Shown: piece by piece, positions 1 through 64,000 of the stretch
Layout of the letters: each line of letters opens with the position of its first letter
How positions within the stretch are numbered: the stretch's first letter is position 1
NCBI GenBank assembly: GCA_039654915.1
Contig: CM077599.1
Span: 30,131,501 to 30,195,500 of the forward strand
DNA length: 64,000 nucleotides
Source of the DNA: Aquilaria yunnanensis
Lineage: Eukaryota; Streptophyta; Magnoliopsida; Malvales; Thymelaeaceae
Direction of reading: 5' to 3'
The notes under the pieces: model-generated
What the model was told of the DNA's origin: nothing
The model's input: the letters and a program-made list of their open reading frames with translations, nothing else
Database searches by the model: none
Translations under genes and position numbers: made by a program

Positions 1-1013
1 ATAGCTCATGAAGAGTATATTCTATTTTCTTAATAAATTTATTGATTTTTCATTATCACGGATGAAAATATAATAGTAACATATCCATCATGGATAGAAA
101 TGGAAATCATGAAAATACTTTGCCGAGGTTTAGAAATATAAGCCTTTCCTTGTATTTTTTTCTATACTATTTGGGAAATTTTCTAAAATCTTAATTCACG
201 TTTTAATTTACCAATATTTTAGTAATTTGGCTTTTATAGTTATTTTGTATATTTACTTGATAGAAAAAGAAATAATCCAAATTGCCCAGTAACTATTAAA
301 AACTACCAATAGATTGCAATTATTTAAGTATTTTTTTGTACTAAAAATTCTCAAAGTATTTTTCTGGTTCTGGTTTTTTAATTTTGTTAGCTTAGATTTA
401 GGTTTTGTACTTGTATTTAGCTACCTATATAGTTGTTTTACTTTCCAGAAAAAATAATTTAAATTGTTTAATAATTATGTAAATACTATCAACAGACTAA
501 AATTACTTAAGTATATTTTTCTAGTAAAATTTCCCAATGCACTAATGTTTTGGATCCTATAAGTAAAACTTCTCAAATATGTATGTTAAAAAAATATTAT
601 GTCTGAAAAGTTTTTATGTTCGCAGAATAGGCACTGACAGCATTTGTAATTTGTATTTTTATTTCATTTTTGTTTATTTTTTGTTTTAACCATGAATTAA
701 TTTAACAAAATTGATAATACAGAGGATTATAATTTTAGGCTAGTTATCTAATGATTTAAATAGTTTAATTTAATTAATGTTTTTAAGAAGTGAAAAGTTA
801 ATTAAATTAAGCCACTAAAATGCTTAAAAAATCCGAAAGTTAATTGTGCTTGCTGGGACTTGGCAAAGCTCTTATGTAGATTTATTAAGGTGCTAAATTG
901 CTTAATAAATACATTGCCAAAAAAAAATTATATAAGCAAATGTCTAATTTTTTAAATATTTTTTTAAAAATTTATTGGTTTTTCATTTTCAAGAGAAATA
1001 TGTGGATTAGCAT
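1..1013. other. AT-rich intergenic stretch, nothing recognised
   Basis: Strongly AT-rich sequence without a substantial open frame, tandem repeat or element terminus that I can support. It borders the telomere-like array on its right. Confidence 0.6.
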
Positions 1014-2203
1014 GGTAACCCTAAATCCTAAATCCTAAAACCCTAACCCTTAACCCTAACTCTAAAAGTGTAACTCCAAATGATAAACCTAAATCTTAAA
1101 TCCTAACCCTAAACCGTAACCCTCGCCCTAATCCCTAATCTTTATCCCTACTAATCCATAAATCCTAACCCTAACTCGTAACCTTAATACCTATCTCTAA
1201 ACCCTAACACTTAACACTAATATCTAACCTTAACATTAATTCCTAACCCTAACCATAAATCCTATACCCTGAACATAAAACTAACCCTAATCCATAAGTC
1301 TAAACCCTAATTCTAATATCTAATCCTTAAAACTAATCCTAATCCTAATCTTTAGCCCAAATCTTACTATACATTTCAGCCTCTAACCCTATTTAATATT
1401 AACCCTAAACCTTGATCCTTAACGCTATTCCCTAAACCTTGATCCTTAACCCTATTCCCTAAACCTTAACCTAACCTTAATCCCTAATCCTTAACCTTAA
1501 ACCTTATTCCCTAATCCTAAACCGTAACATTAAATATTTAACCCTAAACGTAATCCTCATCCTAAACCCTTAATCCTTAACCCTAATCCTAAACCCTAAC
1601 CATAACCTTATTCCTTAAACCTTAACCCTAACCATAACCCTATTCCCTAAACCTTAACCTTAACCTTAATCCCTAATCCCTAACCCTAAACTCTAATCCT
1701 AATCTCTAATCCCTAACTCTAATTCCTAATTAATAACCCTAAACCCTAAACCCTAATCCTAAACCCTAATCCTTAAGCCTAAACACTAATCCTTAACCCT
1801 AAACCCTATTCCTTAAACCTTAACCTAACCTTAATCCCTAATCCCAAAACATTAAACCATAATCCATAATCCTAAACCCTAACATTAAATCTCTAACCCT
1901 AAACATAATCTTAATCCTAAACCCTAACCATAACCCTAACAGTAAATCTCATTCCCTAAACGTAATCCTAATCCTAACATTTTAATCCTAAACCCTAACC
2001 CTAAACCCTAATCCCTAACCCAAAAATCTAATCTTAATCCCTAATCCTAAACCCCAACATTAAATCCCAAACCATAATCCCTAATCCTAATCCTAACCCT
2101 TAATCCTAAACCATAACCCTAAACCCTAATCCTTAACCCTACCCGTAACTTTATTCCCTAAAGCCTAATCCCTACTCCTAAACCTTAACAAAACATAATC
2201 CTA
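1014..2203 (+). repeat. Degenerate telomere-like array
   Basis: Dense run of CCCTAAA, AACCCTAA, CCTAATCC and CCTTAACC variants on the + strand. The plant telomere repeat is TTTAGGG, so this is its C-rich strand, heavily mutated, with few perfect units in succession. The C-rich orientation on + matches what lies next to a left chromosome end. An interstitial or subtelomeric relic is equally compatible. The array grades into the satellite on its right without a sharp break. Confidence 0.85.
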
Positions 2204-5200
2204 ATTCTCAATCTCATACCACTTAACCTGAATCTCATACCATAACAACCTGAATCTCACGCCACACTAATCTCATTATCATACCACAATAACCTTAATC
2301 TCATACCAAATGAATCTAAATCTCATACTACTTGAACCTGAATTTCATACCACTTAACCTAAACCTTATACCACTTAGCTTGAATCTTATACCAGTAAAC
2401 CTTAATATCATACCATTTAACCTCAATCTTATCCCATAACTTGAATCTCATACCATTTAACCTGAATCTCATACCAATTAACCCAAATCGCATACCACTT
2501 AACCTGAATCCTATACCACAACAATCTAATTATCATACCGCAATAACCTTAATCTCATACCATTTAACCTGAATTTGATACCATTTCACCTAAATCTCAT
2601 ATCATTTAACCTCAATCGCATACCACTTAACCTGAATCCTATACCACACTAACCTCGTTATCATACCACAATAACCTTAATCTCATACCAAATGAACCTA
2701 AATCTCATACCACATGAACCTGAATCTTATACCACTTAACCTAAATCTCATACCAGTAAACCTTAATATCATATCATTTAACCTCAATCCTATACCATAA
2801 CCTGAATCATATACCAGTTAACGCGAATCGCATATCACTTAACCTGAATCCTATACCACAACAACCTAATTATCATACCACAATAACCTTAATCTCATAC
2901 CATTTAACCTGAATCTGATACCATTTCAAATGAATCTCATACCATTTAACCTCAATCGCTTACCACTTAACCTAAATCCTGTACCACACTAACCTCATTA
3001 TCATACCACAATAACCTTAATCTCATACCAAATGAACCTAAATCTCATACCACTTAACCTAAACCTCATACCACTTAACCTGAATCTCATACCAGTAAAC
3101 CTTAATATCATACCATTTAACCTCAATCCTATACCATAACTTGAATCTCATACCAGTTAACTCGAATCGCATACCACTTACCTAGAATCCTATACCACAA
3201 CAACCTCATTATCACACCACAATAACCTTAATCTCATACCATTTAACCTAAATCTGATACCATTTCTCCTAAATCTCATACCATTTAACCTCAATCGTTA
3301 CCACTTAACCTGAATCCGATACCACACTAACCTCATTATCATACCACAATAACCTTAATCTTATACCAAATGAACCTAAATCTCATACCACTTAACCTAA
3401 AACTCATACCACTTAACCTAAATCTCATACCAGTACACCTTAATATCATACCATTTAACCTTAATCCTATACCAGAACCTGAATCTCATACCATTTAACC
3501 TGAATGTCATACCAGTTAATGCGAATCGCATATTACCTAACCTGAATCCTATACCACAACAACCTAATTATCATACCATAATAACCTTAATCTCATACCA
3601 TTTAACCTAAATCTGATACCATTTCACCTGAATCTCATACCATTTAACCTTAATTGCATACCATTTAACCTAAATTCGATACCACACTAACCTCATTATC
3701 ATACCACAATAACCTTAATCTCATACCAAATGAACTTAAATCTCATACCACATGAACCTGAATCTCATACCACTTAACCTACACCTCATACCACTTCACC
3801 TGAATCTCATACCGGTAAACCTTAATATCATACCATTTAACCTCAATCCTATACCATAACCTGAATCTCATACCATTTAACGTAAATCTCATACCAGTTA
3901 ACTTGAATCGCATACTACTTAACCTGAATCCTATACCGCAACAACCTAATTATCATACCACAATAACCTTCATCTCATACCATTTAAGTTGAATCTGATA
4001 CCATTTCACCTGAATCTCATACCATTTAACCTCAATCGCATACCACTTAACCTGAATTCTATACCACACTAACCTCATTATCATACCACAATAACCTTAA
4101 TCTCATACCAAATGAACCTAAATCTCATACCACATGAACTTGAATCTCATACCATTTAACCTAAACCTCATACCAATTAACCTGAATCTCATACCAGTAA
4201 ACCTTAATATCATACCATTTAACCTCAATCTTATAGCATAACCAGAATCTCATATCATTTAACCTGAATCTCATACCAGTTAACCCGAATCGCATACTAC
4301 TTAACCTGAATCCTACACCACAACAACCTAATTATCATACCACTATAACCTTCATCTCATATCATTTAACTTTAATCGCATACCACTTAACTTGAATCCT
4401 ATACCACAACAACCTAATTATTATACCACAATAACCTTCATCTCATACCATTTAACCTCAATCGCATACCACTTAACCTGAATCCTATACCATAGTAACC
4501 TCATTATCATACCACAGTAACCTTAATCTCATACCAAATGAACCTAAATCTCATATCACATGAACCTAAATCTTATACTACTTAACCTAAACTTCATAGC
4601 ACTTAACCTGAATCTCATACTAGTAAACCTTAATATCATACCATTTAACCTCAATCCTATACCATAACCTGAATCTCATACCATTTTAAGCTGAATCTCA
4701 TACTAGTACACCTGAATCTTATACCATTTAACCAGAATCCTATACCACAATAACCTCATTATCATACCACAATGACCTTAATCTCATACCAGATTAACCT
4801 GAATCTCATACCACTTAACCTGAATCTCATACCATTTAACCTGAATCACATACCACTTAACCAGAATCCTATACCACAACAACATCATTATCATATCACA
4901 ATAACCTGAATCTCATACAAGATTAACCTGAATCTCATACTATTTAACCTGAATCGCATACCACTTCACCTGAATACTATACCACAATAACCTTATTATC
5001 ATACCACAATAACCTTAATCTCATACCATATGAACCTAAATCTCATACCAGATAAACCTAAATCTCATACCATTAAACCTTAATATCATACCATTTAACC
5101 TCAATCTTATACCATAACCTGAATCTCATACCATTTAACCTGAATCTCATACCAGTTAACCTGAATCGCATACCACTTAACCTGAATCCTATACCACACC

Positions 5201-5520
5201 AACCTCATTATCATACCATAATAACTTTAATCTCATACCATATAAACATAAATCTCATACCAGATGAACCTGAATCTCATACCACTTAACCTTAATCTCA
5301 TACCATTTAACCTTAATCTCATACCATTTAGCCTCAATCCTATACCATAACCTGAATCTCATACCATTAAACCTGAATATCATACCATATTAGCTTAATT
5401 CTCATACCATCTAAATTTTATATAACATGAACCTAAATCTAATTCCATTTAACCTAAATCCGTTACCACCTACCCTAATTATTATATCATTTAGCCTTAA
5501 TTACATACCGCATAACCTGT
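2204..5520 (+). repeat. Satellite of ~20-22 bp monomers with higher-order structure
   Basis: Hundreds of variants of a monomer of the form TCATACCA-NNNN-AACCTNAA, for example CTCATACCACTTAACCTGAA. A marker variant (ACAATAACCTTAATCTCATA followed by CCAAATGAA) recurs near 2285, 2665, 3005, 3345, 3710, 4085, 4515 and 5000. This gives a higher-order repeat of about 340-430 bp built from many monomer types in a fixed order (ACAATAACC, AAATGAACC, ACTTAACC, AGTAAACC, TTTAACC, ATAACC). The AACC(T) core shared with the adjacent telomere-like array suggests, but does not prove, common origin. Confidence 0.85.
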
Positions 5521-5830
5521 AACCTGTTGTTCAGGTTACAGTATGATTTTCTTATTATGTATACTATTGTGATATTTCTAAACTTGGGTCCTTAACTGAT
5601 CAGAGAGCAAAAGTTTGAGGATGAGCCATGAAAAGGGGGGTATTGATACAACCCCCTGTATTTTAGAACGCTCCTGCCATTTTGACCCCGTTTCTTAGAA
5701 AAGCTGGCAGCCATGCCACCCTGGTGAAGTATGCTTATAAAAGCTATGTAGAGCACTAACAAGCTTTCGGATCCAGTGGAGTAGTTGAAATCTTTGGGTG
5801 AAACCCGCGTCAATTCGTTCCCTGCAGTTC
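5521..5830. other. Unrecognised moderate-GC segment with a 73-codon minus-strand frame
   Basis: Short non-repetitive island between satellite and T-rich repeat. A minus-strand frame (5813-5592) could encode 73 residues, and a TATAAAA motif lies on the + strand near 5736. No domain, signal or homologue is recognised. It could be a fragment of an unrelated mobile element. I do not call it a gene. Confidence 0.3.
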
Positions 5831-6860
5831 AATGCTTGTTTCTCTAATATTTTTGTTCCTTCTTTTCTTCTCCACTTTTGGTTTCATTTTTTGCCCCGCT
5901 TTTTTTTTTTTTGCTTTGCTTTTTCAATTTCTATATTATATTTTTTATTTCTATTTTTCGGTTTTATTTTTTTCTCTTATAAATCTATTGTTTTCAAGTC
6001 TCTATATGTTCTCTTCTTTATGTTCTTTTTCAGTTCCTATATGTTTTTTTCTTTCCATTATTTTTCATTTTCTATCTATTCTTTTATACATTGTTGTTTA
6101 TTCTTTTATAAATATGTTTTTTTCCAGCTAATTTATGTTCTTTTATTTTTGTTCATTTTCAGTTTCTATATGTTTTTTTATGCATTATTATTTGTTCTTT
6201 TATAAATACGTTCTTTTTTACTTCATATATATTTTTTTGTTCTATTTTTGTACTTGTATATTCTTTTATGCGTTTTTGTTTGTTCTTTTTCAATTATTAT
6301 ATATTCTACTTGATGTCTGGTCTTTTCAAATGTTTCCATTGTTCTGTAAGCAAATAGTATCTGATCTTTTTTTGATTCTTTTTTAGTTCCTATATATTCT
6401 TTTAATTATTGTTATTTGTTCTTTTTTAATTCCTATATATTTTTTTTATTCTTTGATGTTTTTTTATTCTTCGATGTTTATTTTTTTTAGTTCCTATATA
6501 TTCTTTTATTCATTATTATTTATTCTTTTTAAGTTTCTATATGTTTTTATATTCATTATTATTTGTTTTTTAAGTTCTTTTTTTTTATTTAACAGGTTTA
6601 TTCTTTTATAATTATTGTCTGTTCTTTTATTAGTAGCTATGTTTTGTCTTATCTCAATTTCTTGTTCTTTATAAGTTCTTCATTTTTTTGGTAAATTATT
6701 TGTTTTTATGTTCTTCTATTATTATCTATTTTTTTTTATGAGTATCTATTAATTTGTCTAGAGAAATAAATTCTTCTTTCATTTGTATATATTGTTTATT
6801 CTTTTGGAGGAACTATCTATTTTCTTTACAAGTAACTGTTCATTCTTTTAGGTTAACTAG
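5831..6860 (+). repeat. T-rich minisatellite
   Basis: Irregular tandem repeats of about 35-45 bp built from TTCTTTTATTCATTATTATT, TTCCTATATATTC and similar phrases. The long phenylalanine-rich open frames across this stretch are a by-product of the T-rich composition. Confidence 0.75.
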
Positions 6861-7641
6861 TTATTTTTTAATTAGTTGAAAATTTTTAAAAAATATGAAT
6901 AAAAAATATAAAAAACTAAACAAAAAAATACTATAAAAATAAAGAATGATAATAAAATTGAGAAGACAAGGTAGATAAATTAAAAAGTAAGAACATTTCT
7001 GAGCAAACTCACGTTAGACCACGCGCTTTTCTCATCTCTGTCATATTCGCTTGTTCCTGTTCGCTGTATCGCACAAATCTTCAGCTTGCTTTTCGCTGTC
7101 TTGTTGATTTTCCTTCTTTGAATTGTTTTGCCTTGCATCGTCTGCGTTGCCGAAGCTGTGAACGGTGGTATCAAGTCCGATTACGGCTAATTGATCGGCT
7201 ACAATGGTTAGTATTTCAGATCTGCTTTAGAGTGCATCTCCCAGCCATGGGTTGATCTTGGATGGAGGGGATTAGATTGATATAAACCTGGTTTGCTTCC
7301 AATCTTTTAGTTGCATTTCATATTTTGGTCAAATTTGGTTTCTCTAGCGATGGTTCCTTCTACTTCAGGTAGGTTATTGAAGAAGATTCTCCATAATTCA
7401 CTTCCTTGTCCCATGTAGGACACTCATAGTTATGTCCCTCCTTGGTTTGAAGGATTTAAAGACACTGGTTCTTTATCAGTGGCTTTTGGCTTTTGTGATT
7501 GGTTATTTATCATGTTCTTTCTCTGTTCCATTTGATTCGCTAGATACAGAGTCCCTGTGAAGATTGTTTGCCCAATTGGGGATAACTCTCAATGGCATGA
7601 TTTCTGATTCGATTTTTGGTTTGTTTTGACTGGGCTTATGC
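6861..7641. other. No gene identified; possible leader of the DUF4283 pseudogene
   Basis: Mixed-composition sequence between the T-rich repeat and the DUF4283-like pseudogene. It may contain the 5' leader of that element, but no start, promoter or repeat boundary can be fixed. Confidence 0.35.
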
Positions 7642-8640
7642 TTGTGGCTTTCTATGCTTCGATCTTGGTCATCTGTTAGATATACAAATGAACTGGATGA
7701 AGTACATCATACCACATCTTCGTTCTGGTTCTTTGTCTCTTTCACGAGTTGTCTATCTCCGCAATGGGTGATGGTTAACGTTGATCAAGCTCTACTGGAG
7801 AGCACTAGGTATTACCTGAAATCCTCTCTCCTTATTCAGGTAGTTGATTATTGTAGATTCTCAACATCTTTCCTCAACTCTTATATTCAATCTGTATGGC
7901 AAACGGAGGATAGGGTCTCGGTGATTGGCAATGTGGGACAGAATCAGTTTATTGTTTACTTTTACAGCTGGAATGATTTCATTAATATGGAATCTATGGC
8001 GCCATGGAATATGGATGGCACTCTCGTCCTTGGTCGGCGATTCCAACCACATTTGCGAGTAGAGGACCATGATTTCCTTACTATCCCGGTGTGGGTGCAA
8101 GTTCACAAATTACCCTTTATGTATTTAAACCCAGCGGCAGCTAGAAATATCACTGAGAAGATTGGTTTGGTGTTAGAGATTGATATGTAGGACCATAGTT
8201 TACACAGATGGAATTACTTGCGTTTTAAGATCATCATCAATGTCCAGGAACCTTTGGTTCATGGATTTTACCTAGAGACAGGTAATGACAAAATAATGTG
8301 GATTCCACTTTGATATGAGAAGATTTATAAAGTTTGTAAGCTATGCGGTTATATTGGGCACTCTACACCAGAGTGTAGGTTGAAAATTGGAAGCCATCTT
8401 GGTTCGACCATTAGGTTCAGAGGAGTGGATCATCAAAGGGAATCTCACAAAAAGATCAGTATCCGTGAGAATGACGCCTTCCATTACTAGTTATATGTAA
8501 ATAACACTTCAGACCAGAAAATTTTGGATGAGATACTTGATCCAGTGAACTATTCTCCTGCGGAAGATGTTCATGGGACTGAGGTGGACTAGACTCATGA
8601 ATGCTTGAGCCTAGATACAAACTTGAATCTTGGATGGGAA
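7642..8640 (+). pseudogene. DUF4283 / zinc-knuckle ORF1-like protein (plant LINE type), decayed
   Basis: One reading frame runs through the region. It is broken by TAG at 8188-8190 and TGA at 8312-8314, and by further stops after about 8490. The first part has the hallmarks of the plant DUF4283 domain: a segment ending in PWNMDGTLVLGRRFQP, then the IPVWVQVHKLP block and a GLVLEID strand. In the same frame, 8335-8376 encodes a C-x2-C-x4-H-x4-C knuckle (CKLCGYIGHSTPEC). This pairing is typical of ORF1 of plant LINE-1-like elements and of host genes derived from them. No endonuclease or reverse transcriptase follows, because a gypsy LTR starts at 9115. It is therefore a 3'-truncated relic. Codon use and AT-rich composition resemble the surroundings. 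Confidence 0.7.
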
Positions 8641-9114
8641 AAACACGATGAGGAGGTAATCAGTTGATGACAACTCAGAGAAACAATTAAAAGAGGAAGA
8701 CAAGGGCACTAATTGGTCAGGGGACAAGGAGCCTAATCAATTTTACTTTTCAGGTGGTCTTTTTAATGGCCTAAATTTTAGTGACACATGATACTTGATG
8801 TAGCAATTCTTCAGTAGAAATATACGACACAGCAATGGAATTTAGGCCAAACGCTGGCGTCTATTTAGGTTATAGCCTTCTACCTACCTTTAGAGTTTGA
8901 TCGAACAACCACGTATCAAACTCAGACCACAGTGGCCTTTTGCTCTTCCCATATGATAGTGTCCAAAAAACAAACTATTGTTTAGAAGGTACCAACATAG
9001 GACAATATTTAGTTTTAGGGCCCTGCTATACCGTTGTGCAAAGTAGCAGAAATTCTTAGCAAATTGCCAAAATTGTTACCGAAGGTGTTTAAACAGTTGT
9101 CCAAAGAAGTAGAT
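8641..9114. other. No feature recognised
   Basis: AT-rich sequence between the DUF4283-like relic and the LTR of element C. No open frame or repeat can be supported. Confidence 0.5.
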
Positions 9115-11050
9115 TGTTGACATAATTTTGTCCGAGTACTAATTTTAGTTGGGAAAAATTAGTTTAAGAGCATTTTTGTTTTGTAGGGGAGGCATTCATT
9201 GTGCTATTAATTTTAGGAGTTTAAAATGTTCATCTAGGGTAGAAATAGGAATTAATTTAGTTTAGATACTAATTTAGAGCCCTAAGAGTTTCGTAAGGAT
9301 AATTAAAAAAAATAAATAAAAAGAGTTTTAGGAGGGAAAAACCAAGGATTTTTTTAACAAAATTAGGAAGTTCGCGGTAAATCTGTCAAGATTGAAAAGT
9401 TTGGGACAAGTCTTGAAAAATCTCAAAATTTCAGGGAAATCTGATTATTTTTGTAAAGTTTTGGGCTAATTTGATAAATTTTGAAAGTTTTGGGCTCAAT
9501 TGACAAATTAGAGAAATAATGAATAAAATTGAGAATTCGCATGAAATCTAGGCTTGAATCAGTAACTCAAAAATTCTTTTTGACCTATATTAGAATTTAG
9601 ACCAAGTTTACTTTGAGAGTCCGTTAATCACGCCTAAGGCACCCATTATAAATATGAGATCAACAATTGAGAGGGAAAAAAGATGAAATTGGCAAATCCT
9701 AGCTCCTAGTTGAAGAAAGAAAAAACTGCAGTCTTAAACTCCTAGCTTATTGTTACCCTACCCAAAAACCCTGGAACTTTCCCCAGACTACCTCTATCCC
9801 TAGTTACTCATTCTCTGTTGCCTGACACGTCATCTCACCGGCTGCCGCTCCTGCTGCCGCCAGTCATTCCTTATCCCCAGTCGTCGACGTTTCAGCTTCC
9901 CGGCTTTGCCGTCGTTGTTCCTATTGCCTTCCATGCCGTTCGCGAGCTTTTCCCGTCACAATTGCCCCCGCTTTTCTTCTCCATCCGTCACTAGACTTAG
10001 CTGTCCCTCACTGTTTGCACTATCGGGAGTCCCCAGAGCCATCGTTGACCTAACCTTGCTACACGTTCGCCCAAACCTCGCTAGAGGGAAGAAAATTGAG
10101 CTCAGATCTAAAAACAAACCTGTAATCTGACCCGTCGCTAGACTCGTCTGTATCTCATTAGGATATAACCCTATTTTAGTCCTTTGTTCATTTTATTTTG
10201 TTTGTTTGAGTCGTTAAATTTTTTTAGTTTTTGTGGATTCATCATTGATAACATTTCTTTTATTAATTTGTTCTATTGTTGTTAAATGGAAGGTTAAATT
10301 TGCTATTTTTATTTCTGTTATAGGGATGGCCAAGCCTCCCACCTTTTTTTATTATCTATTACTTTTGCATTTTATTTTATTTTTATTATTTTTGTCATAG
10401 GATGGCCAACCCTCCAGTTTTTTTTTTGTTATTCTTGCATTTTATTTTTATTATTTCTGTTATGCGAATGGCTAAGCGTCCCGTCTTTTATTTTTCTGTT
10501 ATTCTTGCATTTTTTTTATTATTTTAGTTATATGGAAGGTCAAGCCTCATATCTTTTATTCTTTGTTATTATTGAATTTTTTATTTTATTATTTATTGTT
10601 AATGGAATGCTGATCCTCCCACATCTTTTGTTAAAATAAAACATCAATATTTGGTTGATTTGATAGGATTTATGGTGTAGATTGATAATCAACTAAAACA
10701 TTTAAGAAAATAAATAAAGATAAAAAACGACGTGTTAAGTTTCTTTTTTTTTTATAATTCTATATCTGGGTGGTCCGATAGGATCTATGGTTTGGAAATA
10801 TCAAAATCTCATAAAATAAACAAAATCAAGTAATAAGGTTTAGAAGTTCATATTCGGGTGGTTCGATTAGAATCCATGATATTTGGGTGGTTCGATTAGA
10901 ATCCAAGGTGCCAATTTTTGGGCACTATAACAAGGTTGTTTTAGCGTAACCGTATTTCCGAACCTCTCGAACTCTCGTAGATCATTTTAAGATGTCTAAT
11001 TGACCTAGGTGAAACCGATTGGTGGCAACTCCCAAAAACACGTTGCTATA
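9115..11050 (+). mobile_element. 5' LTR of Ogre-like element C
   Basis: It starts TGTTGACATAATTTTGTCCG, matching the start of the other LTRs here (TGTTGACACCCAATTTCGTC). It ends ...ACGTTGCTATA, where the family has GCTACA, so the terminal CA has mutated. Internal landmarks follow the order seen in the LTR at 61334: a pyrimidine-rich 'aagttttgggc' block near 9390-9500, TATAAATA at 9647-9654, a GC-richer R/U5 stretch, and the tandem 'ATGGCCAAGCCTCCC' array at 10320-10620. The strongly conserved 3' end ('aaaccgattggtggcaact') is present. It is older than the other LTRs judging by its divergence. Confidence 0.85.
9647..9654 (+). promoter_or_regulatory. TATA box of LTR C
   Basis: TATAAATA at the position where the aligned LTRs also carry TATAAATA (61845-61852; minus strand 60540-60547 and 43340-43347). 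It is probably the retrotransposon promoter. Confidence 0.6.
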
Positions 11051-11053
11051 ACC

Positions 11054-11070
11054 TAGCGACTCCACTAGGG
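11054..11070 (+). other. Primer-binding site of element C
   Basis: TAGCGACTCCACTAGGG, three bases after the LTR end. It aligns with TGGCGACTCCACTGGGA in element A. The first TGG has mutated to TAG. The Ogre/Tat family is known for tRNA-Arg-type primers; the tRNA identity here is inferred, not checked. Confidence 0.65.
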
Positions 11071-11711
11071 ACTTTTATGAGTTGGGCCTGTAAAGTTTAG
11101 TCTATCTTTTTTTTTTGTTTTGCTTATTTTTTGTGTGACTCATGTACTGTATTTGCTTGTTGTAGGTATGCAATATGTATTCTTCACATGAAGTTCTACA
11201 CCCAAGCTTTCTTAACTCAACCACATTTTTTCAAAGCGGAACTAGTGTTGTTGTCTTTGTGAGACTATGGTCTCCAGGCCTTCACTGGTTTCAAGTAACA
11301 AAGTAGTGTATTTGCCTCCTGAGACGGTAGTCTCTGCATGGGCATACGAAATGCTACGACCTGAATTAATTCTCTCTTTACATAAACCTTCGTGGGTAAG
11401 GAATTGGGCTGTTACTATGATTTAGTGATAGGATTTGGGAACCAACTTGACCTCTCTTGACAAGCCACCATATGTATATAGAACTTCCTACTTTGCCATA
11501 GAACCGACGATAGAATTTTTATCTTTTGTTTTCATCACCATAGGCATGAATTTTGCATTGTTCATATGCTTATTGCAATATTGCGTAACTTATGACTCTA
11601 TGTGTTGCTTTGAACTAACTTCACTTTTTCTTGTTGATTTTTTATTTTTTTTCTGTTTAGGCACATTCATATTATCCATTAGGTTAAGTATTTGGTGAAA
11701 GCATTATTGCA
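11071..11711 (+). other. Untranslated leader of element C
   Basis: Leader between primer site and ORF1. Blocks such as 'gtgagactatggtct' and 'aaggaattgggctgt' are shared with the leader of B (36984-37598), and in more diverged form with A and D. No open frame is conserved between copies. Confidence 0.6.
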
Positions 11712-13404
11712 ATGGATATTCTTGAATACCTTGCCACTGCCGATCACGAATCTTGAAATGCCACAATAGTGGAAATCTAGCTAGAGGTTAGGGAATTTTC
11801 TGAGATGGCCTAAATAATTTATGGAGATTGCCTAATGCCACATAGCTATGTGCACCTTAAGGACCAAATTTTAGTCCGTGTAGATCAGAATGTTGTAGCT
11901 GAATTAATAAGGATTTGGGGTAGTTGGAGCCATGAAGATCGAGAATCATTCACATTTATATACGGTTATAGTCCTCTTTTGCTTAAAGTCATCGTAGATG
12001 CATCCATAATTCGTGCACTTATACAGTATTGAGATCCATACTATCAGTGGTTTTCTTTCAACAAGATGGATCTTGTGCCTACAATAAAAGAATACAACAA
12101 CTTTTTAGGCTGGCCATCTGAGTACCCAGTGGAAACTTATCATCACGACGGAAGAGTTGAGCCTAATCGAGCTTTGGCTAAATTATTTGATATGCTAGCT
12201 GCCGTTTTTCAATCCAAGTTCTTAACAAAGGGGCATCGCAAATACATTAGTTGGAATGACCTGAAGCAACTCATCCACACTTTCCCACAAAAAGATCAAA
12301 GGCATAAGGCTTTTGTGCTGGCGGTATATGGCTTGGTGATATTTCCTAAGATCATTGGATTTATTGAAGGAGAAGTTATTTTACTATTCGATCAAATCTG
12401 CAAGGCTCAAGTGAGTCCAACTCCAGCCATTCATGTCGAGACCATTAGATCTTTGAATTTTTGTTGGCAAAATGGTGGCAAGTGTATTGGATGCTTACAT
12501 TTACTTACTGTATGGATCAAGAGTCACTTCACATGCATCAAAAAGAACTTGGAAATCGTTTCTCAAAAGATTTTATCCCAATTGAGGCCTTTTTGAAGGG
12601 TGAATGGATTGGATATGACAGTAAAGAGGGATGGATCAACTATTTTAAGAACCTTACCGAGCCATAAATAGAGTGGAGAATTCCTTGGTCCACATCCACT
12701 CGTATCATTTATCATTGTGGCAATTGCCCATTGGTTCCTCTTCTTGGCATATGGGGAGGAACGAGTTATGTCCTGGCAAAAGTACGAAAACAATTTGAGT
12801 CCATGCAATTTATCCCCATGACTCATAATTTAAGCAAATTGACATTCTCACATGAAGACCTAATGGCGAAGAAGTTTGCAATGGGTATCTCAGTTGCATG
12901 GAGAAGGCTTTTTGTGCTCAAGTCTGGACTTATTCTTTCTCCCGCCACGTATTATGAATGGAGAAACAATTGAAGGGAAGGGATAATGCTGCCTATTGAT
13001 GCTTCTAAAAAGTTGGCTAAGAAAGAACTCGAGAAAAAGCTAGAAGAAGAGAAAGAGAAGAACAAAAGAATGTACATTGATGTATAACAACTCAGCCATA
13101 AAACATGACACCTGGAGGAGAAGATCGAATATCAAAGACAAGTTATCTTTCAATTGGTTGAAGAAACTAATCAAAAAAGATGAAAGCAAAATCCTGGGAG
13201 GATCAATACAAGATTTCTCAGGACCAAGTAAAGGTGTTTCTTGCTGAAGTTAGGGAGGTCATACATCAAGCTCAACGAATGGATGAAGAGGCCAAAGAAG
13301 TGGAAATACTGAGTTGGCCTACCTCATCGTTAACCATTCAGAAGATGATGGAGTTTATCTCCAAGGTTAGGAAGCAATATTGTACCTTGGGCCGTTTCTT
13401 TTAA
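11712..13404 (+). pseudogene. ORF1 of element C: DUF7745 plus coiled-coil protein, degenerate
   Basis: Extra 5' ORF typical of Ogre-like elements, of unknown function. The start ATG is chosen because 'atggatattctt' is also the start in B, and A and D have ATGGACATTCTTG. The recognisable core reads NKMDLVPTIKEYNNFLGWP (around 12062), KYISWNDLKQLIH, FVLAVYGLVIFP and ETIRSLNFCW. This is the domain annotated as DUF7745 in plant retroelement-derived proteins. A lysine/glutamate-rich coiled coil (about 13000-13150) and the C-terminal block ending LGRFF follow. In-frame stops begin about 14 codons after the ATG, a further one lies at 12032, and a 1-base frameshift lies near 12545. The gene is dead. 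Confidence 0.8.
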
Positions 13405-13632
13405 GAAAGCTTATTTAATGAAATAGTTTAAACGATTATCTTTAAAAAAAAAATCTTAAGTTAGTAATCAAGAATTTCCATGCTAGTCTTTCTTTCACCG
13501 AGTACTTACAACATTTATGCATGCATGCATTAAATCAATAATACATATAAGATCTAATGAATTTCACTTTAAAAAGGTAAAAAGAAAATTGGCACTTAAC
13601 ATCAATATTCAACTCGACTTCAAGCAAGACTT

Positions 13633-15811
13633 ATGGCAGAGCAAATGGAAGGATGTCTCACCGATATTAAGTCTAAGATGGAGAGCATGGTGGAATAAAT
13701 GGAACAGTTAATAGAGTTAATCAAGGGAAAAGCAACCCAAACCCCCGTTAAAGAGCTGCAAGATCCCAATTATCCCTTGGGATTCACTCCGCAATAGGTC
13801 TCGATTCATGTAAATCTTTTTTAGGATTTAGGTCCACTTGATGGCGTTCACCTGAGGCATAATCCTGTCTATGAAGGAAAGAAGACACCACTAAAAGAAG
13901 AAGGAGACTCTCAAAAGCTTGAGACTATAAAGAATAGGCTTCGGGCTATTGAAGGAGGAACCATATTCGAATCTTTCTTGGTGGAGGACCTTTGCCTGGT
14001 ACCAGATGTAGTTATTCCTTCAGATTTTAAGGTGCCAGATTTTGTGAAGTATGATGGAATAGGTTGCCCCATCACTCACATCACACTATTTTTAAGAAAG
14101 ATATAACCGCTCACAAAAGGCGAAAAGATGTGGGTGGCACTTTTCCAAGAGAGTCTTACAAAGTCAGCACTACAGTGGTATCCGAGTTAAGGTCCAAGAA
14201 ACATCAAAACTTGGAACGACCTCACTCAAGTTTTTATCAACAACTACAAACACATCATGGACTTGGCCCCTAATTGCCAAACTCTCCAGAATATGGAGAA
14301 AAGGAAGCAAGCAACCTTCAAGGAGTATGCTCGAAGATGGAGTGACCTAGCGGCACAAGTTCAAGCACTCATGACGGAGAAAGAAATGGTAACATTATTC
14401 GTCCAGATATTGAAATATCCATACTATGATAAACTTATTGGTAATTCAGCAAATAACTTCTCAGACGTTGTCATGTCTAGAGAACGAATTGAGCATGAGA
14501 TTAGGATTGGAAAGATCGTTCAATCCTTTAATGACGGCGTGAAAAGAGGAGGACCACCTAGAAGAAATGATGAGGAGGTGCAACGAGTAAGTAGCGGATG
14601 AGGGATTCCCCTCATAGGTGCTTTAGCTACTGGGCCTCACCTATGTTATCCTACTAATAGGTCTAATCAATCGCGGCCACTTGTTCTAGCTCCGCCAGTG
14701 GCCACACAAAGATGAAGAGAAACATTCGCACCAATTCGTATGACCTACACGGAGTTATATCCAAAGCTCATTGAGAGTCAACTTATTCACCCAATTCCTA
14801 CAAAGCCAATGGAACCACCCTATCCAAGGTGGTATGACCCCAACGTAACTTGCTCATATCACAACGGTGTTGTGGGCCATGGTATAGAAAATTGTGTGGC
14901 TTTGAAACGCGGCATCCAACAGGTAATCGAGTCAAAGTGATTGGACTTTTCTGATAAGCCAAATGTCATTCACAACCCATTGCGTCCTCATCAAGCCGGA
15001 CCAGTGAATATGGTAGAAGAATACCGACTCATAAAGAAGTCAATCAATGATATTACAACCCCTCTTAAGTATGTATACTCATGGCTTGTGAAAGAAGGGG
15101 TCATCATCGGAAAGCCTTCTTTTGAGCACAAAGAAATCAAAGATGGAAATTGGTGTGATTTTTCATGATAGGGAGGGTCATTTTATCCAGAACTACTCAC
15201 AATTTCGTGAGAATCTACAAAGACTTATGGCCTTATCCCAACTCACAATTTCTATACCGAGTGGAGAAGTTGATGCAAATTTAATTATTAAAGATGGAGA
15301 AGTCGATGCTAGGCCAAGACCACTAGTCATACCAATTTCAAGACCTGCTTTCAAGCCTTTAAGGATTCAAGTCCCAACTCCATTCTCCTACAAATCGGAT
15401 AAGGCAGTTCCATGGAAATACGACTACGCCTCCAACATTACATCAACTTCGTTAGAGGCTGAGGGCATTACTATGAGTGGTTGATGTTATTCACCAGAGC
15501 AAATGTGCAAGCTCCAACATGACAAGAATATCATGGACCCAACACCTATGCCTATTAGCACAAATACATCAGAGAAGCAAGGGGTGCCTCAAGCTGTAAC
15601 GGATGAATAAGTTGGCGAGTTTCTCAAACTCATAAAGCAAAGCGAGTATAGTATCGTGCAACAGTTGAGCCGTCTGCCAGTAAAGATTTCCATACTCTCA
15701 TTGCTCTTAAGTTCTGACGCTCATCAAGAAACCATTCTTAAAGTTTTGAGCAAGCCCTATGTTGCGCAAGATATTTCTGTGAATAATTTTGATCACATTG
15801 TCAACAATATC
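13633..15811 (+). pseudogene. gag: Gag and start of protease region of element C
   Basis: It starts at ATGGCAGAGCAAATGGAAGG, equivalent to the gag starts of B and A. The order is an N-terminal coiled region, then the capsid-like block (TLQNMEKRKQATFKEYARRW near 14280, YYDKLIGNSANNFSD near 14415), then a knuckle-like CSYHNGVVGHGIENC (C-x2-H-x5-H-x4-C, around 14850). Several in-frame stops are present, the first at codon 22. A 1-base insertion in a T run near 15160 shifts frame just before the second knuckle-like motif. The frame continues to 15811, where a solo LTR interrupts it. It resumes exactly in frame at 18322 when that insert and one copy of its 5-bp duplication are removed. Confidence 0.8.
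15807..15811 (+). repeat. Target-site duplication (left), ATATC
   Basis: ATATC immediately left of the solo LTR; the matching copy is at 18317-18321. Five bases is the usual size for LTR retrotransposons. Confidence 0.85.
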
Positions 15812-18316
15812 TGTCGCGGAACGGGGCCCCAGTGCCCTATAATCTTGTAGGCCCTTAGGGACTATGAATCCCACTAGGTTACTATTGGCTAACTATTACT
15901 CGTTGATATAAATTAAAACAATTTATATGCAACTAGTTTCTTAGCCTACTCAGTTTAAGATATGCATGCTTTTGTCCTGGCAATGCAAACGAATAAATAG
16001 ATAATTTGTTGAAAACGTTGCTCGAGCATTTCTGATAAAACATACTTAAAACGTGCCAAGACAGTGAAATACTAGTTACTTCGACTACAAGTAATAGTTT
16101 GTGCATACATTACACTTCTAGCATGCACCCAAAAGTAACAAGATGGATTTACATCACAATGTGTCCTATTAGAGGCAACTTTCTTAGTACACAAGGTACT
16201 GTATACAAAAGACAAAAATCTAACTAAGATCATCTACTTGAGCCCCACCTTGAGCTATCCAAGCTCCAAGTGCAAGCCATTCCTTAGTTCTTGTGCACTC
16301 TTAGCCTCTACACTATAAAGGCATAAACTTAGTTAGCACATAGCTTATACCATAAGTAACTTAGAATCACAAGGATTCCCAAAGAAAAGTACCTGCAAAA
16401 GAGAAAGCTTAGGCCTCAGCTAGCCACTAGTGACTAGGCCCGGAGTTAGAACCTGCACTATAAACTTAAGGGAGTGAGTACTTGAAAGTACTCAGTAAGG
16501 GTCCCTTGAGTACCGGCAAGAAGATAGCAGCAACCAAGATGCAACCATGGCAAACAAGCAACCAAACAAATGAATCAACCAACAAGCAACTAGAACAACC
16601 AACAAACATGTATAAGATATGCAATGCATGAATGTATGATATGAAATGTACATAACACTTGCACTTGGGACTTTCTGCATTCTAGGTGCCATAAAACTTG
16701 CCGTGAGCTCAAACGGCGGAGGTACTTGAGATACTGGCCCTCGTATCCCGGGTACTTTACCTCCCCTAAGTCCCACCTACGGGTTCTAGAGTAGGTCATC
16801 ACCCCTCTCAAACTTACCCGCCTTTACCCTTAACTTATTGCACAAGGTAGCCATCCTATGTGGTTTAACTAGCCAAACCCTTAAGGTTTAACTTAGAGCA
16901 TTCGTTGTGGCTTACTTACCAAACCAAATGGTTCGGTCGGGATCGGCTTAGGTTTTTCTCTTCATTGACCATAGGTAAATGACGTTCTACTCGGCCAACA
17001 AAGAGTCTAAAAACCCACTTAATCCCCTTAGTGCTCATCTAGAAGCTTAAGCACCTTGATTCTCTTAGCCACCAATTCATACTCTTTCTTAACCACACAA
17101 CTTAACTACCACTTAAATAATGCAAAGTTCTAGACCCAACCGAGGCTACGGAATGTCTTAACTTAGCCTAGGGATGAAAACTGAGAGTTTGAGACACTCT
17201 TAGGATGCCCGGAGCTTGGGGGCAAAATGCCTTGGCGGCGCTGTTGGCGACGCGTCGCCAAAGGCATCAGTGTTCGGAGAACTTTTTCACTTCTCGGCGA
17301 CGCGTTGCCAATATGGCGTCGACACTGGCGACGCGTCGCCAACGCTTTCCAGCGTTGCGTGACAGCATGCGACCTTGCACGAAAACTGCTCAAACTTTTT
17401 CATCCCAAACTCAAATCACTTGGGTCTTGTTTCTAACTCATTCCCACACAAAACACTACATTTCTATCCATTATTTGAGCTTAATTAACTTGAACCCTTA
17501 CCTCAATTTGGCTACAACGCAAGAATTGGAATACAAGCCACCTTAGCTCAACCAAGCTCCCTTTGAGTTCCACACCTAAAACCAATGTGATATGGCACCA
17601 AATACTTCAAACCAAGACCATTTCTAGCTATGGAAACAACTTAGAACCAACCCATAAGAACCTAAGAAGCTTACCCACGAATTTTGAGTCCAAACAAGCC
17701 TCCAAGAGCTAATTGAAGCTAAAACACCAACCAAGAACCTTGGGGCTTCCTACCAACACCTTGGGCCTTCACAATTTGATGAAGAATTGCAAGAAAATAA
17801 AGCTTTGGGCAGTGATTTTGGAGAAGGGAAAGTAGCTACGAAAATGGAGTTGAAACAAAATGGCTTGGGGAAGATAGGAAGTCAATTTAACCCAACTTAT
17901 ACTAACTCCCCCCCACAAGGCAAACTTCTTCCTCTCTTGCTCCACAAGTTCTCAATTGTTTTAAATGGGTCACCAACTCTCACTCAAAACCAACTTTCCC
18001 TTGCTCTAAAAATACTAAAAGCTTCTCACACTTGATTTCTTGGACACTTTAGCCACTTAAGATCTAAATGGCTTAAATGAACACTTAGTGCCACAATTAC
18101 TCAAAACCTTCAAAGATGGTTTTAATAGCTAGGATAATTAATGGTCTTGATTTAACTATGCCAAATCACACTTAGGAACTCACTTACTTAGTTAAGCTTA
18201 CCTTTCTTGCTTAACAAGGTGCTAACTTGAGGTACTTAATTTAATGAAACACTTAAACAAAGTAAAATAAATACTTACTTGATTAGAACTCTTTTTCAAC
18301 TAGGAGAGCTGTAACA
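15812..18316 (-). mobile_element. Solo LTR (about 2.5 kb) inserted in element C
   Basis: The segment begins TGTCGCGGAACG, ends ...GAGAGCTGTAACA, and is flanked by ATATC on both sides. It contains no primer site, polypurine tract or element coding sequence. Removing it restores the gag-protease frame of C. These are the marks of a solo LTR left by recombination between two LTRs. The minus orientation is my preference, because read that way it begins TGTTACAGCTC, a common style of plant gypsy LTR start; this is inference. A small non-autonomous element is the alternative. It contains a cluster of MluI-type palindromes at 17244-17341. Confidence 0.75.
17244..17341. repeat. Three clustered GGCGACGCGTCGCC palindromes
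   Basis: TTGGCGACGCGTCGCCAA at 17244-17261 is a perfect 18-base palindrome. TGGCGACGCGTCGCCA at 17326-17341 is a perfect 16-base palindrome. An imperfect copy (CGGCGACGCGTTGCCA) lies between them near 17295-17310. They sit in the only markedly GC-rich part of the solo LTR. Confidence 0.8.
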
Positions 18317-18321
18317 ATATC
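17317..18321 (+). other. Right part of the solo LTR and its right duplication
   Basis: No gene is seen in this AT-richer part of the insert. The right-hand target-site copy ATATC occupies 18317-18321. Confidence 0.5.
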
Positions 18322-19365
18322 ACGGCACAGAATTTTATCACGTTCACTTATGACGAGATACCAGTGAAAGAGAGAGGACACTATAAGGCTTTACATATTT
18401 TAACTAAATACAAATATCGAATTATGGCTAGGGTCCTTATTGACAATGGATCAACTTTAAATGTAATGCCTCTCGATACCTTACATAAGTTAGGCATAGA
18501 CCTATCATACATCAACAACAGTTACGTTGTTGTTCGAGCATTTGATGGGATGAAGGGAGACGTTATTGGAGAGATAGAGCTGCCGATAGGAAACAGCTCC
18601 TGTGTCTTCCATATCACATTCCAAGTTATGGACATAAAGCCTTCTTCTAGTTGTTTGTTGGGAAGACCATGGATCCATATGGCCGGGGCGATTCCCTCTT
18701 CATTACATCAAAAACTAAAATTCATCATTGAAGGAAAATTAATAACAGTGTTTGCTGAAGAGGACATTCTGCTATCTAGACCTACGGATGCTTGATATGT
18801 GGAAGCCAATGAAGATGTGCCTGATTGCTCCTTCAGGTTCTTTGAAGTTATTAATGCTACATATATTGGTGAATATGGAGAAGAACCTGTGCCTAGTATT
18901 TCCAAAACGAGTGATATGGTGGCAAAACTCATGATAAAAGGAGGATACTCGCTAGGACTAGGCTTGGGACAAGCTTTACAAGGGAGCTCAGGGCCCTTGA
19001 ATATCTTTGCAAATGAAGAAAGGTACAGACTGGGTTTCACACCAACCAAGCAAAAATAAGATGAAAATGATGGTTGGAAGGAAGGAAATGAGGATTGCGC
19101 AGCTAGAGGGGCGTATGTCGAATGGAAAAGATTTAAGCATCCTTGACATCAATAAAACCTTTGTGAGTGGTGGCTTGGTTCCAAGAAGTGACGACAAAGG
19201 CGCATTAATTGTCAGAATCCATAAGCCTTCTGAAGACTTATCAATTCATACAATCACCAACAACTAACCCAAGGATGAAAAGTTCATTCAACCTTGGAAT
19301 TTGTGGGATATGCTTGACAATTGGGAGGAGATAGAACTGCCAATTATAATCGAGAGTGGTTCAAA
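18322..19365 (+). pseudogene. pro: Protease and G-patch region of element C
   Basis: Continuation of the gag frame after the solo LTR. The aspartic-protease core is at 18427-18700: ARVLIDNGSTLNVMPLDTLH with the DNGS form of the active-site motif, then the CLLGRPWIHMAGAIPSS block. A G-patch-like segment follows (GGYSLGLGLGQALQGSSGPL, near 18942). G-patch after protease is a known feature of Tat/Ogre-like elements. Breaks are TGA at 18793-18795 (where A keeps an open codon) and a frame change near 19030-19060. The last coding bases precede an intron donor at 19366. Confidence 0.8.
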
Positions 19366-19555
19366 GTAATTTAATAGTAAAAACCTCATAAAGAAAGGTC
19401 TAATCAATAGGTGTAGTCTTTGCTTAAGTAGACTTTTTAGTTACTGCTATATGTTTTAATAAGGTCATGATTTATGCACAGTATCAATAAAACACCAATT
19501 TGCATTCATCTCATTCTTGCCATTTTCTTCTCTCTTTTCTCTCTTGCTAATGCAG
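19366..19555 (+). other. Intron between protease and reverse transcriptase, element C
   Basis: Donor GTAATTTAAT at 19366. The acceptor is a pyrimidine-rich tract, then CTAATGCAG ending at 19555. Length is 190 bases. Splicing joins ...ESGSK to LETLFNGNERMNF without changing frame (phase 2). Ogre elements are known to have an intron at this place. Element A has the equivalent at 52158-52348. Confidence 0.75.
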
Positions 19556-21100
19556 ACTGGAAACTCTATTTAATGGCAATGAAAGAATGAACTTTTATAA
19601 TCCTATAAACATTGCTGACTCTGACAATGAAGATCTTCAAATATCTCATGAGTTATTGAAACTAATCGAGCAAGATGAAAAAGAAAGAGCAACAAGTTAG
19701 GAAACAACTGAGATGTTCAACTTAGGAGATAATCAAAATGTGAAAGAAGTTAAGATTGACACTCTGTTTCCTTCTTAAAAGAAAGAAGAACTAATATACT
19801 TGTTGAGAGAATATGTAGATGTATTTGCTTGGTTATACCAATACATGCTCGGTCTAAGCTTGGACATAGTGCTACATAAAATACCATTGAAGCCGGGGAA
19901 GAAGCCTGTCCGATAGAAGTTATAAAGATTGAAGCCAAAGCTACTCTTGAGAGTTAAAGATGATATTCAAAAGCTATGGGATGCAGGATTCATTGGAGTC
20001 ACTAAATATACAGAATAGGTTGTCAACATAGCTCCAGTTAAAAAGAGGGAAAGTGGGAAGTTAAGAGTTTGTCAAGACTACCAACCCTTGAATAGGGCGA
20101 GCCCTAAAGATAACTTTCCACTTCTCCATATTGATACGTTGGTAGATAATACCGTAGAAAACTCCTATTTTTCTTTCATGGATGGCTTTTCTGGGTATAA
20201 TCAAATCAAACTTGATCCAAATGATATGATAAAAACTGCTTTTGTTACCCTTTTGGGGTACCTTCTACTATAAGGTGTGCCTTTTGGGTTGAAAAATGCC
20301 AGTGCTACTTATCAAAGAGCTATGGTCACCTTATTCCATAACATGATGTATAAGGAAATTAAAGTGCATGTAGATGATATGATTGCCAAATCCCTCACCT
20401 CTAGAGGGCACATAGATGTACTGAGAAAGTTATTTGATAGACTTCACAAGTATCAGCTAAAATTGAATCCTGCCAATTGTACTTTTGGAGCTTCTTCAGG
20501 CAAGTTATTGGGTTTCATGGTAAGCAAAGATGAGATTCGAGTTAACTAAAGTAAAGTCAATGCAATACAAGAAATCCAGCCTCCGAAGACTCCAAAAGAA
20601 GGAAGAAGCTTCTTAGGCCGAATCAAGTTCATTGCGAGATTCATATCATAATTAACATCTAAGTGTGAACCTCTTTTCAAATCCTTAAAGAAAGATAATC
20701 CGATTGAGTAGAATAGCGAGTGCCTGGAGGCATTTGAGAGAATTAAGCAATACATGTCTAATCTAACAGTATTGGTACCACCCTGACCCGGAGAACCATT
20801 GATTTTATACTTGGTAGTATAGGATTCTTTATTAGGATCCGTATTAGGTCAATGGAATAGACAGGTAAGAAAGATCATGTAGTTTATTATTTGAGCAAAA
20901 AGCTTACCACCTACGAATTGAAATATAGAGTAGTAGAAAAGACCTACTGTGCCCTTGCATGGGTGGCAAGCCGATTACGGCACTACATGCTTAACAACAC
21001 TATATTGTTAATCTCCAAGATTGATCTCATCAAGTATATCTTTAAGAAGCCTGCTCTATCAGGGAAGCTCGCAAAATGGCAAATGCTTTTGTTGGAATAT
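19556..21100 (+). pseudogene. pol: Reverse transcriptase-RNase H of element C, truncated
   Basis: After the intron the frame reads LETLFNGNERMNF and continues to the RT domain. Motifs present are GKLRVCQDYQPLN (20057), FSFMDGFSGYNQIKLDP (20170), FGLKNASATYQRAM (20283) and HVDDM (20370), the last replacing YVDDM of element A. An RNase H block (AWVASRLRHYMLNN, near 20960) follows. Many stops are scattered through it, for example near 19700, 19775, 19915 and 20017, and the PFG block needs a frame repair near 20270. Coding similarity stops at LLLEY, 21100, where a reversed LTR begins. The second RNase H and the integrase are missing. Confidence 0.8.
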
Positions 21101-23207
21101 TGTGGCAACATGTTTTTTATGGGAGTCACCACCAATCAGTTTCACCTAGGTCGATTGGACACCCTAAAATGGTCAATGAGAATTTGAGGGTTTGGTAGTA
21201 CGATTACGCTAAAATGACTTTATTCTAACGCCCAAAATTGGTACCTTAGTTGATTTTAATTTTGTTTTGCTTGCTTTTAAATAATTTCAGTTAATTTTCA
21301 AACCATGAATTCTAACCGAACCACCCGGATATGGACTTCTAAATCTTGGTACTTGATTTTTATTCATTTTTTTTATAGTAAATTTGATATTTCCAAACCA
21401 TGGGATCTATCGAGTCACCCGGATGAGGAATTTAATGAATTTAATTTTTTATTTATTATTAAATATTTTAGTTAATTATCAATCCACATTATAAATTCTA
21501 CTGAATCATCCGAATATGGATTTTAATGATTTTAATATTATTTTTTATTATATTTTTTTACCTTTTTTTATTATTTTTGAAAGGTTTTTAAATGATTATC
21601 TAATCCATGGATCATATTAGATCAGCCGGATGTGGATCCTAAATTTTTTTATATTATATATTTTTTTTTAAGAAAAAGAAAAAAAAATACTTATTCAAAT
21701 CGTTGATTTTATTGGACCATCTGGTTATGAATTTTGAAATTATTTTAATAAACCATATAGGAGGCTAGACTTTGTTATTTAAAGGAAATAATAAAAGAAA
21801 AGGTAAGTGACTCAATCATTTCAAATGACAAAAAAAAGTTAACAGAGAAATAAAAGACGGAAGACTTAGTTATAATAGAAATAATAAAATAAGCTACAAA
21901 AGTAATAAATAAAGAAATAAGATGGGGCGCTTGGCCGGCCATGTAACAAAAATAATAAAAACACAGAAAAGTAAATAAAAAGTAAGTAAGGTAGGGCACT
22001 TGGCTATCTACATAAAGAATTAATAATGTGTAGAAATAAAAAAAAAATAAGTAAATAAAGCGAGGTGCTTGGCCATCCACATAACAGAAAATAATAAAAT
22101 GCAGAAAGTAAATAAAAATAAATAAAGTGGAGTGCTTGGCCATCCACGTAAAGAAATAATAAAATGCAGAAAGTAAATAAAAAGTAAATAAATAAATGAA
22201 GTGGGGCGCTTGGCCATCCACATAACAGAAAATAATAAATTGCAGAAAGTAAATAAAAATAAATAGAATGGGACGCTTGACCATCCACATAAAAGAATTA
22301 ATAAAAATAAAGAAAATAAATAAGAAAATAAATAAGGTGGGGCGTTTGGCCATCCACGTAAAAGTAGGAGGTACAACTTTCCATAAAAAAAAAAGAATAG
22401 GAAGACAAAATAAATAAAATTTAAGAAAGAAAGGAAAATAAACATTCAAAAGTTTGCTATTAATGGCATATCGGCAAGAACAGAAACATGTTAGTGACTT
22501 AAGTGCAAGAAATGAGAAGTTAGAGGGCTGGAAAGGAGTTATACCCAAAGGAAAAGCTTGACTGAGTCGGATCCGGGTTGGAACGGGTCGGGTTAAGGTG
22601 GGCGAAGCGGGTTCGTCTTCAATTCTCGCGATTGGCAGTGTAATGGGTGGCGGCGGCAGCGGCATTACTCTGCTGAGCAACGACGCGGTGAACAGAAGCT
22701 GCCGGAGGGGAGTGGCGGCTGATGGTGGCGGACAATCAAGACGGGGAAGGAGGAGCTTGCGGCGTTGTTGAAAGGGAGAATCAGTAACGACGGGCTGGCG
22801 GCACGACTGGAGGCGTTTTGTTAACGTTGGAGGATGAACGGAAATGGGAAGACGAAGGGTCGGGTTTGTCCGAAGCGTCGGACGTCAGACGAAGGGGACA
22901 GGAGTGACGGCGTAGTGGGGGAAAGATTCAGGATTTCTGGGAAGAAAGGAGGAGAGAACAGGGACTAAAGCTACAGTTTTCCCTTTTTAAGTTAGGAGCT
23001 AAGATCTTGCTAAATTCGTCATCTCCTTTCAAATTTGGACCTTTATTTGTACTAGTGGGGGCATTGGATTCCCTTAATTAAAAAAAATTCAAAATTTAAT
23101 TTGAAATAGTTTTAAGACATAATTTGGTCAAAATAACAGTTTTAGTCCTCCACCTCACTAATTACTGGTCTGGTCCCAGTTTTTTTGCGAAATTACAATT
23201 TGGCCAG
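21101..23207 (-). mobile_element. LTR E, reversed, 3' part missing or rearranged
   Basis: It begins TGTGGCAACATG, the reverse complement of the LTR end seen at 36963 (...CACGTTGCCACA), so it lies in minus orientation. It contains the AT-rich block with CACCCGG/ATGGATTCTATCG-like repeats (21300-21700), an array of the GGGGCGCTTGGCCATCCAC core (21910-22370), GC-rich sequence (22560-22960), and the 'tttggtcaaaat...cagttttagtcc' block (23120). Near 23207 LTR similarity stops after AATTTGGCC, before the expected terminal GTGTCAACA. The next bases belong to a 3'-untranslated region in the opposite orientation. Confidence 0.75.
21910..22370 (-). repeat. LTR minisatellite with conserved GC core (copy E)
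   Basis: About seven copies of GGGGCGCTTGGCCATCCAC spaced 60-75 bp apart by A-rich spacers of TAAATAAAAA type. The same core recurs in the LTRs at 42830-43060 and 59220-60010, and diverged in LTR C. Confidence 0.8.
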
Positions 23208-25298
23208 CAATCGGACTTGTGGATCTATTTATCTTGTCCTTTAGTTTTATTATCAGCATTTTTTTTCTTTTCAATTTTTTTAATTTTCAATTCAGGGAGT
23301 TTCTTCTTTCTTCATCATCTTTTAGGAAAGTTTTCTTCATGCTGATATTAAAACCATTGGACAAAGTCCTTAGTTTAGGATGGCTGAGTAAGGAGTAATT
23401 CTACTCTTGAGACGCACCCTACTAGGTATGCTAGTCATAACATTTTAGGTCAGCTAAGTTTCAACCATATTTGGATGACATATCTCACAAGGGAATCTAT
23501 ATTTTCTAAAGAAAATATTAGATGAAACCTGAATATTGATTCCAAACATCTATTCCCTTGCATAATTTATCAGTTTTATTGTCATTTTGTGAAATTTCTC
23601 ACTTTCAAGATTCATTCATTTCGTGGAATCTCCAATTTTTTTTGAAATTCACTCATTTTGTGAAATTTCTCATTTTGAAGAATCTTCAGTTTTTTTAAAT
23701 TCACTCATTTCATGGAATTTCAAGTTTTTTTTTTTTTGCACTCACCTATTATGAAAGTTCACACTTTTGAAGAAATTATTCTAGGTCTGATTGCCTTCGT
23801 AGAAATTTTTGCTTGAGATAACAAGGACGGTTCCTATATCTCAATACCAAAGTTAAACCGGGGCTCCAAAGAAAAAGTAAATCTCCTTCTCATAATTCAA
23901 GTCAAACAGAGGTTTTAAATTAGAAAGGTTTATCTACTTCATTACATCTGAAACAAGGATAATCCAAGTTTTTTAAAAAAAGTAATTCTTTTGCTCATAG
24001 TATGGGATAAATCAGGGGTAGTAAAAAGCCAAGGTGCTCTATCTGAAAAGAATTTCAAGGTGGTAAAGAATCAGAATGCTCTACCTCAAACGATTTTTGA
24101 GGTGGCGTGCCCTACCTCAAAAGCAACAAAAGGTGATAAAGAGAAGGTTATCTGCCTCTTAGACCATGGTGAGAAAGTGTTATCTACCAAAGTTAAAAAA
24201 TAAGAGAAGAGTTTCTTTCTTCTATAGAAAGGTTTCTATAGAGACAGAGGTACTAAGGAAGGTTCCTTAACCTCACAAAGAAGAAAAAAGACTTTTCTTC
24301 TTAAAATTGGAAGCAATAGGAAGGTTCTTATTGTGAAAAGTCTAGGAAAATTTCTAGACTGGGTGACAAGGAGGAAAGAGTTTTTCTCCTTTGATTCTTA
24401 GACAATAGGAAGGTTCTTATCGTAGGGGTACTAAGGAAGGTTCCTTAACCTTTAAAAGAAGAAAAAAGGTTTTTCTTCGTAGGATTGGAAGCAATATAAA
24501 AGTTTATATTGCGAAAAGTCTAGGAAAGTTCCTAGATCTGGTGACAAGGAGGAAAGCGGTTATCTCCTTTGATTTTTAGACGATAGGAAGATTCTTATCG
24601 TTGGGTACTAAGGAAGGTTCCTTAACCTCTAAAAGAAGAAAAAAAGGTTTTTCTTTTTAAGATTGGAAGCAATATGAAAGTTCATATTGCAAAAAGTCTA
24701 GGGAAGTTCTTAGATATGGCGACGAGGAAAAAGTTTTTCTCCTTTGATTCTTAGACGATAGGAAAGTTCTTATCGTAGGGGTACGAAGGAAGGTTTCTTA
24801 ACCTTTAAAAGAAGAAAAAAGGTTTTTCTTCTTAGGATTGGAAGCAATGTGAAAGTTCATATTGCGAAAAGTCTAGGAAAGTTCCTAGATCTGGTGACAA
24901 GGAGGAAAAAGTTTTTCTCCTTTGATTCTTAGACGATAGGAAAGTTCTTATCGTAGGGGTACTAAGGAAGGTTCCTTAACCTCTAAAAGAAGAAAAAAGG
25001 TTTTTTTTCTTAGGATTGGAAGCAATGTGGAAGTTCATATTGCGAAAAGTCTAAGAAAGTTCCTAGATCTGGTGACAAGGAGGAAAGAGTTTTTCTCATT
25101 TGATTCTTAGACGATAGGAAAATTCTTATCGTAGGGGTACTAAGGAAGGTTCCTTAACCTCTAAAAGAAGAAAAAGGATTAGAAGCAATATGAAAGTTTA
25201 TATTGCGAAAAGTATAGGAAAGTTCCTAGATTTGGTGACAAGGAGAAAAGAGTTTTTCTCCTTTGATTATTAGACGATAAGAAAGTTCTTATCGTAGG
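23208..25298 (+). repeat. 3'-untranslated region of an Ogre-like element, with hairpin array
   Basis: Aligns in opposite orientation with 45265-43817 of element A, the segment between A's accessory genes and its polypurine tract. 23208-24190 matches the unique part (for example 'gctgatattaaaacc', 'tttggatgacatat'). 24200-25298 consists of about six tandem units of roughly 175-180 bp. Each unit is a string of short inverted repeats: CAATATGAAAGTTCATATTG, CTAGGAAAGTTCCTAG, GATAAGAAAGTTCTTATC, TAAGGAAGGTTCCTTA, and longer A-rich/T-rich arms. The Tat element is inserted at 25299, inside the last unit. Confidence 0.8.
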
Positions 25299-26270
25299 TG
25301 ATGCCCCAAGGCATCTTCGTTTGCTGTCATGTTGACAGGTGGAGAGACTTCCTGAGGAGGCGAGTGCCTGGAGCTCAGATTTCCCAGCTGAGTGTGCCTG
25401 AAAAGCTCAAAGAAGAGGTTAGGAGGTCCCCGGTTTGCTTTTCCGGGGAGGACCCTCCGACGCCCAAGTCAGTTTTCTGAGTGAAGGTGGAGGAAGAACA
25501 CTAAGGGATCAAGTGTCTTGCCTGTTTTGTGTTTTCTCAGAGAGAGGGAAATGCCCATCCTTTGCCCAGTCCCATTTCCTAGTATTTATAGGAGTAGCTG
25601 GTCCGTTCAGATCATGACACGTGTTCGGTCGGATTTGATCTGTCTCTTTGGACCTAGGGGACAGGCAGCCGTTTGCAGCCTCTTTTAGCCCTGGACCCGG
25701 ACGGGTTGTGTCAGGACTGGGGCGGCTGCGGCGTGTCATTTCGCCGTTCAGATGTGACGTGTGGGGCTTGTGGGCGACATGTCAGAGGCTCCTTAAATGC
25801 TCATACCGTACTCCCGAGGTCCCCTGGGCGAGGTCGCCCTTCGGTGCGTGCACCCTCTTCGGATTCTATCCGTCCTTCGGTGCGAGCACCTCCTTCGGGA
25901 TCTATCCCATAATTCTGGGAGCGCCCTTGATGAACACCTTCTTCGGGACTCACATCCATAGTTCGGGGATTCCCTTGTTCAGGTGTTTCTTCTTCGGGGA
26001 AGACCTCTTTGGGGCCTCTTCCTTCGGGGAGATTCTCCCTTGCTTCAGGGAGATGGCTCTCTTACCCGAAGACGGTCAGTTTAGCCCCTCGATGGAGACG
26101 GTGTTGTCCTCGGAATTCCTGACGAGCTACCGAAGTCTCGAGCTCATAGTGTTTTACTTCGCACCTTCCGAGGTCAGTAAAAAGATCCTCTCTTGGGTGA
26201 CGTCAGACTCCTCGGCCAATATTCTGGCGCGGAGTTACTACCGAGGAGGCATTAGCCTTTGGCTATCACA
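25299..26270 (-). mobile_element. 3' LTR of the Tat-clade element (complete)
   Basis: It runs from TGATGCCCC to ...GGCTATCACA (TG...CA), 972 bp. 25299-26098 is identical to 35390-36189 except G/T at 25998/36089. The right boundary is set by the polypurine tract next to it. A minus-strand TATAAATA lies at 25583-25590. It is GC-richer than its surroundings, with many TTCGGG phrases. The open frames within it are not conserved genes. Confidence 0.9.
25583..25590 (-). promoter_or_regulatory. TATA box in Tat LTR
   Basis: TATAAATA on the minus strand. The identical copy in the 5' LTR is at 35674-35681, which would drive element transcription leftward. Confidence 0.65.
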
Positions 26271-26283
26271 GGCCCCCCTCCGA
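26271..26283 (-). other. Polypurine tract of the Tat element
   Basis: Read on the minus strand, TCGGAGGGGGGCC abuts the LTR start TGTGATAGCC. This is the expected second-strand primer position and fixes the LTR edge at 26270. Confidence 0.75.
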
Positions 26284-26343
26284 AAAGCCGAAGTGAGAAA
26301 CTTCGGTTCATCGGTTTTCGGGTCCTGTGGTTGTGATATCTGC

Positions 26344-26565
26344 GCCGAAGACGCCTTCTTCTGCCTGAAGCAATGGGTAGTCCTTTTTGCGTCCTCGAGG
26401 CGCGAGAAGATAGGCTGTCCGTGTGCCGAAGATACACCTTCTGCCCGAAGTCACAGGCTATCTCTTGGTGTCTTCGTGGCGAGGGAAAATAGGATAACCT
26501 TGTACCGAAGATAGACCTTTTGCCCGAAGTCACAGGCTGTCTTTTGGTGTCTTTGAGGTAACCTA
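26344..26565 (+). repeat. Three ~80 bp tandem repeats upstream of the antisense ORF
   Basis: Imperfect copies start at 26344, 26425 and 26505, each beginning with CCGAAGA and containing CTTCTGCC(C/T)GAAG and TCTTCG- or TCTTTG-rich ends. They lie between the 3' LTR and the TATA motif of the antisense gene. Confidence 0.65.
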
Positions 26566-26845
26566 CTTTTTTGCCTTTATAGGTCTGCTCATGCGTCGCG
26601 TCCTGTATCGAGCAGAGTCAGTCTAGGGCGGCGCCTCTAGACCAAATGGTGTCAGAGGGCGTGCTCGACGTGATGGACGACACGTGGCACGTTTGCTGCG
26701 CGATGACCGACACATGGCACTTTTTTATTGGGTAAGAATGCACTGAGTACAGCAGGCGCGACTTTTCAGGTGCTCTTAGCAGTTATGACGACGCTTCGCC
26801 TTCCGAGGGGTACTAATGGCGACGGTTGTTCTGGCCTTCTCGGCC

Positions 26846-26854
26846 TATATATAT
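26846..26854 (+). promoter_or_regulatory. Probable promoter of the antisense ORF
   Basis: TATATATAT on the + strand about 230 bases upstream of the ATG at 27076, followed by a pyrimidine-rich leader. This is the only good TATA candidate on the strand of the antisense gene. Confidence 0.5.
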
Positions 26855-27075
26855 CAGTTCTGTCATAACCCTCTTTCTTCTTCTGCTTTTGCTTTCTTTT
26901 GCCTTCTAATTCTCTCCCGATTTTCCGCGGCGGTTCTCCTTTTTCAGGCGTTTTTCCGACCACTTTTCACGACGGCTTCCAGGAATCCAGATTCCGGCAA
27001 GACCTTTGGTGGGTTTTAGTACCTTTTGCTTTTTTTCAAAGCTTCTTCTTTGTTTTTCCCGAACTCGTTTTCATC

Positions 27076-29519
27076 ATGCCTGTTCCCGAGAGTTGGCAAC
27101 CTCTTCTTTCTCACCCCTGCTGCACTACTGCGGCAAAGCTAGCGAAGTGGAAGAAAAAGTTTTTCTTACCCTCTTACTCTGTGACGAGGTTGCCCCGTCC
27201 TGACCAATTTGCTTTCTCCAACCGTAGTGATGAAATCACCGTTTTCCGAGCCCAACTGAAGGCCGGACTTCGGTATCCCCCCCCGGAGATGGTTAGCGCG
27301 TTCTGCAACTTCCATGGCATTGCCGTTAACCAACTCCCACCGAACTCGTACTGCTATTTCAACGCCTTCCTCTGTATGTGCGGCGTTTTCAAAATAAAAC
27401 CTCACTTTGTAGTTTTTCTTCAGTACTACAAGCTCTTCGTGGTCCCAAAGGGTGGCTTCTACTTTATGCTACCTCGGGGATCCGGGAGCAAAAAGTATAC
27501 GTTCACCTTCGCCACCAAAGACAGCTGGCGAGGGTGGCAACAAAAATTCTTTTTCCTGAAGAAGTCGGAGGCTTGGTCGCGCGTCCCGACCAAGTGGGCT
27601 CAGGGGAGGCTCAAGATGGATGTTGTTGACCCGAAGATACTGCTAGACGCTGATGTAGCACCTATCTTTGAGGACTTCGACAGGCGCATCCGGGCCGTCT
27701 CTGACTGGGCTGCCGAGGTCCCTCCTCGTGCCCTTTACCCCTTTCCGATCAACTGGAGGCTCATGACCGAAGAGGTCCTTCGGGAACTCAAGGTGGTAAA
27801 GGAGCATGAGACAGACCTCAATATGCCGAAACCGGCTTCTTCGGGGAAGGACTCCTGGCTCGTAAAACTCCTTCGGGGGAAAGAGACTTATGAGTCTTTT
27901 TACGAGAGTAAGTTACTTTCTCATTTTTTCCTTCATAACTTCATCTTGGACTTACACTGATCTTCTTTTTCCTTTTGCAGAGATGGGTGACGATGCGGCT
28001 GCCTTTTACAAGGCTCTTTTTACCGGGCAGGCCGAGAGGGGCGAGCAGACAAAAAAGGCCGCCTCTCGGAGGCAGAAGCACACTTCGGCGGGCCCTCCTT
28101 CCAAACGGGCCAGGAAGGCTGGTCCTTCCTCTCTTCCGCAAATTCCGGAGGAGGCAGGCGAGGAAGCTGAAGACCGCGCTGTCCCTTTGCCCGAGGTTCC
28201 TTTTGCCGACGTCCCTTCTTCCGACGTCCCACCTCAAAGCCCCACGCCTTCGTATGCTCTTCTGGAGGGCGATGGGGAGGAGACCCCTTCTGCCGAGGAG
28301 CGGCGCCAAATAAAAGGCAAGGGGATCTCTATTGAGGCGACGACGGTTCCTGACGACGACGTTACCGAGGTGCCAGCAGGTTTGCACTTTGTCAAACATC
28401 CTTTTGTCTCTTGCAAACCCTTAAGACTTTTCTGGCCTTAACCAATTTTTCTGCCTTGTTGTGCAGCGGAGGTGGCCTCTCCTGGCTGGGTTACCGAACA
28501 TGCCCGCAAGAGGGCCCTTCGGGATGCCAAAATTCCTGAAGGGAAAGTGCCGAAAGAGCCCTTTTGGACGTTCACGGAGGACTGTCCCGAGATGGCCAGG
28601 CAAATGTGCAAAGGGGTGCTTACTGAGGCATCTTACAAGGCCATTACGGCGGCTTACCCAGGCGATAACTCCTTGGCCGCCAAAGTCACTGAACATGCTG
28701 CCCAGGTGCTTAGCATTATTTTCGTCAGTGGCAAATTTGTCTTTGACTTTTTGTCCAAGTACTTAGCATTATTTTCCCTCTGTTTGCTTTTCTCTCTCTT
28801 TTTTGCAGCTGATGGGGTATGCCGGGTGTCTCCGTGTTCGGGTGGCGCGAGAGGCAGAGAAGAGGGCGGCACTTTGGGATCATTATACCAAGGCGAAGGA
28901 CAAGTGTTCGGCCCTGGTAGCCGAAAATGCTCATCTCAAGCAGTCTGCGGAGAAGGAGGTTGCTGAACTTCGGGAGGGGTTCAAAAAAGAGAAAGAGGAA
29001 CTCCAGAAAGACACCTCCCAGAAGCTTTCCGACCTCGGCTCCCGAATGGCGGAGCTGACTTCGACCGTCGAGGCGATTCAAAAGGGTAAGTCAGAAAGTG
29101 ACGCAATCCTTGCGAAGGCGCTCGAGGAGAAGGCTCAACTCGAAGCCGAGGTCGCATCTCTGAAGGAGCCTTCAGAAGAGAAGAAGAAGGTGAAGTCACT
29201 GAAGAAAAAGGTCAAGGATTTGGAGAAGGATTACGCTGATCTGGAGAAGGACTATGAGGATTTGGAGGTCAAGAAGCAGGAGGCCGATAATATGACGAAG
29301 TTGGGTTTTCAAGACGGCTTCTGCCTCGCTCGGCACCAGATTCTGCAGAAGTTCCCAGACTTCGACCTCTCCTTCCTGGAAGCAATGAACATCCCCAAGG
29401 AGCCTTGGTGGACTTGGTCCAAGATCGAGCATTTGAGACTGCCTCCTTCTCTTCCGGCGCCGAAGGCTACTGACAAAAGCACGGGGGCTGGCAGTTCTCA
29501 GGACGCCGAGGTTCCTTAG
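27076..29519 (+). CDS. Antisense ORF (aORF) of the Tat element, four exons, 726 aa
   Basis: Located between pol and the 3' LTR on the strand opposite to gag-pol, as in Retand-like Tat elements. Exons are 27076-27907, 27981-28379, 28467-28705 and 28809-29519. The introns (73, 87 and 103 bases) are all GT...AG with pyrimidine-rich ends (ttttgcag, gtgcag, tttgcag). Phases match at every junction and the spliced frame has no stop. Residues about 50-200 resemble the 'putative gypsy type transposon' domain (LRYPPPEMVSAFCNF, VNQLPPNSYCYFNAF). Exon 2 is Pro/Ser-rich with basic, nuclear-signal-like runs (SRRQKH, SKRARK). Residues about 490-690 form a long coiled coil (KKKVKSLKKKVKDLEKDY). Start: first ATG after the TATA motif that is in frame with the domain; an in-frame upstream ATG at 26899 is less likely. 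Function unknown; nuclear or structural roles are guesses. Confidence 0.85.
27908..27980 (+). other. aORF intron 1
   Basis: GTAAGTTACT...CCTTTTGCAG, 73 bases, phase 1. The unspliced frame stops at 27958-27960, so splicing is needed for the full product. Confidence 0.8.
28380..28466 (+). other. aORF intron 2
   Basis: GTTTGCACTT...TTGTGCAG, 87 bases, phase 1. The nearby GT at 28370 was rejected because it would break frame. Confidence 0.75.
28706..28808 (+). other. aORF intron 3
   Basis: GTGCTTAGCA...CTTTTTTGCAG, 103 bases, phase 0. The intron itself contains a partial internal repeat (gtacttagcattatttt after gtgcttagcattatttt). Confidence 0.75.
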
Positions 29520-29646
29520 CTTGTACTAGGGCCTTTTGGCTTCATTTTCTTCTTCTTTTTTGTAGTCTTTCAGCAACTTTCTTCTCTGTAAACGCTCTTT
29601 GGCTTAATAGATACAACTTCGGCTAAGTGTTTTTTGCCAGGTTCTT

Positions 29647-29815
29647 TTGTTTCTCCCTGTCCCGAACATAATTCGCTCGAGAGACTTCGGAGAACCATGC
29701 TGTTGCTTTCCTTTGTCCCGAACATATTCGCTCAAGAGACTTTGGAAAGCCTTACTCTTGCTTTCCTTTGTCCCGAACATATTCGCTCAAGAGACTTTGG
29801 AAAGCCTTACTCTTG
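29647..29815 (+). repeat. 55-bp tandem repeats between aORF and pol ends
   Basis: 29706-29760 and 29761-29815 are identical 55-bp copies (CTTTCCTTTGTCCCGAACAT...). A diverged copy lies at about 29647-29705. They sit in the gap where the two convergent transcripts should end. Confidence 0.85.
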
Positions 29816-29923
29816 CTTTACTCGGCGATTGCTTTCGTGAGACTCTTGCCTTGTGCTTCTTCAGAACTTTTTATTTAGACAAATTTTTCCAACTTGTGGA
29901 ATACAACTTTCCCACCGAACTTT

Positions 29924-32900
29924 TTAGGCATAGAATTTTTTCAAGGCCTCTAAGTGCCAAGTATTTTTTAATTCTATGCCTTCGGCATCACCGAGCTTAT
30001 ATACTCCTTTTCGTACTTCGGCAAGTACCAGGTAGGGTCCTTCCCAATTTGCACGAAGTACCCCGTGGGACGGCTTTCGGGGTGCAAATTCAGCCTTTCG
30101 GAGAACGAGGTCTCCCTGCTTTATTCCCTTTGGCCTGGCGTGTAGGTTTATGGCTGCTGCCACTCTTTGCTGGAAAGCTTTTCTTCTCAGCTCGGCTATT
30201 TCTCTGTGTTCGCTGACGAGGTCGAGCTTGGTTCTTAGGCCGAGGTCATTTCCTTTTTCATCAAACACTTGGACTCGTATTGACGGTTGTACTATCTCGA
30301 CGGGGATGATGGCCTCTATGCCGAAGACAAGTGAAAAGGGCGTTTCCCCTGTGGCTCTTCGGGGTGTCGTTCGGTAGCTCCATAACACGCTTTGGAGTTC
30401 TCCTGGCCATTTCCCTTTTGCTTCTCCCAATCTCTTTTTCAGACCATCTTTTATGGTCCTGTTAGATACTTCCACGTGCCCATTACTCTGGGGGTGAGCT
30501 ACTGGGGCGAAGTGCATTTTTGTCCCAAGGTCGCTAATGAATTTTCGGAATCCTTTGTCTACAAACTGGGATCCATTGTCCGCTACGAGTACCCTCGGTA
30601 TGCCAAATCTGCATACGATGTTTTTCCATACAAACTTCTGCACTTCTTTTGCCGAGATAGTTGTCAGGGGTTCTGCCTCGACCCATTTAGAGAAATAGTC
30701 TACTGCTACCACGCAGAACTTTACGCCTCCAGGCGCCGTTGGGAGTGGCCCAATTAGATCTATGCCCCAAACTGCGAAGGGCCAAGGATAGTCTGCCAAA
30801 CTCACGAACTCTGAGGGTGTTCTTTGGATGTTCGCATGTCTCTGGCAACTACCACATTTCTGGACGAACTGCTTGGCGTCCCTTCTCAGGGTAGGCCAGA
30901 AGTATCCTTGGCGGAGTATCACTGCTGCTAGGGCGTCGGTTCCGATGTGCGAACCACAGGCACCTTCGTGAACTTCTTCGAGGATCATTTCAGTATCCTC
31001 TTCACTAACACACCTCTGTAGTGGATTTGCATATCCTTGCCGATATAGTTTTTCTCCAATTAAGAAGAAACGTCCGGAGCGCCTTCGCACTTTTGCGGCT
31101 TCGCTGGGGTCTTCGGGGAGTGTGTTGGTTGCGAGATACGTTTTGATTGGTTCTTTCCATCCTTTCCCCGAGGTCTCTATGCTTAACACCACGATGCTGG
31201 GGTGGCTTAGCACTTCGGTGCAAGTTTTGGACTTCGCTAGACAGTCTGCCTCAGCATTTTCTCGTCGGGGTACGTTCTCGATTTTCACGACGTCGAACTT
31301 CCGAATAAGCTTTGTTACCAACTCATGGTATTTTGCCAAGGTCGGGTCTTTCGCGCCATAATCCCCTGCCATTTGTCGGACCACCAGCTGGGAATCACTA
31401 TGGGCTTTCAAGTTTCTCACGCCAATTTTTCTGGCCAGGCGTAATCCTGCTATGAGGGCCTCATACTCGGCCATATTGTTGGTGGCATTGAAACTGAACT
31501 TGATGGCCTTCATTACTTCTAGGCCTTCGGGGCCTCTGATAATCACTCCAGCTCCCTGGTGTTCGGATCCTGAGGCCCCGTCAACGTGCAAGGTCTATTC
31601 TGGCTCACCCTCTTTTGGATCTGAATGGCTCTCCTCAGTGGTGGGTATTTCGGCGATAAAATCTGCCAGTGCTTGAGCTTTTATGGCTTTCCGAGGCTCA
31701 TACGTGATCTCGTGTTCGCCCAGCTCTATGCACCACTTGGAGAGCCTTCCCGAATGATCAACTCTCTTCATGACATCCCGCAGTGGCAGACTACTTCGGA
31801 CAATGATGGGGTGAGCCTGAAAGTATGGCCGCAGCCTTCTCCCTGCAAGCACTAAGGCATATATAGCTTTTTGAAGCAAAGGGTACCTGACTTCGGCGCC
31901 ATGCAAGGACTTGCTGACATAGTAAACCGGCCACTGTTTCGGTCCTTCTTCTTTCACGAGGACCGAACTCACAGCTTTTTCCGTGATGGCGAGGTATAGT
32001 GCCAGGGGCTCTCCTTCCCGAGGTTGCCGCAGAGTCGGCAGTCTGGCCAAGTAGACTTTGAGTTCTTCCCAGGCTTTTTGGCAATCTTCAGCCCAAGGAT
32101 GGCCATCCCTTCCGAGGTCGCCTTCCATTTTTGCCGCTTTTGTGAGGACTTTGAAGAAGGGTCGACACCTATCTCCGTACCTGGAAATAAACCTGCTCAG
32201 AGAGGTTATTCTTCCGGTGAGTCTCTGCACATCTTTGACTGTGGTAGGTGTTCGGAATTCAAGCAGAGCCTTAATCTTCTCAGGGTTAGCGTCGATGCCT
32301 CTTTCGGACACCAAGTACCCGAGGAACTTTCCCGAGGTCACCCCGAAGATGCACTTCTCTGGATTAAGGCGGATCCCGAAGGTTCTGAGCTTTTGGAAGG
32401 TTTCCCCTAAATCTGCAACGTGGTAGCCAGGCAGTTTGCTCTTGACTATCATATCATCAACATATACCTCCATGTTCCTCCCTATTTGGTCTTTGAAGAC
32501 CTTGTTCATCAGCCTTTGGTAGGTGGCTCCTGCATTTTTTAGCCCGAAGGGCATTCTGATATAGCAATATGTTCCTCCCTCGGTGATGAAGGCAGTCTTC
32601 TCTTCGTCTCCGGGGTCCATCCTTATCTGATGGTAGCCACTGAAGGCGTCTAGGAAACTTAAGAGCCCGTACTCGGCAGTTGAATCTACCAGTTGGTCTA
32701 TTGGTGGAAGAGGATATGAATCTTTTGGGCAAGCATCGTTCAAATTTCTGAAGTCGATGCACATCCGAAGCTTGCTACTTCCTTCTTTTGTGGCAATTAC
32801 CACGTTACTTAGCCATTCGGGGTAGTTTACCTCCCGGATAACGCTAGCGTCTATCAGACGCTGGACTTCAGTTTTGACGAATTCACTTTTGTGAGCTGAG

Positions 32901-34144
32901 ATGCTCCGTTTCTTTTGCCGGACAGGTCTTACTTCCGGACTCACTTTAAGGCTATGCTGGATTATGCAAGGGTTTACCCCTGGCATGTCCTTCGGCGAGT
33001 AGGCGAACAGATCTTTATTTGCAAGCAGAAAAGATACAAGTTTTTCCTTGTCTTCATCGGCCATATTTTTCCCTATTCGGGTACTATGGCCTGGGACAAG
33101 CTCTACTTCTTCTGTTTCCGCTTTTGTGGAATCTTCTGCCTCGCCCCTTTCCAGCTCTTTTGCTTCTACAGCATGTGCTAAGTTGCTTGCTGGAGCCTTT
33201 CGTGCTCTGACGAACACCTTTCTCACCTCGCCTTGATCAATGAAGATCTTTGCGTCTCCTTTTTTGGTGGCGAAGGAGACGGTCAAGTACTTTACATCAG
33301 GGCGAATGTGCAAATTTCCCTGTGTCTGTCTGCCGAGAATGGCGTTGTATGACGAAGGAACGTCCATGACTATGAATCTTGCCATGGTAGAGGCGAACAA
33401 CTCAGCAGTTCCTTTCTCCGAAGTTCCTTTCATCATCAAGGGGAGGTCGATCCACCCGAGGACAGGTAGCTCAGATGGTCCTACGCCGAACGTGGGTGAA
33501 GTAACAGCCTTGAGGTCACCCCTGGATACGCCCAAGCTTGGCAGCAAGTGTGAGAACAAGACGTCTGCGTTTGACCCATCGTCCAGCAGTACCCTCTTAA
33601 CGTCCCAGTTTCCTATCCTCGCCATTATCAGCAATGGATCGTCATGGGGAAATACGATGGTGGAGCCATCCTCGAGGGCCAATTTTTTCGTTGGGCTCTG
33701 ATATTCCATCACCGCTATCTCTCTGGCCCTTCTTTTTCTTTCCGAGGATGGAAGTCCGGTTGTGATCGTCTGTATTACTCCTGCCGAAGGTGGAGGACGC
33801 CTTCTCGGACTTCGGTTCCTTCGCCTGTCCGAATCGTAATCCTCGTCATCGGGCTTTCCTTCCTCCTCTTTTTTCCCTTTCGGGGAAGGCATTCTCAAAT
33901 AACGCCGAAGCTGGCCCTGCTTTATCAGTGATTCAATGTACTTTTTCAACTGAAAGCAGTCTTCGGTGTCATGACCGTGATCACGGTGGAACTGACAGAA
34001 CTTCTTCATGTTCCTTCTGTTGTCAGCAGTCATGCCCCTTGGTCGTTGGATTTGAGCCCCCTGTTTTTCCAACGCCATAAGGACGTTAGCCCTCGTGGTG
34101 CTCAGAGGTGTAAAGTTTTGGGGCTTCCTTCCTCCTACTCGCAT
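29924..34144 (-). pseudogene. pol: Pol of the Tat element: knuckle, protease, RT, RNase H, second RNase H, integrase
   Basis: A single long frame, leftward. Order: zinc knuckle CQFHRDHGHDTEDC (C-x2-H-x4-H-x4-C, residues 50-63 from 34144); protease LLDDGSNADVLF; RT with YVDD at 32453-32464 and the FGLKNAGATYQRLM block; RNase H; a second, archaeal-type RNase H starting HVDGASGSEHQGAG; and integrase with H-x-H/C-x2-C zinc site and an intact D-D-E set (GIDLIGP, ADNGSQF, HVEVSNRT). Two RNase H domains place it in the Tat clade. Only TAG at 31595-31597 interrupts it, one codon before the second RNase H block TLHVDGAS, where related elements have Trp. The stop reads as a TGG-to-TAG change. It ends ALKKFYA. 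Confidence 0.9.
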
Positions 34145-34147
34145 TCT

Positions 34148-35220
34148 CCGAGGTCGGCCTGACTGTTACGTTGGAGACCGGGCTTGCTGGCTGGACCCTT
34201 CGCCACGAGCTTGAATTTGGTCATGTTTCGGTCCAGTCATTCTCAGTTCTTCGGCTGTCATGTGTTGTTCAGCCCTTCGGTAGAATTCTCCCAGCGTGTC
34301 CGGGGGATCTTTGGAGAATTCGTAAAACAAGTGCGAATCCTCCGGAGGCCCCTCGTCATGGCGAGGATGTGGATTTCGGGACGAAAGTCAGGAACACTGA
34401 GGGCCTCCCTGTTGAACCTCTCGACATAGTCACGGATGGTCTCCCCGTTTCTCTGTGCTATGTCAAACATCTGGACGGGCATCTTCGCCGTCGGCTTGCT
34501 CCCAATGAACTGTTGGGTGAACGCTGTGGACAGCTCCTGGAACCCCCTGATGTTTCCGGGAGGCAGGGAATTGTACCAGGCAGTTGCTGGTCCTGCGAGG
34601 GTGACTTCGAAGCACTTGCAGAGCGTAGCATCATCAGCCCCATGTAACACCATGCTGCGTTTGTACTTTGTTAGGTGGGCCTGGGGATCAGTCCGACCCT
34701 CATAGGTCTCCAGCCGAGGTAGCCTGAAGTCGCTTGGCATGGCCGTCTCGACCACTGTTCGGGCGAAAGGAGTTTCATCTCCAGAGACCATTTCAGTTAG
34801 CCTGGCCCAAACAGGCTTGCGTGCTACCTGCTGTTCCACTCTCTCCAGTCTTGCCAAGACTTTCTCCAGGAGGAGCGTAGCACTGGGCTCCTCTTCCTGG
34901 TGCCGTCCCTTCGGGGAGCGACTTCGGTACCGAGGTGAGGGGGACCCTGCCTCTGTTGATAAACTTCTTCTGGTCGGGACTTCGGGTCATTTAGACCTTG
35001 CTCTTTCCGCCAGCCGTGCCCCCAGGGGCAAGTTATCTGTCGAGGACTCTTCTCGTGGCTCCCCACTTCCCGAGCTATGATGGGTTGCCCTCGGGCTTTT
35101 CTCCCGAGGTCGTGCTGACGAGGTGGGTTTTTGCGCCTGGGCTGGTTGCGGCCATCTTCGGTCTATTTGTTGTGTCATTTCAGCCACAACAGACCTCTGA
35201 AAGTCTCTTAAAAAATCCAT
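34148..35220 (-). pseudogene. gag: Gag of the Tat element, broken
   Basis: The likely start is ATG at 35220 (MDFLRDFQRS), 150 bases inside the primer site. An upstream non-ATG start cannot be excluded. The frame contains the Tat-type capsid block (RLPRLETYEGRTDPQAHL, TAWYNSLPPGNIRGFQEL, ETIRDYVERFNREAL). Three lesions separate it from pol: TGA at 34987-34989; a one-base frameshift near 34355-34362, after which the expected EFYRRAEQ block is found in another frame; and TAA near 34165. Downstream of the frameshift the frame is that of pol, so gag and pol were probably one polyprotein. Confidence 0.85.
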
Positions 35221-35369
35221 GGTGATGACAAGAGGGCGTTCCTCTTCAGGCAAGGAAGTCTCTGGGGGACTTTGTTCGGTAGCTGGTTGGGTCTCAGGCG
35301 CGGACGGGGACTTCGGAAGTCCTTTGTCCTTCGAACGCCGAGTTTCGACAACAGCTACCTGGGAGTAGT

Positions 35370-35387
35370 TTCCCACAGACGGCGCCA
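35370..35387 (-). other. Primer-binding site of the Tat element
   Basis: TGGCGCCGTCTGTGGGAA on the minus strand, two bases inside the 5' LTR. It differs from the TGGCGACTCC site of the Ogre-like elements, so the two groups use different tRNA primers. The tRNA is not assigned. Confidence 0.75.
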
Positions 35388-35389
35388 AA

Positions 35390-36189
35390 TGATGCCCCAA
35401 GGCATCTTCGTTTGCTGTCATGTTGACAGGTGGAGAGACTTCCTGAGGAGGCGAGTGCCTGGAGCTCAGATTTCCCAGCTGAGTGTGCCTGAAAAGCTCA
35501 AAGAAGAGGTTAGGAGGTCCCCGGTTTGCTTTTCCGGGGAGGACCCTCCGACGCCCAAGTCAGTTTTCTGAGTGAAGGTGGAGGAAGAACACTAAGGGAT
35601 CAAGTGTCTTGCCTGTTTTGTGTTTTCTCAGAGAGAGGGAAATGCCCATCCTTTGCCCAGTCCCATTTCCTAGTATTTATAGGAGTAGCTGGTCCGTTCA
35701 GATCATGACACGTGTTCGGTCGGATTTGATCTGTCTCTTTGGACCTAGGGGACAGGCAGCCGTTTGCAGCCTCTTTTAGCCCTGGACCCGGACGGGTTGT
35801 GTCAGGACTGGGGCGGCTGCGGCGTGTCATTTCGCCGTTCAGATGTGACGTGTGGGGCTTGTGGGCGACATGTCAGAGGCTCCTTAAATGCTCATACCGT
35901 ACTCCCGAGGTCCCCTGGGCGAGGTCGCCCTTCGGTGCGTGCACCCTCTTCGGATTCTATCCGTCCTTCGGTGCGAGCACCTCCTTCGGGATCTATCCCA
36001 TAATTCTGGGAGCGCCCTTGATGAACACCTTCTTCGGGACTCACATCCATAGTTCGGGGATTCCCTTGTTCAGGTGTTTCTTCTTCGGTGAAGACCTCTT
36101 TGGGGCCTCTTCCTTCGGGGAGATTCTCCCTTGCTTCAGGGAGATGGCTCTCTTACCCGAAGACGGTCAGTTTAGCCCCTCGATGGAGA
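35390..36189 (-). mobile_element. 5' LTR of the Tat element, truncated in U3
   Basis: The 800 bases match 25299-26098 with one difference. The outermost ~172 bases of U3 (equivalent to 26099-26270) are absent; Ogre-type LTR sequence follows instead. The TATA motif is retained. No target-site duplication can be read because the right end is lost. Confidence 0.9.
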
Positions 36190-36963
36190 TGGCTCTATTA
36201 TAACCAAGTCTCTCATATTTTATTTTTCTGTTAATTTTTTTTGTCATTTGAAATGATCGAGTCACTTACCTTTTTTTTATTATTTCCTTTAAATAACAAA
36301 GTCTAGCCTTCTATGCCGTTTATTAAAATAATTTTAAAATTCATAATCAGATGATACAATAAAATCAATGGTTTGAATAAGTATTTTTTTTCCTTTTCTT
36401 AAAAAAAATATAGAATATAAACAAATTTAGGATTCACATCTGATTGATCTAATAAGATCCATGGATTGGATAATCATTTAAAAACCTTTCAAAAACAATA
36501 AAAAAAGGTAAAAAAATAATATTAAAATCATTAAAATCCATATTCAAATGATTCGGTAGAATTTATGATGTGGATTGATAATTAACTAAAATATTTAATA
36601 ATAAATAAAAAATTAAATTCATTAAATTCCTCATCCAAGTGACTCGATAGAGTCTATGGTTTGGAAATATCAAATTTACTATAAAACAAATGAATAAAAA
36701 TCAAGTACCAAGATATGGAAGTCCATATCCGGGTGGTTCGGTTAGAATTCATGGTTTGGAAATTAACTAAAATTATTTTAAAGCAAGTAAAACAAAATTA
36801 AAATCAACTAAGGTGCCAATTTTGGGCGTTAGAATAAAGTTATTTTAGCGTAACCGTACTCCCGAACCCTCGAACTCTCGTTGACTATTTTAAGGTGTTC
36901 AATCGACTTAAGTGAAACCGATTGGTGGCGACTAAAAAAAAAAAAAGAAAACACGTTGCCACA
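36190..36963 (+). mobile_element. LTR of Ogre-like element B, 3' part only
   Basis: Its first ~15 bases join the Tat LTR. From CTATTATAACCAAGTC it matches the reverse complement of 21870-21101, and it ends ...CACGTTGCCACA. The 5' part with promoter and minisatellite is missing. Confidence 0.8.
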
Positions 36964-36966
36964 GTT

Positions 36967-36983
36967 TGGTGACTCCGCTGGGG
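36967..36983 (+). other. Primer-binding site of element B
   Basis: TGGTGACTCCGCTGGGG, three bases after the LTR end; the same position and spacing as in C, A and D. Confidence 0.7.
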
Positions 36984-37598
36984 TGATTCGTGAGTCAAGC
37001 CTAAAAGTTGAATTGTTTTGTTTTGCTTTGCTTATCTTTGCATGGATTCATGTGCTATACTTGCTTATTGTAAGAATGCAATATGCATTCATGACATGAA
37101 GCTTTACACCCGAGTTTCCTCAATTCAACCACGTTCTTTTAAAGCGGAATTGGTGTTGTTGTTCTTGTGAGACTATGGTCTTCAAGCCTTCACCGGTTTC
37201 AAGTAGTAAAGTAGTGTATTGCCTCCTAAGACGATAGTCTTTACACGGGCCCACAAAAAGCTACGATCCGAATTAATCCTCTTCTTACATAAACTCTTGT
37301 GGGTAAGGAATTGGGCTGTCATTATAATTTAGTGATGGGATTCGGGAACTACATTCGGCCTTTCTGACAAGCCACCCTATGCATATAGAAATTCTCACTC
37401 TGCCATAAAACCAATCACAGAATTCATATGTTTTGTTTTCATCACCATAAGTATAAATTTTGCATTATTCATATGCTTATATTGCATAACTTATGACTCT
37501 GTATGTTGCTTTTAACTGACTCCACTTTTCCTTGTTGATTGTTTTTTGCACATTCATATCATCCATTTGGTTAAGTATTTGGTGAAAGCATTATTACC
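36984..37598 (+). other. Leader of element B
   Basis: Similar throughout to the leader of C (11071-11711). No conserved open frame. Confidence 0.6.
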
Positions 37599-39325
37599 AT
37601 GGATATTCTTGGATACCTTCCCACTGCCATTGATGAATCTTGGGTTACCACGATAGTGGAAACCTAACCAGAGGCCATGGAATTTTCTGAAACGGCCTAA
37701 AAGCTTTATGAAGATTGTCTAACGCCATATAGCCATAGCAACCTCAATGACCAAATATCAGTCCGCGTGGATTAGAATGATGTAACTGAATTATCAAGAG
37801 TATGGGGTAGTTGGAGGTTCGAGGATAGAGAAGCATTCATATCTGCATATAGCCATATTGCTCGTCTACTCAAAATCACCGTAGATACGTCACTCATTCG
37901 CGTACTTATACAGCATTGGGATCCACACTACCGGTGTTTTTCTTTCAACAAGATGGATCTTGTGCCTATAATAGAAGAATACAACAACCTTCTAGGTTGG
38001 CCATTTGAATATCCAGTGGAGACTTACCATCACGATAAAAGAATCAAGCCTCATTGAGCCTTGGCTAAACTATTGGATATGCCAGCTGCCGTTCTTCAAT
38101 CCAAGTTCTTAACAAAGGGGCATCGTAAATACATTAGTTGGAATGACCTGAAGCAACTCATCCACGCTCTCCCACAAAAGGATAAAAGACATAAGACTTT
38201 TGCGCTGGCGGTATATGGCTTGGTGATCTTTCCTAGGATCATTGGATTTATTGAAAGAGAAGTTATTTTACTGTTCGATCAAATCTGCAAGGTTCAAGTG
38301 AGTCCAATTCCAGTAATTCTCGCTGAAACCATTAGATCATTAAATTTTTGTCGCCAAAGCGGGGGTAAGTTTATTGGATGTTCTCATCTACTCACCATAT
38401 GGATGAAGAGCCACCTCCCATGTGAAAAAAAAAATTTTTGGGAATTGCTTTTCAAAGGATTTTATACCGATTGAAGCCTTTTTGAAAAGTGAATGGATTC
38501 AGCATGATAGTAAGGAAGGATGGATCAACTATTTCAAGAACATCACCGAGCTGCAAATAGAATGGAGAGCTCCCTGGTCTACAACCATTCGTATCATCTA
38601 TCATTGTGGCAGTTGCCCATGGGTTCCTCTTTTTGGCATATGAGGAGGAACAAGTTATGCCCCCGCACAAGTACGGAAGCAATTTGGGTCCATGCAATTT
38701 ATCCCCATGACTCATAAGTTAAGCAAATTGCAATTCTCACATGAGGACCCAATGGCGAAGAAGTTTGCGATGAGTATCTTAGTTGCATGGAGAAGGCTTT
38801 TATACTCAAATCTGGACCTATTCTTTCTCCCCCCACATATTGTGAATGGAGAAACAATCGAAGGGAAGGGATAGTGCTGCCCATTGATGCTCCTAGAAAG
38901 TTGGCCAAGAGAGAACTCGAGAAGGAGCTAGAAGGAGCTAGAAGGAGAGAAAAATAAGAACAAAAGAATGCTCATTGATGTACAACAACTCAACCATAAA
39001 ACACAACATCTGGAAGAAAATGTCGAATATAAAAAATAAAAAACAAGTTATCTCTCAATTAGTTGAAGAAATTGATTAAAGAGATATGAAAGCAAGCTAC
39101 TGGGAAGATCAATATAGGGAAGATCAATATAGGGTTTCTTAGCATCAAGTGGAGGTGTTCTGACTGAAGTTAGGAAAGCCACACATCAAGCTCAATAAAT
39201 GGGTAAATAAGCCAAAGAATTGGAGATACTGAGTTGGCCTACCTCATCATCAACCATTCAAAAAAATGATGGAGTTTATCACCAAGGCTAGGAAGCATTG
39301 TTGCATCTTGGGCCGTTTCTTTTAA
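37599..39325 (+). pseudogene. ORF1 of element B: DUF7745 plus coiled coil, degenerate
   Basis: Starts at ATGGATATTCTTGGATAC and ends ...LGRFF-TAA. DUF7745 blocks are recognisable: KYISWNDLKQLIHALP (38125), FALAVYGLVIFPRIIGF (38199), ETIRSLNFCRQSGGKFIGC (38326). Stops occur from the first 25 codons onward and again near 38055, and frameshifts lie near 38430-38480 and 38640. The coiled-coil part has a small tandem duplication (GAGCTAGAAG at about 38925-38945, and 'gggaagatcaatata' twice at about 39100-39130). Same role and family as in element C; unknown function. Confidence 0.8.
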
Positions 39326-39539
39326 AAAACCCTATTTAATAAAAGTGGTTTAAACAATTGTCTTGAGATAGTAATCAAGAATTTCCATTATAGTCCTTCT
39401 TTCATCGAGTACCTACAACATTCATGCATACATGCATTAAATTAATAATTCAAGATCTAATGAATTCCACTTTTAAAAAAAAGGTAAAAAGAAAATTGGC
39501 ACTCAACATCGATATTCAACTCGACTTCAAACAAGACTT

Positions 39540-41864
39540 ATGGCAAAACAAATGGAAGTATGTCTCACCAATATTGAGTCTAAGATAGAGAGCATGGCCG
39601 AGCAAATGAGACAATTAATGGAGCTAATCAAGGGGAAGGCAACCCAAATCCTCATTAAAGAGCCACAAGATCCCACTTATCCCTCAGGATTCACCCCACA
39701 ACGGATCTTAATTCATGAGAATCTTTTTCAGGATTCAGGTCTGTCTAATAGAATTCACCTAAGACATAATACGGCCTGTGAAGAAAAGAAGACACTGTTG
39801 AAGGAAGAAGGAGAATCTCAAAAGCTTGAGACAATAGAGAAGAGGTTTCGGGCCATTAAAGGAGGCACTGTATTTGGATCTCTCTCGGTGGACGATTTTT
39901 GCTTGGTGCTAGACGTTGTGATTCCCTCAGACTTTAAGGTGTTAGACTTTGTGAAATATGATGGAACAAGTTGCCCCATCACTCACATCACACTGTTTCT
40001 ATGAAAAATACAACCACTCACAAAAGACGAGAAGGTGTGGATGACACTTTTCCAAGAAACTCTTACAAAATCAGCATTACAGTGGTATCTAAGTCAAGGT
40101 CCAAGAAACATCAAAACATGGAATGACCTTGCTCAGACTTTCATCAACAACTACAAACATGTCATGGACTTGGCCCCGGATCGCCAAACTCTCCAGAATA
40201 CGAAAAATAAAAAGCAAGAAACCTTCAAGGAATACGTTCAAAGATGGAGGGACCTAGCCGCACAAGTTCAGCCACCCATGATGGAGAGAAAAATGGTAAC
40301 TTTATTTATCCAGACACTGAAGTACCCATACTACGACAAACTTATTGGCAATTCAGCAAACAATTTCTCAGACATTGTCATGTTTGGAGAACGAATTGAG
40401 CATGAGATTAGGACTGGGAAGATCACCGAATCCTTTAATGATGCCATGAAAAAAGGAGGACCATCCAGAAGAAAAGATGAGGAGGTACAACAAGTAGGAT
40501 GCGGAAGAGGGATTCCCCTCGTAGGTGCTTTGGCTACTGGGCCTCGCCTATCTTATCCTGCCAATAGGCCTAATCAATTACGGCCACCTGTTCTGACTCC
40601 TCCAGTGGCCGCACAAAGACAATGAGAAACATTTGCGCCAATTCCTATGACTTACACTAAGTTATATCCAAAGCTCATTGAAAGTTAACTTATTCACCCA
40701 ATTTCTACAAAGCAAATGGAACCCCCATATCCAAGGTGGTACGACCCCAACATAACTTGCCCATATCATGATGGCACTGTGGGCCATGGTATAGAAAATT
40801 GTGTAGCTTTGAAACGCATAGTCCAACAACTAATCGAGTTAAAGTGGCTGGACTTTTCTGATGAACCGAGCATCACTCACAACCCATTGCCGCCTCATCA
40901 AACTGGACCAATTAATATGATAGAGGAACACCAACTGATAAAGAAGTCAGTCAATGACATTACAACCCCTCTTAAGCATGTATACTCATGGCTTGTGAAA
41001 GAATGGGCCATCATTAGAAAGCCTTCTTTTAGGCATAAAGAAATCAAAGATGGAGAATTGTGTGATTTTCATGACAGTAAGGGTCAGTCCATCCAGGAAT
41101 GCTCAGAATTCTGGGAGAATCTACAAAGACTCATAGACTCATCCCAACTCAGCATTTTTATGTCAAGTAAAGATGTTGATACAAATGTAATCATTAAAGA
41201 ACGAGAAGTCATTGCTATGCCAAGACCACTAGTCATACCAATTTCAAAACCTACTGTCAAGCCTTTAAGGATTCAAGTCCTAACTTCATTCCCCTACAAG
41301 TCGGATAAGGCTGTTCCATGGAAGTATGATTACACCTCTAACATTATTTCGACTCCGTTAGAAGTTGGGGGCATGACTAGAGGTGGTCGATGTTACTTGC
41401 CAGAGCATATGGACAAGCTCCAACAAGACAAGAATATCACAGACCCAACAAATAGGCCTATTAGCACAAATACATCAGAAAAGCAAGGGGTGCATCGAGT
41501 GGTAACAGATGAACAAGCTGGCAAGTTTCTCAAACTCATAAAGCAAAGTGAGTATAGTATCGTGCAGCAGTTAAACCGTTTGCCAGCAAAGATTTCCATA
41601 CTCTCACTATTCTTAAGTTCTGACGCTCATCGAGAAACCCTCCTTAAAGTTTTGAACAAGGCCTATGTTGAGCAAGATATTTTTGTCAATAATTTTGATT
41701 ACCTTGTCAATAATTTTGATTACCTTGTCAACAACATCACTGCACAAAATCTCATCACATTCACTGATGACGAGATACCAGCAGAAGGAAGATGTCACTC
41801 TAAGGCTCTAAATATTTCGACTAAATACAAAGATCAAATTATGGCTAGAGTCCTTATTGACAAT
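39540..41864 (+). pseudogene. gag: Gag and start of protease of element B, interrupted by element A
   Basis: One frame from ATGGCAAAACAAATGGAAG through to IMARVLIDN, with nonsense changes at 40002-40004, 40623-40625 and about 40685 and no frameshift that I can find. Motifs: SALQWYLSQGPRNIKTWNDL (40071), YYDKLIGNSANNFSDIV (40330), knuckle-like CPYHDGTVGHGIENC (around 40760) and CDFHDSKGQSIQEC (around 41060). A 21-base in-frame duplication repeats NNFDYLV (about 41690-41735). The frame is cut in the protease active-site loop at 41864 by the insertion of A; coding resumes at 61006. Confidence 0.85.
41860..41864 (+). repeat. Target-site duplication of element A (left), ACAAT
   Basis: ACAAT directly before TGTAGCAACG. 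The second copy is at 61006-61010, directly after ...GTGTCAACA. It lies inside the codons for the D-N of the protease DNGS motif of B. Confidence 0.95.
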
Positions 41865-43803
41865 TGTAGCAACGTGATTTTTTAGGAGTCGCCACCAATA
41901 GGTTTACCTAGGTCGATTGGATACCTGTTATGGTCTGCAAGAGATTCTAAGATTCTGAGTCAGTTACGCTAAAATAACCTTATTAAAGCGCCCGAAAATT
42001 GGTACCATGGGGTTTAGTTTTTATCTTTTCCTAACTATTTATTTCTTGATCTAATCTTTGATTGAGAATAATTTCAATGAATTTTATTTAATTTAATTCT
42101 AAACCGTGAATCTTATCAGACCAACCGGATATGAAATTTTAAATCTTGATACTTGATTTTTTATAATAAATTTAATATTTCCGAACCATGGATTCTATCG
42201 AATCACCCGGATATAGAATTTAATGAAACTTTAATTTTTATTTATTATTGAATATTTTAATTAATTATTAATTCATATTATAAATTCTGCCGAATTATCC
42301 GAATATGGATTTTTTTAATTTTGGTAATTGATTATCATTTATTTTTTATTATAAATTTGATATTTTCGAAACCATAGATCCTATCGAATCAGCCGGATAG
42401 GGAATTTAATGAACTTTAATTTTTAATTTATTAGTAAATATTTAAGTAATTATCAATTCATATCATAAATTTTTACCAAATTATCCGAACATTGATTTTT
42501 TAATGATCTTAAAATTATTTTCCTTTTTATTATTTTTTTTAATTTTTTTTCTTTAAAAATAATTATCTAATCCATAGATCTAAAAAAAAATACTTATTCA
42601 AAATCATTGATTTTTATTGGATCATCTGGTTATGATTTTTTTAATTTATTTTAATAAATGGAATAGGAGGTTAAACTTTTTTATTTAAAGTAAATAATAA
42701 TAAAAGTAAATAAATCGACGTTCTAAATATCCAATAAAGCTAAATAACAGAAAAATAAAAGATGGGGGGCTTGGTTATAATAGAAATTATAAACTAAAAA
42801 AATGATAAATAAGGAAGTAAGATGGGGCTTTTGGCCAGTCATATAAAAAAAATGGTAAATAAAAAAAATAAGTAGGATTAACCGTCCACACAAAGAAATA
42901 ATAAGATGCAGAAATTAAATAAAAAGTAAATAAATAAAGAAGGTGAAGTGTTTGGACATCCACGTAAGAAAAATAAAATACAGAAAGCAAATAAAAAGTA
43001 AATAAATAAAGTAAATAATTAAATAAAGTGGGGCGCCTGGTCATCTACATAAAAGAATTAACAAAAATGCGATCGGACGGCTGGGCTTGGACGGGGGGAC
43101 AATGGCGACCCTAATGGTGGCGAGACAACGGCGTCGATCTGGGAGGTTGGCGACGGCGTGATAAAAACGGAAAAAAAAAAAAAAGAACGAGTTGTCTGGC
43201 AGCAGGGAATAAGAAAAGAAGTTTAGGATTTTTCTAGGTAAGGGAGGGGTGACCAGGGACTAAAGTTACAGTTTTTCCATTTTAAAGTTGGGGGCTCAAA
43301 TCTTGCTAATTTTGTATGTTTCTTTGCAGGTTTGGACCCTATTTATAGGCGAGGAGCATTGGATTCCTTCAATTTAAAAAAAAAATCAAAATTTAATGAA
43401 AAAACAGATTTAAAAGACAATTTGGTCAAAATTACAGTTTTAGTCCTTCAGCTTTCATTGACTATTGGTCTGGTCCCTCATTTTTCATGAAATTACTAAT
43501 TAACCCAAATTTGTCTGTTCTGTCAATTTGGCCCAAAACCTTGCGAATAATTACCAAATTTCCCGAAAACTTCCAGATTTCATCAGATTTTTCCCAAACT
43601 TCTCAATTTTGTCAGATTTGCCCTAAACTTCTCAATTTTGTCAATTTTTTTAGAATTTCCCTTTTTATATTTTACACACATATATATACATATATATAAT
43701 TTATTATTTTTAACTAACCCTTGCAAAACAAAATGCCCCCTAAACAAATTGTTATTATTAACAATTTTTTTTTATTCTAACCGGACGAAATTGGGTATCA
43801 ACA
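41865..43803 (-). mobile_element. 3' LTR of element A, shortened
   Basis: 1,939 bp, TGTAGCAACG...GGGTATCAACA. Relative to the 5' LTR (2,760 bp) it lacks about 0.8 kb. Similarity jumps from AATTAACAAAAATGC to GATCGGACGGCTGG near 43068, removing most of the GGCCATCCAC array. The first 100 bases differ from the 5' LTR at roughly one site in ten. A minus-strand TATAAATA is at 43340-43347. Confidence 0.9.
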
Positions 43804-43816
43804 GCTGCCCCCCTTT
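43804..43816 (-). other. Polypurine tract of element A
   Basis: AAAGGGGGGCAGC on the minus strand, directly before the LTR start TGTTGATACC. Confidence 0.8.
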
Positions 43817-45270
43817 GCATGCCTCATGAGACATGATGCATGCAAAGCCGTTACCAAATTTCGTCCGACCTTAGCTAGGCATTGAGAACCTGCTTGCCGC
43901 CTAAACCCTGAGGAGAAAAACCTTTTTCTCCTCCTTTTCGAGGTTAAGGAACTTTACTTATTATCTCTACGACAGGAACTCTCCTATCGTATAAGAAAAA
44001 TCAAAAGAGAAAAACTCTTTCATCCTTTTTGAGGTTAAGGAGCTTTCCTTAGTACTTCTACCACAGGAACTCTCCTATCGTCTAAGAAAAATGAAAGGAG
44101 AAAAACTCTTTCCTTCTTTTTGAGGTTAAGGAGCTTTTCTTAGTACCTCTAGGACAGGAACTCTCCTATCGTCTAAGAAAAATCAAAGGAGAAAAACTCT
44201 TTCCTGCTTTTTGAGGTTAAGGAGCTTTCCTTAGTACCTCTACGACAAGAACTCTCCTATCGTCTAAGAAAAATCAAAGGAGTTTGAGGTTAAGGAACTT
44301 TCCTTAGTACCTCTACGATAGGAACTCTCCTATCGTCTAAGAAAAATCAAAAGAGTTTGAGGTTAAGGAGCTTTCCTTAGCACCTCTATGACAGGAACCC
44401 TCCTATCGTTTAAGAAAAATAGACAAAGGAGAAAAACTCTTTCCTCCTTTTTGAGGTCCAGGAGCTTTCCTTAGTACCTCTATGATAGGAACCCTCCTAT
44501 CATTTAAGAAAAATCAAAGGAAAAAAACTCTTTCCTCTCTTTTTGAGGTTAAGGAATTTTCCTTATTACCTCTACGATAGGAACTCTCCTATCGTTTGAG
44601 AAAAATAGACAAAGGAGAAAAAGTCTTTCCTCCTTATTACTTGATCTAGGAACTTTCCTAGACTTTTCACAATATGAACTCTCATATTGCTTTCAATCTT
44701 AAGAAAAAAAACATTTTTCTTCTTTGTGAGGTGAAGGAACTTTCCTTAGTACCTCAAGCAAAAATTTCTACGATGGCAATTGGAGTTGGAATAATTTCTT
44801 CGGAGATGTGAATTTTCATAATAGGTGAGTGCAAAAACTTGAAATTCCATGAAATGAGTGAATCTTGAAAGTGTGAAATTCCATAAAATGGCAATAAAAT
44901 TGACAAATTATGTAAAGGGAATGGATGTTTGGAATCAATATCCAGGTTTCATCTAATATTTTCTTTAGAAAATATAAATTCCCTTGTGAAATATGTCATC
45001 CAAATAGGGTTGAAGCTTAGTTACCCGAAAATGCTATGACTAACATACCTAATAGGATGCATCTCAAGAGTAAAATTACTCTTTACTCAACCATTCCAAA
45101 CTAAAGGCTTTGTCCAATGGTTTTAATATCAGCATGAACAAAACTATCCTAAAAAGATGAAGAAGAAAGAAGAAATTCCCTGAAAAAAAAAAATGAAAAA
45201 CGAAAAAATTCTGTTAATAAAACTAAAGGACAAGATAAACAGATTCACAAGTCCGATCGCTTTTTTTTTT
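43817..45270 (-). repeat. 3'-untranslated region of A with hairpin array
   Basis: Homologous to 23208-25298 in the opposite orientation. 43900-44760 holds tandem units with short inverted repeats such as CTAGGAACTTTCCTAG, TAAGGAACTTTCCTTA and GATAGGAACTCTCCTATC. The remainder is the non-repetitive part next to the LOG gene. Confidence 0.8.
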
Positions 45271-45380
45271 TTACAGTGCTTCATCATAAGACAACAAACA
45301 GGGTAAATGACATTTATGGGATGGAACTGGTCGGCTAAGATTGTCGTGTCCAGTCTATCTTAATCACTGCTGGATCTGGT

Positions 45381-45944
45381 TCAGGAACAAAAAGCTTGCA
45401 TTTCATTTAACAATTTTCCAGCAGTTAATGCGGATATTAGGATTCGTCGTGCCTCCACTGAGATAAATTTCTTTTGCACAGCGTAATCCATAAAAGATAT
45501 CAGACCTGCAAAGAAATTGTTTACATTTAATAGCCCAATGAGTTTCTGGTGCAAATTAAATTGGGCCATGGAAGCAATTTGGAAAATTTCTCACAATGTG
45601 CTAAAACCTCCTGTTAGAGCAATAAAAGCATCAGAGTTAAAAAGCATTTGTAACAAACGCTCTTGTAAATTTTTAACCACTAATTCTTTTCCAATCGTGC
45701 CCCCAGAAATCAACTTTAAAGGTGCAGGGATAATACCCAAAACTTGACTTCCTCCTAGAGATGTTGCTGATGCTACACCTCCTATTAATCCGACACTACC
45801 TCCCTCGTAAACTAAATATATTTTTCGCTCAGCTAGTACTTTACCCAAATAGTTGGCTGCTCTGAAATACTCTTTATCTTTTCCAGGAAAAGCCCCACAA
45901 AATACACAAATACTTCGCAATTTATGAGTTGAGGTTCTCTCCAT
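45381..45944 (-). pseudogene. LOG-like: LONELY GUY (LOG) cytokinin-activating enzyme copy, intron-less, one internal stop
   Basis: LOG enzymes release active cytokinin bases from the nucleoside 5'-monophosphates in the plant cytosol. The frame reads SICVFCGAFPGKDKEYF, LVYEGGSVGLIGG (GGS at residues 48-50), VLGIIP and DAFIALTGGFSTL, then a TGA as codon 118, then EIFQIASM, KLIGLLNVNNFF, SFMDYAVQKKFIS and ISALTAGKLL. The order and spacing are those of a near-full-length LOG (about 187 codons; family about 200-230). The catalytic-loop consensus PGGxGTxxE reads TGGFSTL-stop-E, so Pro and the second Gly are changed and the stop falls next to the Glu. The substrate-site Arg appears kept (R96). No introns, unlike plant LOG genes as I know them, so it is probably a retrocopy captured by A. 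A TATAAAT motif lies about 45 bases upstream. Confidence 0.85.
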
Positions 45945-45985
45945 TCCTATCCTTAATCCTATGAGAAATGAAAAAAAGGGGATGC

Positions 45986-45992
45986 ATTTATA
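45986..45992 (-). promoter_or_regulatory. TATA motif upstream of LOG copy
   Basis: TATAAAT on the minus strand. The bases further upstream on that strand ('gataatgcaataattac...aggagtagg' on +) align with those next to the TATA motif at 46900-46907, so the two genes share a promoter-like module. Confidence 0.5.
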
Positions 45993-46225
45993 GAGATGAA
46001 AAGATAATGCAATAATTACATTTGCAGGAGTAGGTAAATCATTGTCACAGCTTGCATGTACAGAAGTTATGACTGTGGCTCACGTCAATTACATTTACAG
46101 GAGTAGGTACATTATTGTCAGAAGAAAAGGAAAATTTTCAAAAATGACAGCTAGCATGTATGGTAGTTGTGACTGTGGCTCACATCTCCCACCGATTTTA
46201 CGTCTAGTAATGGCTTCAACGCCTT

Positions 46226-46779
46226 CTATGAGTCGGGGATTTGCTTCCCATCCAGTTTTCTTTTAAACTGGCAAACAAGGTCATTTAAAGTTAGATTCCC
46301 AAAACTGTAACGGTCTTGTTCTTTGTGGAAAGTCCTCCATAAACCAATAATTTCACGTTGTACTATTCCACAAGAATGCGTTTCAAGAGTCAATTGGATA
46401 TCATTCAAAGATTCCTTACGCAGGCTATTCTTAATGAATTTTCTTTTCTCTTCTCTTCACGATTTTTGGAGGTCATCCCTAGAGAACAACATTTGGTATC
46501 ACAATTCCATTGTCCACATTTGTGACAGACACCTAGCCTTTTTGCTCTTCACTTTTTAGCATAAGCGCTTTTACCTAAGCCAGGAATACGGGGCACAAAT
46601 GCATCTGAAACTTCACCAGCCAAACGGACTTTAGCTTCAATTAACTACCGCGCATTGTCAGGAATGCCTTTATGCATAAAAAATCTGACTCTTTCACATC
46701 TAGCTTGGTAAATCATTTTAAGAACATTTATTGGGAGGGAAGGAAAGTATTTTCGCAGGGCAGAAATAGTAGAATCCAT
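46226..46779 (-). pseudogene. Second, decayed copy of the cysteine-rich NABP-like gene
   Basis: Tandem duplicate of 47044-47592, about 815 bp away, covering the same start (ATG at 46779) and the same end (KLDGKQIPDS). It has a nonsense change at the Trp-Leu-Ile-Glu-Ala position, a TGA inside the basic run before the cysteines, and a frame change further on. It is therefore non-functional while its neighbour stays open. The cysteine pattern is still visible. Confidence 0.75.
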
Positions 46780-46899
46780 TAATGAGAGAAAAAAAATTGA
46801 GAGGAGAGAGGAAGAAATTAGTTATTGTAGGAAACTGAAATAACCAACTTGAGAGTCACGGAGTACCGTATCCACTACTTAACCGGAAAGAAAAACACG

Positions 46900-46907
46900 T
46901 ATTTATA
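46900..46907 (-). promoter_or_regulatory. TATA motif upstream of decayed NABP-like copy
   Basis: TATAAATA on the minus strand, about 120 bases upstream of the ATG at 46779. The transcribed leader-like segment ('gagagtcacggagta' on +) is repeated upstream of the open copy near 47666. Confidence 0.5.
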
Positions 46908-47043
46908 GCGATGAAAGGATAACGTATTAATTACGCTTAGAGGAGTACGTACCTTATTGTCAAAAGCAAATATGACAACTTGTATGTACAATGATTGTGA
47001 CATTTTCCACTGGTTCTACGTCCAGTAACGGCTTCAACGCCTT

Positions 47044-47592
47044 CTATGAGTCAGGGATTTGCTTCCCATCCAGTTTTCTTACAAACTGGCAAACATGGTC
47101 TTTTAAAGTCAGATTCCTGGGACTATAACACTCTCGTTCTTCGTGAAAAATACTCCATAAAAAAAGGAGTTCGCATTGCACTGATCCACAAGAATGCGCC
47201 TCAAGAGTCAATTGGATATCATCCAAAGAATCCTTACTCAGGCCATTCTTGATGAATTGTATTTTATGTTCTTGATTATCGGAGATCATTCCTAAAGAAT
47301 GACATTTTGTATCACAAGTCCATCGACCACATTTGTGACAGACTTGTAACCTTTTTGCTCTTCGCTTTTTGGCATAAGAGCTTTTGCTTGAGGCAGGCAT
47401 GTAAGACACAAATGTATCTAGGACTTCACCTGCTAGACGAACCTTAGCTTCAATTAACCACCGCATATCTTCAGGGATTCTTTTATACATCAAAACTCTT
47501 AATCGTTCACACCGAACTTGGTAAATCCTTTTAAGAACATTCATTGGGAGGGAAGGAAAGTATTTTCGTAGGGCAGAAAGAGTAGGATCCAT
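47044..47592 (-). CDS. Cysteine-rich protein resembling betaflexivirus nucleic-acid-binding proteins, 182 aa
   Basis: The only unbroken gene of element A. It has a long, probably helical N-terminal part (residues 1-65), a basic run KKRRAKR (75-81), then C-x2-C-x4-C-x3-C (C85, C88, C93, C97), and a C-terminal part without recognisable motifs. A basic run followed directly by a compact Cys cluster, with an S-x-Y/F-A-K-K/R-R lead-in, is the signature I know from the small cysteine-rich proteins of plant betaflexiviruses (carla- and vitivirus types), several of which suppress RNA silencing. At 182 aa it is longer than those (about 90-140), the extra length lying at both ends. The viral link is inferred from pattern memory, not from a search. 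The start ATG is shared with the decayed copy. It could also be an unrelated host zinc-binding protein. Confidence 0.55.
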   Translation of the reverse strand: MDPTLSALRKYFPSLPMNVLKRIYQVRCERLRVLMYKRIPEDMRWLIEAKVRLAGEVLDTFVSYMPASSKSSYAKKRRAKRLQVCHKCGRWTCDTKCHSLGMISDNQEHKIQFIKNGLSKDSLDDIQLTLEAHSCGSVQCELLFLWSIFHEERECYSPRNLTLKDHVCQFVRKLDGKQIPDS

Positions 47593-47705
47593 TTTTTAGA
47601 AGGAAATAAAAGAAAGGAGGGAGAAAGAAATCAGTTATTTTGGGCAACTGAGACAACCGACTTGAGAGTCACGGAGTATCGTATCCACCACTTAACCGGA
47701 AAGAA

Positions 47706-48774
47706 TGGATCCTACTTTTTTGACAATATTTTGATGTCTGCCTTATCTTTGACCATAGAGGTTTCTTATCCCGTCCTTACAAGTGTAGCTTTGATTATTG
47801 AATCCATTGCCAGCTTTCGCCAAATTGTCAACGACAATATTTTTTATGTCTATCTTATCCTTGACCATCATGTTGAATTCTTGACGCAATTTGCTCCAGC
47901 GTATACTTATCAATGTTGTAATCATGCCGCGGATATGTTTTCCGCTTGATCCCTGTTATGCAAAAGCCATGCATGCATAATGTGAAATGCATGAATGTAC
48001 GGCGTGTGTAACTGATGGCTCTTTTTCTTTTTTTTTTTATGATTTGTATGGATCTAGTTCTTTATGTCTTGGCTTTACTGGATCCTTTTTGTGATTGCCT
48101 TCTTGGACTACCATTGAATCTCTTTATGCTTCTCAGCCCTTGTCCATTGCCTCAAAAGCCCAATCTTTTTCGAAAGCCCTTTCAAAGAAAATTTTCTTGA
48201 CTTGTTCTTGAATTTTGGCCTCAACTTCCTTAACATTTGCCCGCCTCATACTTTTTGTCTCTTTGGATAGTCGTCCCTGTTGAAACATTCGTGAGTATGC
48301 TTCCTTCTTGTTGATATAATAATGTTCCTATTCTCAATTATGAGACTTTTGAAGCGATCATCTAGGCAACCACCAAAGCCGTCTCCCAAAGATTTGTTAC
48401 TCCTTTTTCCCTGTTAGCAAATGTTTTGTGCCGTTCGTAAAGCAGGACCTCGATCTTACCTGTTTTAATTCATAAAGCTTATCAAAGTAATCTACGATCT
48501 TTTCTTTTTCTGAGTTTTAATTATTACTACCCTTCCTAAAAAGTCACAATTTATTGCACATTAGAGGCTAGCAAAAATGTGAGATTTGAAGAAAAATGGC
48601 TAGAGAGAATTGGTTTTTCATTTATGAGTAAGGGAATATAAAAGTCTTGGGTATAGATGAAGAATAATAAAGGTCTGAGAAAAGAACGCTCTCTTTGACA
48701 ACTTTGATCGAACAAGCTCTGGCAACCTTGTATCCACTTCTTCTCTTTTGTCCGAAAATTTCATCATCATGCAA
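47706..48774 (-). other. Region between integrase and accessory genes, partly coding-like, unrecognised
   Basis: No intact frame. On the minus strand about 48315-48133 encodes some 60 charged residues without a stop (around NKKEAYSRMFQQGRLSKETK), and 47925-47743 another 60, but neither matches a domain I know. It may be the remains of one more accessory gene, or a relic of the sequence that brought in the cassette. Confidence 0.4.
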
Positions 48775-51700
48775 AGTACTTCTTCACTAAATCTGAATTT
48801 ACTAGTTTTGGTAGCTCTCGTCCATCCATTTTTGTCAGAATTAGGGCGCCTCTTGAAAAGGCTTTCTTCACCACATATGGTCCATTATAGTTTGGTGTTC
48901 ATTTCCCTCTAAAATCATGCTAAATGGGTAGAATTTTCTTGAGCACTATGTCACCTTTATGAAATTTTCATGGGTGAACCTTCTTATTGTAAGCGCGGAT
49001 CATCCTCCTTTGATAAAGTTGCCTATGATAGAGGGCAATCATTCTCCTCTCATCGATTAGGTTCAATTGCTCATATCTAGCCCTGACCCATTCTGCCTCT
49101 TCCAATTGGGTATCCATTAATACCCTCAACGAAGGAATCTCAACTTTAATGGGTAATACAGCCTCCATACCATATACCAAAGAAAAAGGTGTTGCTCCAG
49201 TAAAAGTACAAATAGAAGTTCTGTAAGCATGTAGTGCGAAAGGTAACATTTCATGCCAGTCTTTATAAGTGACAATCATTTTTTCAATAATCCTTTTGAT
49301 ATTTTTATTGACCGCTTTTACTGCACCATTCATCATTGGTCGATAAGGTGCTGAATTGTGATGCTTGATCTTGAACTGTCGGCACAAAGTCTGCATCATC
49401 TCATTATTCAAGTTTGTGGCATTGTTTGAGATGATACGCTCTGGTAACCCGTACCGACAAATGATTTCTTTCTTGATGAATCGGCATACCGCCTTTTGAG
49501 TTACACTTGCATAAGACACAGCTTCTATCCATTTAGTGAAGTAGTCAATTGCCACTAGAATGAATTTATGACCATTAGAAGCCTTGGGGTTAATTGCTCC
49601 AATGACATCTATTCCCCACATAGCGAAAGGCAAAGGTATTGCTGTCACATATTTGGCACTTATGACATTTTCTTACGTGATTGATGCAATCATTTCTAAT
49701 GTGAGCCAATAGTGGCCCGCCCTTATTATTTGTCTTGCCATGGTATGACCACTAGTGTGTGCTCCACACATTCCAGCATGAACTTCTTCCATGATCTTTC
49801 GTGCTTCATGAGCATCTACATAGCGAAATAGCATCAAGTATGGGGTTTTCTTATAAAGTACGTCTAGGTTTAAAAGGAAACCCATTGACAACCTTCGAAA
49901 AAATTTCTTGTCATTTTCTGATGCATCTGGTGGATATACTCGTTCTTGGAGGTATTTCTTGATATCATGGTATCAAGGTTTTCCATCCAATTCCTCCTCA
50001 ACACTCATGCAATAGGCTGGGGAATCTAGTACTTTGATTTCAAAAACAGGAGTATGTTCAGGGTCATTTATCTTGTACATGGCAGCTAAAGTAGCTAAGG
50101 CATTTGGAATTTGATTATCTTCCCTTGGAAGATGATGGAAACTTATACTTTTGAACCTTCCTGCCAAGTCTAGTATGAGTCTTTGGTAAGGGATCAATTT
50201 TGAATCCCTTGTCTCCCAATCTCCATTTATTTGATATATGACCAATGTAGAATCCCCATAAACTCGGAGATCTCGTACTTTCAGTCTCAGTGCCATTTGG
50301 AGTCCTATAGCACATGCCTCATATTCTACTATATTGTTGGTACAAGGAAATGTAATTTTCGCTGTGAGGGGGAACTGTTCTACACTTGGAGAGATGAGTA
50401 TAGCTCCAATCCCTTGTCCTAAAGCATTAGATGCTCCATCGAACGTCATTTTCCATGTTTCATCATCTTTAGAGACTTCCTGTCCTATTGTCATTATATC
50501 TCCATCAAGAAAGTCCATCTTCATTGGCTTATAATCGTCCAAAGCTCTATCAGCCAAATATTCAGCAATCGCACTCCTTTTTACGGCCTTCTGAGTGACA
50601 TATTGTATGTCGTATTCAGACAACAACATTTGCCACTTTGCGATCCTTCCTGATAAAGCGGGTTTCTCAAAGATGTACTTGATGAGATCGGTCTTGGAGA
50701 TGAGTAATGTGGTATTGTTGAGCATGTAATGTCGTAGTCGGCTTGCTACCCATGCAAGGGCACAACAAGACTTTTCTATTACTGAGTATTTCACCTCATA
50801 TGTGGTAAACTTCTTGCTCAAGTAGTAAATTCCATGTTCTTTCTTGCCTGTCTCATCGCGTTGACCCAATATAGATCCTAATGAAGAATCCTGTATTGAT
50901 AAGTATAGAATCAACGGTTCTCCAGGTCGGGGTGGTACCAAAACTGGTGGATTTGATAGGTATTGCTTAATTTTCTCAAATGCCTCTTAGCATTCGTTAT
51001 TCCACTCAATCGGATTGTTCTTCTTTAGTGATTTGAAAAGAGGTTTACACTTGGACATCAATTGTGATATGAATCTTGCTATAAAGTTGATTCTGCCAAA
51101 AAATCTTCATACTTCTTTTTGAGTCTTCGGAGGTTGCATTTCTTGAATTGCCTTGACTTTACTTGGGTCAACTCGAATCCCATCTTTGCTTACCATGAAA
51201 CCCAATAACTTGCCTGAAGAGGCTCCAAAAGTACATTTGGCAGGATTCAATTTTAGTTAATACCTGTGAAGTCTATCGCATAGTTTTCTTAGTACATTTA
51301 GATGCCTCCCAGCAGTGGAGGATTTGGCAATCATGTCATCTACATACACTTCAATTTCTTTATGCATCATGTCATGAAATAAGGCGACCATGGCTCTTTG
51401 ATAAGTAGCACCAGCATTTTTCAACCCAAAAGGCATCACCTTATAGTAGAAGGTACCCCAAAGGGTAACAAAAGCAGTTTTTATTATATCATCTGGATCG
51501 AGTTTGATTTGATTGTACCCAGAAAAGCCATCCATGAAAGAAAAGTAGGAGTTTCCTGCGGTGTTATCCACCAACATATCAATGTGAAGAAGTGGGAAGT
51601 TATCTTTAGAGCTGGCCTCGTTCAAGGACCGGTAGTCCTGACAAACTCTTAGCTTCCCACTCTCTTTCTTTTCAACTGGAACTATGTTGACAACCCATTA

Positions 51701-52157
51701 TGTATATTCAGCAACTTCAAGGAATCCCGCATCCCATAGCTTTCGAATATCATCTTTTACTCTCAAGATCAGATTCGGCTTCAATCTTCGTAGCTTCTGT
51801 CTGACAGGCTTCGCCCCAGGCTTCAATGGTATTTTGTGTAGCACTATGTCTGAGCTTAAGCCGGGCATATCTTGGTATGGCCAAGCAAATACATCCACAT
51901 ATTCCCTCAGTAAGTGTATTAGTTCTTCTTTCTCTTCAAGAGGAAATAGAGTGCCAATCTTAACTTCTTTTACATCCTGATTGTCTCCCAAGTTGAATGT
52001 CTCAGTTGGTTCCTGACTTGTTGCTCTTTCTTTTTCATCTTGCTCGATCATGTTTAATAACTCAGGAGATATTTGAAGATCTTCGTCATCCGAGTCAGCA
52101 GTGTTTACAGGATTATCAAAGTTCATTCTTTCATTGTCATCAAAGAGAGTTTCAGGT
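48775..52157 (-). pseudogene. pol: Pol of element A: RT, RNase H, second RNase H, integrase
   Basis: After the intron the frame reads PETLFDDNERMNFDNPV and runs leftward. RT: GKLRVCQDYRSLNEASSKDN, FSGYNQIKLDPDD, FGLKNAGATYQRAM, YVDD at 51335-51346. RNase H: AWVASRLRHYMLNNTTLLIS. Second RNase H: MTFDGASNALGQGIGAILIS (near 50455). Integrase: VHAGMCGAH zinc residues, WGIDVIGAI, then SNNATNLNN and GAVKAVNKN, where D and E of the D-D-E triad are expected, so two catalytic residues are lost. The C-terminal integrase module continues to about 48775 (YNGPYVVKKAFSRGALIL). Nonsense changes lie near 51699, 51257, 50986 and 49973. An indel region at about 49650-49700 puts the CHKC zinc motif out of frame. 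Confidence 0.85.
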
Positions 52158-52348
52158 CTGCATTAGCCAAAGAGAAAAGAGAGGAGAAAATGGCGAGAAT
52201 GAGATGAATGCAAATTGGTGCTTTATTTATAATGTACATAAATCATAACTTTATTGGAATGAAAAGCAATAACTAAAAGGTTCACTTAAGCAAAGACTAC
52301 ACCCTATTGATTGAACCTTTCTTTAGGAGGTTTTTACTATTAGATTAC
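52158..52348 (-). other. Intron between protease and RT, element A
   Basis: Donor GTAATCTAAT. The acceptor is a pyrimidine tract followed by GGCTAATGCAG. Length is 191 bases. It aligns with the intron of C. A one-base loss next to the donor and a TAG two bases before it mean this copy would no longer read through. Confidence 0.7.
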
Positions 52349-55300
52349 TCTAAAAGCTCTCGATTACAACAGGCAGTTCTATCGCCTCCCAATTGTTCAG
52401 CACATCTCGTGGGCTATAGGGTTGAATGAGCTCCTCATTTTCGGGTGAATCATTGATTATTGCCTGAATCGAAAGATGTTCAAAAGACTTGTTGACGCTG
52501 ATGGTCAGCGCGCCGTCATTGTCATTTCTCGGAATCAAGCCACCACTCACGAATGTTTCAGTGATTTCCGGGATATCCAGATTTCTTCCCTCTAGGGGAT
52601 GACCCGTTAGTCGTGCAATCTTCTTTTCTCTCTGTTTAGCTATCGTCTTCATTTTATCTTGCCTTGTCGGTGTGAAACCTAGGCCGTATTTCCCTTCGTT
52701 TGGAGAGATTTTTAATGGTTCTGAGATTCCTTGCAAATCTTGTCCCAGACCTAACCCCGGTGAGTATTCTCCTTTCATTATGAATTTGGTGAGCATGCGA
52801 CTTGCTTTAGAGATGCTAAGCATGGGTTCTTTTCCATATTCACTGACATAGGTAGCATTAACAATTTCAAAAGACCTGAAAGAGCAATTAGGCACATCTT
52901 CATTGACCTCGACATACTGAACATCCGCAGGTCTAGATAGCAGAATGTCTTCTTCAGCAAAGACTGTTATTAATTTTCCTCCAATGATGAATTTCAATTT
53001 TTGATGTAATGAAGAGGGAATTGCCCCGGCCATATAAATCCATGGTCTTCCCAACAGACAACTATAAGAAGGGTTAATGTCCATAACTTGGAATGTGATA
53101 TGGAAGACATAGGGGATGATCCCTATCGGCAGCTTTATTTCTCCAACAACATCTCTCCTTGTCCTATCAAATGCTCGAACGATGATATGACTGTTGTTGA
53201 GGTATGATGGGTCTATACCAAGCTTATGTAAGGTTTCAAGTGGCATTACATTTAGAGCTGACCCATTGTCGATAAGGACTCTAGCCATAATTCGATCTTT
53301 GTATTTAGTTGAAATATGTAGAGCCTTAGAGTGACCTCTTCCATCTGCTGGTATCTCATCATCAGTGAATGTGATGAGATTCTATGCCGTGATGTTGTTG
53401 ATGAGGTGGTCAAAATTATCCACAGAAATATCTTGCTCAACATGGGCCTTGTTCAAGACTTTAAGGAGGATTTCTCGATGAGTGTCAGAACTTAAGAGTA
53501 GTGAGAGTATGGAAATCTTTGCTGGCATGCGGTTTAACTGCTGCACGATACTATACTCACTTTGCTTTATGAGTTTGAGAAACTCGCCAGCTTATTCATC
53601 TGTTACCACTCGAGGCACCCCTTGCTCTTCTGATGTATTTGTGCTGATAGGCCCGTTTGTTGGGTCTAAGATATTCTTGTCTTGTTGGAGCTTGTCCATC
53701 TGCTCCGATGAGTAACATCGACCACTTCTAGTCATGCCCCCAACCTCTAACGGAGTTGATGTAATATTGGAGGTGTAATCATACTTCCACGGAACAGCCT
53801 TATCTGATTTGTAGGGGAATGGAGTCGGGACTTGAATCATTAAAGGCTTGACAGTAAGTTTTGAAATTGGCATGACTAGTGGTCTTGGCACAGCATTGAC
53901 TTCTCGCTCTTTTATGATTACATTTACATCAACATATTTATTTGCAATAAAAATGCTGAGTTGGAATGAGTCTATAAGTCTCTGTAGATTCTCATGGAAT
54001 TCTGAGCATTCCTAGATGGAATGATCTTTACTGTCATGAAAATCACACCATTCTTCATCTTTGATTTCCTTATGTCCAAGAGAAGGCTTTCCAATGATGA
54101 CCCCTTCTTTCACAAGCCATGAGTATACATGCTTAAGAGGGGTTGTAATGTCGTTGACTGACTTCTTCATCAGTCGATGTTCCTTTATCATATTAACTGA
54201 TCTAGTTTGATGAGGCGGCAATGGGTTGTGAGTGATGCTCGATTCATCGGAAAAGTCCAACCACTTTGAATCGATTAATTGTTGGACTATGCGTTTCAAA
54301 GCTATGCAGTTTTCTAGACCATGGCCCACAACGCCATCATGATATGGGCAAGTTACGTTGGGGTCATACCACCTTGGAAATGGGGGTTCCATTGGCTTTG
54401 TAGGAATTGGGCAGATCAGTTGACTTTGAATGAGCTTTGGATATAACTCAGTGTAAGTAATAGGAATTGGGGAAAATATTTCTCTTTGTCTTTGTACAGG
54501 CACTGGAGGGGTCAAAACGGGTGGCCGTAATTGATTAGGCCTGTTGGGAGGATAATTATTGGGCCTATTGGTAGGATAAGATAGGTGAGGCCCAGTAGCC
54601 ACAGTACCTACGAGGGGAATCCCTCTTCCACGTCCTATTTATTGTACTTCCTCATCCTTTCTTCTGGATAGTCCTCCTCTTTTCATGGCATCATTAAAGA
54701 ATTCGGTGATCTTCCCAGTCCTAATCCCATCCTCAATTCTTTCTCCAGACATGACAATGTCTGAGAAATTGGTTGCCGAATTGCCAATAAGTTTGTCATA
54801 CTATGGGTACTTCAGTGTCTGGAAAAATAAAGTCGCCATTTCTCTCTCCATCATGGGTGGCTGGACTTGTACGACTAAGTCCCTCCATCTTTGGGCGTAC
54901 TCCTTGAAGGTTTCTTGCTTTTTCTTTTCCATATTATGGAGAGTTTGGCGATCCGGGGCCAAATCCATGACATGTTTGTAGTTGTTGATGAAAGCCTGAG
55001 TGAGGTCATTCCATGTTTTGATGTTTCTTGGACATTGACTTAGATACCACTGTAGTGCTGATTTTTTAAGACTTTCTTGGGAAAGTGCTATCCACACCTT
55101 TTCGTCTTTTGTGAACGGTTGTAGCTTTTTTAGGAAAAGTGTTATATGAGTGACAGGGCAACTTGTCCCATCATATTTTACAAAGTTTGGCACCTTAAAG
55201 TCTGAGGGAATCACAACATTTGGCACCAAGCAAAGATCATCCACCGAGAGAGATCCGAATACAGTGCCTCCTTCAATAGCTCGAAGCGTCTTCTCTATTG

Positions 55301-55592
55301 TTTCAAGATTTTGAGCATCATCTTCTTCTTTTGTTAGTGTCCTCCTTCCTTCGTAGATGGAATTGTGCCTAAAGTGAAAACCGTCGGATGGACCTGAGTC
55401 TTGAAGAGGCATTTCTTGAATCGGGGCCCATTGCGGGGTGAACCCTGGAGGGTAAATGGGATCCTGCGGGTCTTTGACGGGGGTTTGGACCGTTTTCCCC
55501 TTGATCAGGTCCATCAACAGCCTCATCTGTTCGGCCATACTTTCAATCTTTGGCTCAATGTCGGTGAGACGTCCTTCCGTTTGTTTCGCCAT
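52349..55592 (-). pseudogene. gag-pro: Gag-protease-G-patch polyprotein of element A
   Basis: A single frame leftward from MAKQTEGRLTDIEPKIESMA. Order: N-terminal coiled region; capsid-like part (SALQWYLSQCPRNIKTWNDL, VMDLAPDRQTLHNMEKKKQE); knuckle-like CPYHDGVVGHGLENC and a second CDFHDSKDHSI-stop-EC; aspartic protease from 53288 (MARVLIDNGSALNVMPLETL, CLLGRPWIYMAGAIPSS); G-patch (GEYSPGLGLGQDLQG and GKYGLGFTPT); C-terminal NNWEAIELPVVIESF. About six nonsense changes (near 54799, 54640, 54012, 53592, 53385 and 52350) and no frameshift found. Several stops equal CAG or CAA codons in B, consistent with C-to-T decay. Confidence 0.85.
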
Positions 55593-55880
55593 GAGTCTTG
55601 CTTGTAGTCGAGTTGAATATGAATGTCGAGTACCAATCTTTCACCCCTTTTTAAAAGTGGGAATTCTTTTATTAGACTTTGTGTATGAATTGGTAAATGA
55701 TGCATGAAGCACATGCTGTTTTTATTAATGTGATTGAGTTGAATGGCCACTATCGTAACACTTTCAAACTCTAATGACTGTCTATGCCTAAACATTTAGC
55801 GTAACACTAAATCACCAAAGGAATCCTAAAACCAAATAACGAAAGCCATGGTGGTCCGGCCCACTTTATTACATCAAAGA

Positions 55881-57589
55881 CTAAAAGAACTTTCTGAGCT
55901 GGTCATATTGCTTGCGGGCCTTCTTGATGTAGCTAATCATCTTCTGCTGTCCCGAGAATGAGTTAAGCCAAGTACCAACAATTATGTTATTGGCTTCTTC
56001 ACCCATCTCCTTTGTGACCCAAGTGACCTTCCGTACTTCTTCTACGAAGTCTTCTACTTGACATGCAGACCGGATATACTCTCGTTTCCAGTTCTCTTTC
56101 TCCCATTCATTCTTATCGCAATTCTCAACTAACTGCTTAATGATGGCCTGTTTGTCTTCCAGCTTCCCTCGCAAGAGTAGGTTTTCGTTCCTCAGTGCTT
56201 CCAGTTCAGAGTTTTTCTCATCTATCTTGACTCGTATCTTCTTCATCTTGCCTCTTTCTTCTTTAAGCTCTTCCTTGAGATCCCTTTTAGTAGCGCAGCT
56301 AGGTCGGTCTGATGGGAGAATAGCTTCCCTTCGATTTTGCCTCGATTCTGGATACCTTTTTGAAGACACTAAGGTTCCAGGTTTTACTAGGTAAACTTTC
56401 TTCCATGCTATTTCCATTCCAGAAATGAGACGGTGGCATTGTGGGTCGTCATAAGAGAACTCGAGCTCACATAGTCGATGTGTCATTGGTACAAACTGTT
56501 GGGACCCAAACTGCCTACGAACTAAGGCTAGGGCGTAGCTTGTTCCTCCCCATATTCCAAGAAGAGGAACCCATGGAAGCTTGCCACATCGATAGAGTAC
56601 TGGTTTTGCTGAGATAAAGGGTGCCCTCCATGTAATCTGAGAGTCTAGCAAGCTTTTAAGGAAATCCCTCCACTCTTCTTTGCTCCTTTTTTCTATGCAG
56701 ACACTGTCTATGAAAGCTTTGATTGGAATAGAATATTGGAAGAAACGATGACCAAATTCCCTCTTTAGGCATGGTAGATGACTCTTAATATAGATGTGTA
56801 ACAACGGCACACAACCGATGAACCGTCCTCCATTACGTCTACAAAAGTTGAGGGAGCAAATGGTTTCAGCCAGAATAGCAGGAAGAGGGCTCATGTGTTT
56901 TCTCTGCATATGATCCAATAGCTTGATCACCCCATCATCAATGTGTGATAATGCCCTTGGAAATATTACGAGCCCATAGATTGCCAATGCAAATGCCTTC
57001 CTCTTTTGTGATTTCGATGTCAGCATCTCCATAAGTTGTTTGAGAGTGCTCCATGCCATGCTTTTTCCACCCTTCTTAGTAGCTCGCTGCTTGAGATCCG
57101 TAACTTGCATGTTCAGGAAACGAGATAGGCATCATAGCACATCACTCTTCTGATCGGGAGAATACGCCTCAGTTGGGAAGTCAAGAGGAATGTTCAACAG
57201 AACACTGTACTCTTTGATAGTCGGAGTCAAGTCCATCTTGTTGATCGAAAAGCAACAATAATATGGATCCCAGAATGATATCAGCGCTCGAAACAAAGCC
57301 TCGTCGATCTTGATGTCTAACAGATAAGCAATGTGCCCGAATTTGCTATCGAAGATCTCTCTTTCAGCAGAGGACCAAGCTTTCCATATCTGTGATAACT
57401 CTTTCACGAAGTTCTGTTCAAGTCGAAAATGAACCTGGCTTTTCAAATCAATCTCACTTCCAGGTGAAAGTCAATCTCCATGTACTAACTGTGACTCCTC
57501 AGAGAAGTCCATGGCTTCTGGCTACCTTCTTCTATAGTAGATGCCCAAGTCTCGTTGCAATCAGTCGAAAGTAGGTCAAGAATGTCCAT
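55881..57589 (-). pseudogene. ORF1 of element A: DUF7745 plus coiled coil, nearly intact
   Basis: The best-preserved ORF1 here. The start is ATGGACATTCTTGACCTACT. A one-base loss near 57527 and a TGA a few codons later break the first 50 codons. From 57446 the frame is open except TGA at 57132-57134. DUF7745: NKMDLTPTIKEYSVLLNIPL, AFALAIYGLVIFPRALSHID, ETICSLNFCRRNGGRFIGC, LPWVPLLGIWGGTSYALALV. The C-terminal third is a charged coiled coil (KRDLKEELKEERGKMKKI, EALRNENLLLRGKLEDKQ) ending YDQLRKFF. Ogre elements are known for such a 5' ORF; its job is unknown. Coiled coil plus position suggests an RNA- or particle-associated role, as inference only. Confidence 0.85.
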
Positions 57590-58225
57590 GGTAATGGAGG
57601 TTGCGCTAAATGCTTCCTATAGTGCTATGCATGCAAAGAGAACAACAACTTGAAGAGAGTTAGTAACATAGTAGAATAATATATGAGCTACTGTGAACAT
57701 TATAAAGAGAAAAAATATACTTAACAAGGCATAAAGTGGTTAGTTTGACAAGAGAGTTAGCAATAAACAAGCTGTTTTTTGTTATGGAAGTCCTAATGGA
57801 TAGATCTATGGCCGCTATATGCGTAGGTGGTTTTTTGAAAAGAAAGGTTATGGGTTGGTTCTCGAATCCCTTTTACTAAGTCCTATCAGACTAGAAAAGG
57901 CCCACACCCATGAGGGTTATGTGAGGAAGGATTAATTCGAGTCATAGTTTTCATGGTCCCATGCGGTGACTACTGTCACACTCAGGCAACACTACTGACT
58001 ACTATGGATTAGAGAAAGCACGGAAACTATTGTCTCACACGACTAGCCTAACTCGGGTATTTTGCAGAACTTGGTTGGAGTGAGTATGGATATTAAGCTC
58101 ATTATGCATGCCGAGGTGTGTGCGTGTAACAATCTAAAAAATACTCAACACATCAAATCAGTATGTCAAGAAATAAACAAGAAAGAAAAAGAGCAAAACT
58201 AAATCCTTTTTATGGCTAGACTCTT

Positions 58226-58242
58226 TCCCAGTGGAGTCGCCA
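58226..58242 (-). other. Primer-binding site of element A
   Basis: TGGCGACTCCACTGGGA on the minus strand, three bases inside the LTR. It is the least mutated example of the four. Confidence 0.75.
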
Positions 58243-59219
58243 AGCTGTAGCAACGTGATTTTTTAGAAGTTGCCACTAATCGGTTTACCTAGGGCGATTG
58301 GATATCTGTTATGGTCTGTGAGAGATTCTAAGATCGTGAGTCGGTTACGCTAAAATAACCTTATTAAAGCGCCCGGAAATTGGAACCATGGGGTTTAGTT
58401 TTTATCTTTTCCTAACTATTTATTTCTCGATCTAATCTTTGATTGAGAATAATTTTAATGAATTTTATTTAATTTAATTCCAAACCGTGAATCTTATTAG
58501 ACCAATTGGATATGGAATTTTAAATCTTGATACTTGATTTTTTATAATAATTTTATAATAAATTTAATATTTCCAAACTATGGATTCTATTGAATTACCC
58601 GGATATGGAATTTAATGAAAATTTAATTTTTATTTATTATTGAATATTTTATTTAATTATTAATCCATATCATAAATTCTGTCAAATTATATGAATATGG
58701 ATTTTTTTAACTTTGGTACTTGATTATTATTCATTTTTTATTATAAATTTGATATTTTCTAAACCATAGATCCTATCGAATCACCCGGATAGGGAATTTA
58801 ATGAACTTTAATTTTTAATTTATTACTAAATATTTAAGTAATTATCAATTCATATCATAAATTTTTACCAGATTATCCAAACATGAATTTTTTAATGGTC
58901 TTAATATTATTTTCCTTTTTATTATTTTTTAAATTTTTTTTTCTTTCTTTAAAAGTAATTATCTAATCCATAGATCTAAAAAAAAAATACTTATTCAAAA
59001 CCATTGATTTTTATTGGATCATTTGGTTATGATTTTTTTAATTTATTTTAATAAATGGAATAGGAGGCTAAACTTTTTTATTTAAATAAAATAATAATAA
59101 AAGTAAATAAATCGACGTTCTAAATATCCAATAAAGCTAAATAATGGAAAAATAAAAGATGGAGGGCTTGGTTATAATAGAAATTATAAACTAAAAAAAT
59201 GATAAATAAGGAAGTAAGA

Positions 59220-60010
59220 TGGGGCTTTTGGCTAGCCATATAAAAAAAATGGTAAATAAAAAAAAAGTAAGATTAACCGTCCACACAAAGAAATAATAAG
59301 ATGTAGAAATTAAATAAAAAGTAAATAAATAAAGAATGTGGAGTGTTTGGCCATCCACGTAAAAAAAATAAAACGCAGAAAGTAAATAAAAAGTAAATAA
59401 ATAAATTAAATAAATAAATAAAGTGGGGCGCCTGGCCATCCATATAAAAGAATTAACAAAAATGCAAAAAATAAATAAATAAATAAATAAGCTGGGGTGT
59501 TTGGCCGTCCATATAAAAGAACTCATAAAAAATACAGAAAATAAATAAATAAAAAATAAAGTAGGGTTTTTGGCCATCCACATAAAAGTAGGAGGTACAA
59601 CCTTCCATAAAAAAAAAATAAATAACGTGAGGCACTTGGCCATCCACATAAAAGTAGGAGGTACAACCTTCCATAAAAAAAAAGAAATAAAAATAAATAA
59701 AGTGGGGCACTTAGCCATCCACATAAAAAATAAAAAAAGTGCAGAAATAAAAAAGCAAATGAGTAAAGAAAGTGGGGCGTTTTGGCCATCCACGTAAAAT
59801 AAAAATAAAGTACATAAATTAAATTAAATAAATAAATAAATAAATTAGGGCGTTTTGGCAATCCACGTAAAAGAATTAACAAAAATAAAGAGAAATAAAT
59901 AAAATAAAAAAATAAGGTGGAGCATTTTAGGCATCCACGTAAAAAAATAAAGTGCAGAAATTAAATAAATAAAATAAATAAAGTAATGCGCTTGGTCATC
60001 CATGTAAAAA
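59220..60010 (-). repeat. LTR minisatellite with conserved GC core (element A, 5' LTR)
   Basis: More than ten copies of a GGGGCGYYTGGCCATCCAC core separated by (TAAA)n-rich spacers. Only about three or four remain in the 3' LTR (42830-43060). Confidence 0.8.
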
Positions 60011-60539
60011 GTAGGAGGTATAACCTTCCATAAAAAAATAACAATAACAAACAGAAAGAATAGAAAAGAGAAAGAAAAGAAAGTTGTTGTTAATAATTAG
60101 TTCTGTAAAAGAAAGAAAGTTAGTGACTAAGATGAATGAATATAGGAAGATGAAGGATTAGAAGAGAGTTATACCAAAAAAATATAATTTTTGATTCCAG
60201 CGGGTCGGGTACGATTTTGGAAAACGGGTTCGTCTTCGATTCTCCATTCTCCAGCGATGAACGAGCGATCAGACAGCTGGGCTTGGACGGGGGGACAACG
60301 GCGACCCTGATGGTGGCGGGACAACGGCATCTGGCTAGGAGGCTGGCGACGGCATGATAAAAACGGAAAAAAAAATGAAAAAAGAACGAGTTGTCCGGTA
60401 GTAGGGAATAGGAAAAGAAGTTTAGGATTTTTCTGGGTAAGGGAGGAGTGACCAGGGACTAAAGCTACCGTTTTTCCTTTCTAAAGTTGGGAGCTCAAAT
60501 CTTTCTAATTTCCTCGATTTCTTTGCAGGTTTGGACCTC

Positions 60540-60547
60540 TATTTATA
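60540..60547 (-). promoter_or_regulatory. TATA box of element A 5' LTR
   Basis: TATAAATA on the minus strand, at the position conserved in LTRs C, D and the 3' LTR of A. Confidence 0.65.
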
Positions 60548-61005
60548 AGGGAGGAGCATTGGATTCCTTCAATTAATTAAAAATTTAAAATTTAATAAAA
60601 AAACAGATTTAAAACATAATTTGGTCAAAATTACAGTTTTAGTCCTTCAGCTTTCATTGACTACTGGTTTGGTCACTGGTTTTTCATGAAATTACTGATT
60701 GACCCAAATTTGTCTGTTATGTCAATTTGGCCCAAAACCTTGTGAATAATTACCAAATTTCCCTAGAACTTCCAGATTTCGTCAGATTTTTCCCAAACTT
60801 CTCAATTTTTTCAGATTTACCCTAAACTTCTCAATTTTGTCAATTTTTTTAAAATTCCCCCTTTTTATATTTTACACATATATATATACATATATATCAT
60901 TTATTATTTTTAACTAACCCTTACAAAACAAAATGCCCCCTAAACTAAATGTTATTATTAACAAAAAAAAAATTTATTCTAATTGGACGAAATTGGGTGT
61001 CAACA

Positions 61006-61333
61006 ACAATGGGTCTAAATGTAATGTCACTCAAAACCTTACATAAGCTCGGTATAGACCCATCATACCTCAACAACAGTCACATCATCGTTCAAGCATT
61101 TGACGGGACGAGAAGAGACGTTATTGGAGAGATAGAGCTGCCGATAGCGGTTGGCCCTTGCATCTTCCATGTCACATTCCAAGTTATGGACATTAAGCCA
61201 TCTTATAGTTGTCTGTTAGGAAGACCATGGATCCATATGGCTGGGGCGATTCGCTCTTCATTGCATCAAAAACTAAAATTCATCATTGAGGGGAAGTTAG
61301 TGACAGTATTTACTGAAGAAGCCGTTCTGTTAT
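61006..61333 (+). pseudogene. pro: Protease of element B, continued after element A
   Basis: Begins with the right ACAAT duplication, then GGGTCTAAATG. The remaining protease sequence includes HKLGIDPSYLNNSHIIVQAF and CLLGRPWIHMAGAI. A five-base loss soon after the junction shifts frame. It ends at EEAVLL where LTR D begins. G-patch, RT and the rest of B are not in the window. Confidence 0.85.
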
Positions 61334-61467
61334 TATTGACACCCAATTTCGTCTGGTTAGAAAAAAAAATTGTCAAAAAAACTAATAATAATAATTAATA
61401 ATAACAATTAGTTTAGGGGGCATTTTGTTTTGTAAGGGTTAGTTAAAAATAATAAATGATATATATG

Positions 61468-61554
<87 letters not shown>

Positions 61555-62904
61555 TAAAAAGGGGGAATTTTAAAAAAATGGGCAAAATTGAGAAGTTTGG
61601 GAAAAATCTGACGAAATCTGGAAGCTCTAGGAAAATTTGGTAATTATTAGCAAGGTTTTGGGCCAAATTGACAGAACAGACAAATTTGGGTCAATCAGTA
61701 ATTTTGTGAAAAATATGGGACCAGACCAGTAGTCAGTGAAAGTTGAAGGACTAAAACTATAATTTTTCCCAAATTATGTTTTAAATCTATTTTTTATTAA
61801 ATTTCAAATTTTTTTAAAACTGAAGGAATCCAATGCTCCTCCCCTATAAATAGGGGTCCAAACCTGCAAAGAAACAGATGAAATTAGCAAGATTTGAGCT
61901 CCCAACTTTAAAAAGCAAAAACTGTAGCTTTAGTCCCTGGTCACTCCTCCCTTACCCAGAAAAATCCAAAACTTCTTTTCCCATTCCCTGCTGTCGGACA
62001 ACTCGTTCTTTTTTCATTTTTTTCCGTTTTTATCACGCCATCGCCAGCCTCCCAGCCCGACACCGTTGTCCCGCCACCATTAGGGTCGCCGTTGTCCCCC
62101 CGTCTAAGCCCAGCTGCCCGATCGCTCGTTCATCGCCGGAGAACGGAGAATTGAAGACGAACCCGTTTTTTTAGATCTATGGATTAGATAATTACTTTTA
62201 AAGAAAGAAAAAAAAATTTTAAAAATAAAAAAAAGGAAAATAATATTAAGACCATTAAAAAATCCATGTTTGGATAATTTGGTAAAAATTTATTATATGA
62301 ATTGATAATTACTTAAATATTTAGTAATAAATTAAAAATTAAAGTTCATTAAATTCCATATCCGGGTGATTCGATAGGATCTATGGTTTGGAAAATATCA
62401 AATTTATAATAAAAAATGAATAATAATCAAGTACCAAAATTAAAAAAATCCATATTCGGATAATTCGACAGAATTTATGATATGAATTAGTAATTAATTA
62501 AAACATTCAATAATAAATAAAAATTAAATTTTTATTAAATTCCATATCCGGGTAATTCAATAGAATCCATAGTTCAGAAATATTAAATTTATTATAAAAT
62601 TATTATAAAAAATCAAGTATCAAGATTTAAAATTCCATATCCGGTTGGTCTGATAAGATTTACAGTTTGGAATTAAATTAAATAAAATTCATTTAAATTA
62701 TTCTCAATCAAAGATTAGATCAAGAAATAAATAGTTAGGAAAATATAAAAAATGAACCCCATGGTACCAATTTCCGGGCACTTTAATAAGGTTATTTTAG
62801 CGTAACCAACTCACAATCTTAGAATCTCTCACAGACCATAACAGATATCCAATCGACCTAGGTAAACCGATTGGTGGCGACTCCTAAAAAATCACTTTGC
62901 TACA
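61334..62904 (+). mobile_element. 5' LTR of Ogre-like element D, internally deleted
   Basis: Starts TATTGACACCCAATTTCGTC (TG mutated to TA), ends ...ACTTTGCTACA, 1,571 bp. It matches the reverse complement of 58246-61005 but lacks about 1.2 kb. Similarity jumps from GAACCCGTTTT to TAGATCTATGGATTAG near 62170, removing the whole minisatellite. TATAAATA is at 61845-61852. A (TA)n(GT)n microsatellite has expanded at 61455-61548. Confidence 0.85.
61455..61548 (+). repeat. TA/GT microsatellite
   Basis: (TA)n followed by (GT)n with one GTAT interruption. The corresponding place in LTR A (minus strand, near 60890) has only a short TATATATACATATATA. Confidence 0.9.
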
Positions 62905-62907
62905 GCT

Positions 62908-62923
62908 TGGCGACTCCACTAGG
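62908..62923 (+). other. Primer-binding site of element D
   Basis: TGGCGACTCCACTAGG, three bases after the LTR end. Confidence 0.7.
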
Positions 62924-63565
62924 AAAGAGTCTAGCCATAAAAAGGATTTAGTTTTGCTCTTTTTCTTTCTTATTTGTTTCTTGACATACTGATTTGATGT
63001 GTTGAGTATTTTTAGATTGTTACACGCACACACCTCGGCATGCATAATGAGCTCAATACCCATGCTCACTCCAACCAAGTTCTGCAAAATACCCGGGTTA
63101 GGCTAGTCGCGTGAGACAATAGTTTCCGCGCTTTCTCTAATCCATAGTAGTCAGTAGTGTTGCCTGAGTGTGACAGTAGTCACCCCATGGGACCATGAAA
63201 ACTACGACTCGAATTAATCATTCCTCACATAACCCTCGTGGGTGAGGAATTGGGCCTTTTCTAATCTGATAGGACTTAGTAAAAGGGATTCGTGAACCAA
63301 CCTATAACCTTTCTTTTCAAAAAACCACCTATGCATATAGCGGCCATAGATCTATCCATTAAGACTTCCATAACAAAACACAGCTTGTTTATTGCTAACT
63401 CTCTTGTTAAACTAACCACTTTATGCCTTGTTAAGTATACTTTTGCTCTTTATAATGTTTACAGTAGCTCATATATTATTCTGCTATGTTATTAACTCTC
63501 TTCAAGTTATTGTTCTCTTTGCATGCATAGTACTATAGGAAGCATTTAGTGCAACCTCCATTACA
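62924..63565 (+). other. Leader of element D
   Basis: Close match to the leader of A (58225-57590, reversed), including 'aaaaaccacctatgcatata'-like sequence. No conserved open frame. Confidence 0.6.
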
Positions 63566-64000
63566 ATGGACATTCTTGACCTACTTCCGAATGATTGCAA
63601 CAAGACTTGGGCATCTACTATAGAAGAAGGTCAGCCAGAAGCCATATACCTCTCCGAGGAGTCACAGTTAGTACATGGAGATTGCTTTTCACCTGGAAGT
63701 GAGATCGATTTGAAAAGCCAGGTTCATTTTTTACTAGAACAAAACTCCATAAAGGAGTTATAACAGATATGGAAGGCTTGGTCCTCTGCTGAAATAGAGA
63801 TCTTCGATAGCGAATTCGGGCACATTGCTTATCTTCTGGACATCAAGATCGACAAGGCTTTGTTTCGAGCGCTGATATCATTCTGGGATCCATATTATCA
63901 TTGATTTTCGATCAACAAGATGGACTTGACTCCGACTATCGAAGAGTACAGTGTTCTGTTAAACATTCCTCTTGACTTCCCAACTGAGGCGTATTCTCCC
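63566..64000 (+). pseudogene. ORF1 of element D (DUF7745), cut by window end
   Basis: Starts MDILDLLPNDCNKTWASTIE and continues to NKMDLTPTIEEYSVLLNIPL, collinear with ORF1 of A. TAA at 63761-63763 and TGA at 63902-63904 break it. The remainder lies beyond 64000. Confidence 0.8.

Follow-up and report, generated by a model that had tools for sequence, protein, structure and literature searches.

A conserved cassette of virus-type cysteine-rich genes and a LOG-type gene under selection in an Ogre-like retrotransposon family of Aquilaria yunnanensis

The genome of Aquilaria yunnanensis (assembly of 842 Mb in 345 contigs) harbours an Ogre-like retrotransposon family with a conserved accessory cassette that is under selection. 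The family, a large one of Ty3/gypsy type, holds downstream of integrase up to three tandem paralogues of a gene (NABP) whose product is akin to the zinc-finger ‘nucleic acid binding’ proteins known from carlaviruses and their relatives, together with an intronless LOG gene predicted to encode an enzyme of the cytokinin-riboside phosphoribohydrolase type. Taken as a whole, the explanation that we favour, an accessory cassette kept by selection, is given a probability of about 0.6, with the working through silencing and cytokinin that is proposed below as its most likely mode of action. A preliminary description of one copy had offered a host-manipulating cassette in an Ogre-like element as an attractive hypothesis, and this reading is now supported in part, for the carrier, the gene set, its recurrence and the selection on it.

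The window element and its cassette

The window, the whole 64,000 nt stretch of contig CM077599.1 that was analysed, contains a complete element whose features are collected in Table 1. Its genes all lie on one strand in the order DUF7745, gag, protease region, reverse transcriptase (RT), two RNase H domains, integrase, NABP1, NABP2 and LOG. With gaps left out of the count, the LTR pair differs by 142 mismatches across aligned blocks of 1222 and 742 columns, and the element is therefore not young. Its insertion site is the protease region of a plus-strand element of the same family, of which ORFs at 40716–41885 and 60949–61398, as well as repeats, are recognizable. A second element of this family within the window (10.9–25.2 kb) displays no LOG by tblastn, with similarity limited to the stretch downstream of LOG.

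Table 1. Features of the Ogre-like element in the window
Feature	Position	Strand	Evidence or remarks
Whole Ogre-like LTR element	41865..61005	−	19,141 bp; LTR pair and 5-bp target site duplication (TSD) ACAAT on either side
TSD ACAAT	41860-41864 and 61006-61010		Directly outside both LTRs
5′ LTR	58246..61005	−	Identity with the 3′ LTR of 92.5 % over 1222 columns and 89.8 % over 742 columns
Candidate primer binding site	58227..58242	−	TGGCGACTCCACTGGG; adjoins the 5′ LTR
DUF7745 ORF, upstream of gag	55881..57110	−	Pfam 1.2e-31
gag ORF	54801..55592	−	Retrotrans_gag 2.4e-10
Protease-region ORF with G-patch-like stretch	52350..53288	−	Weak: G-patch 3.9e-4 (below cut-off), Asp_protease_2 0.18
Reverse transcriptase, partial ORF	51257..51625	−	RVT_1 2.7e-16
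Two tandem RNase H domains	49973..50941	−	RT_RNaseH 1.3e-22, RVT_3 3.1e-18
Integrase ORF	48968..49648	−	rve 6.8e-12
NABP1, viral-type cysteine-rich protein gene	47044..47592	−	Intact 182-aa ORF; Viral_NABP 1.8e-5, Carla_C4 1.3e-4
TATA-box module upstream of NABP2	46902..46916	−	Sequence; pattern tested over 21 sources
NABP2, second copy	46229..46779	−	Broken: two in-frame stops and one frame change
TATA-box module upstream of LOG	45987..46001	−	Sequence; pattern tested over 21 sources
LOG gene, intronless	45317..45944	−	Broken: in-frame stop in catalytic motif, frame change near 3′ end
Tandem repeats of 73/91 bp containing short palindromes, preceding the 3′ LTR	43929..44614	−	Similar arrays in locus L009
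3′ LTR	41865..43803	−	Paired with 58246..61005

On its domain layout, the carrier is an Ogre-like Ty3/gypsy element, as had been proposed; the LTRs, the TSD, and the DUF7745, gag, protease-region, RT, dual RNase H and integrase ORFs on a common strand show that it is a real element. An extra ORF placed upstream of gag is a mark of Ogre elements, and the DUF7745 ORF occupies this position. Its domain differs from the plant mobile domain that is reported for 57 % of Ogre elements (PMC6317226). The RT_RNaseH domain is followed by RVT_3, with integrase downstream, and we read RVT_3 as the additional RNase H of Ogre elements, a feature that is also present in Retand and so is not exclusive to Ogre (PMC6317226). 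Separate gag-protease and RT-RNase H-integrase ORFs, a few hundred bp apart, are found in a pol-bearing relative covered by two loci, L029 (ORFs at 6361–8988, then from 9185 onward) and L012 (ORF at 2–2716, spanning RT, RNase H and integrase), in which a DUF7745 ORF, these two ORFs and then the cassette follow each other.

The preliminary description had placed three small genes, a LOG gene and two tandem NABP-type copies, on the coding strand of this element. Their identities are upheld by the Pfam matches and by the second NABP copy, as are order and strand, with the stretch slightly longer than had been given (47592–45317). All three genes are present, but only NABP1 is intact in the window copy; likewise, two NABP copies are correct for this element, whereas three are present at 13 of the 20 loci sampled. 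The NABP1 scores exceed the Pfam gathering values for both Viral_NABP (25.2 versus 23) and Carla_C4 (22.3 versus 20.9). For LOG, the 117-aa ORF at 45944–45591 (minus strand) matches Lysine_decarbox slightly over the gathering score (3.1e-6). Being partial, it remains below the cut-off of TIGR00730 (E-value 1.3e-19, 70.6 bits versus 96.35), which the LOG of locus L001 surpasses with 156.4 bits. Similarity to LOG extends to 45317, past both the in-frame stop and the frame change.

Recurrence across the genome

A search of the genome with PF03641 returned at least 150 LOG matches from 3310 first-look candidates; among the 150 listed, 145 are without internal stop, and most consist of one open frame of roughly 230–250 codons. 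A second LOG query gave at least another 150, and only about five places, compared by eye, are common to both lists, which therefore imply well over 200 LOG copies in the genome. The corresponding NABP search produced at least 150 matches from 8198 candidates, and the many identical scores among those listed point to a recent burst.

From these lists, which present the best matches first and hence under-represent old, decayed copies, 20 loci of approximately 10 kb each were taken out of the 150 LOG matches listed (the LOG-chosen set), and eight out of the 150 NABP matches listed (the NABP-chosen set); L039–L042 were left out of all analyses. NABP occurs in 19 of the 20 LOG-chosen loci, with three copies in 13, two in three, one in three and none in one (fragments counted), and a full-length, stop-free LOG bearing the PGGxGTxxE motif is found in all eight NABP-chosen loci. 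The cassette thus recurs in many elements, as had been claimed, rather than in the window copy alone. This recurrence rules out chance similarity or stray host genes as its source.

Selection on the cassette genes

Intact ORFs were retained for 20 of 26 LOG, 9 of 22 NABP1, 13 of 20 NABP2 and 15 of 21 NABP3 matches, the remainder having stops or being partial, and pieces of frameshifted copies being counted as separate matches in these totals. The pN/pS sets additionally omitted L028 for LOG and one row of other length for each of NABP1, NABP2 and NABP3. Within the NABP-chosen set, pN/pS is 0.10 for LOG (40 synonymous and 13 nonsynonymous changes) and 0.16 for NABP3 (27 and 14), and divergence is larger in the spacer (0.055) than in LOG (0.025) or NABP3 (0.027); as these loci were selected by NABP3 and are all young (identity of NABP3 to the query of 95 % or more), the LOG value alone counts as independent. 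Binomial p values on these changes treat them as independent events. For 19 LOG-chosen copies the LOG ratio is 0.43, weaker than in the NABP-chosen set. Comparison of the eight NABP-chosen LOGs with the 20 intact LOGs of the other set yields dN/dS values of 0.19–0.32. Purifying selection, with dN/dS below 1, had been named beforehand as support for the cassette, and it is what the LOG values display.

Pairwise NG86 ratios depend upon the divergence of the copies compared. At dS < 0.03 they are 0.62 for LOG, 0.96 for NABP2 and 1.05 for NABP3, and above this they fall to 0.25–0.29, 0.29–0.39 and 0.27–0.38, respectively; NABP1 shows 0.19–0.34 throughout, with 0.30 for the single pair at dS < 0.03. 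Ratios that fall with divergence are the pattern of constrained source copies with drifting daughter copies. The near-neutral youngest pairs, NABP1 excepted, and the broken cassette genes in many copies, including that in the window, could also be accommodated if the genes had been acquired in a single event and then replicated with the element while serving no function. Such passengers are disfavoured, and are rendered highly improbable by the low pN/pS of LOG and NABP3 in the eight loci, by NABP relatives in other sources that are mostly 50–60 % identical over nearly their full length, and by a single LOG clade that extends across several eudicot families.

A shared TATA-box module

In the 250 bp upstream of the start, a TATA[AT]A sequence is present for all 29 LOG genes (at −48 in most of those listed), all 14 NABP3 genes (mostly near −51) and all 16 NABP2 genes (−87 to −127), but for just 3 of 19 NABP1 genes; single-base shuffles give 0.30–0.35. 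More specifically, LOG, NABP2 and NABP3 share one module, TTTCAT(N1-3)CTATAAA, with 44 matches no more than 160 bp ahead of the start of a cassette gene: 16 for 18 starts of NABP2, 14 for 15 of NABP3, 14 for 21 of LOG and none for 21 of NABP1. It is absent from the rest of the 262,020 bases examined on both strands (20 loci and the window). As the pattern was written after viewing these same sequences, and as the copies share a common ancestry, the matches represent few independent events. Given this common module, LOG, NABP2 and NABP3 probably have transcripts of their own, distinct from the genomic RNA.

The LOG protein and its origin

The closest solved structure to the element LOG is Arabidopsis At2g37210 (E-value 3.4e-53). 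For the element LOG, the one kind of plant LOG scored, the NCBI equivalog NF058542 gives 107.1 bits against a cut-off of 300. The PGGxGTxxE motif is kept in all intact ORFs (20/20 LOG-chosen and 8/8 NABP-chosen), and the conserved arginine before it in 25 of 26 element-type LOGs. The adjacent lysine, present in all 14 host and both bacterial LOGs of the tree set, is kept in two of these 26; with this residue replaced in the other 24, the predicted activity may differ.

In a tree of 42 sequences, the element-type LOGs form one clade (97/93) apart from the 14 host LOGs (97/98). Tree rows were hand-picked: 20 came from the 120 LOG relatives listed and 12 from the 120 host-type LOGs listed, to which two LOGs each from Arabidopsis and bacteria were added. 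As the host LOGs are of LOG1/3 and LOG8 types, without LOGL10-type genes, and some rows are long, the rooting of the element clade is approximate. The clade includes members from the source genome, Xanthoceras, Reevesia, Populus, Paulownia, Diplodiscus and Parasponia, and the named proteins presumably lie in elements too, given their clade and the copy number. The Populus member bears the NCBI name LOGL10. This label, along with the few host-type LOG matches in the source genome (seven), would suit domestication, in which the cassette or single copies now serve the host and selection acts through the plant. Constraint is, however, shared by copies scattered over many chromosomes and not a property of one locus, and we regard domestication as the slimmest of the alternatives considered.

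Six host loci (L043–L048), similar to LOG3 or LOG8 of Arabidopsis, are each broken up into several segments, apparently by introns, unlike the element LOG, whose reading frame is uninterrupted. Capture of a spliced LOG mRNA is therefore the likely origin, in an event that would be older than the eudicot families sampled. No donor stands out among these six loci, with stretchwise identities of 27–69 % and low values across introns.

The NABP protein and its viral kin

An alignment of the window ORF with 48 of 120 listed NABP proteins reveals a basic, cysteine-rich protein; 44 of these 49 match Viral_NABP and 45 match Carla_C4 (E-value 0.001). Two cysteines, C88 and C93, are invariant, C85 and C97 occur in at least 90 %, and a KKRRAK stretch is conserved, such that zinc-finger-like cysteines adjoin a basic stretch. 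The same combination, in the same Pfam families, is described for carlavirus cysteine-rich/NABP proteins such as p12 of chrysanthemum virus B, a transcriptional activator and silencing suppressor (PMC7588395) that induces hyperplasia (PMC12172455). Differences are that the viral gene resides in an RNA virus genome rather than in an LTR element, and that the viral match is one domain of moderate score, with conservation of the element protein reaching beyond it. The AlphaFold model is too poor for fold comparison (pLDDT 60, pTM 0.31); a profile search of the PDB returned a single chance-level match (E-value 0.92), PHROGs no match, and a scan of IMG/VR for NABP relatives 78 stretches that fit a pattern, none of which was confirmed.

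The cassette would have been assembled long ago, with NABP and the plant-virus protein of common ancestry and LOG probably derived from spliced mRNA as above. For NABP the direction might also be reversed, with plant viruses acquiring the gene from such elements; the wide occurrence of element NABPs, and their conservation well past the virus-like part, are in keeping with this, although we rate it as rather improbable.

Named NABP relatives, among 120 listed of 125, derive from Xanthoceras, Populus, Acer, Citrus, Orobanche and Parasponia. Several other NABP and LOG matches fall on contigs of equal size (e.g. 8723, 4511 and 2128), which suggests, but does not prove, linkage of the two genes. 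Three gene models of Citrus x changshan-huyou combine Carla_C4 with the LOG-type domain PF18306.

Copies without pol

The RT, RNase H and integrase of the family are kept in only two of the 20 LOG-chosen loci (L010 and L012), with L028 holding a distant RT (41 % identity). One pol-less region is common to 16 of the 20, L009 included; a protease remnant is found in 10, and a gag stretch in two. These pol-less loci were covered upstream to the end of the fetched sequence, and L009 alone further, such that gag may survive beyond this point in others. Many copies without the element's own copying enzymes thus still hold the cassette.

L009 and L030 together represent a single pol-less element covered to its 5′ LTR, with the cassette as its only substantial coding content. 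From LTR to NABP1 no ORF reaches 120 codons, and there is a 33-residue protease remnant; the part provisionally taken as LTR has low-complexity ORFs only. Over 407 columns, the two ends of its LTRs are 98.3 % identical. Copies of this kind would need to be moved in trans.

Retention by copies that depend on help in trans is one of several observations that would fit a cassette serving the element's own cycle only, with NABP as an RNA chaperone, packaging factor or Tat/Rev-like activator of element transcription and LOG processing nucleotides with no hormone role. The basic, cysteine-rich character of NABP and the change beside the conserved arginine in most element-type LOGs agree with such a role; the intact PGGxGTxxE motif and the separation of the TATA modules from the LTR speak against it, and we consider it unlikely, albeit the strongest of the competing explanations.

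Relation to known elements

That LOG occurs in plant Gypsy elements is already known: a LOG (‘YgdH’) domain is reported in the consensus sequences of Gypsy elements from Populus and two species of Citrus (PMC9289625, citing Steinbauerova 2011). These agree with the present family in having a LOG-type domain inside Ty3/gypsy, and Citrus and Populus relatives were found here too; section 12 of that article makes no mention of an NABP partner, of separate promoters, of a test for selection or of forms lacking pol. In the literature searched, no report was found of the NABP partner, the shared promoter module or pol-less cassette elements, although Steinbauerova 2011 could contain NABP. An orchid Gypsy element with an AlkB-type demethylase is similarly a Tat-lineage element with an extra enzyme gene, but the enzyme is another one, and the account there describes no viral-type partner (PMC9289625).

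With Ogre/Tat elements (PMC6317226) the family shares an RNase H and a second RNase H before integrase, separate gag-protease and RT-RNase H-integrase ORFs, an extra ORF, long LTRs and tandem repeats; it differs in its sense cassette of several genes on the 3′ side. The minimum for an extra ORF in the survey cited was 250 codons, and ORFs of 182 and 209 aa would therefore be missed. Accessory genes between pol and the 3′ LTR are described for Grande (gene23) and Retand (TRP28), both antisense to gag-pol (PMC7264820, PMC11963269), whereas here several genes lie in sense with one shared module. The own promoter of gene23 provides a precedent for an accessory gene so equipped (PMC7264820).

Possible function

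On the most likely reading, NABP would counter small-RNA silencing and/or work in the nucleus as an activator, LOG would raise active cytokinin locally, and cells with active elements would as a result stay silencing-poor and dividing. Manipulation of the host cell through silencing suppression and growth promotion is plausible on the kinship of the two proteins; what benefit cytokinin would bring to a retrotransposon is conjecture. Going further, and with a confidence clearly short of even, one may envisage a eudicot retrotransposon lineage with a self-promoted, host-reprogramming cassette, in which a virus-type suppressor or transcription factor is joined to a cytokinin-activating enzyme, and with cassette-only satellites that have lost pol (at least one also gag), have kept the genes aimed at the host and depend on relatives for their movement in trans.

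Transposons are usually viewed as parasites that hide from their host. If a virus-type protein and a hormone enzyme are indeed retained by selection under their own promoters, some transposons would manipulate the physiology of their cell, and the old question of extra-ORF function in plant LTR elements would become one of simple assays. There is also a hazard for annotation, as the Populus gene named ‘LOGL10’ groups with element genes in the tree.

Derivatives lacking pol

Sixteen of the 20 genomic loci chosen for their LOG (cytokinin-riboside phosphoribohydrolase-type) genes, L009 (C8:17462500-17472400) and 15 others, have in common a region devoid of the RT, RNase H and integrase genes (pol). 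These derivatives share noncoding filler, many of them with a protease remnant, and LOG is mostly open in them despite the loss of pol; as such, they are candidate trans-mobilised satellites. Within 250 bases upstream of LOG, L009 carries CTGACGTAAG, which resembles the 35S promoter motif as-1, and it also possesses a counterpart of the palindrome-bearing repeat array of the described Ogre-like element.

Neighbouring elements

The described element lies within the protease region of a split element of its own family, as a nested insertion. A second, older relative in the window carries a disrupted RNase H. Searches of this copy found neither NABP (viral-type cysteine-rich) nor LOG matches, its similarity being confined to the sequence downstream of LOG (23222-23585). 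The Ty3/gypsy neighbour is distinct, harbouring two large open frames (555 and 849 aa) and an integrase only 36 % identical to that of the described element.

Features of the window
Feature	Position	Strand
Second same-family element	10905-25176	+
Distinct Ty3/gypsy element	29924-35421	-
Split same-family element	36500-41864 and 61006-64000	+
Described element	41865-61005	-
Palindrome-bearing tandem repeats, directly before 3′ LTR of described element	43929-44614	

NABP in a parasitic plant

In the parasitic plant Orobanche minor, one gene model (P0085) fuses NABP to a stretch that, read by eye, is retroelement protease-like. The presence of NABP in this species may reflect either horizontal spread or old inheritance.
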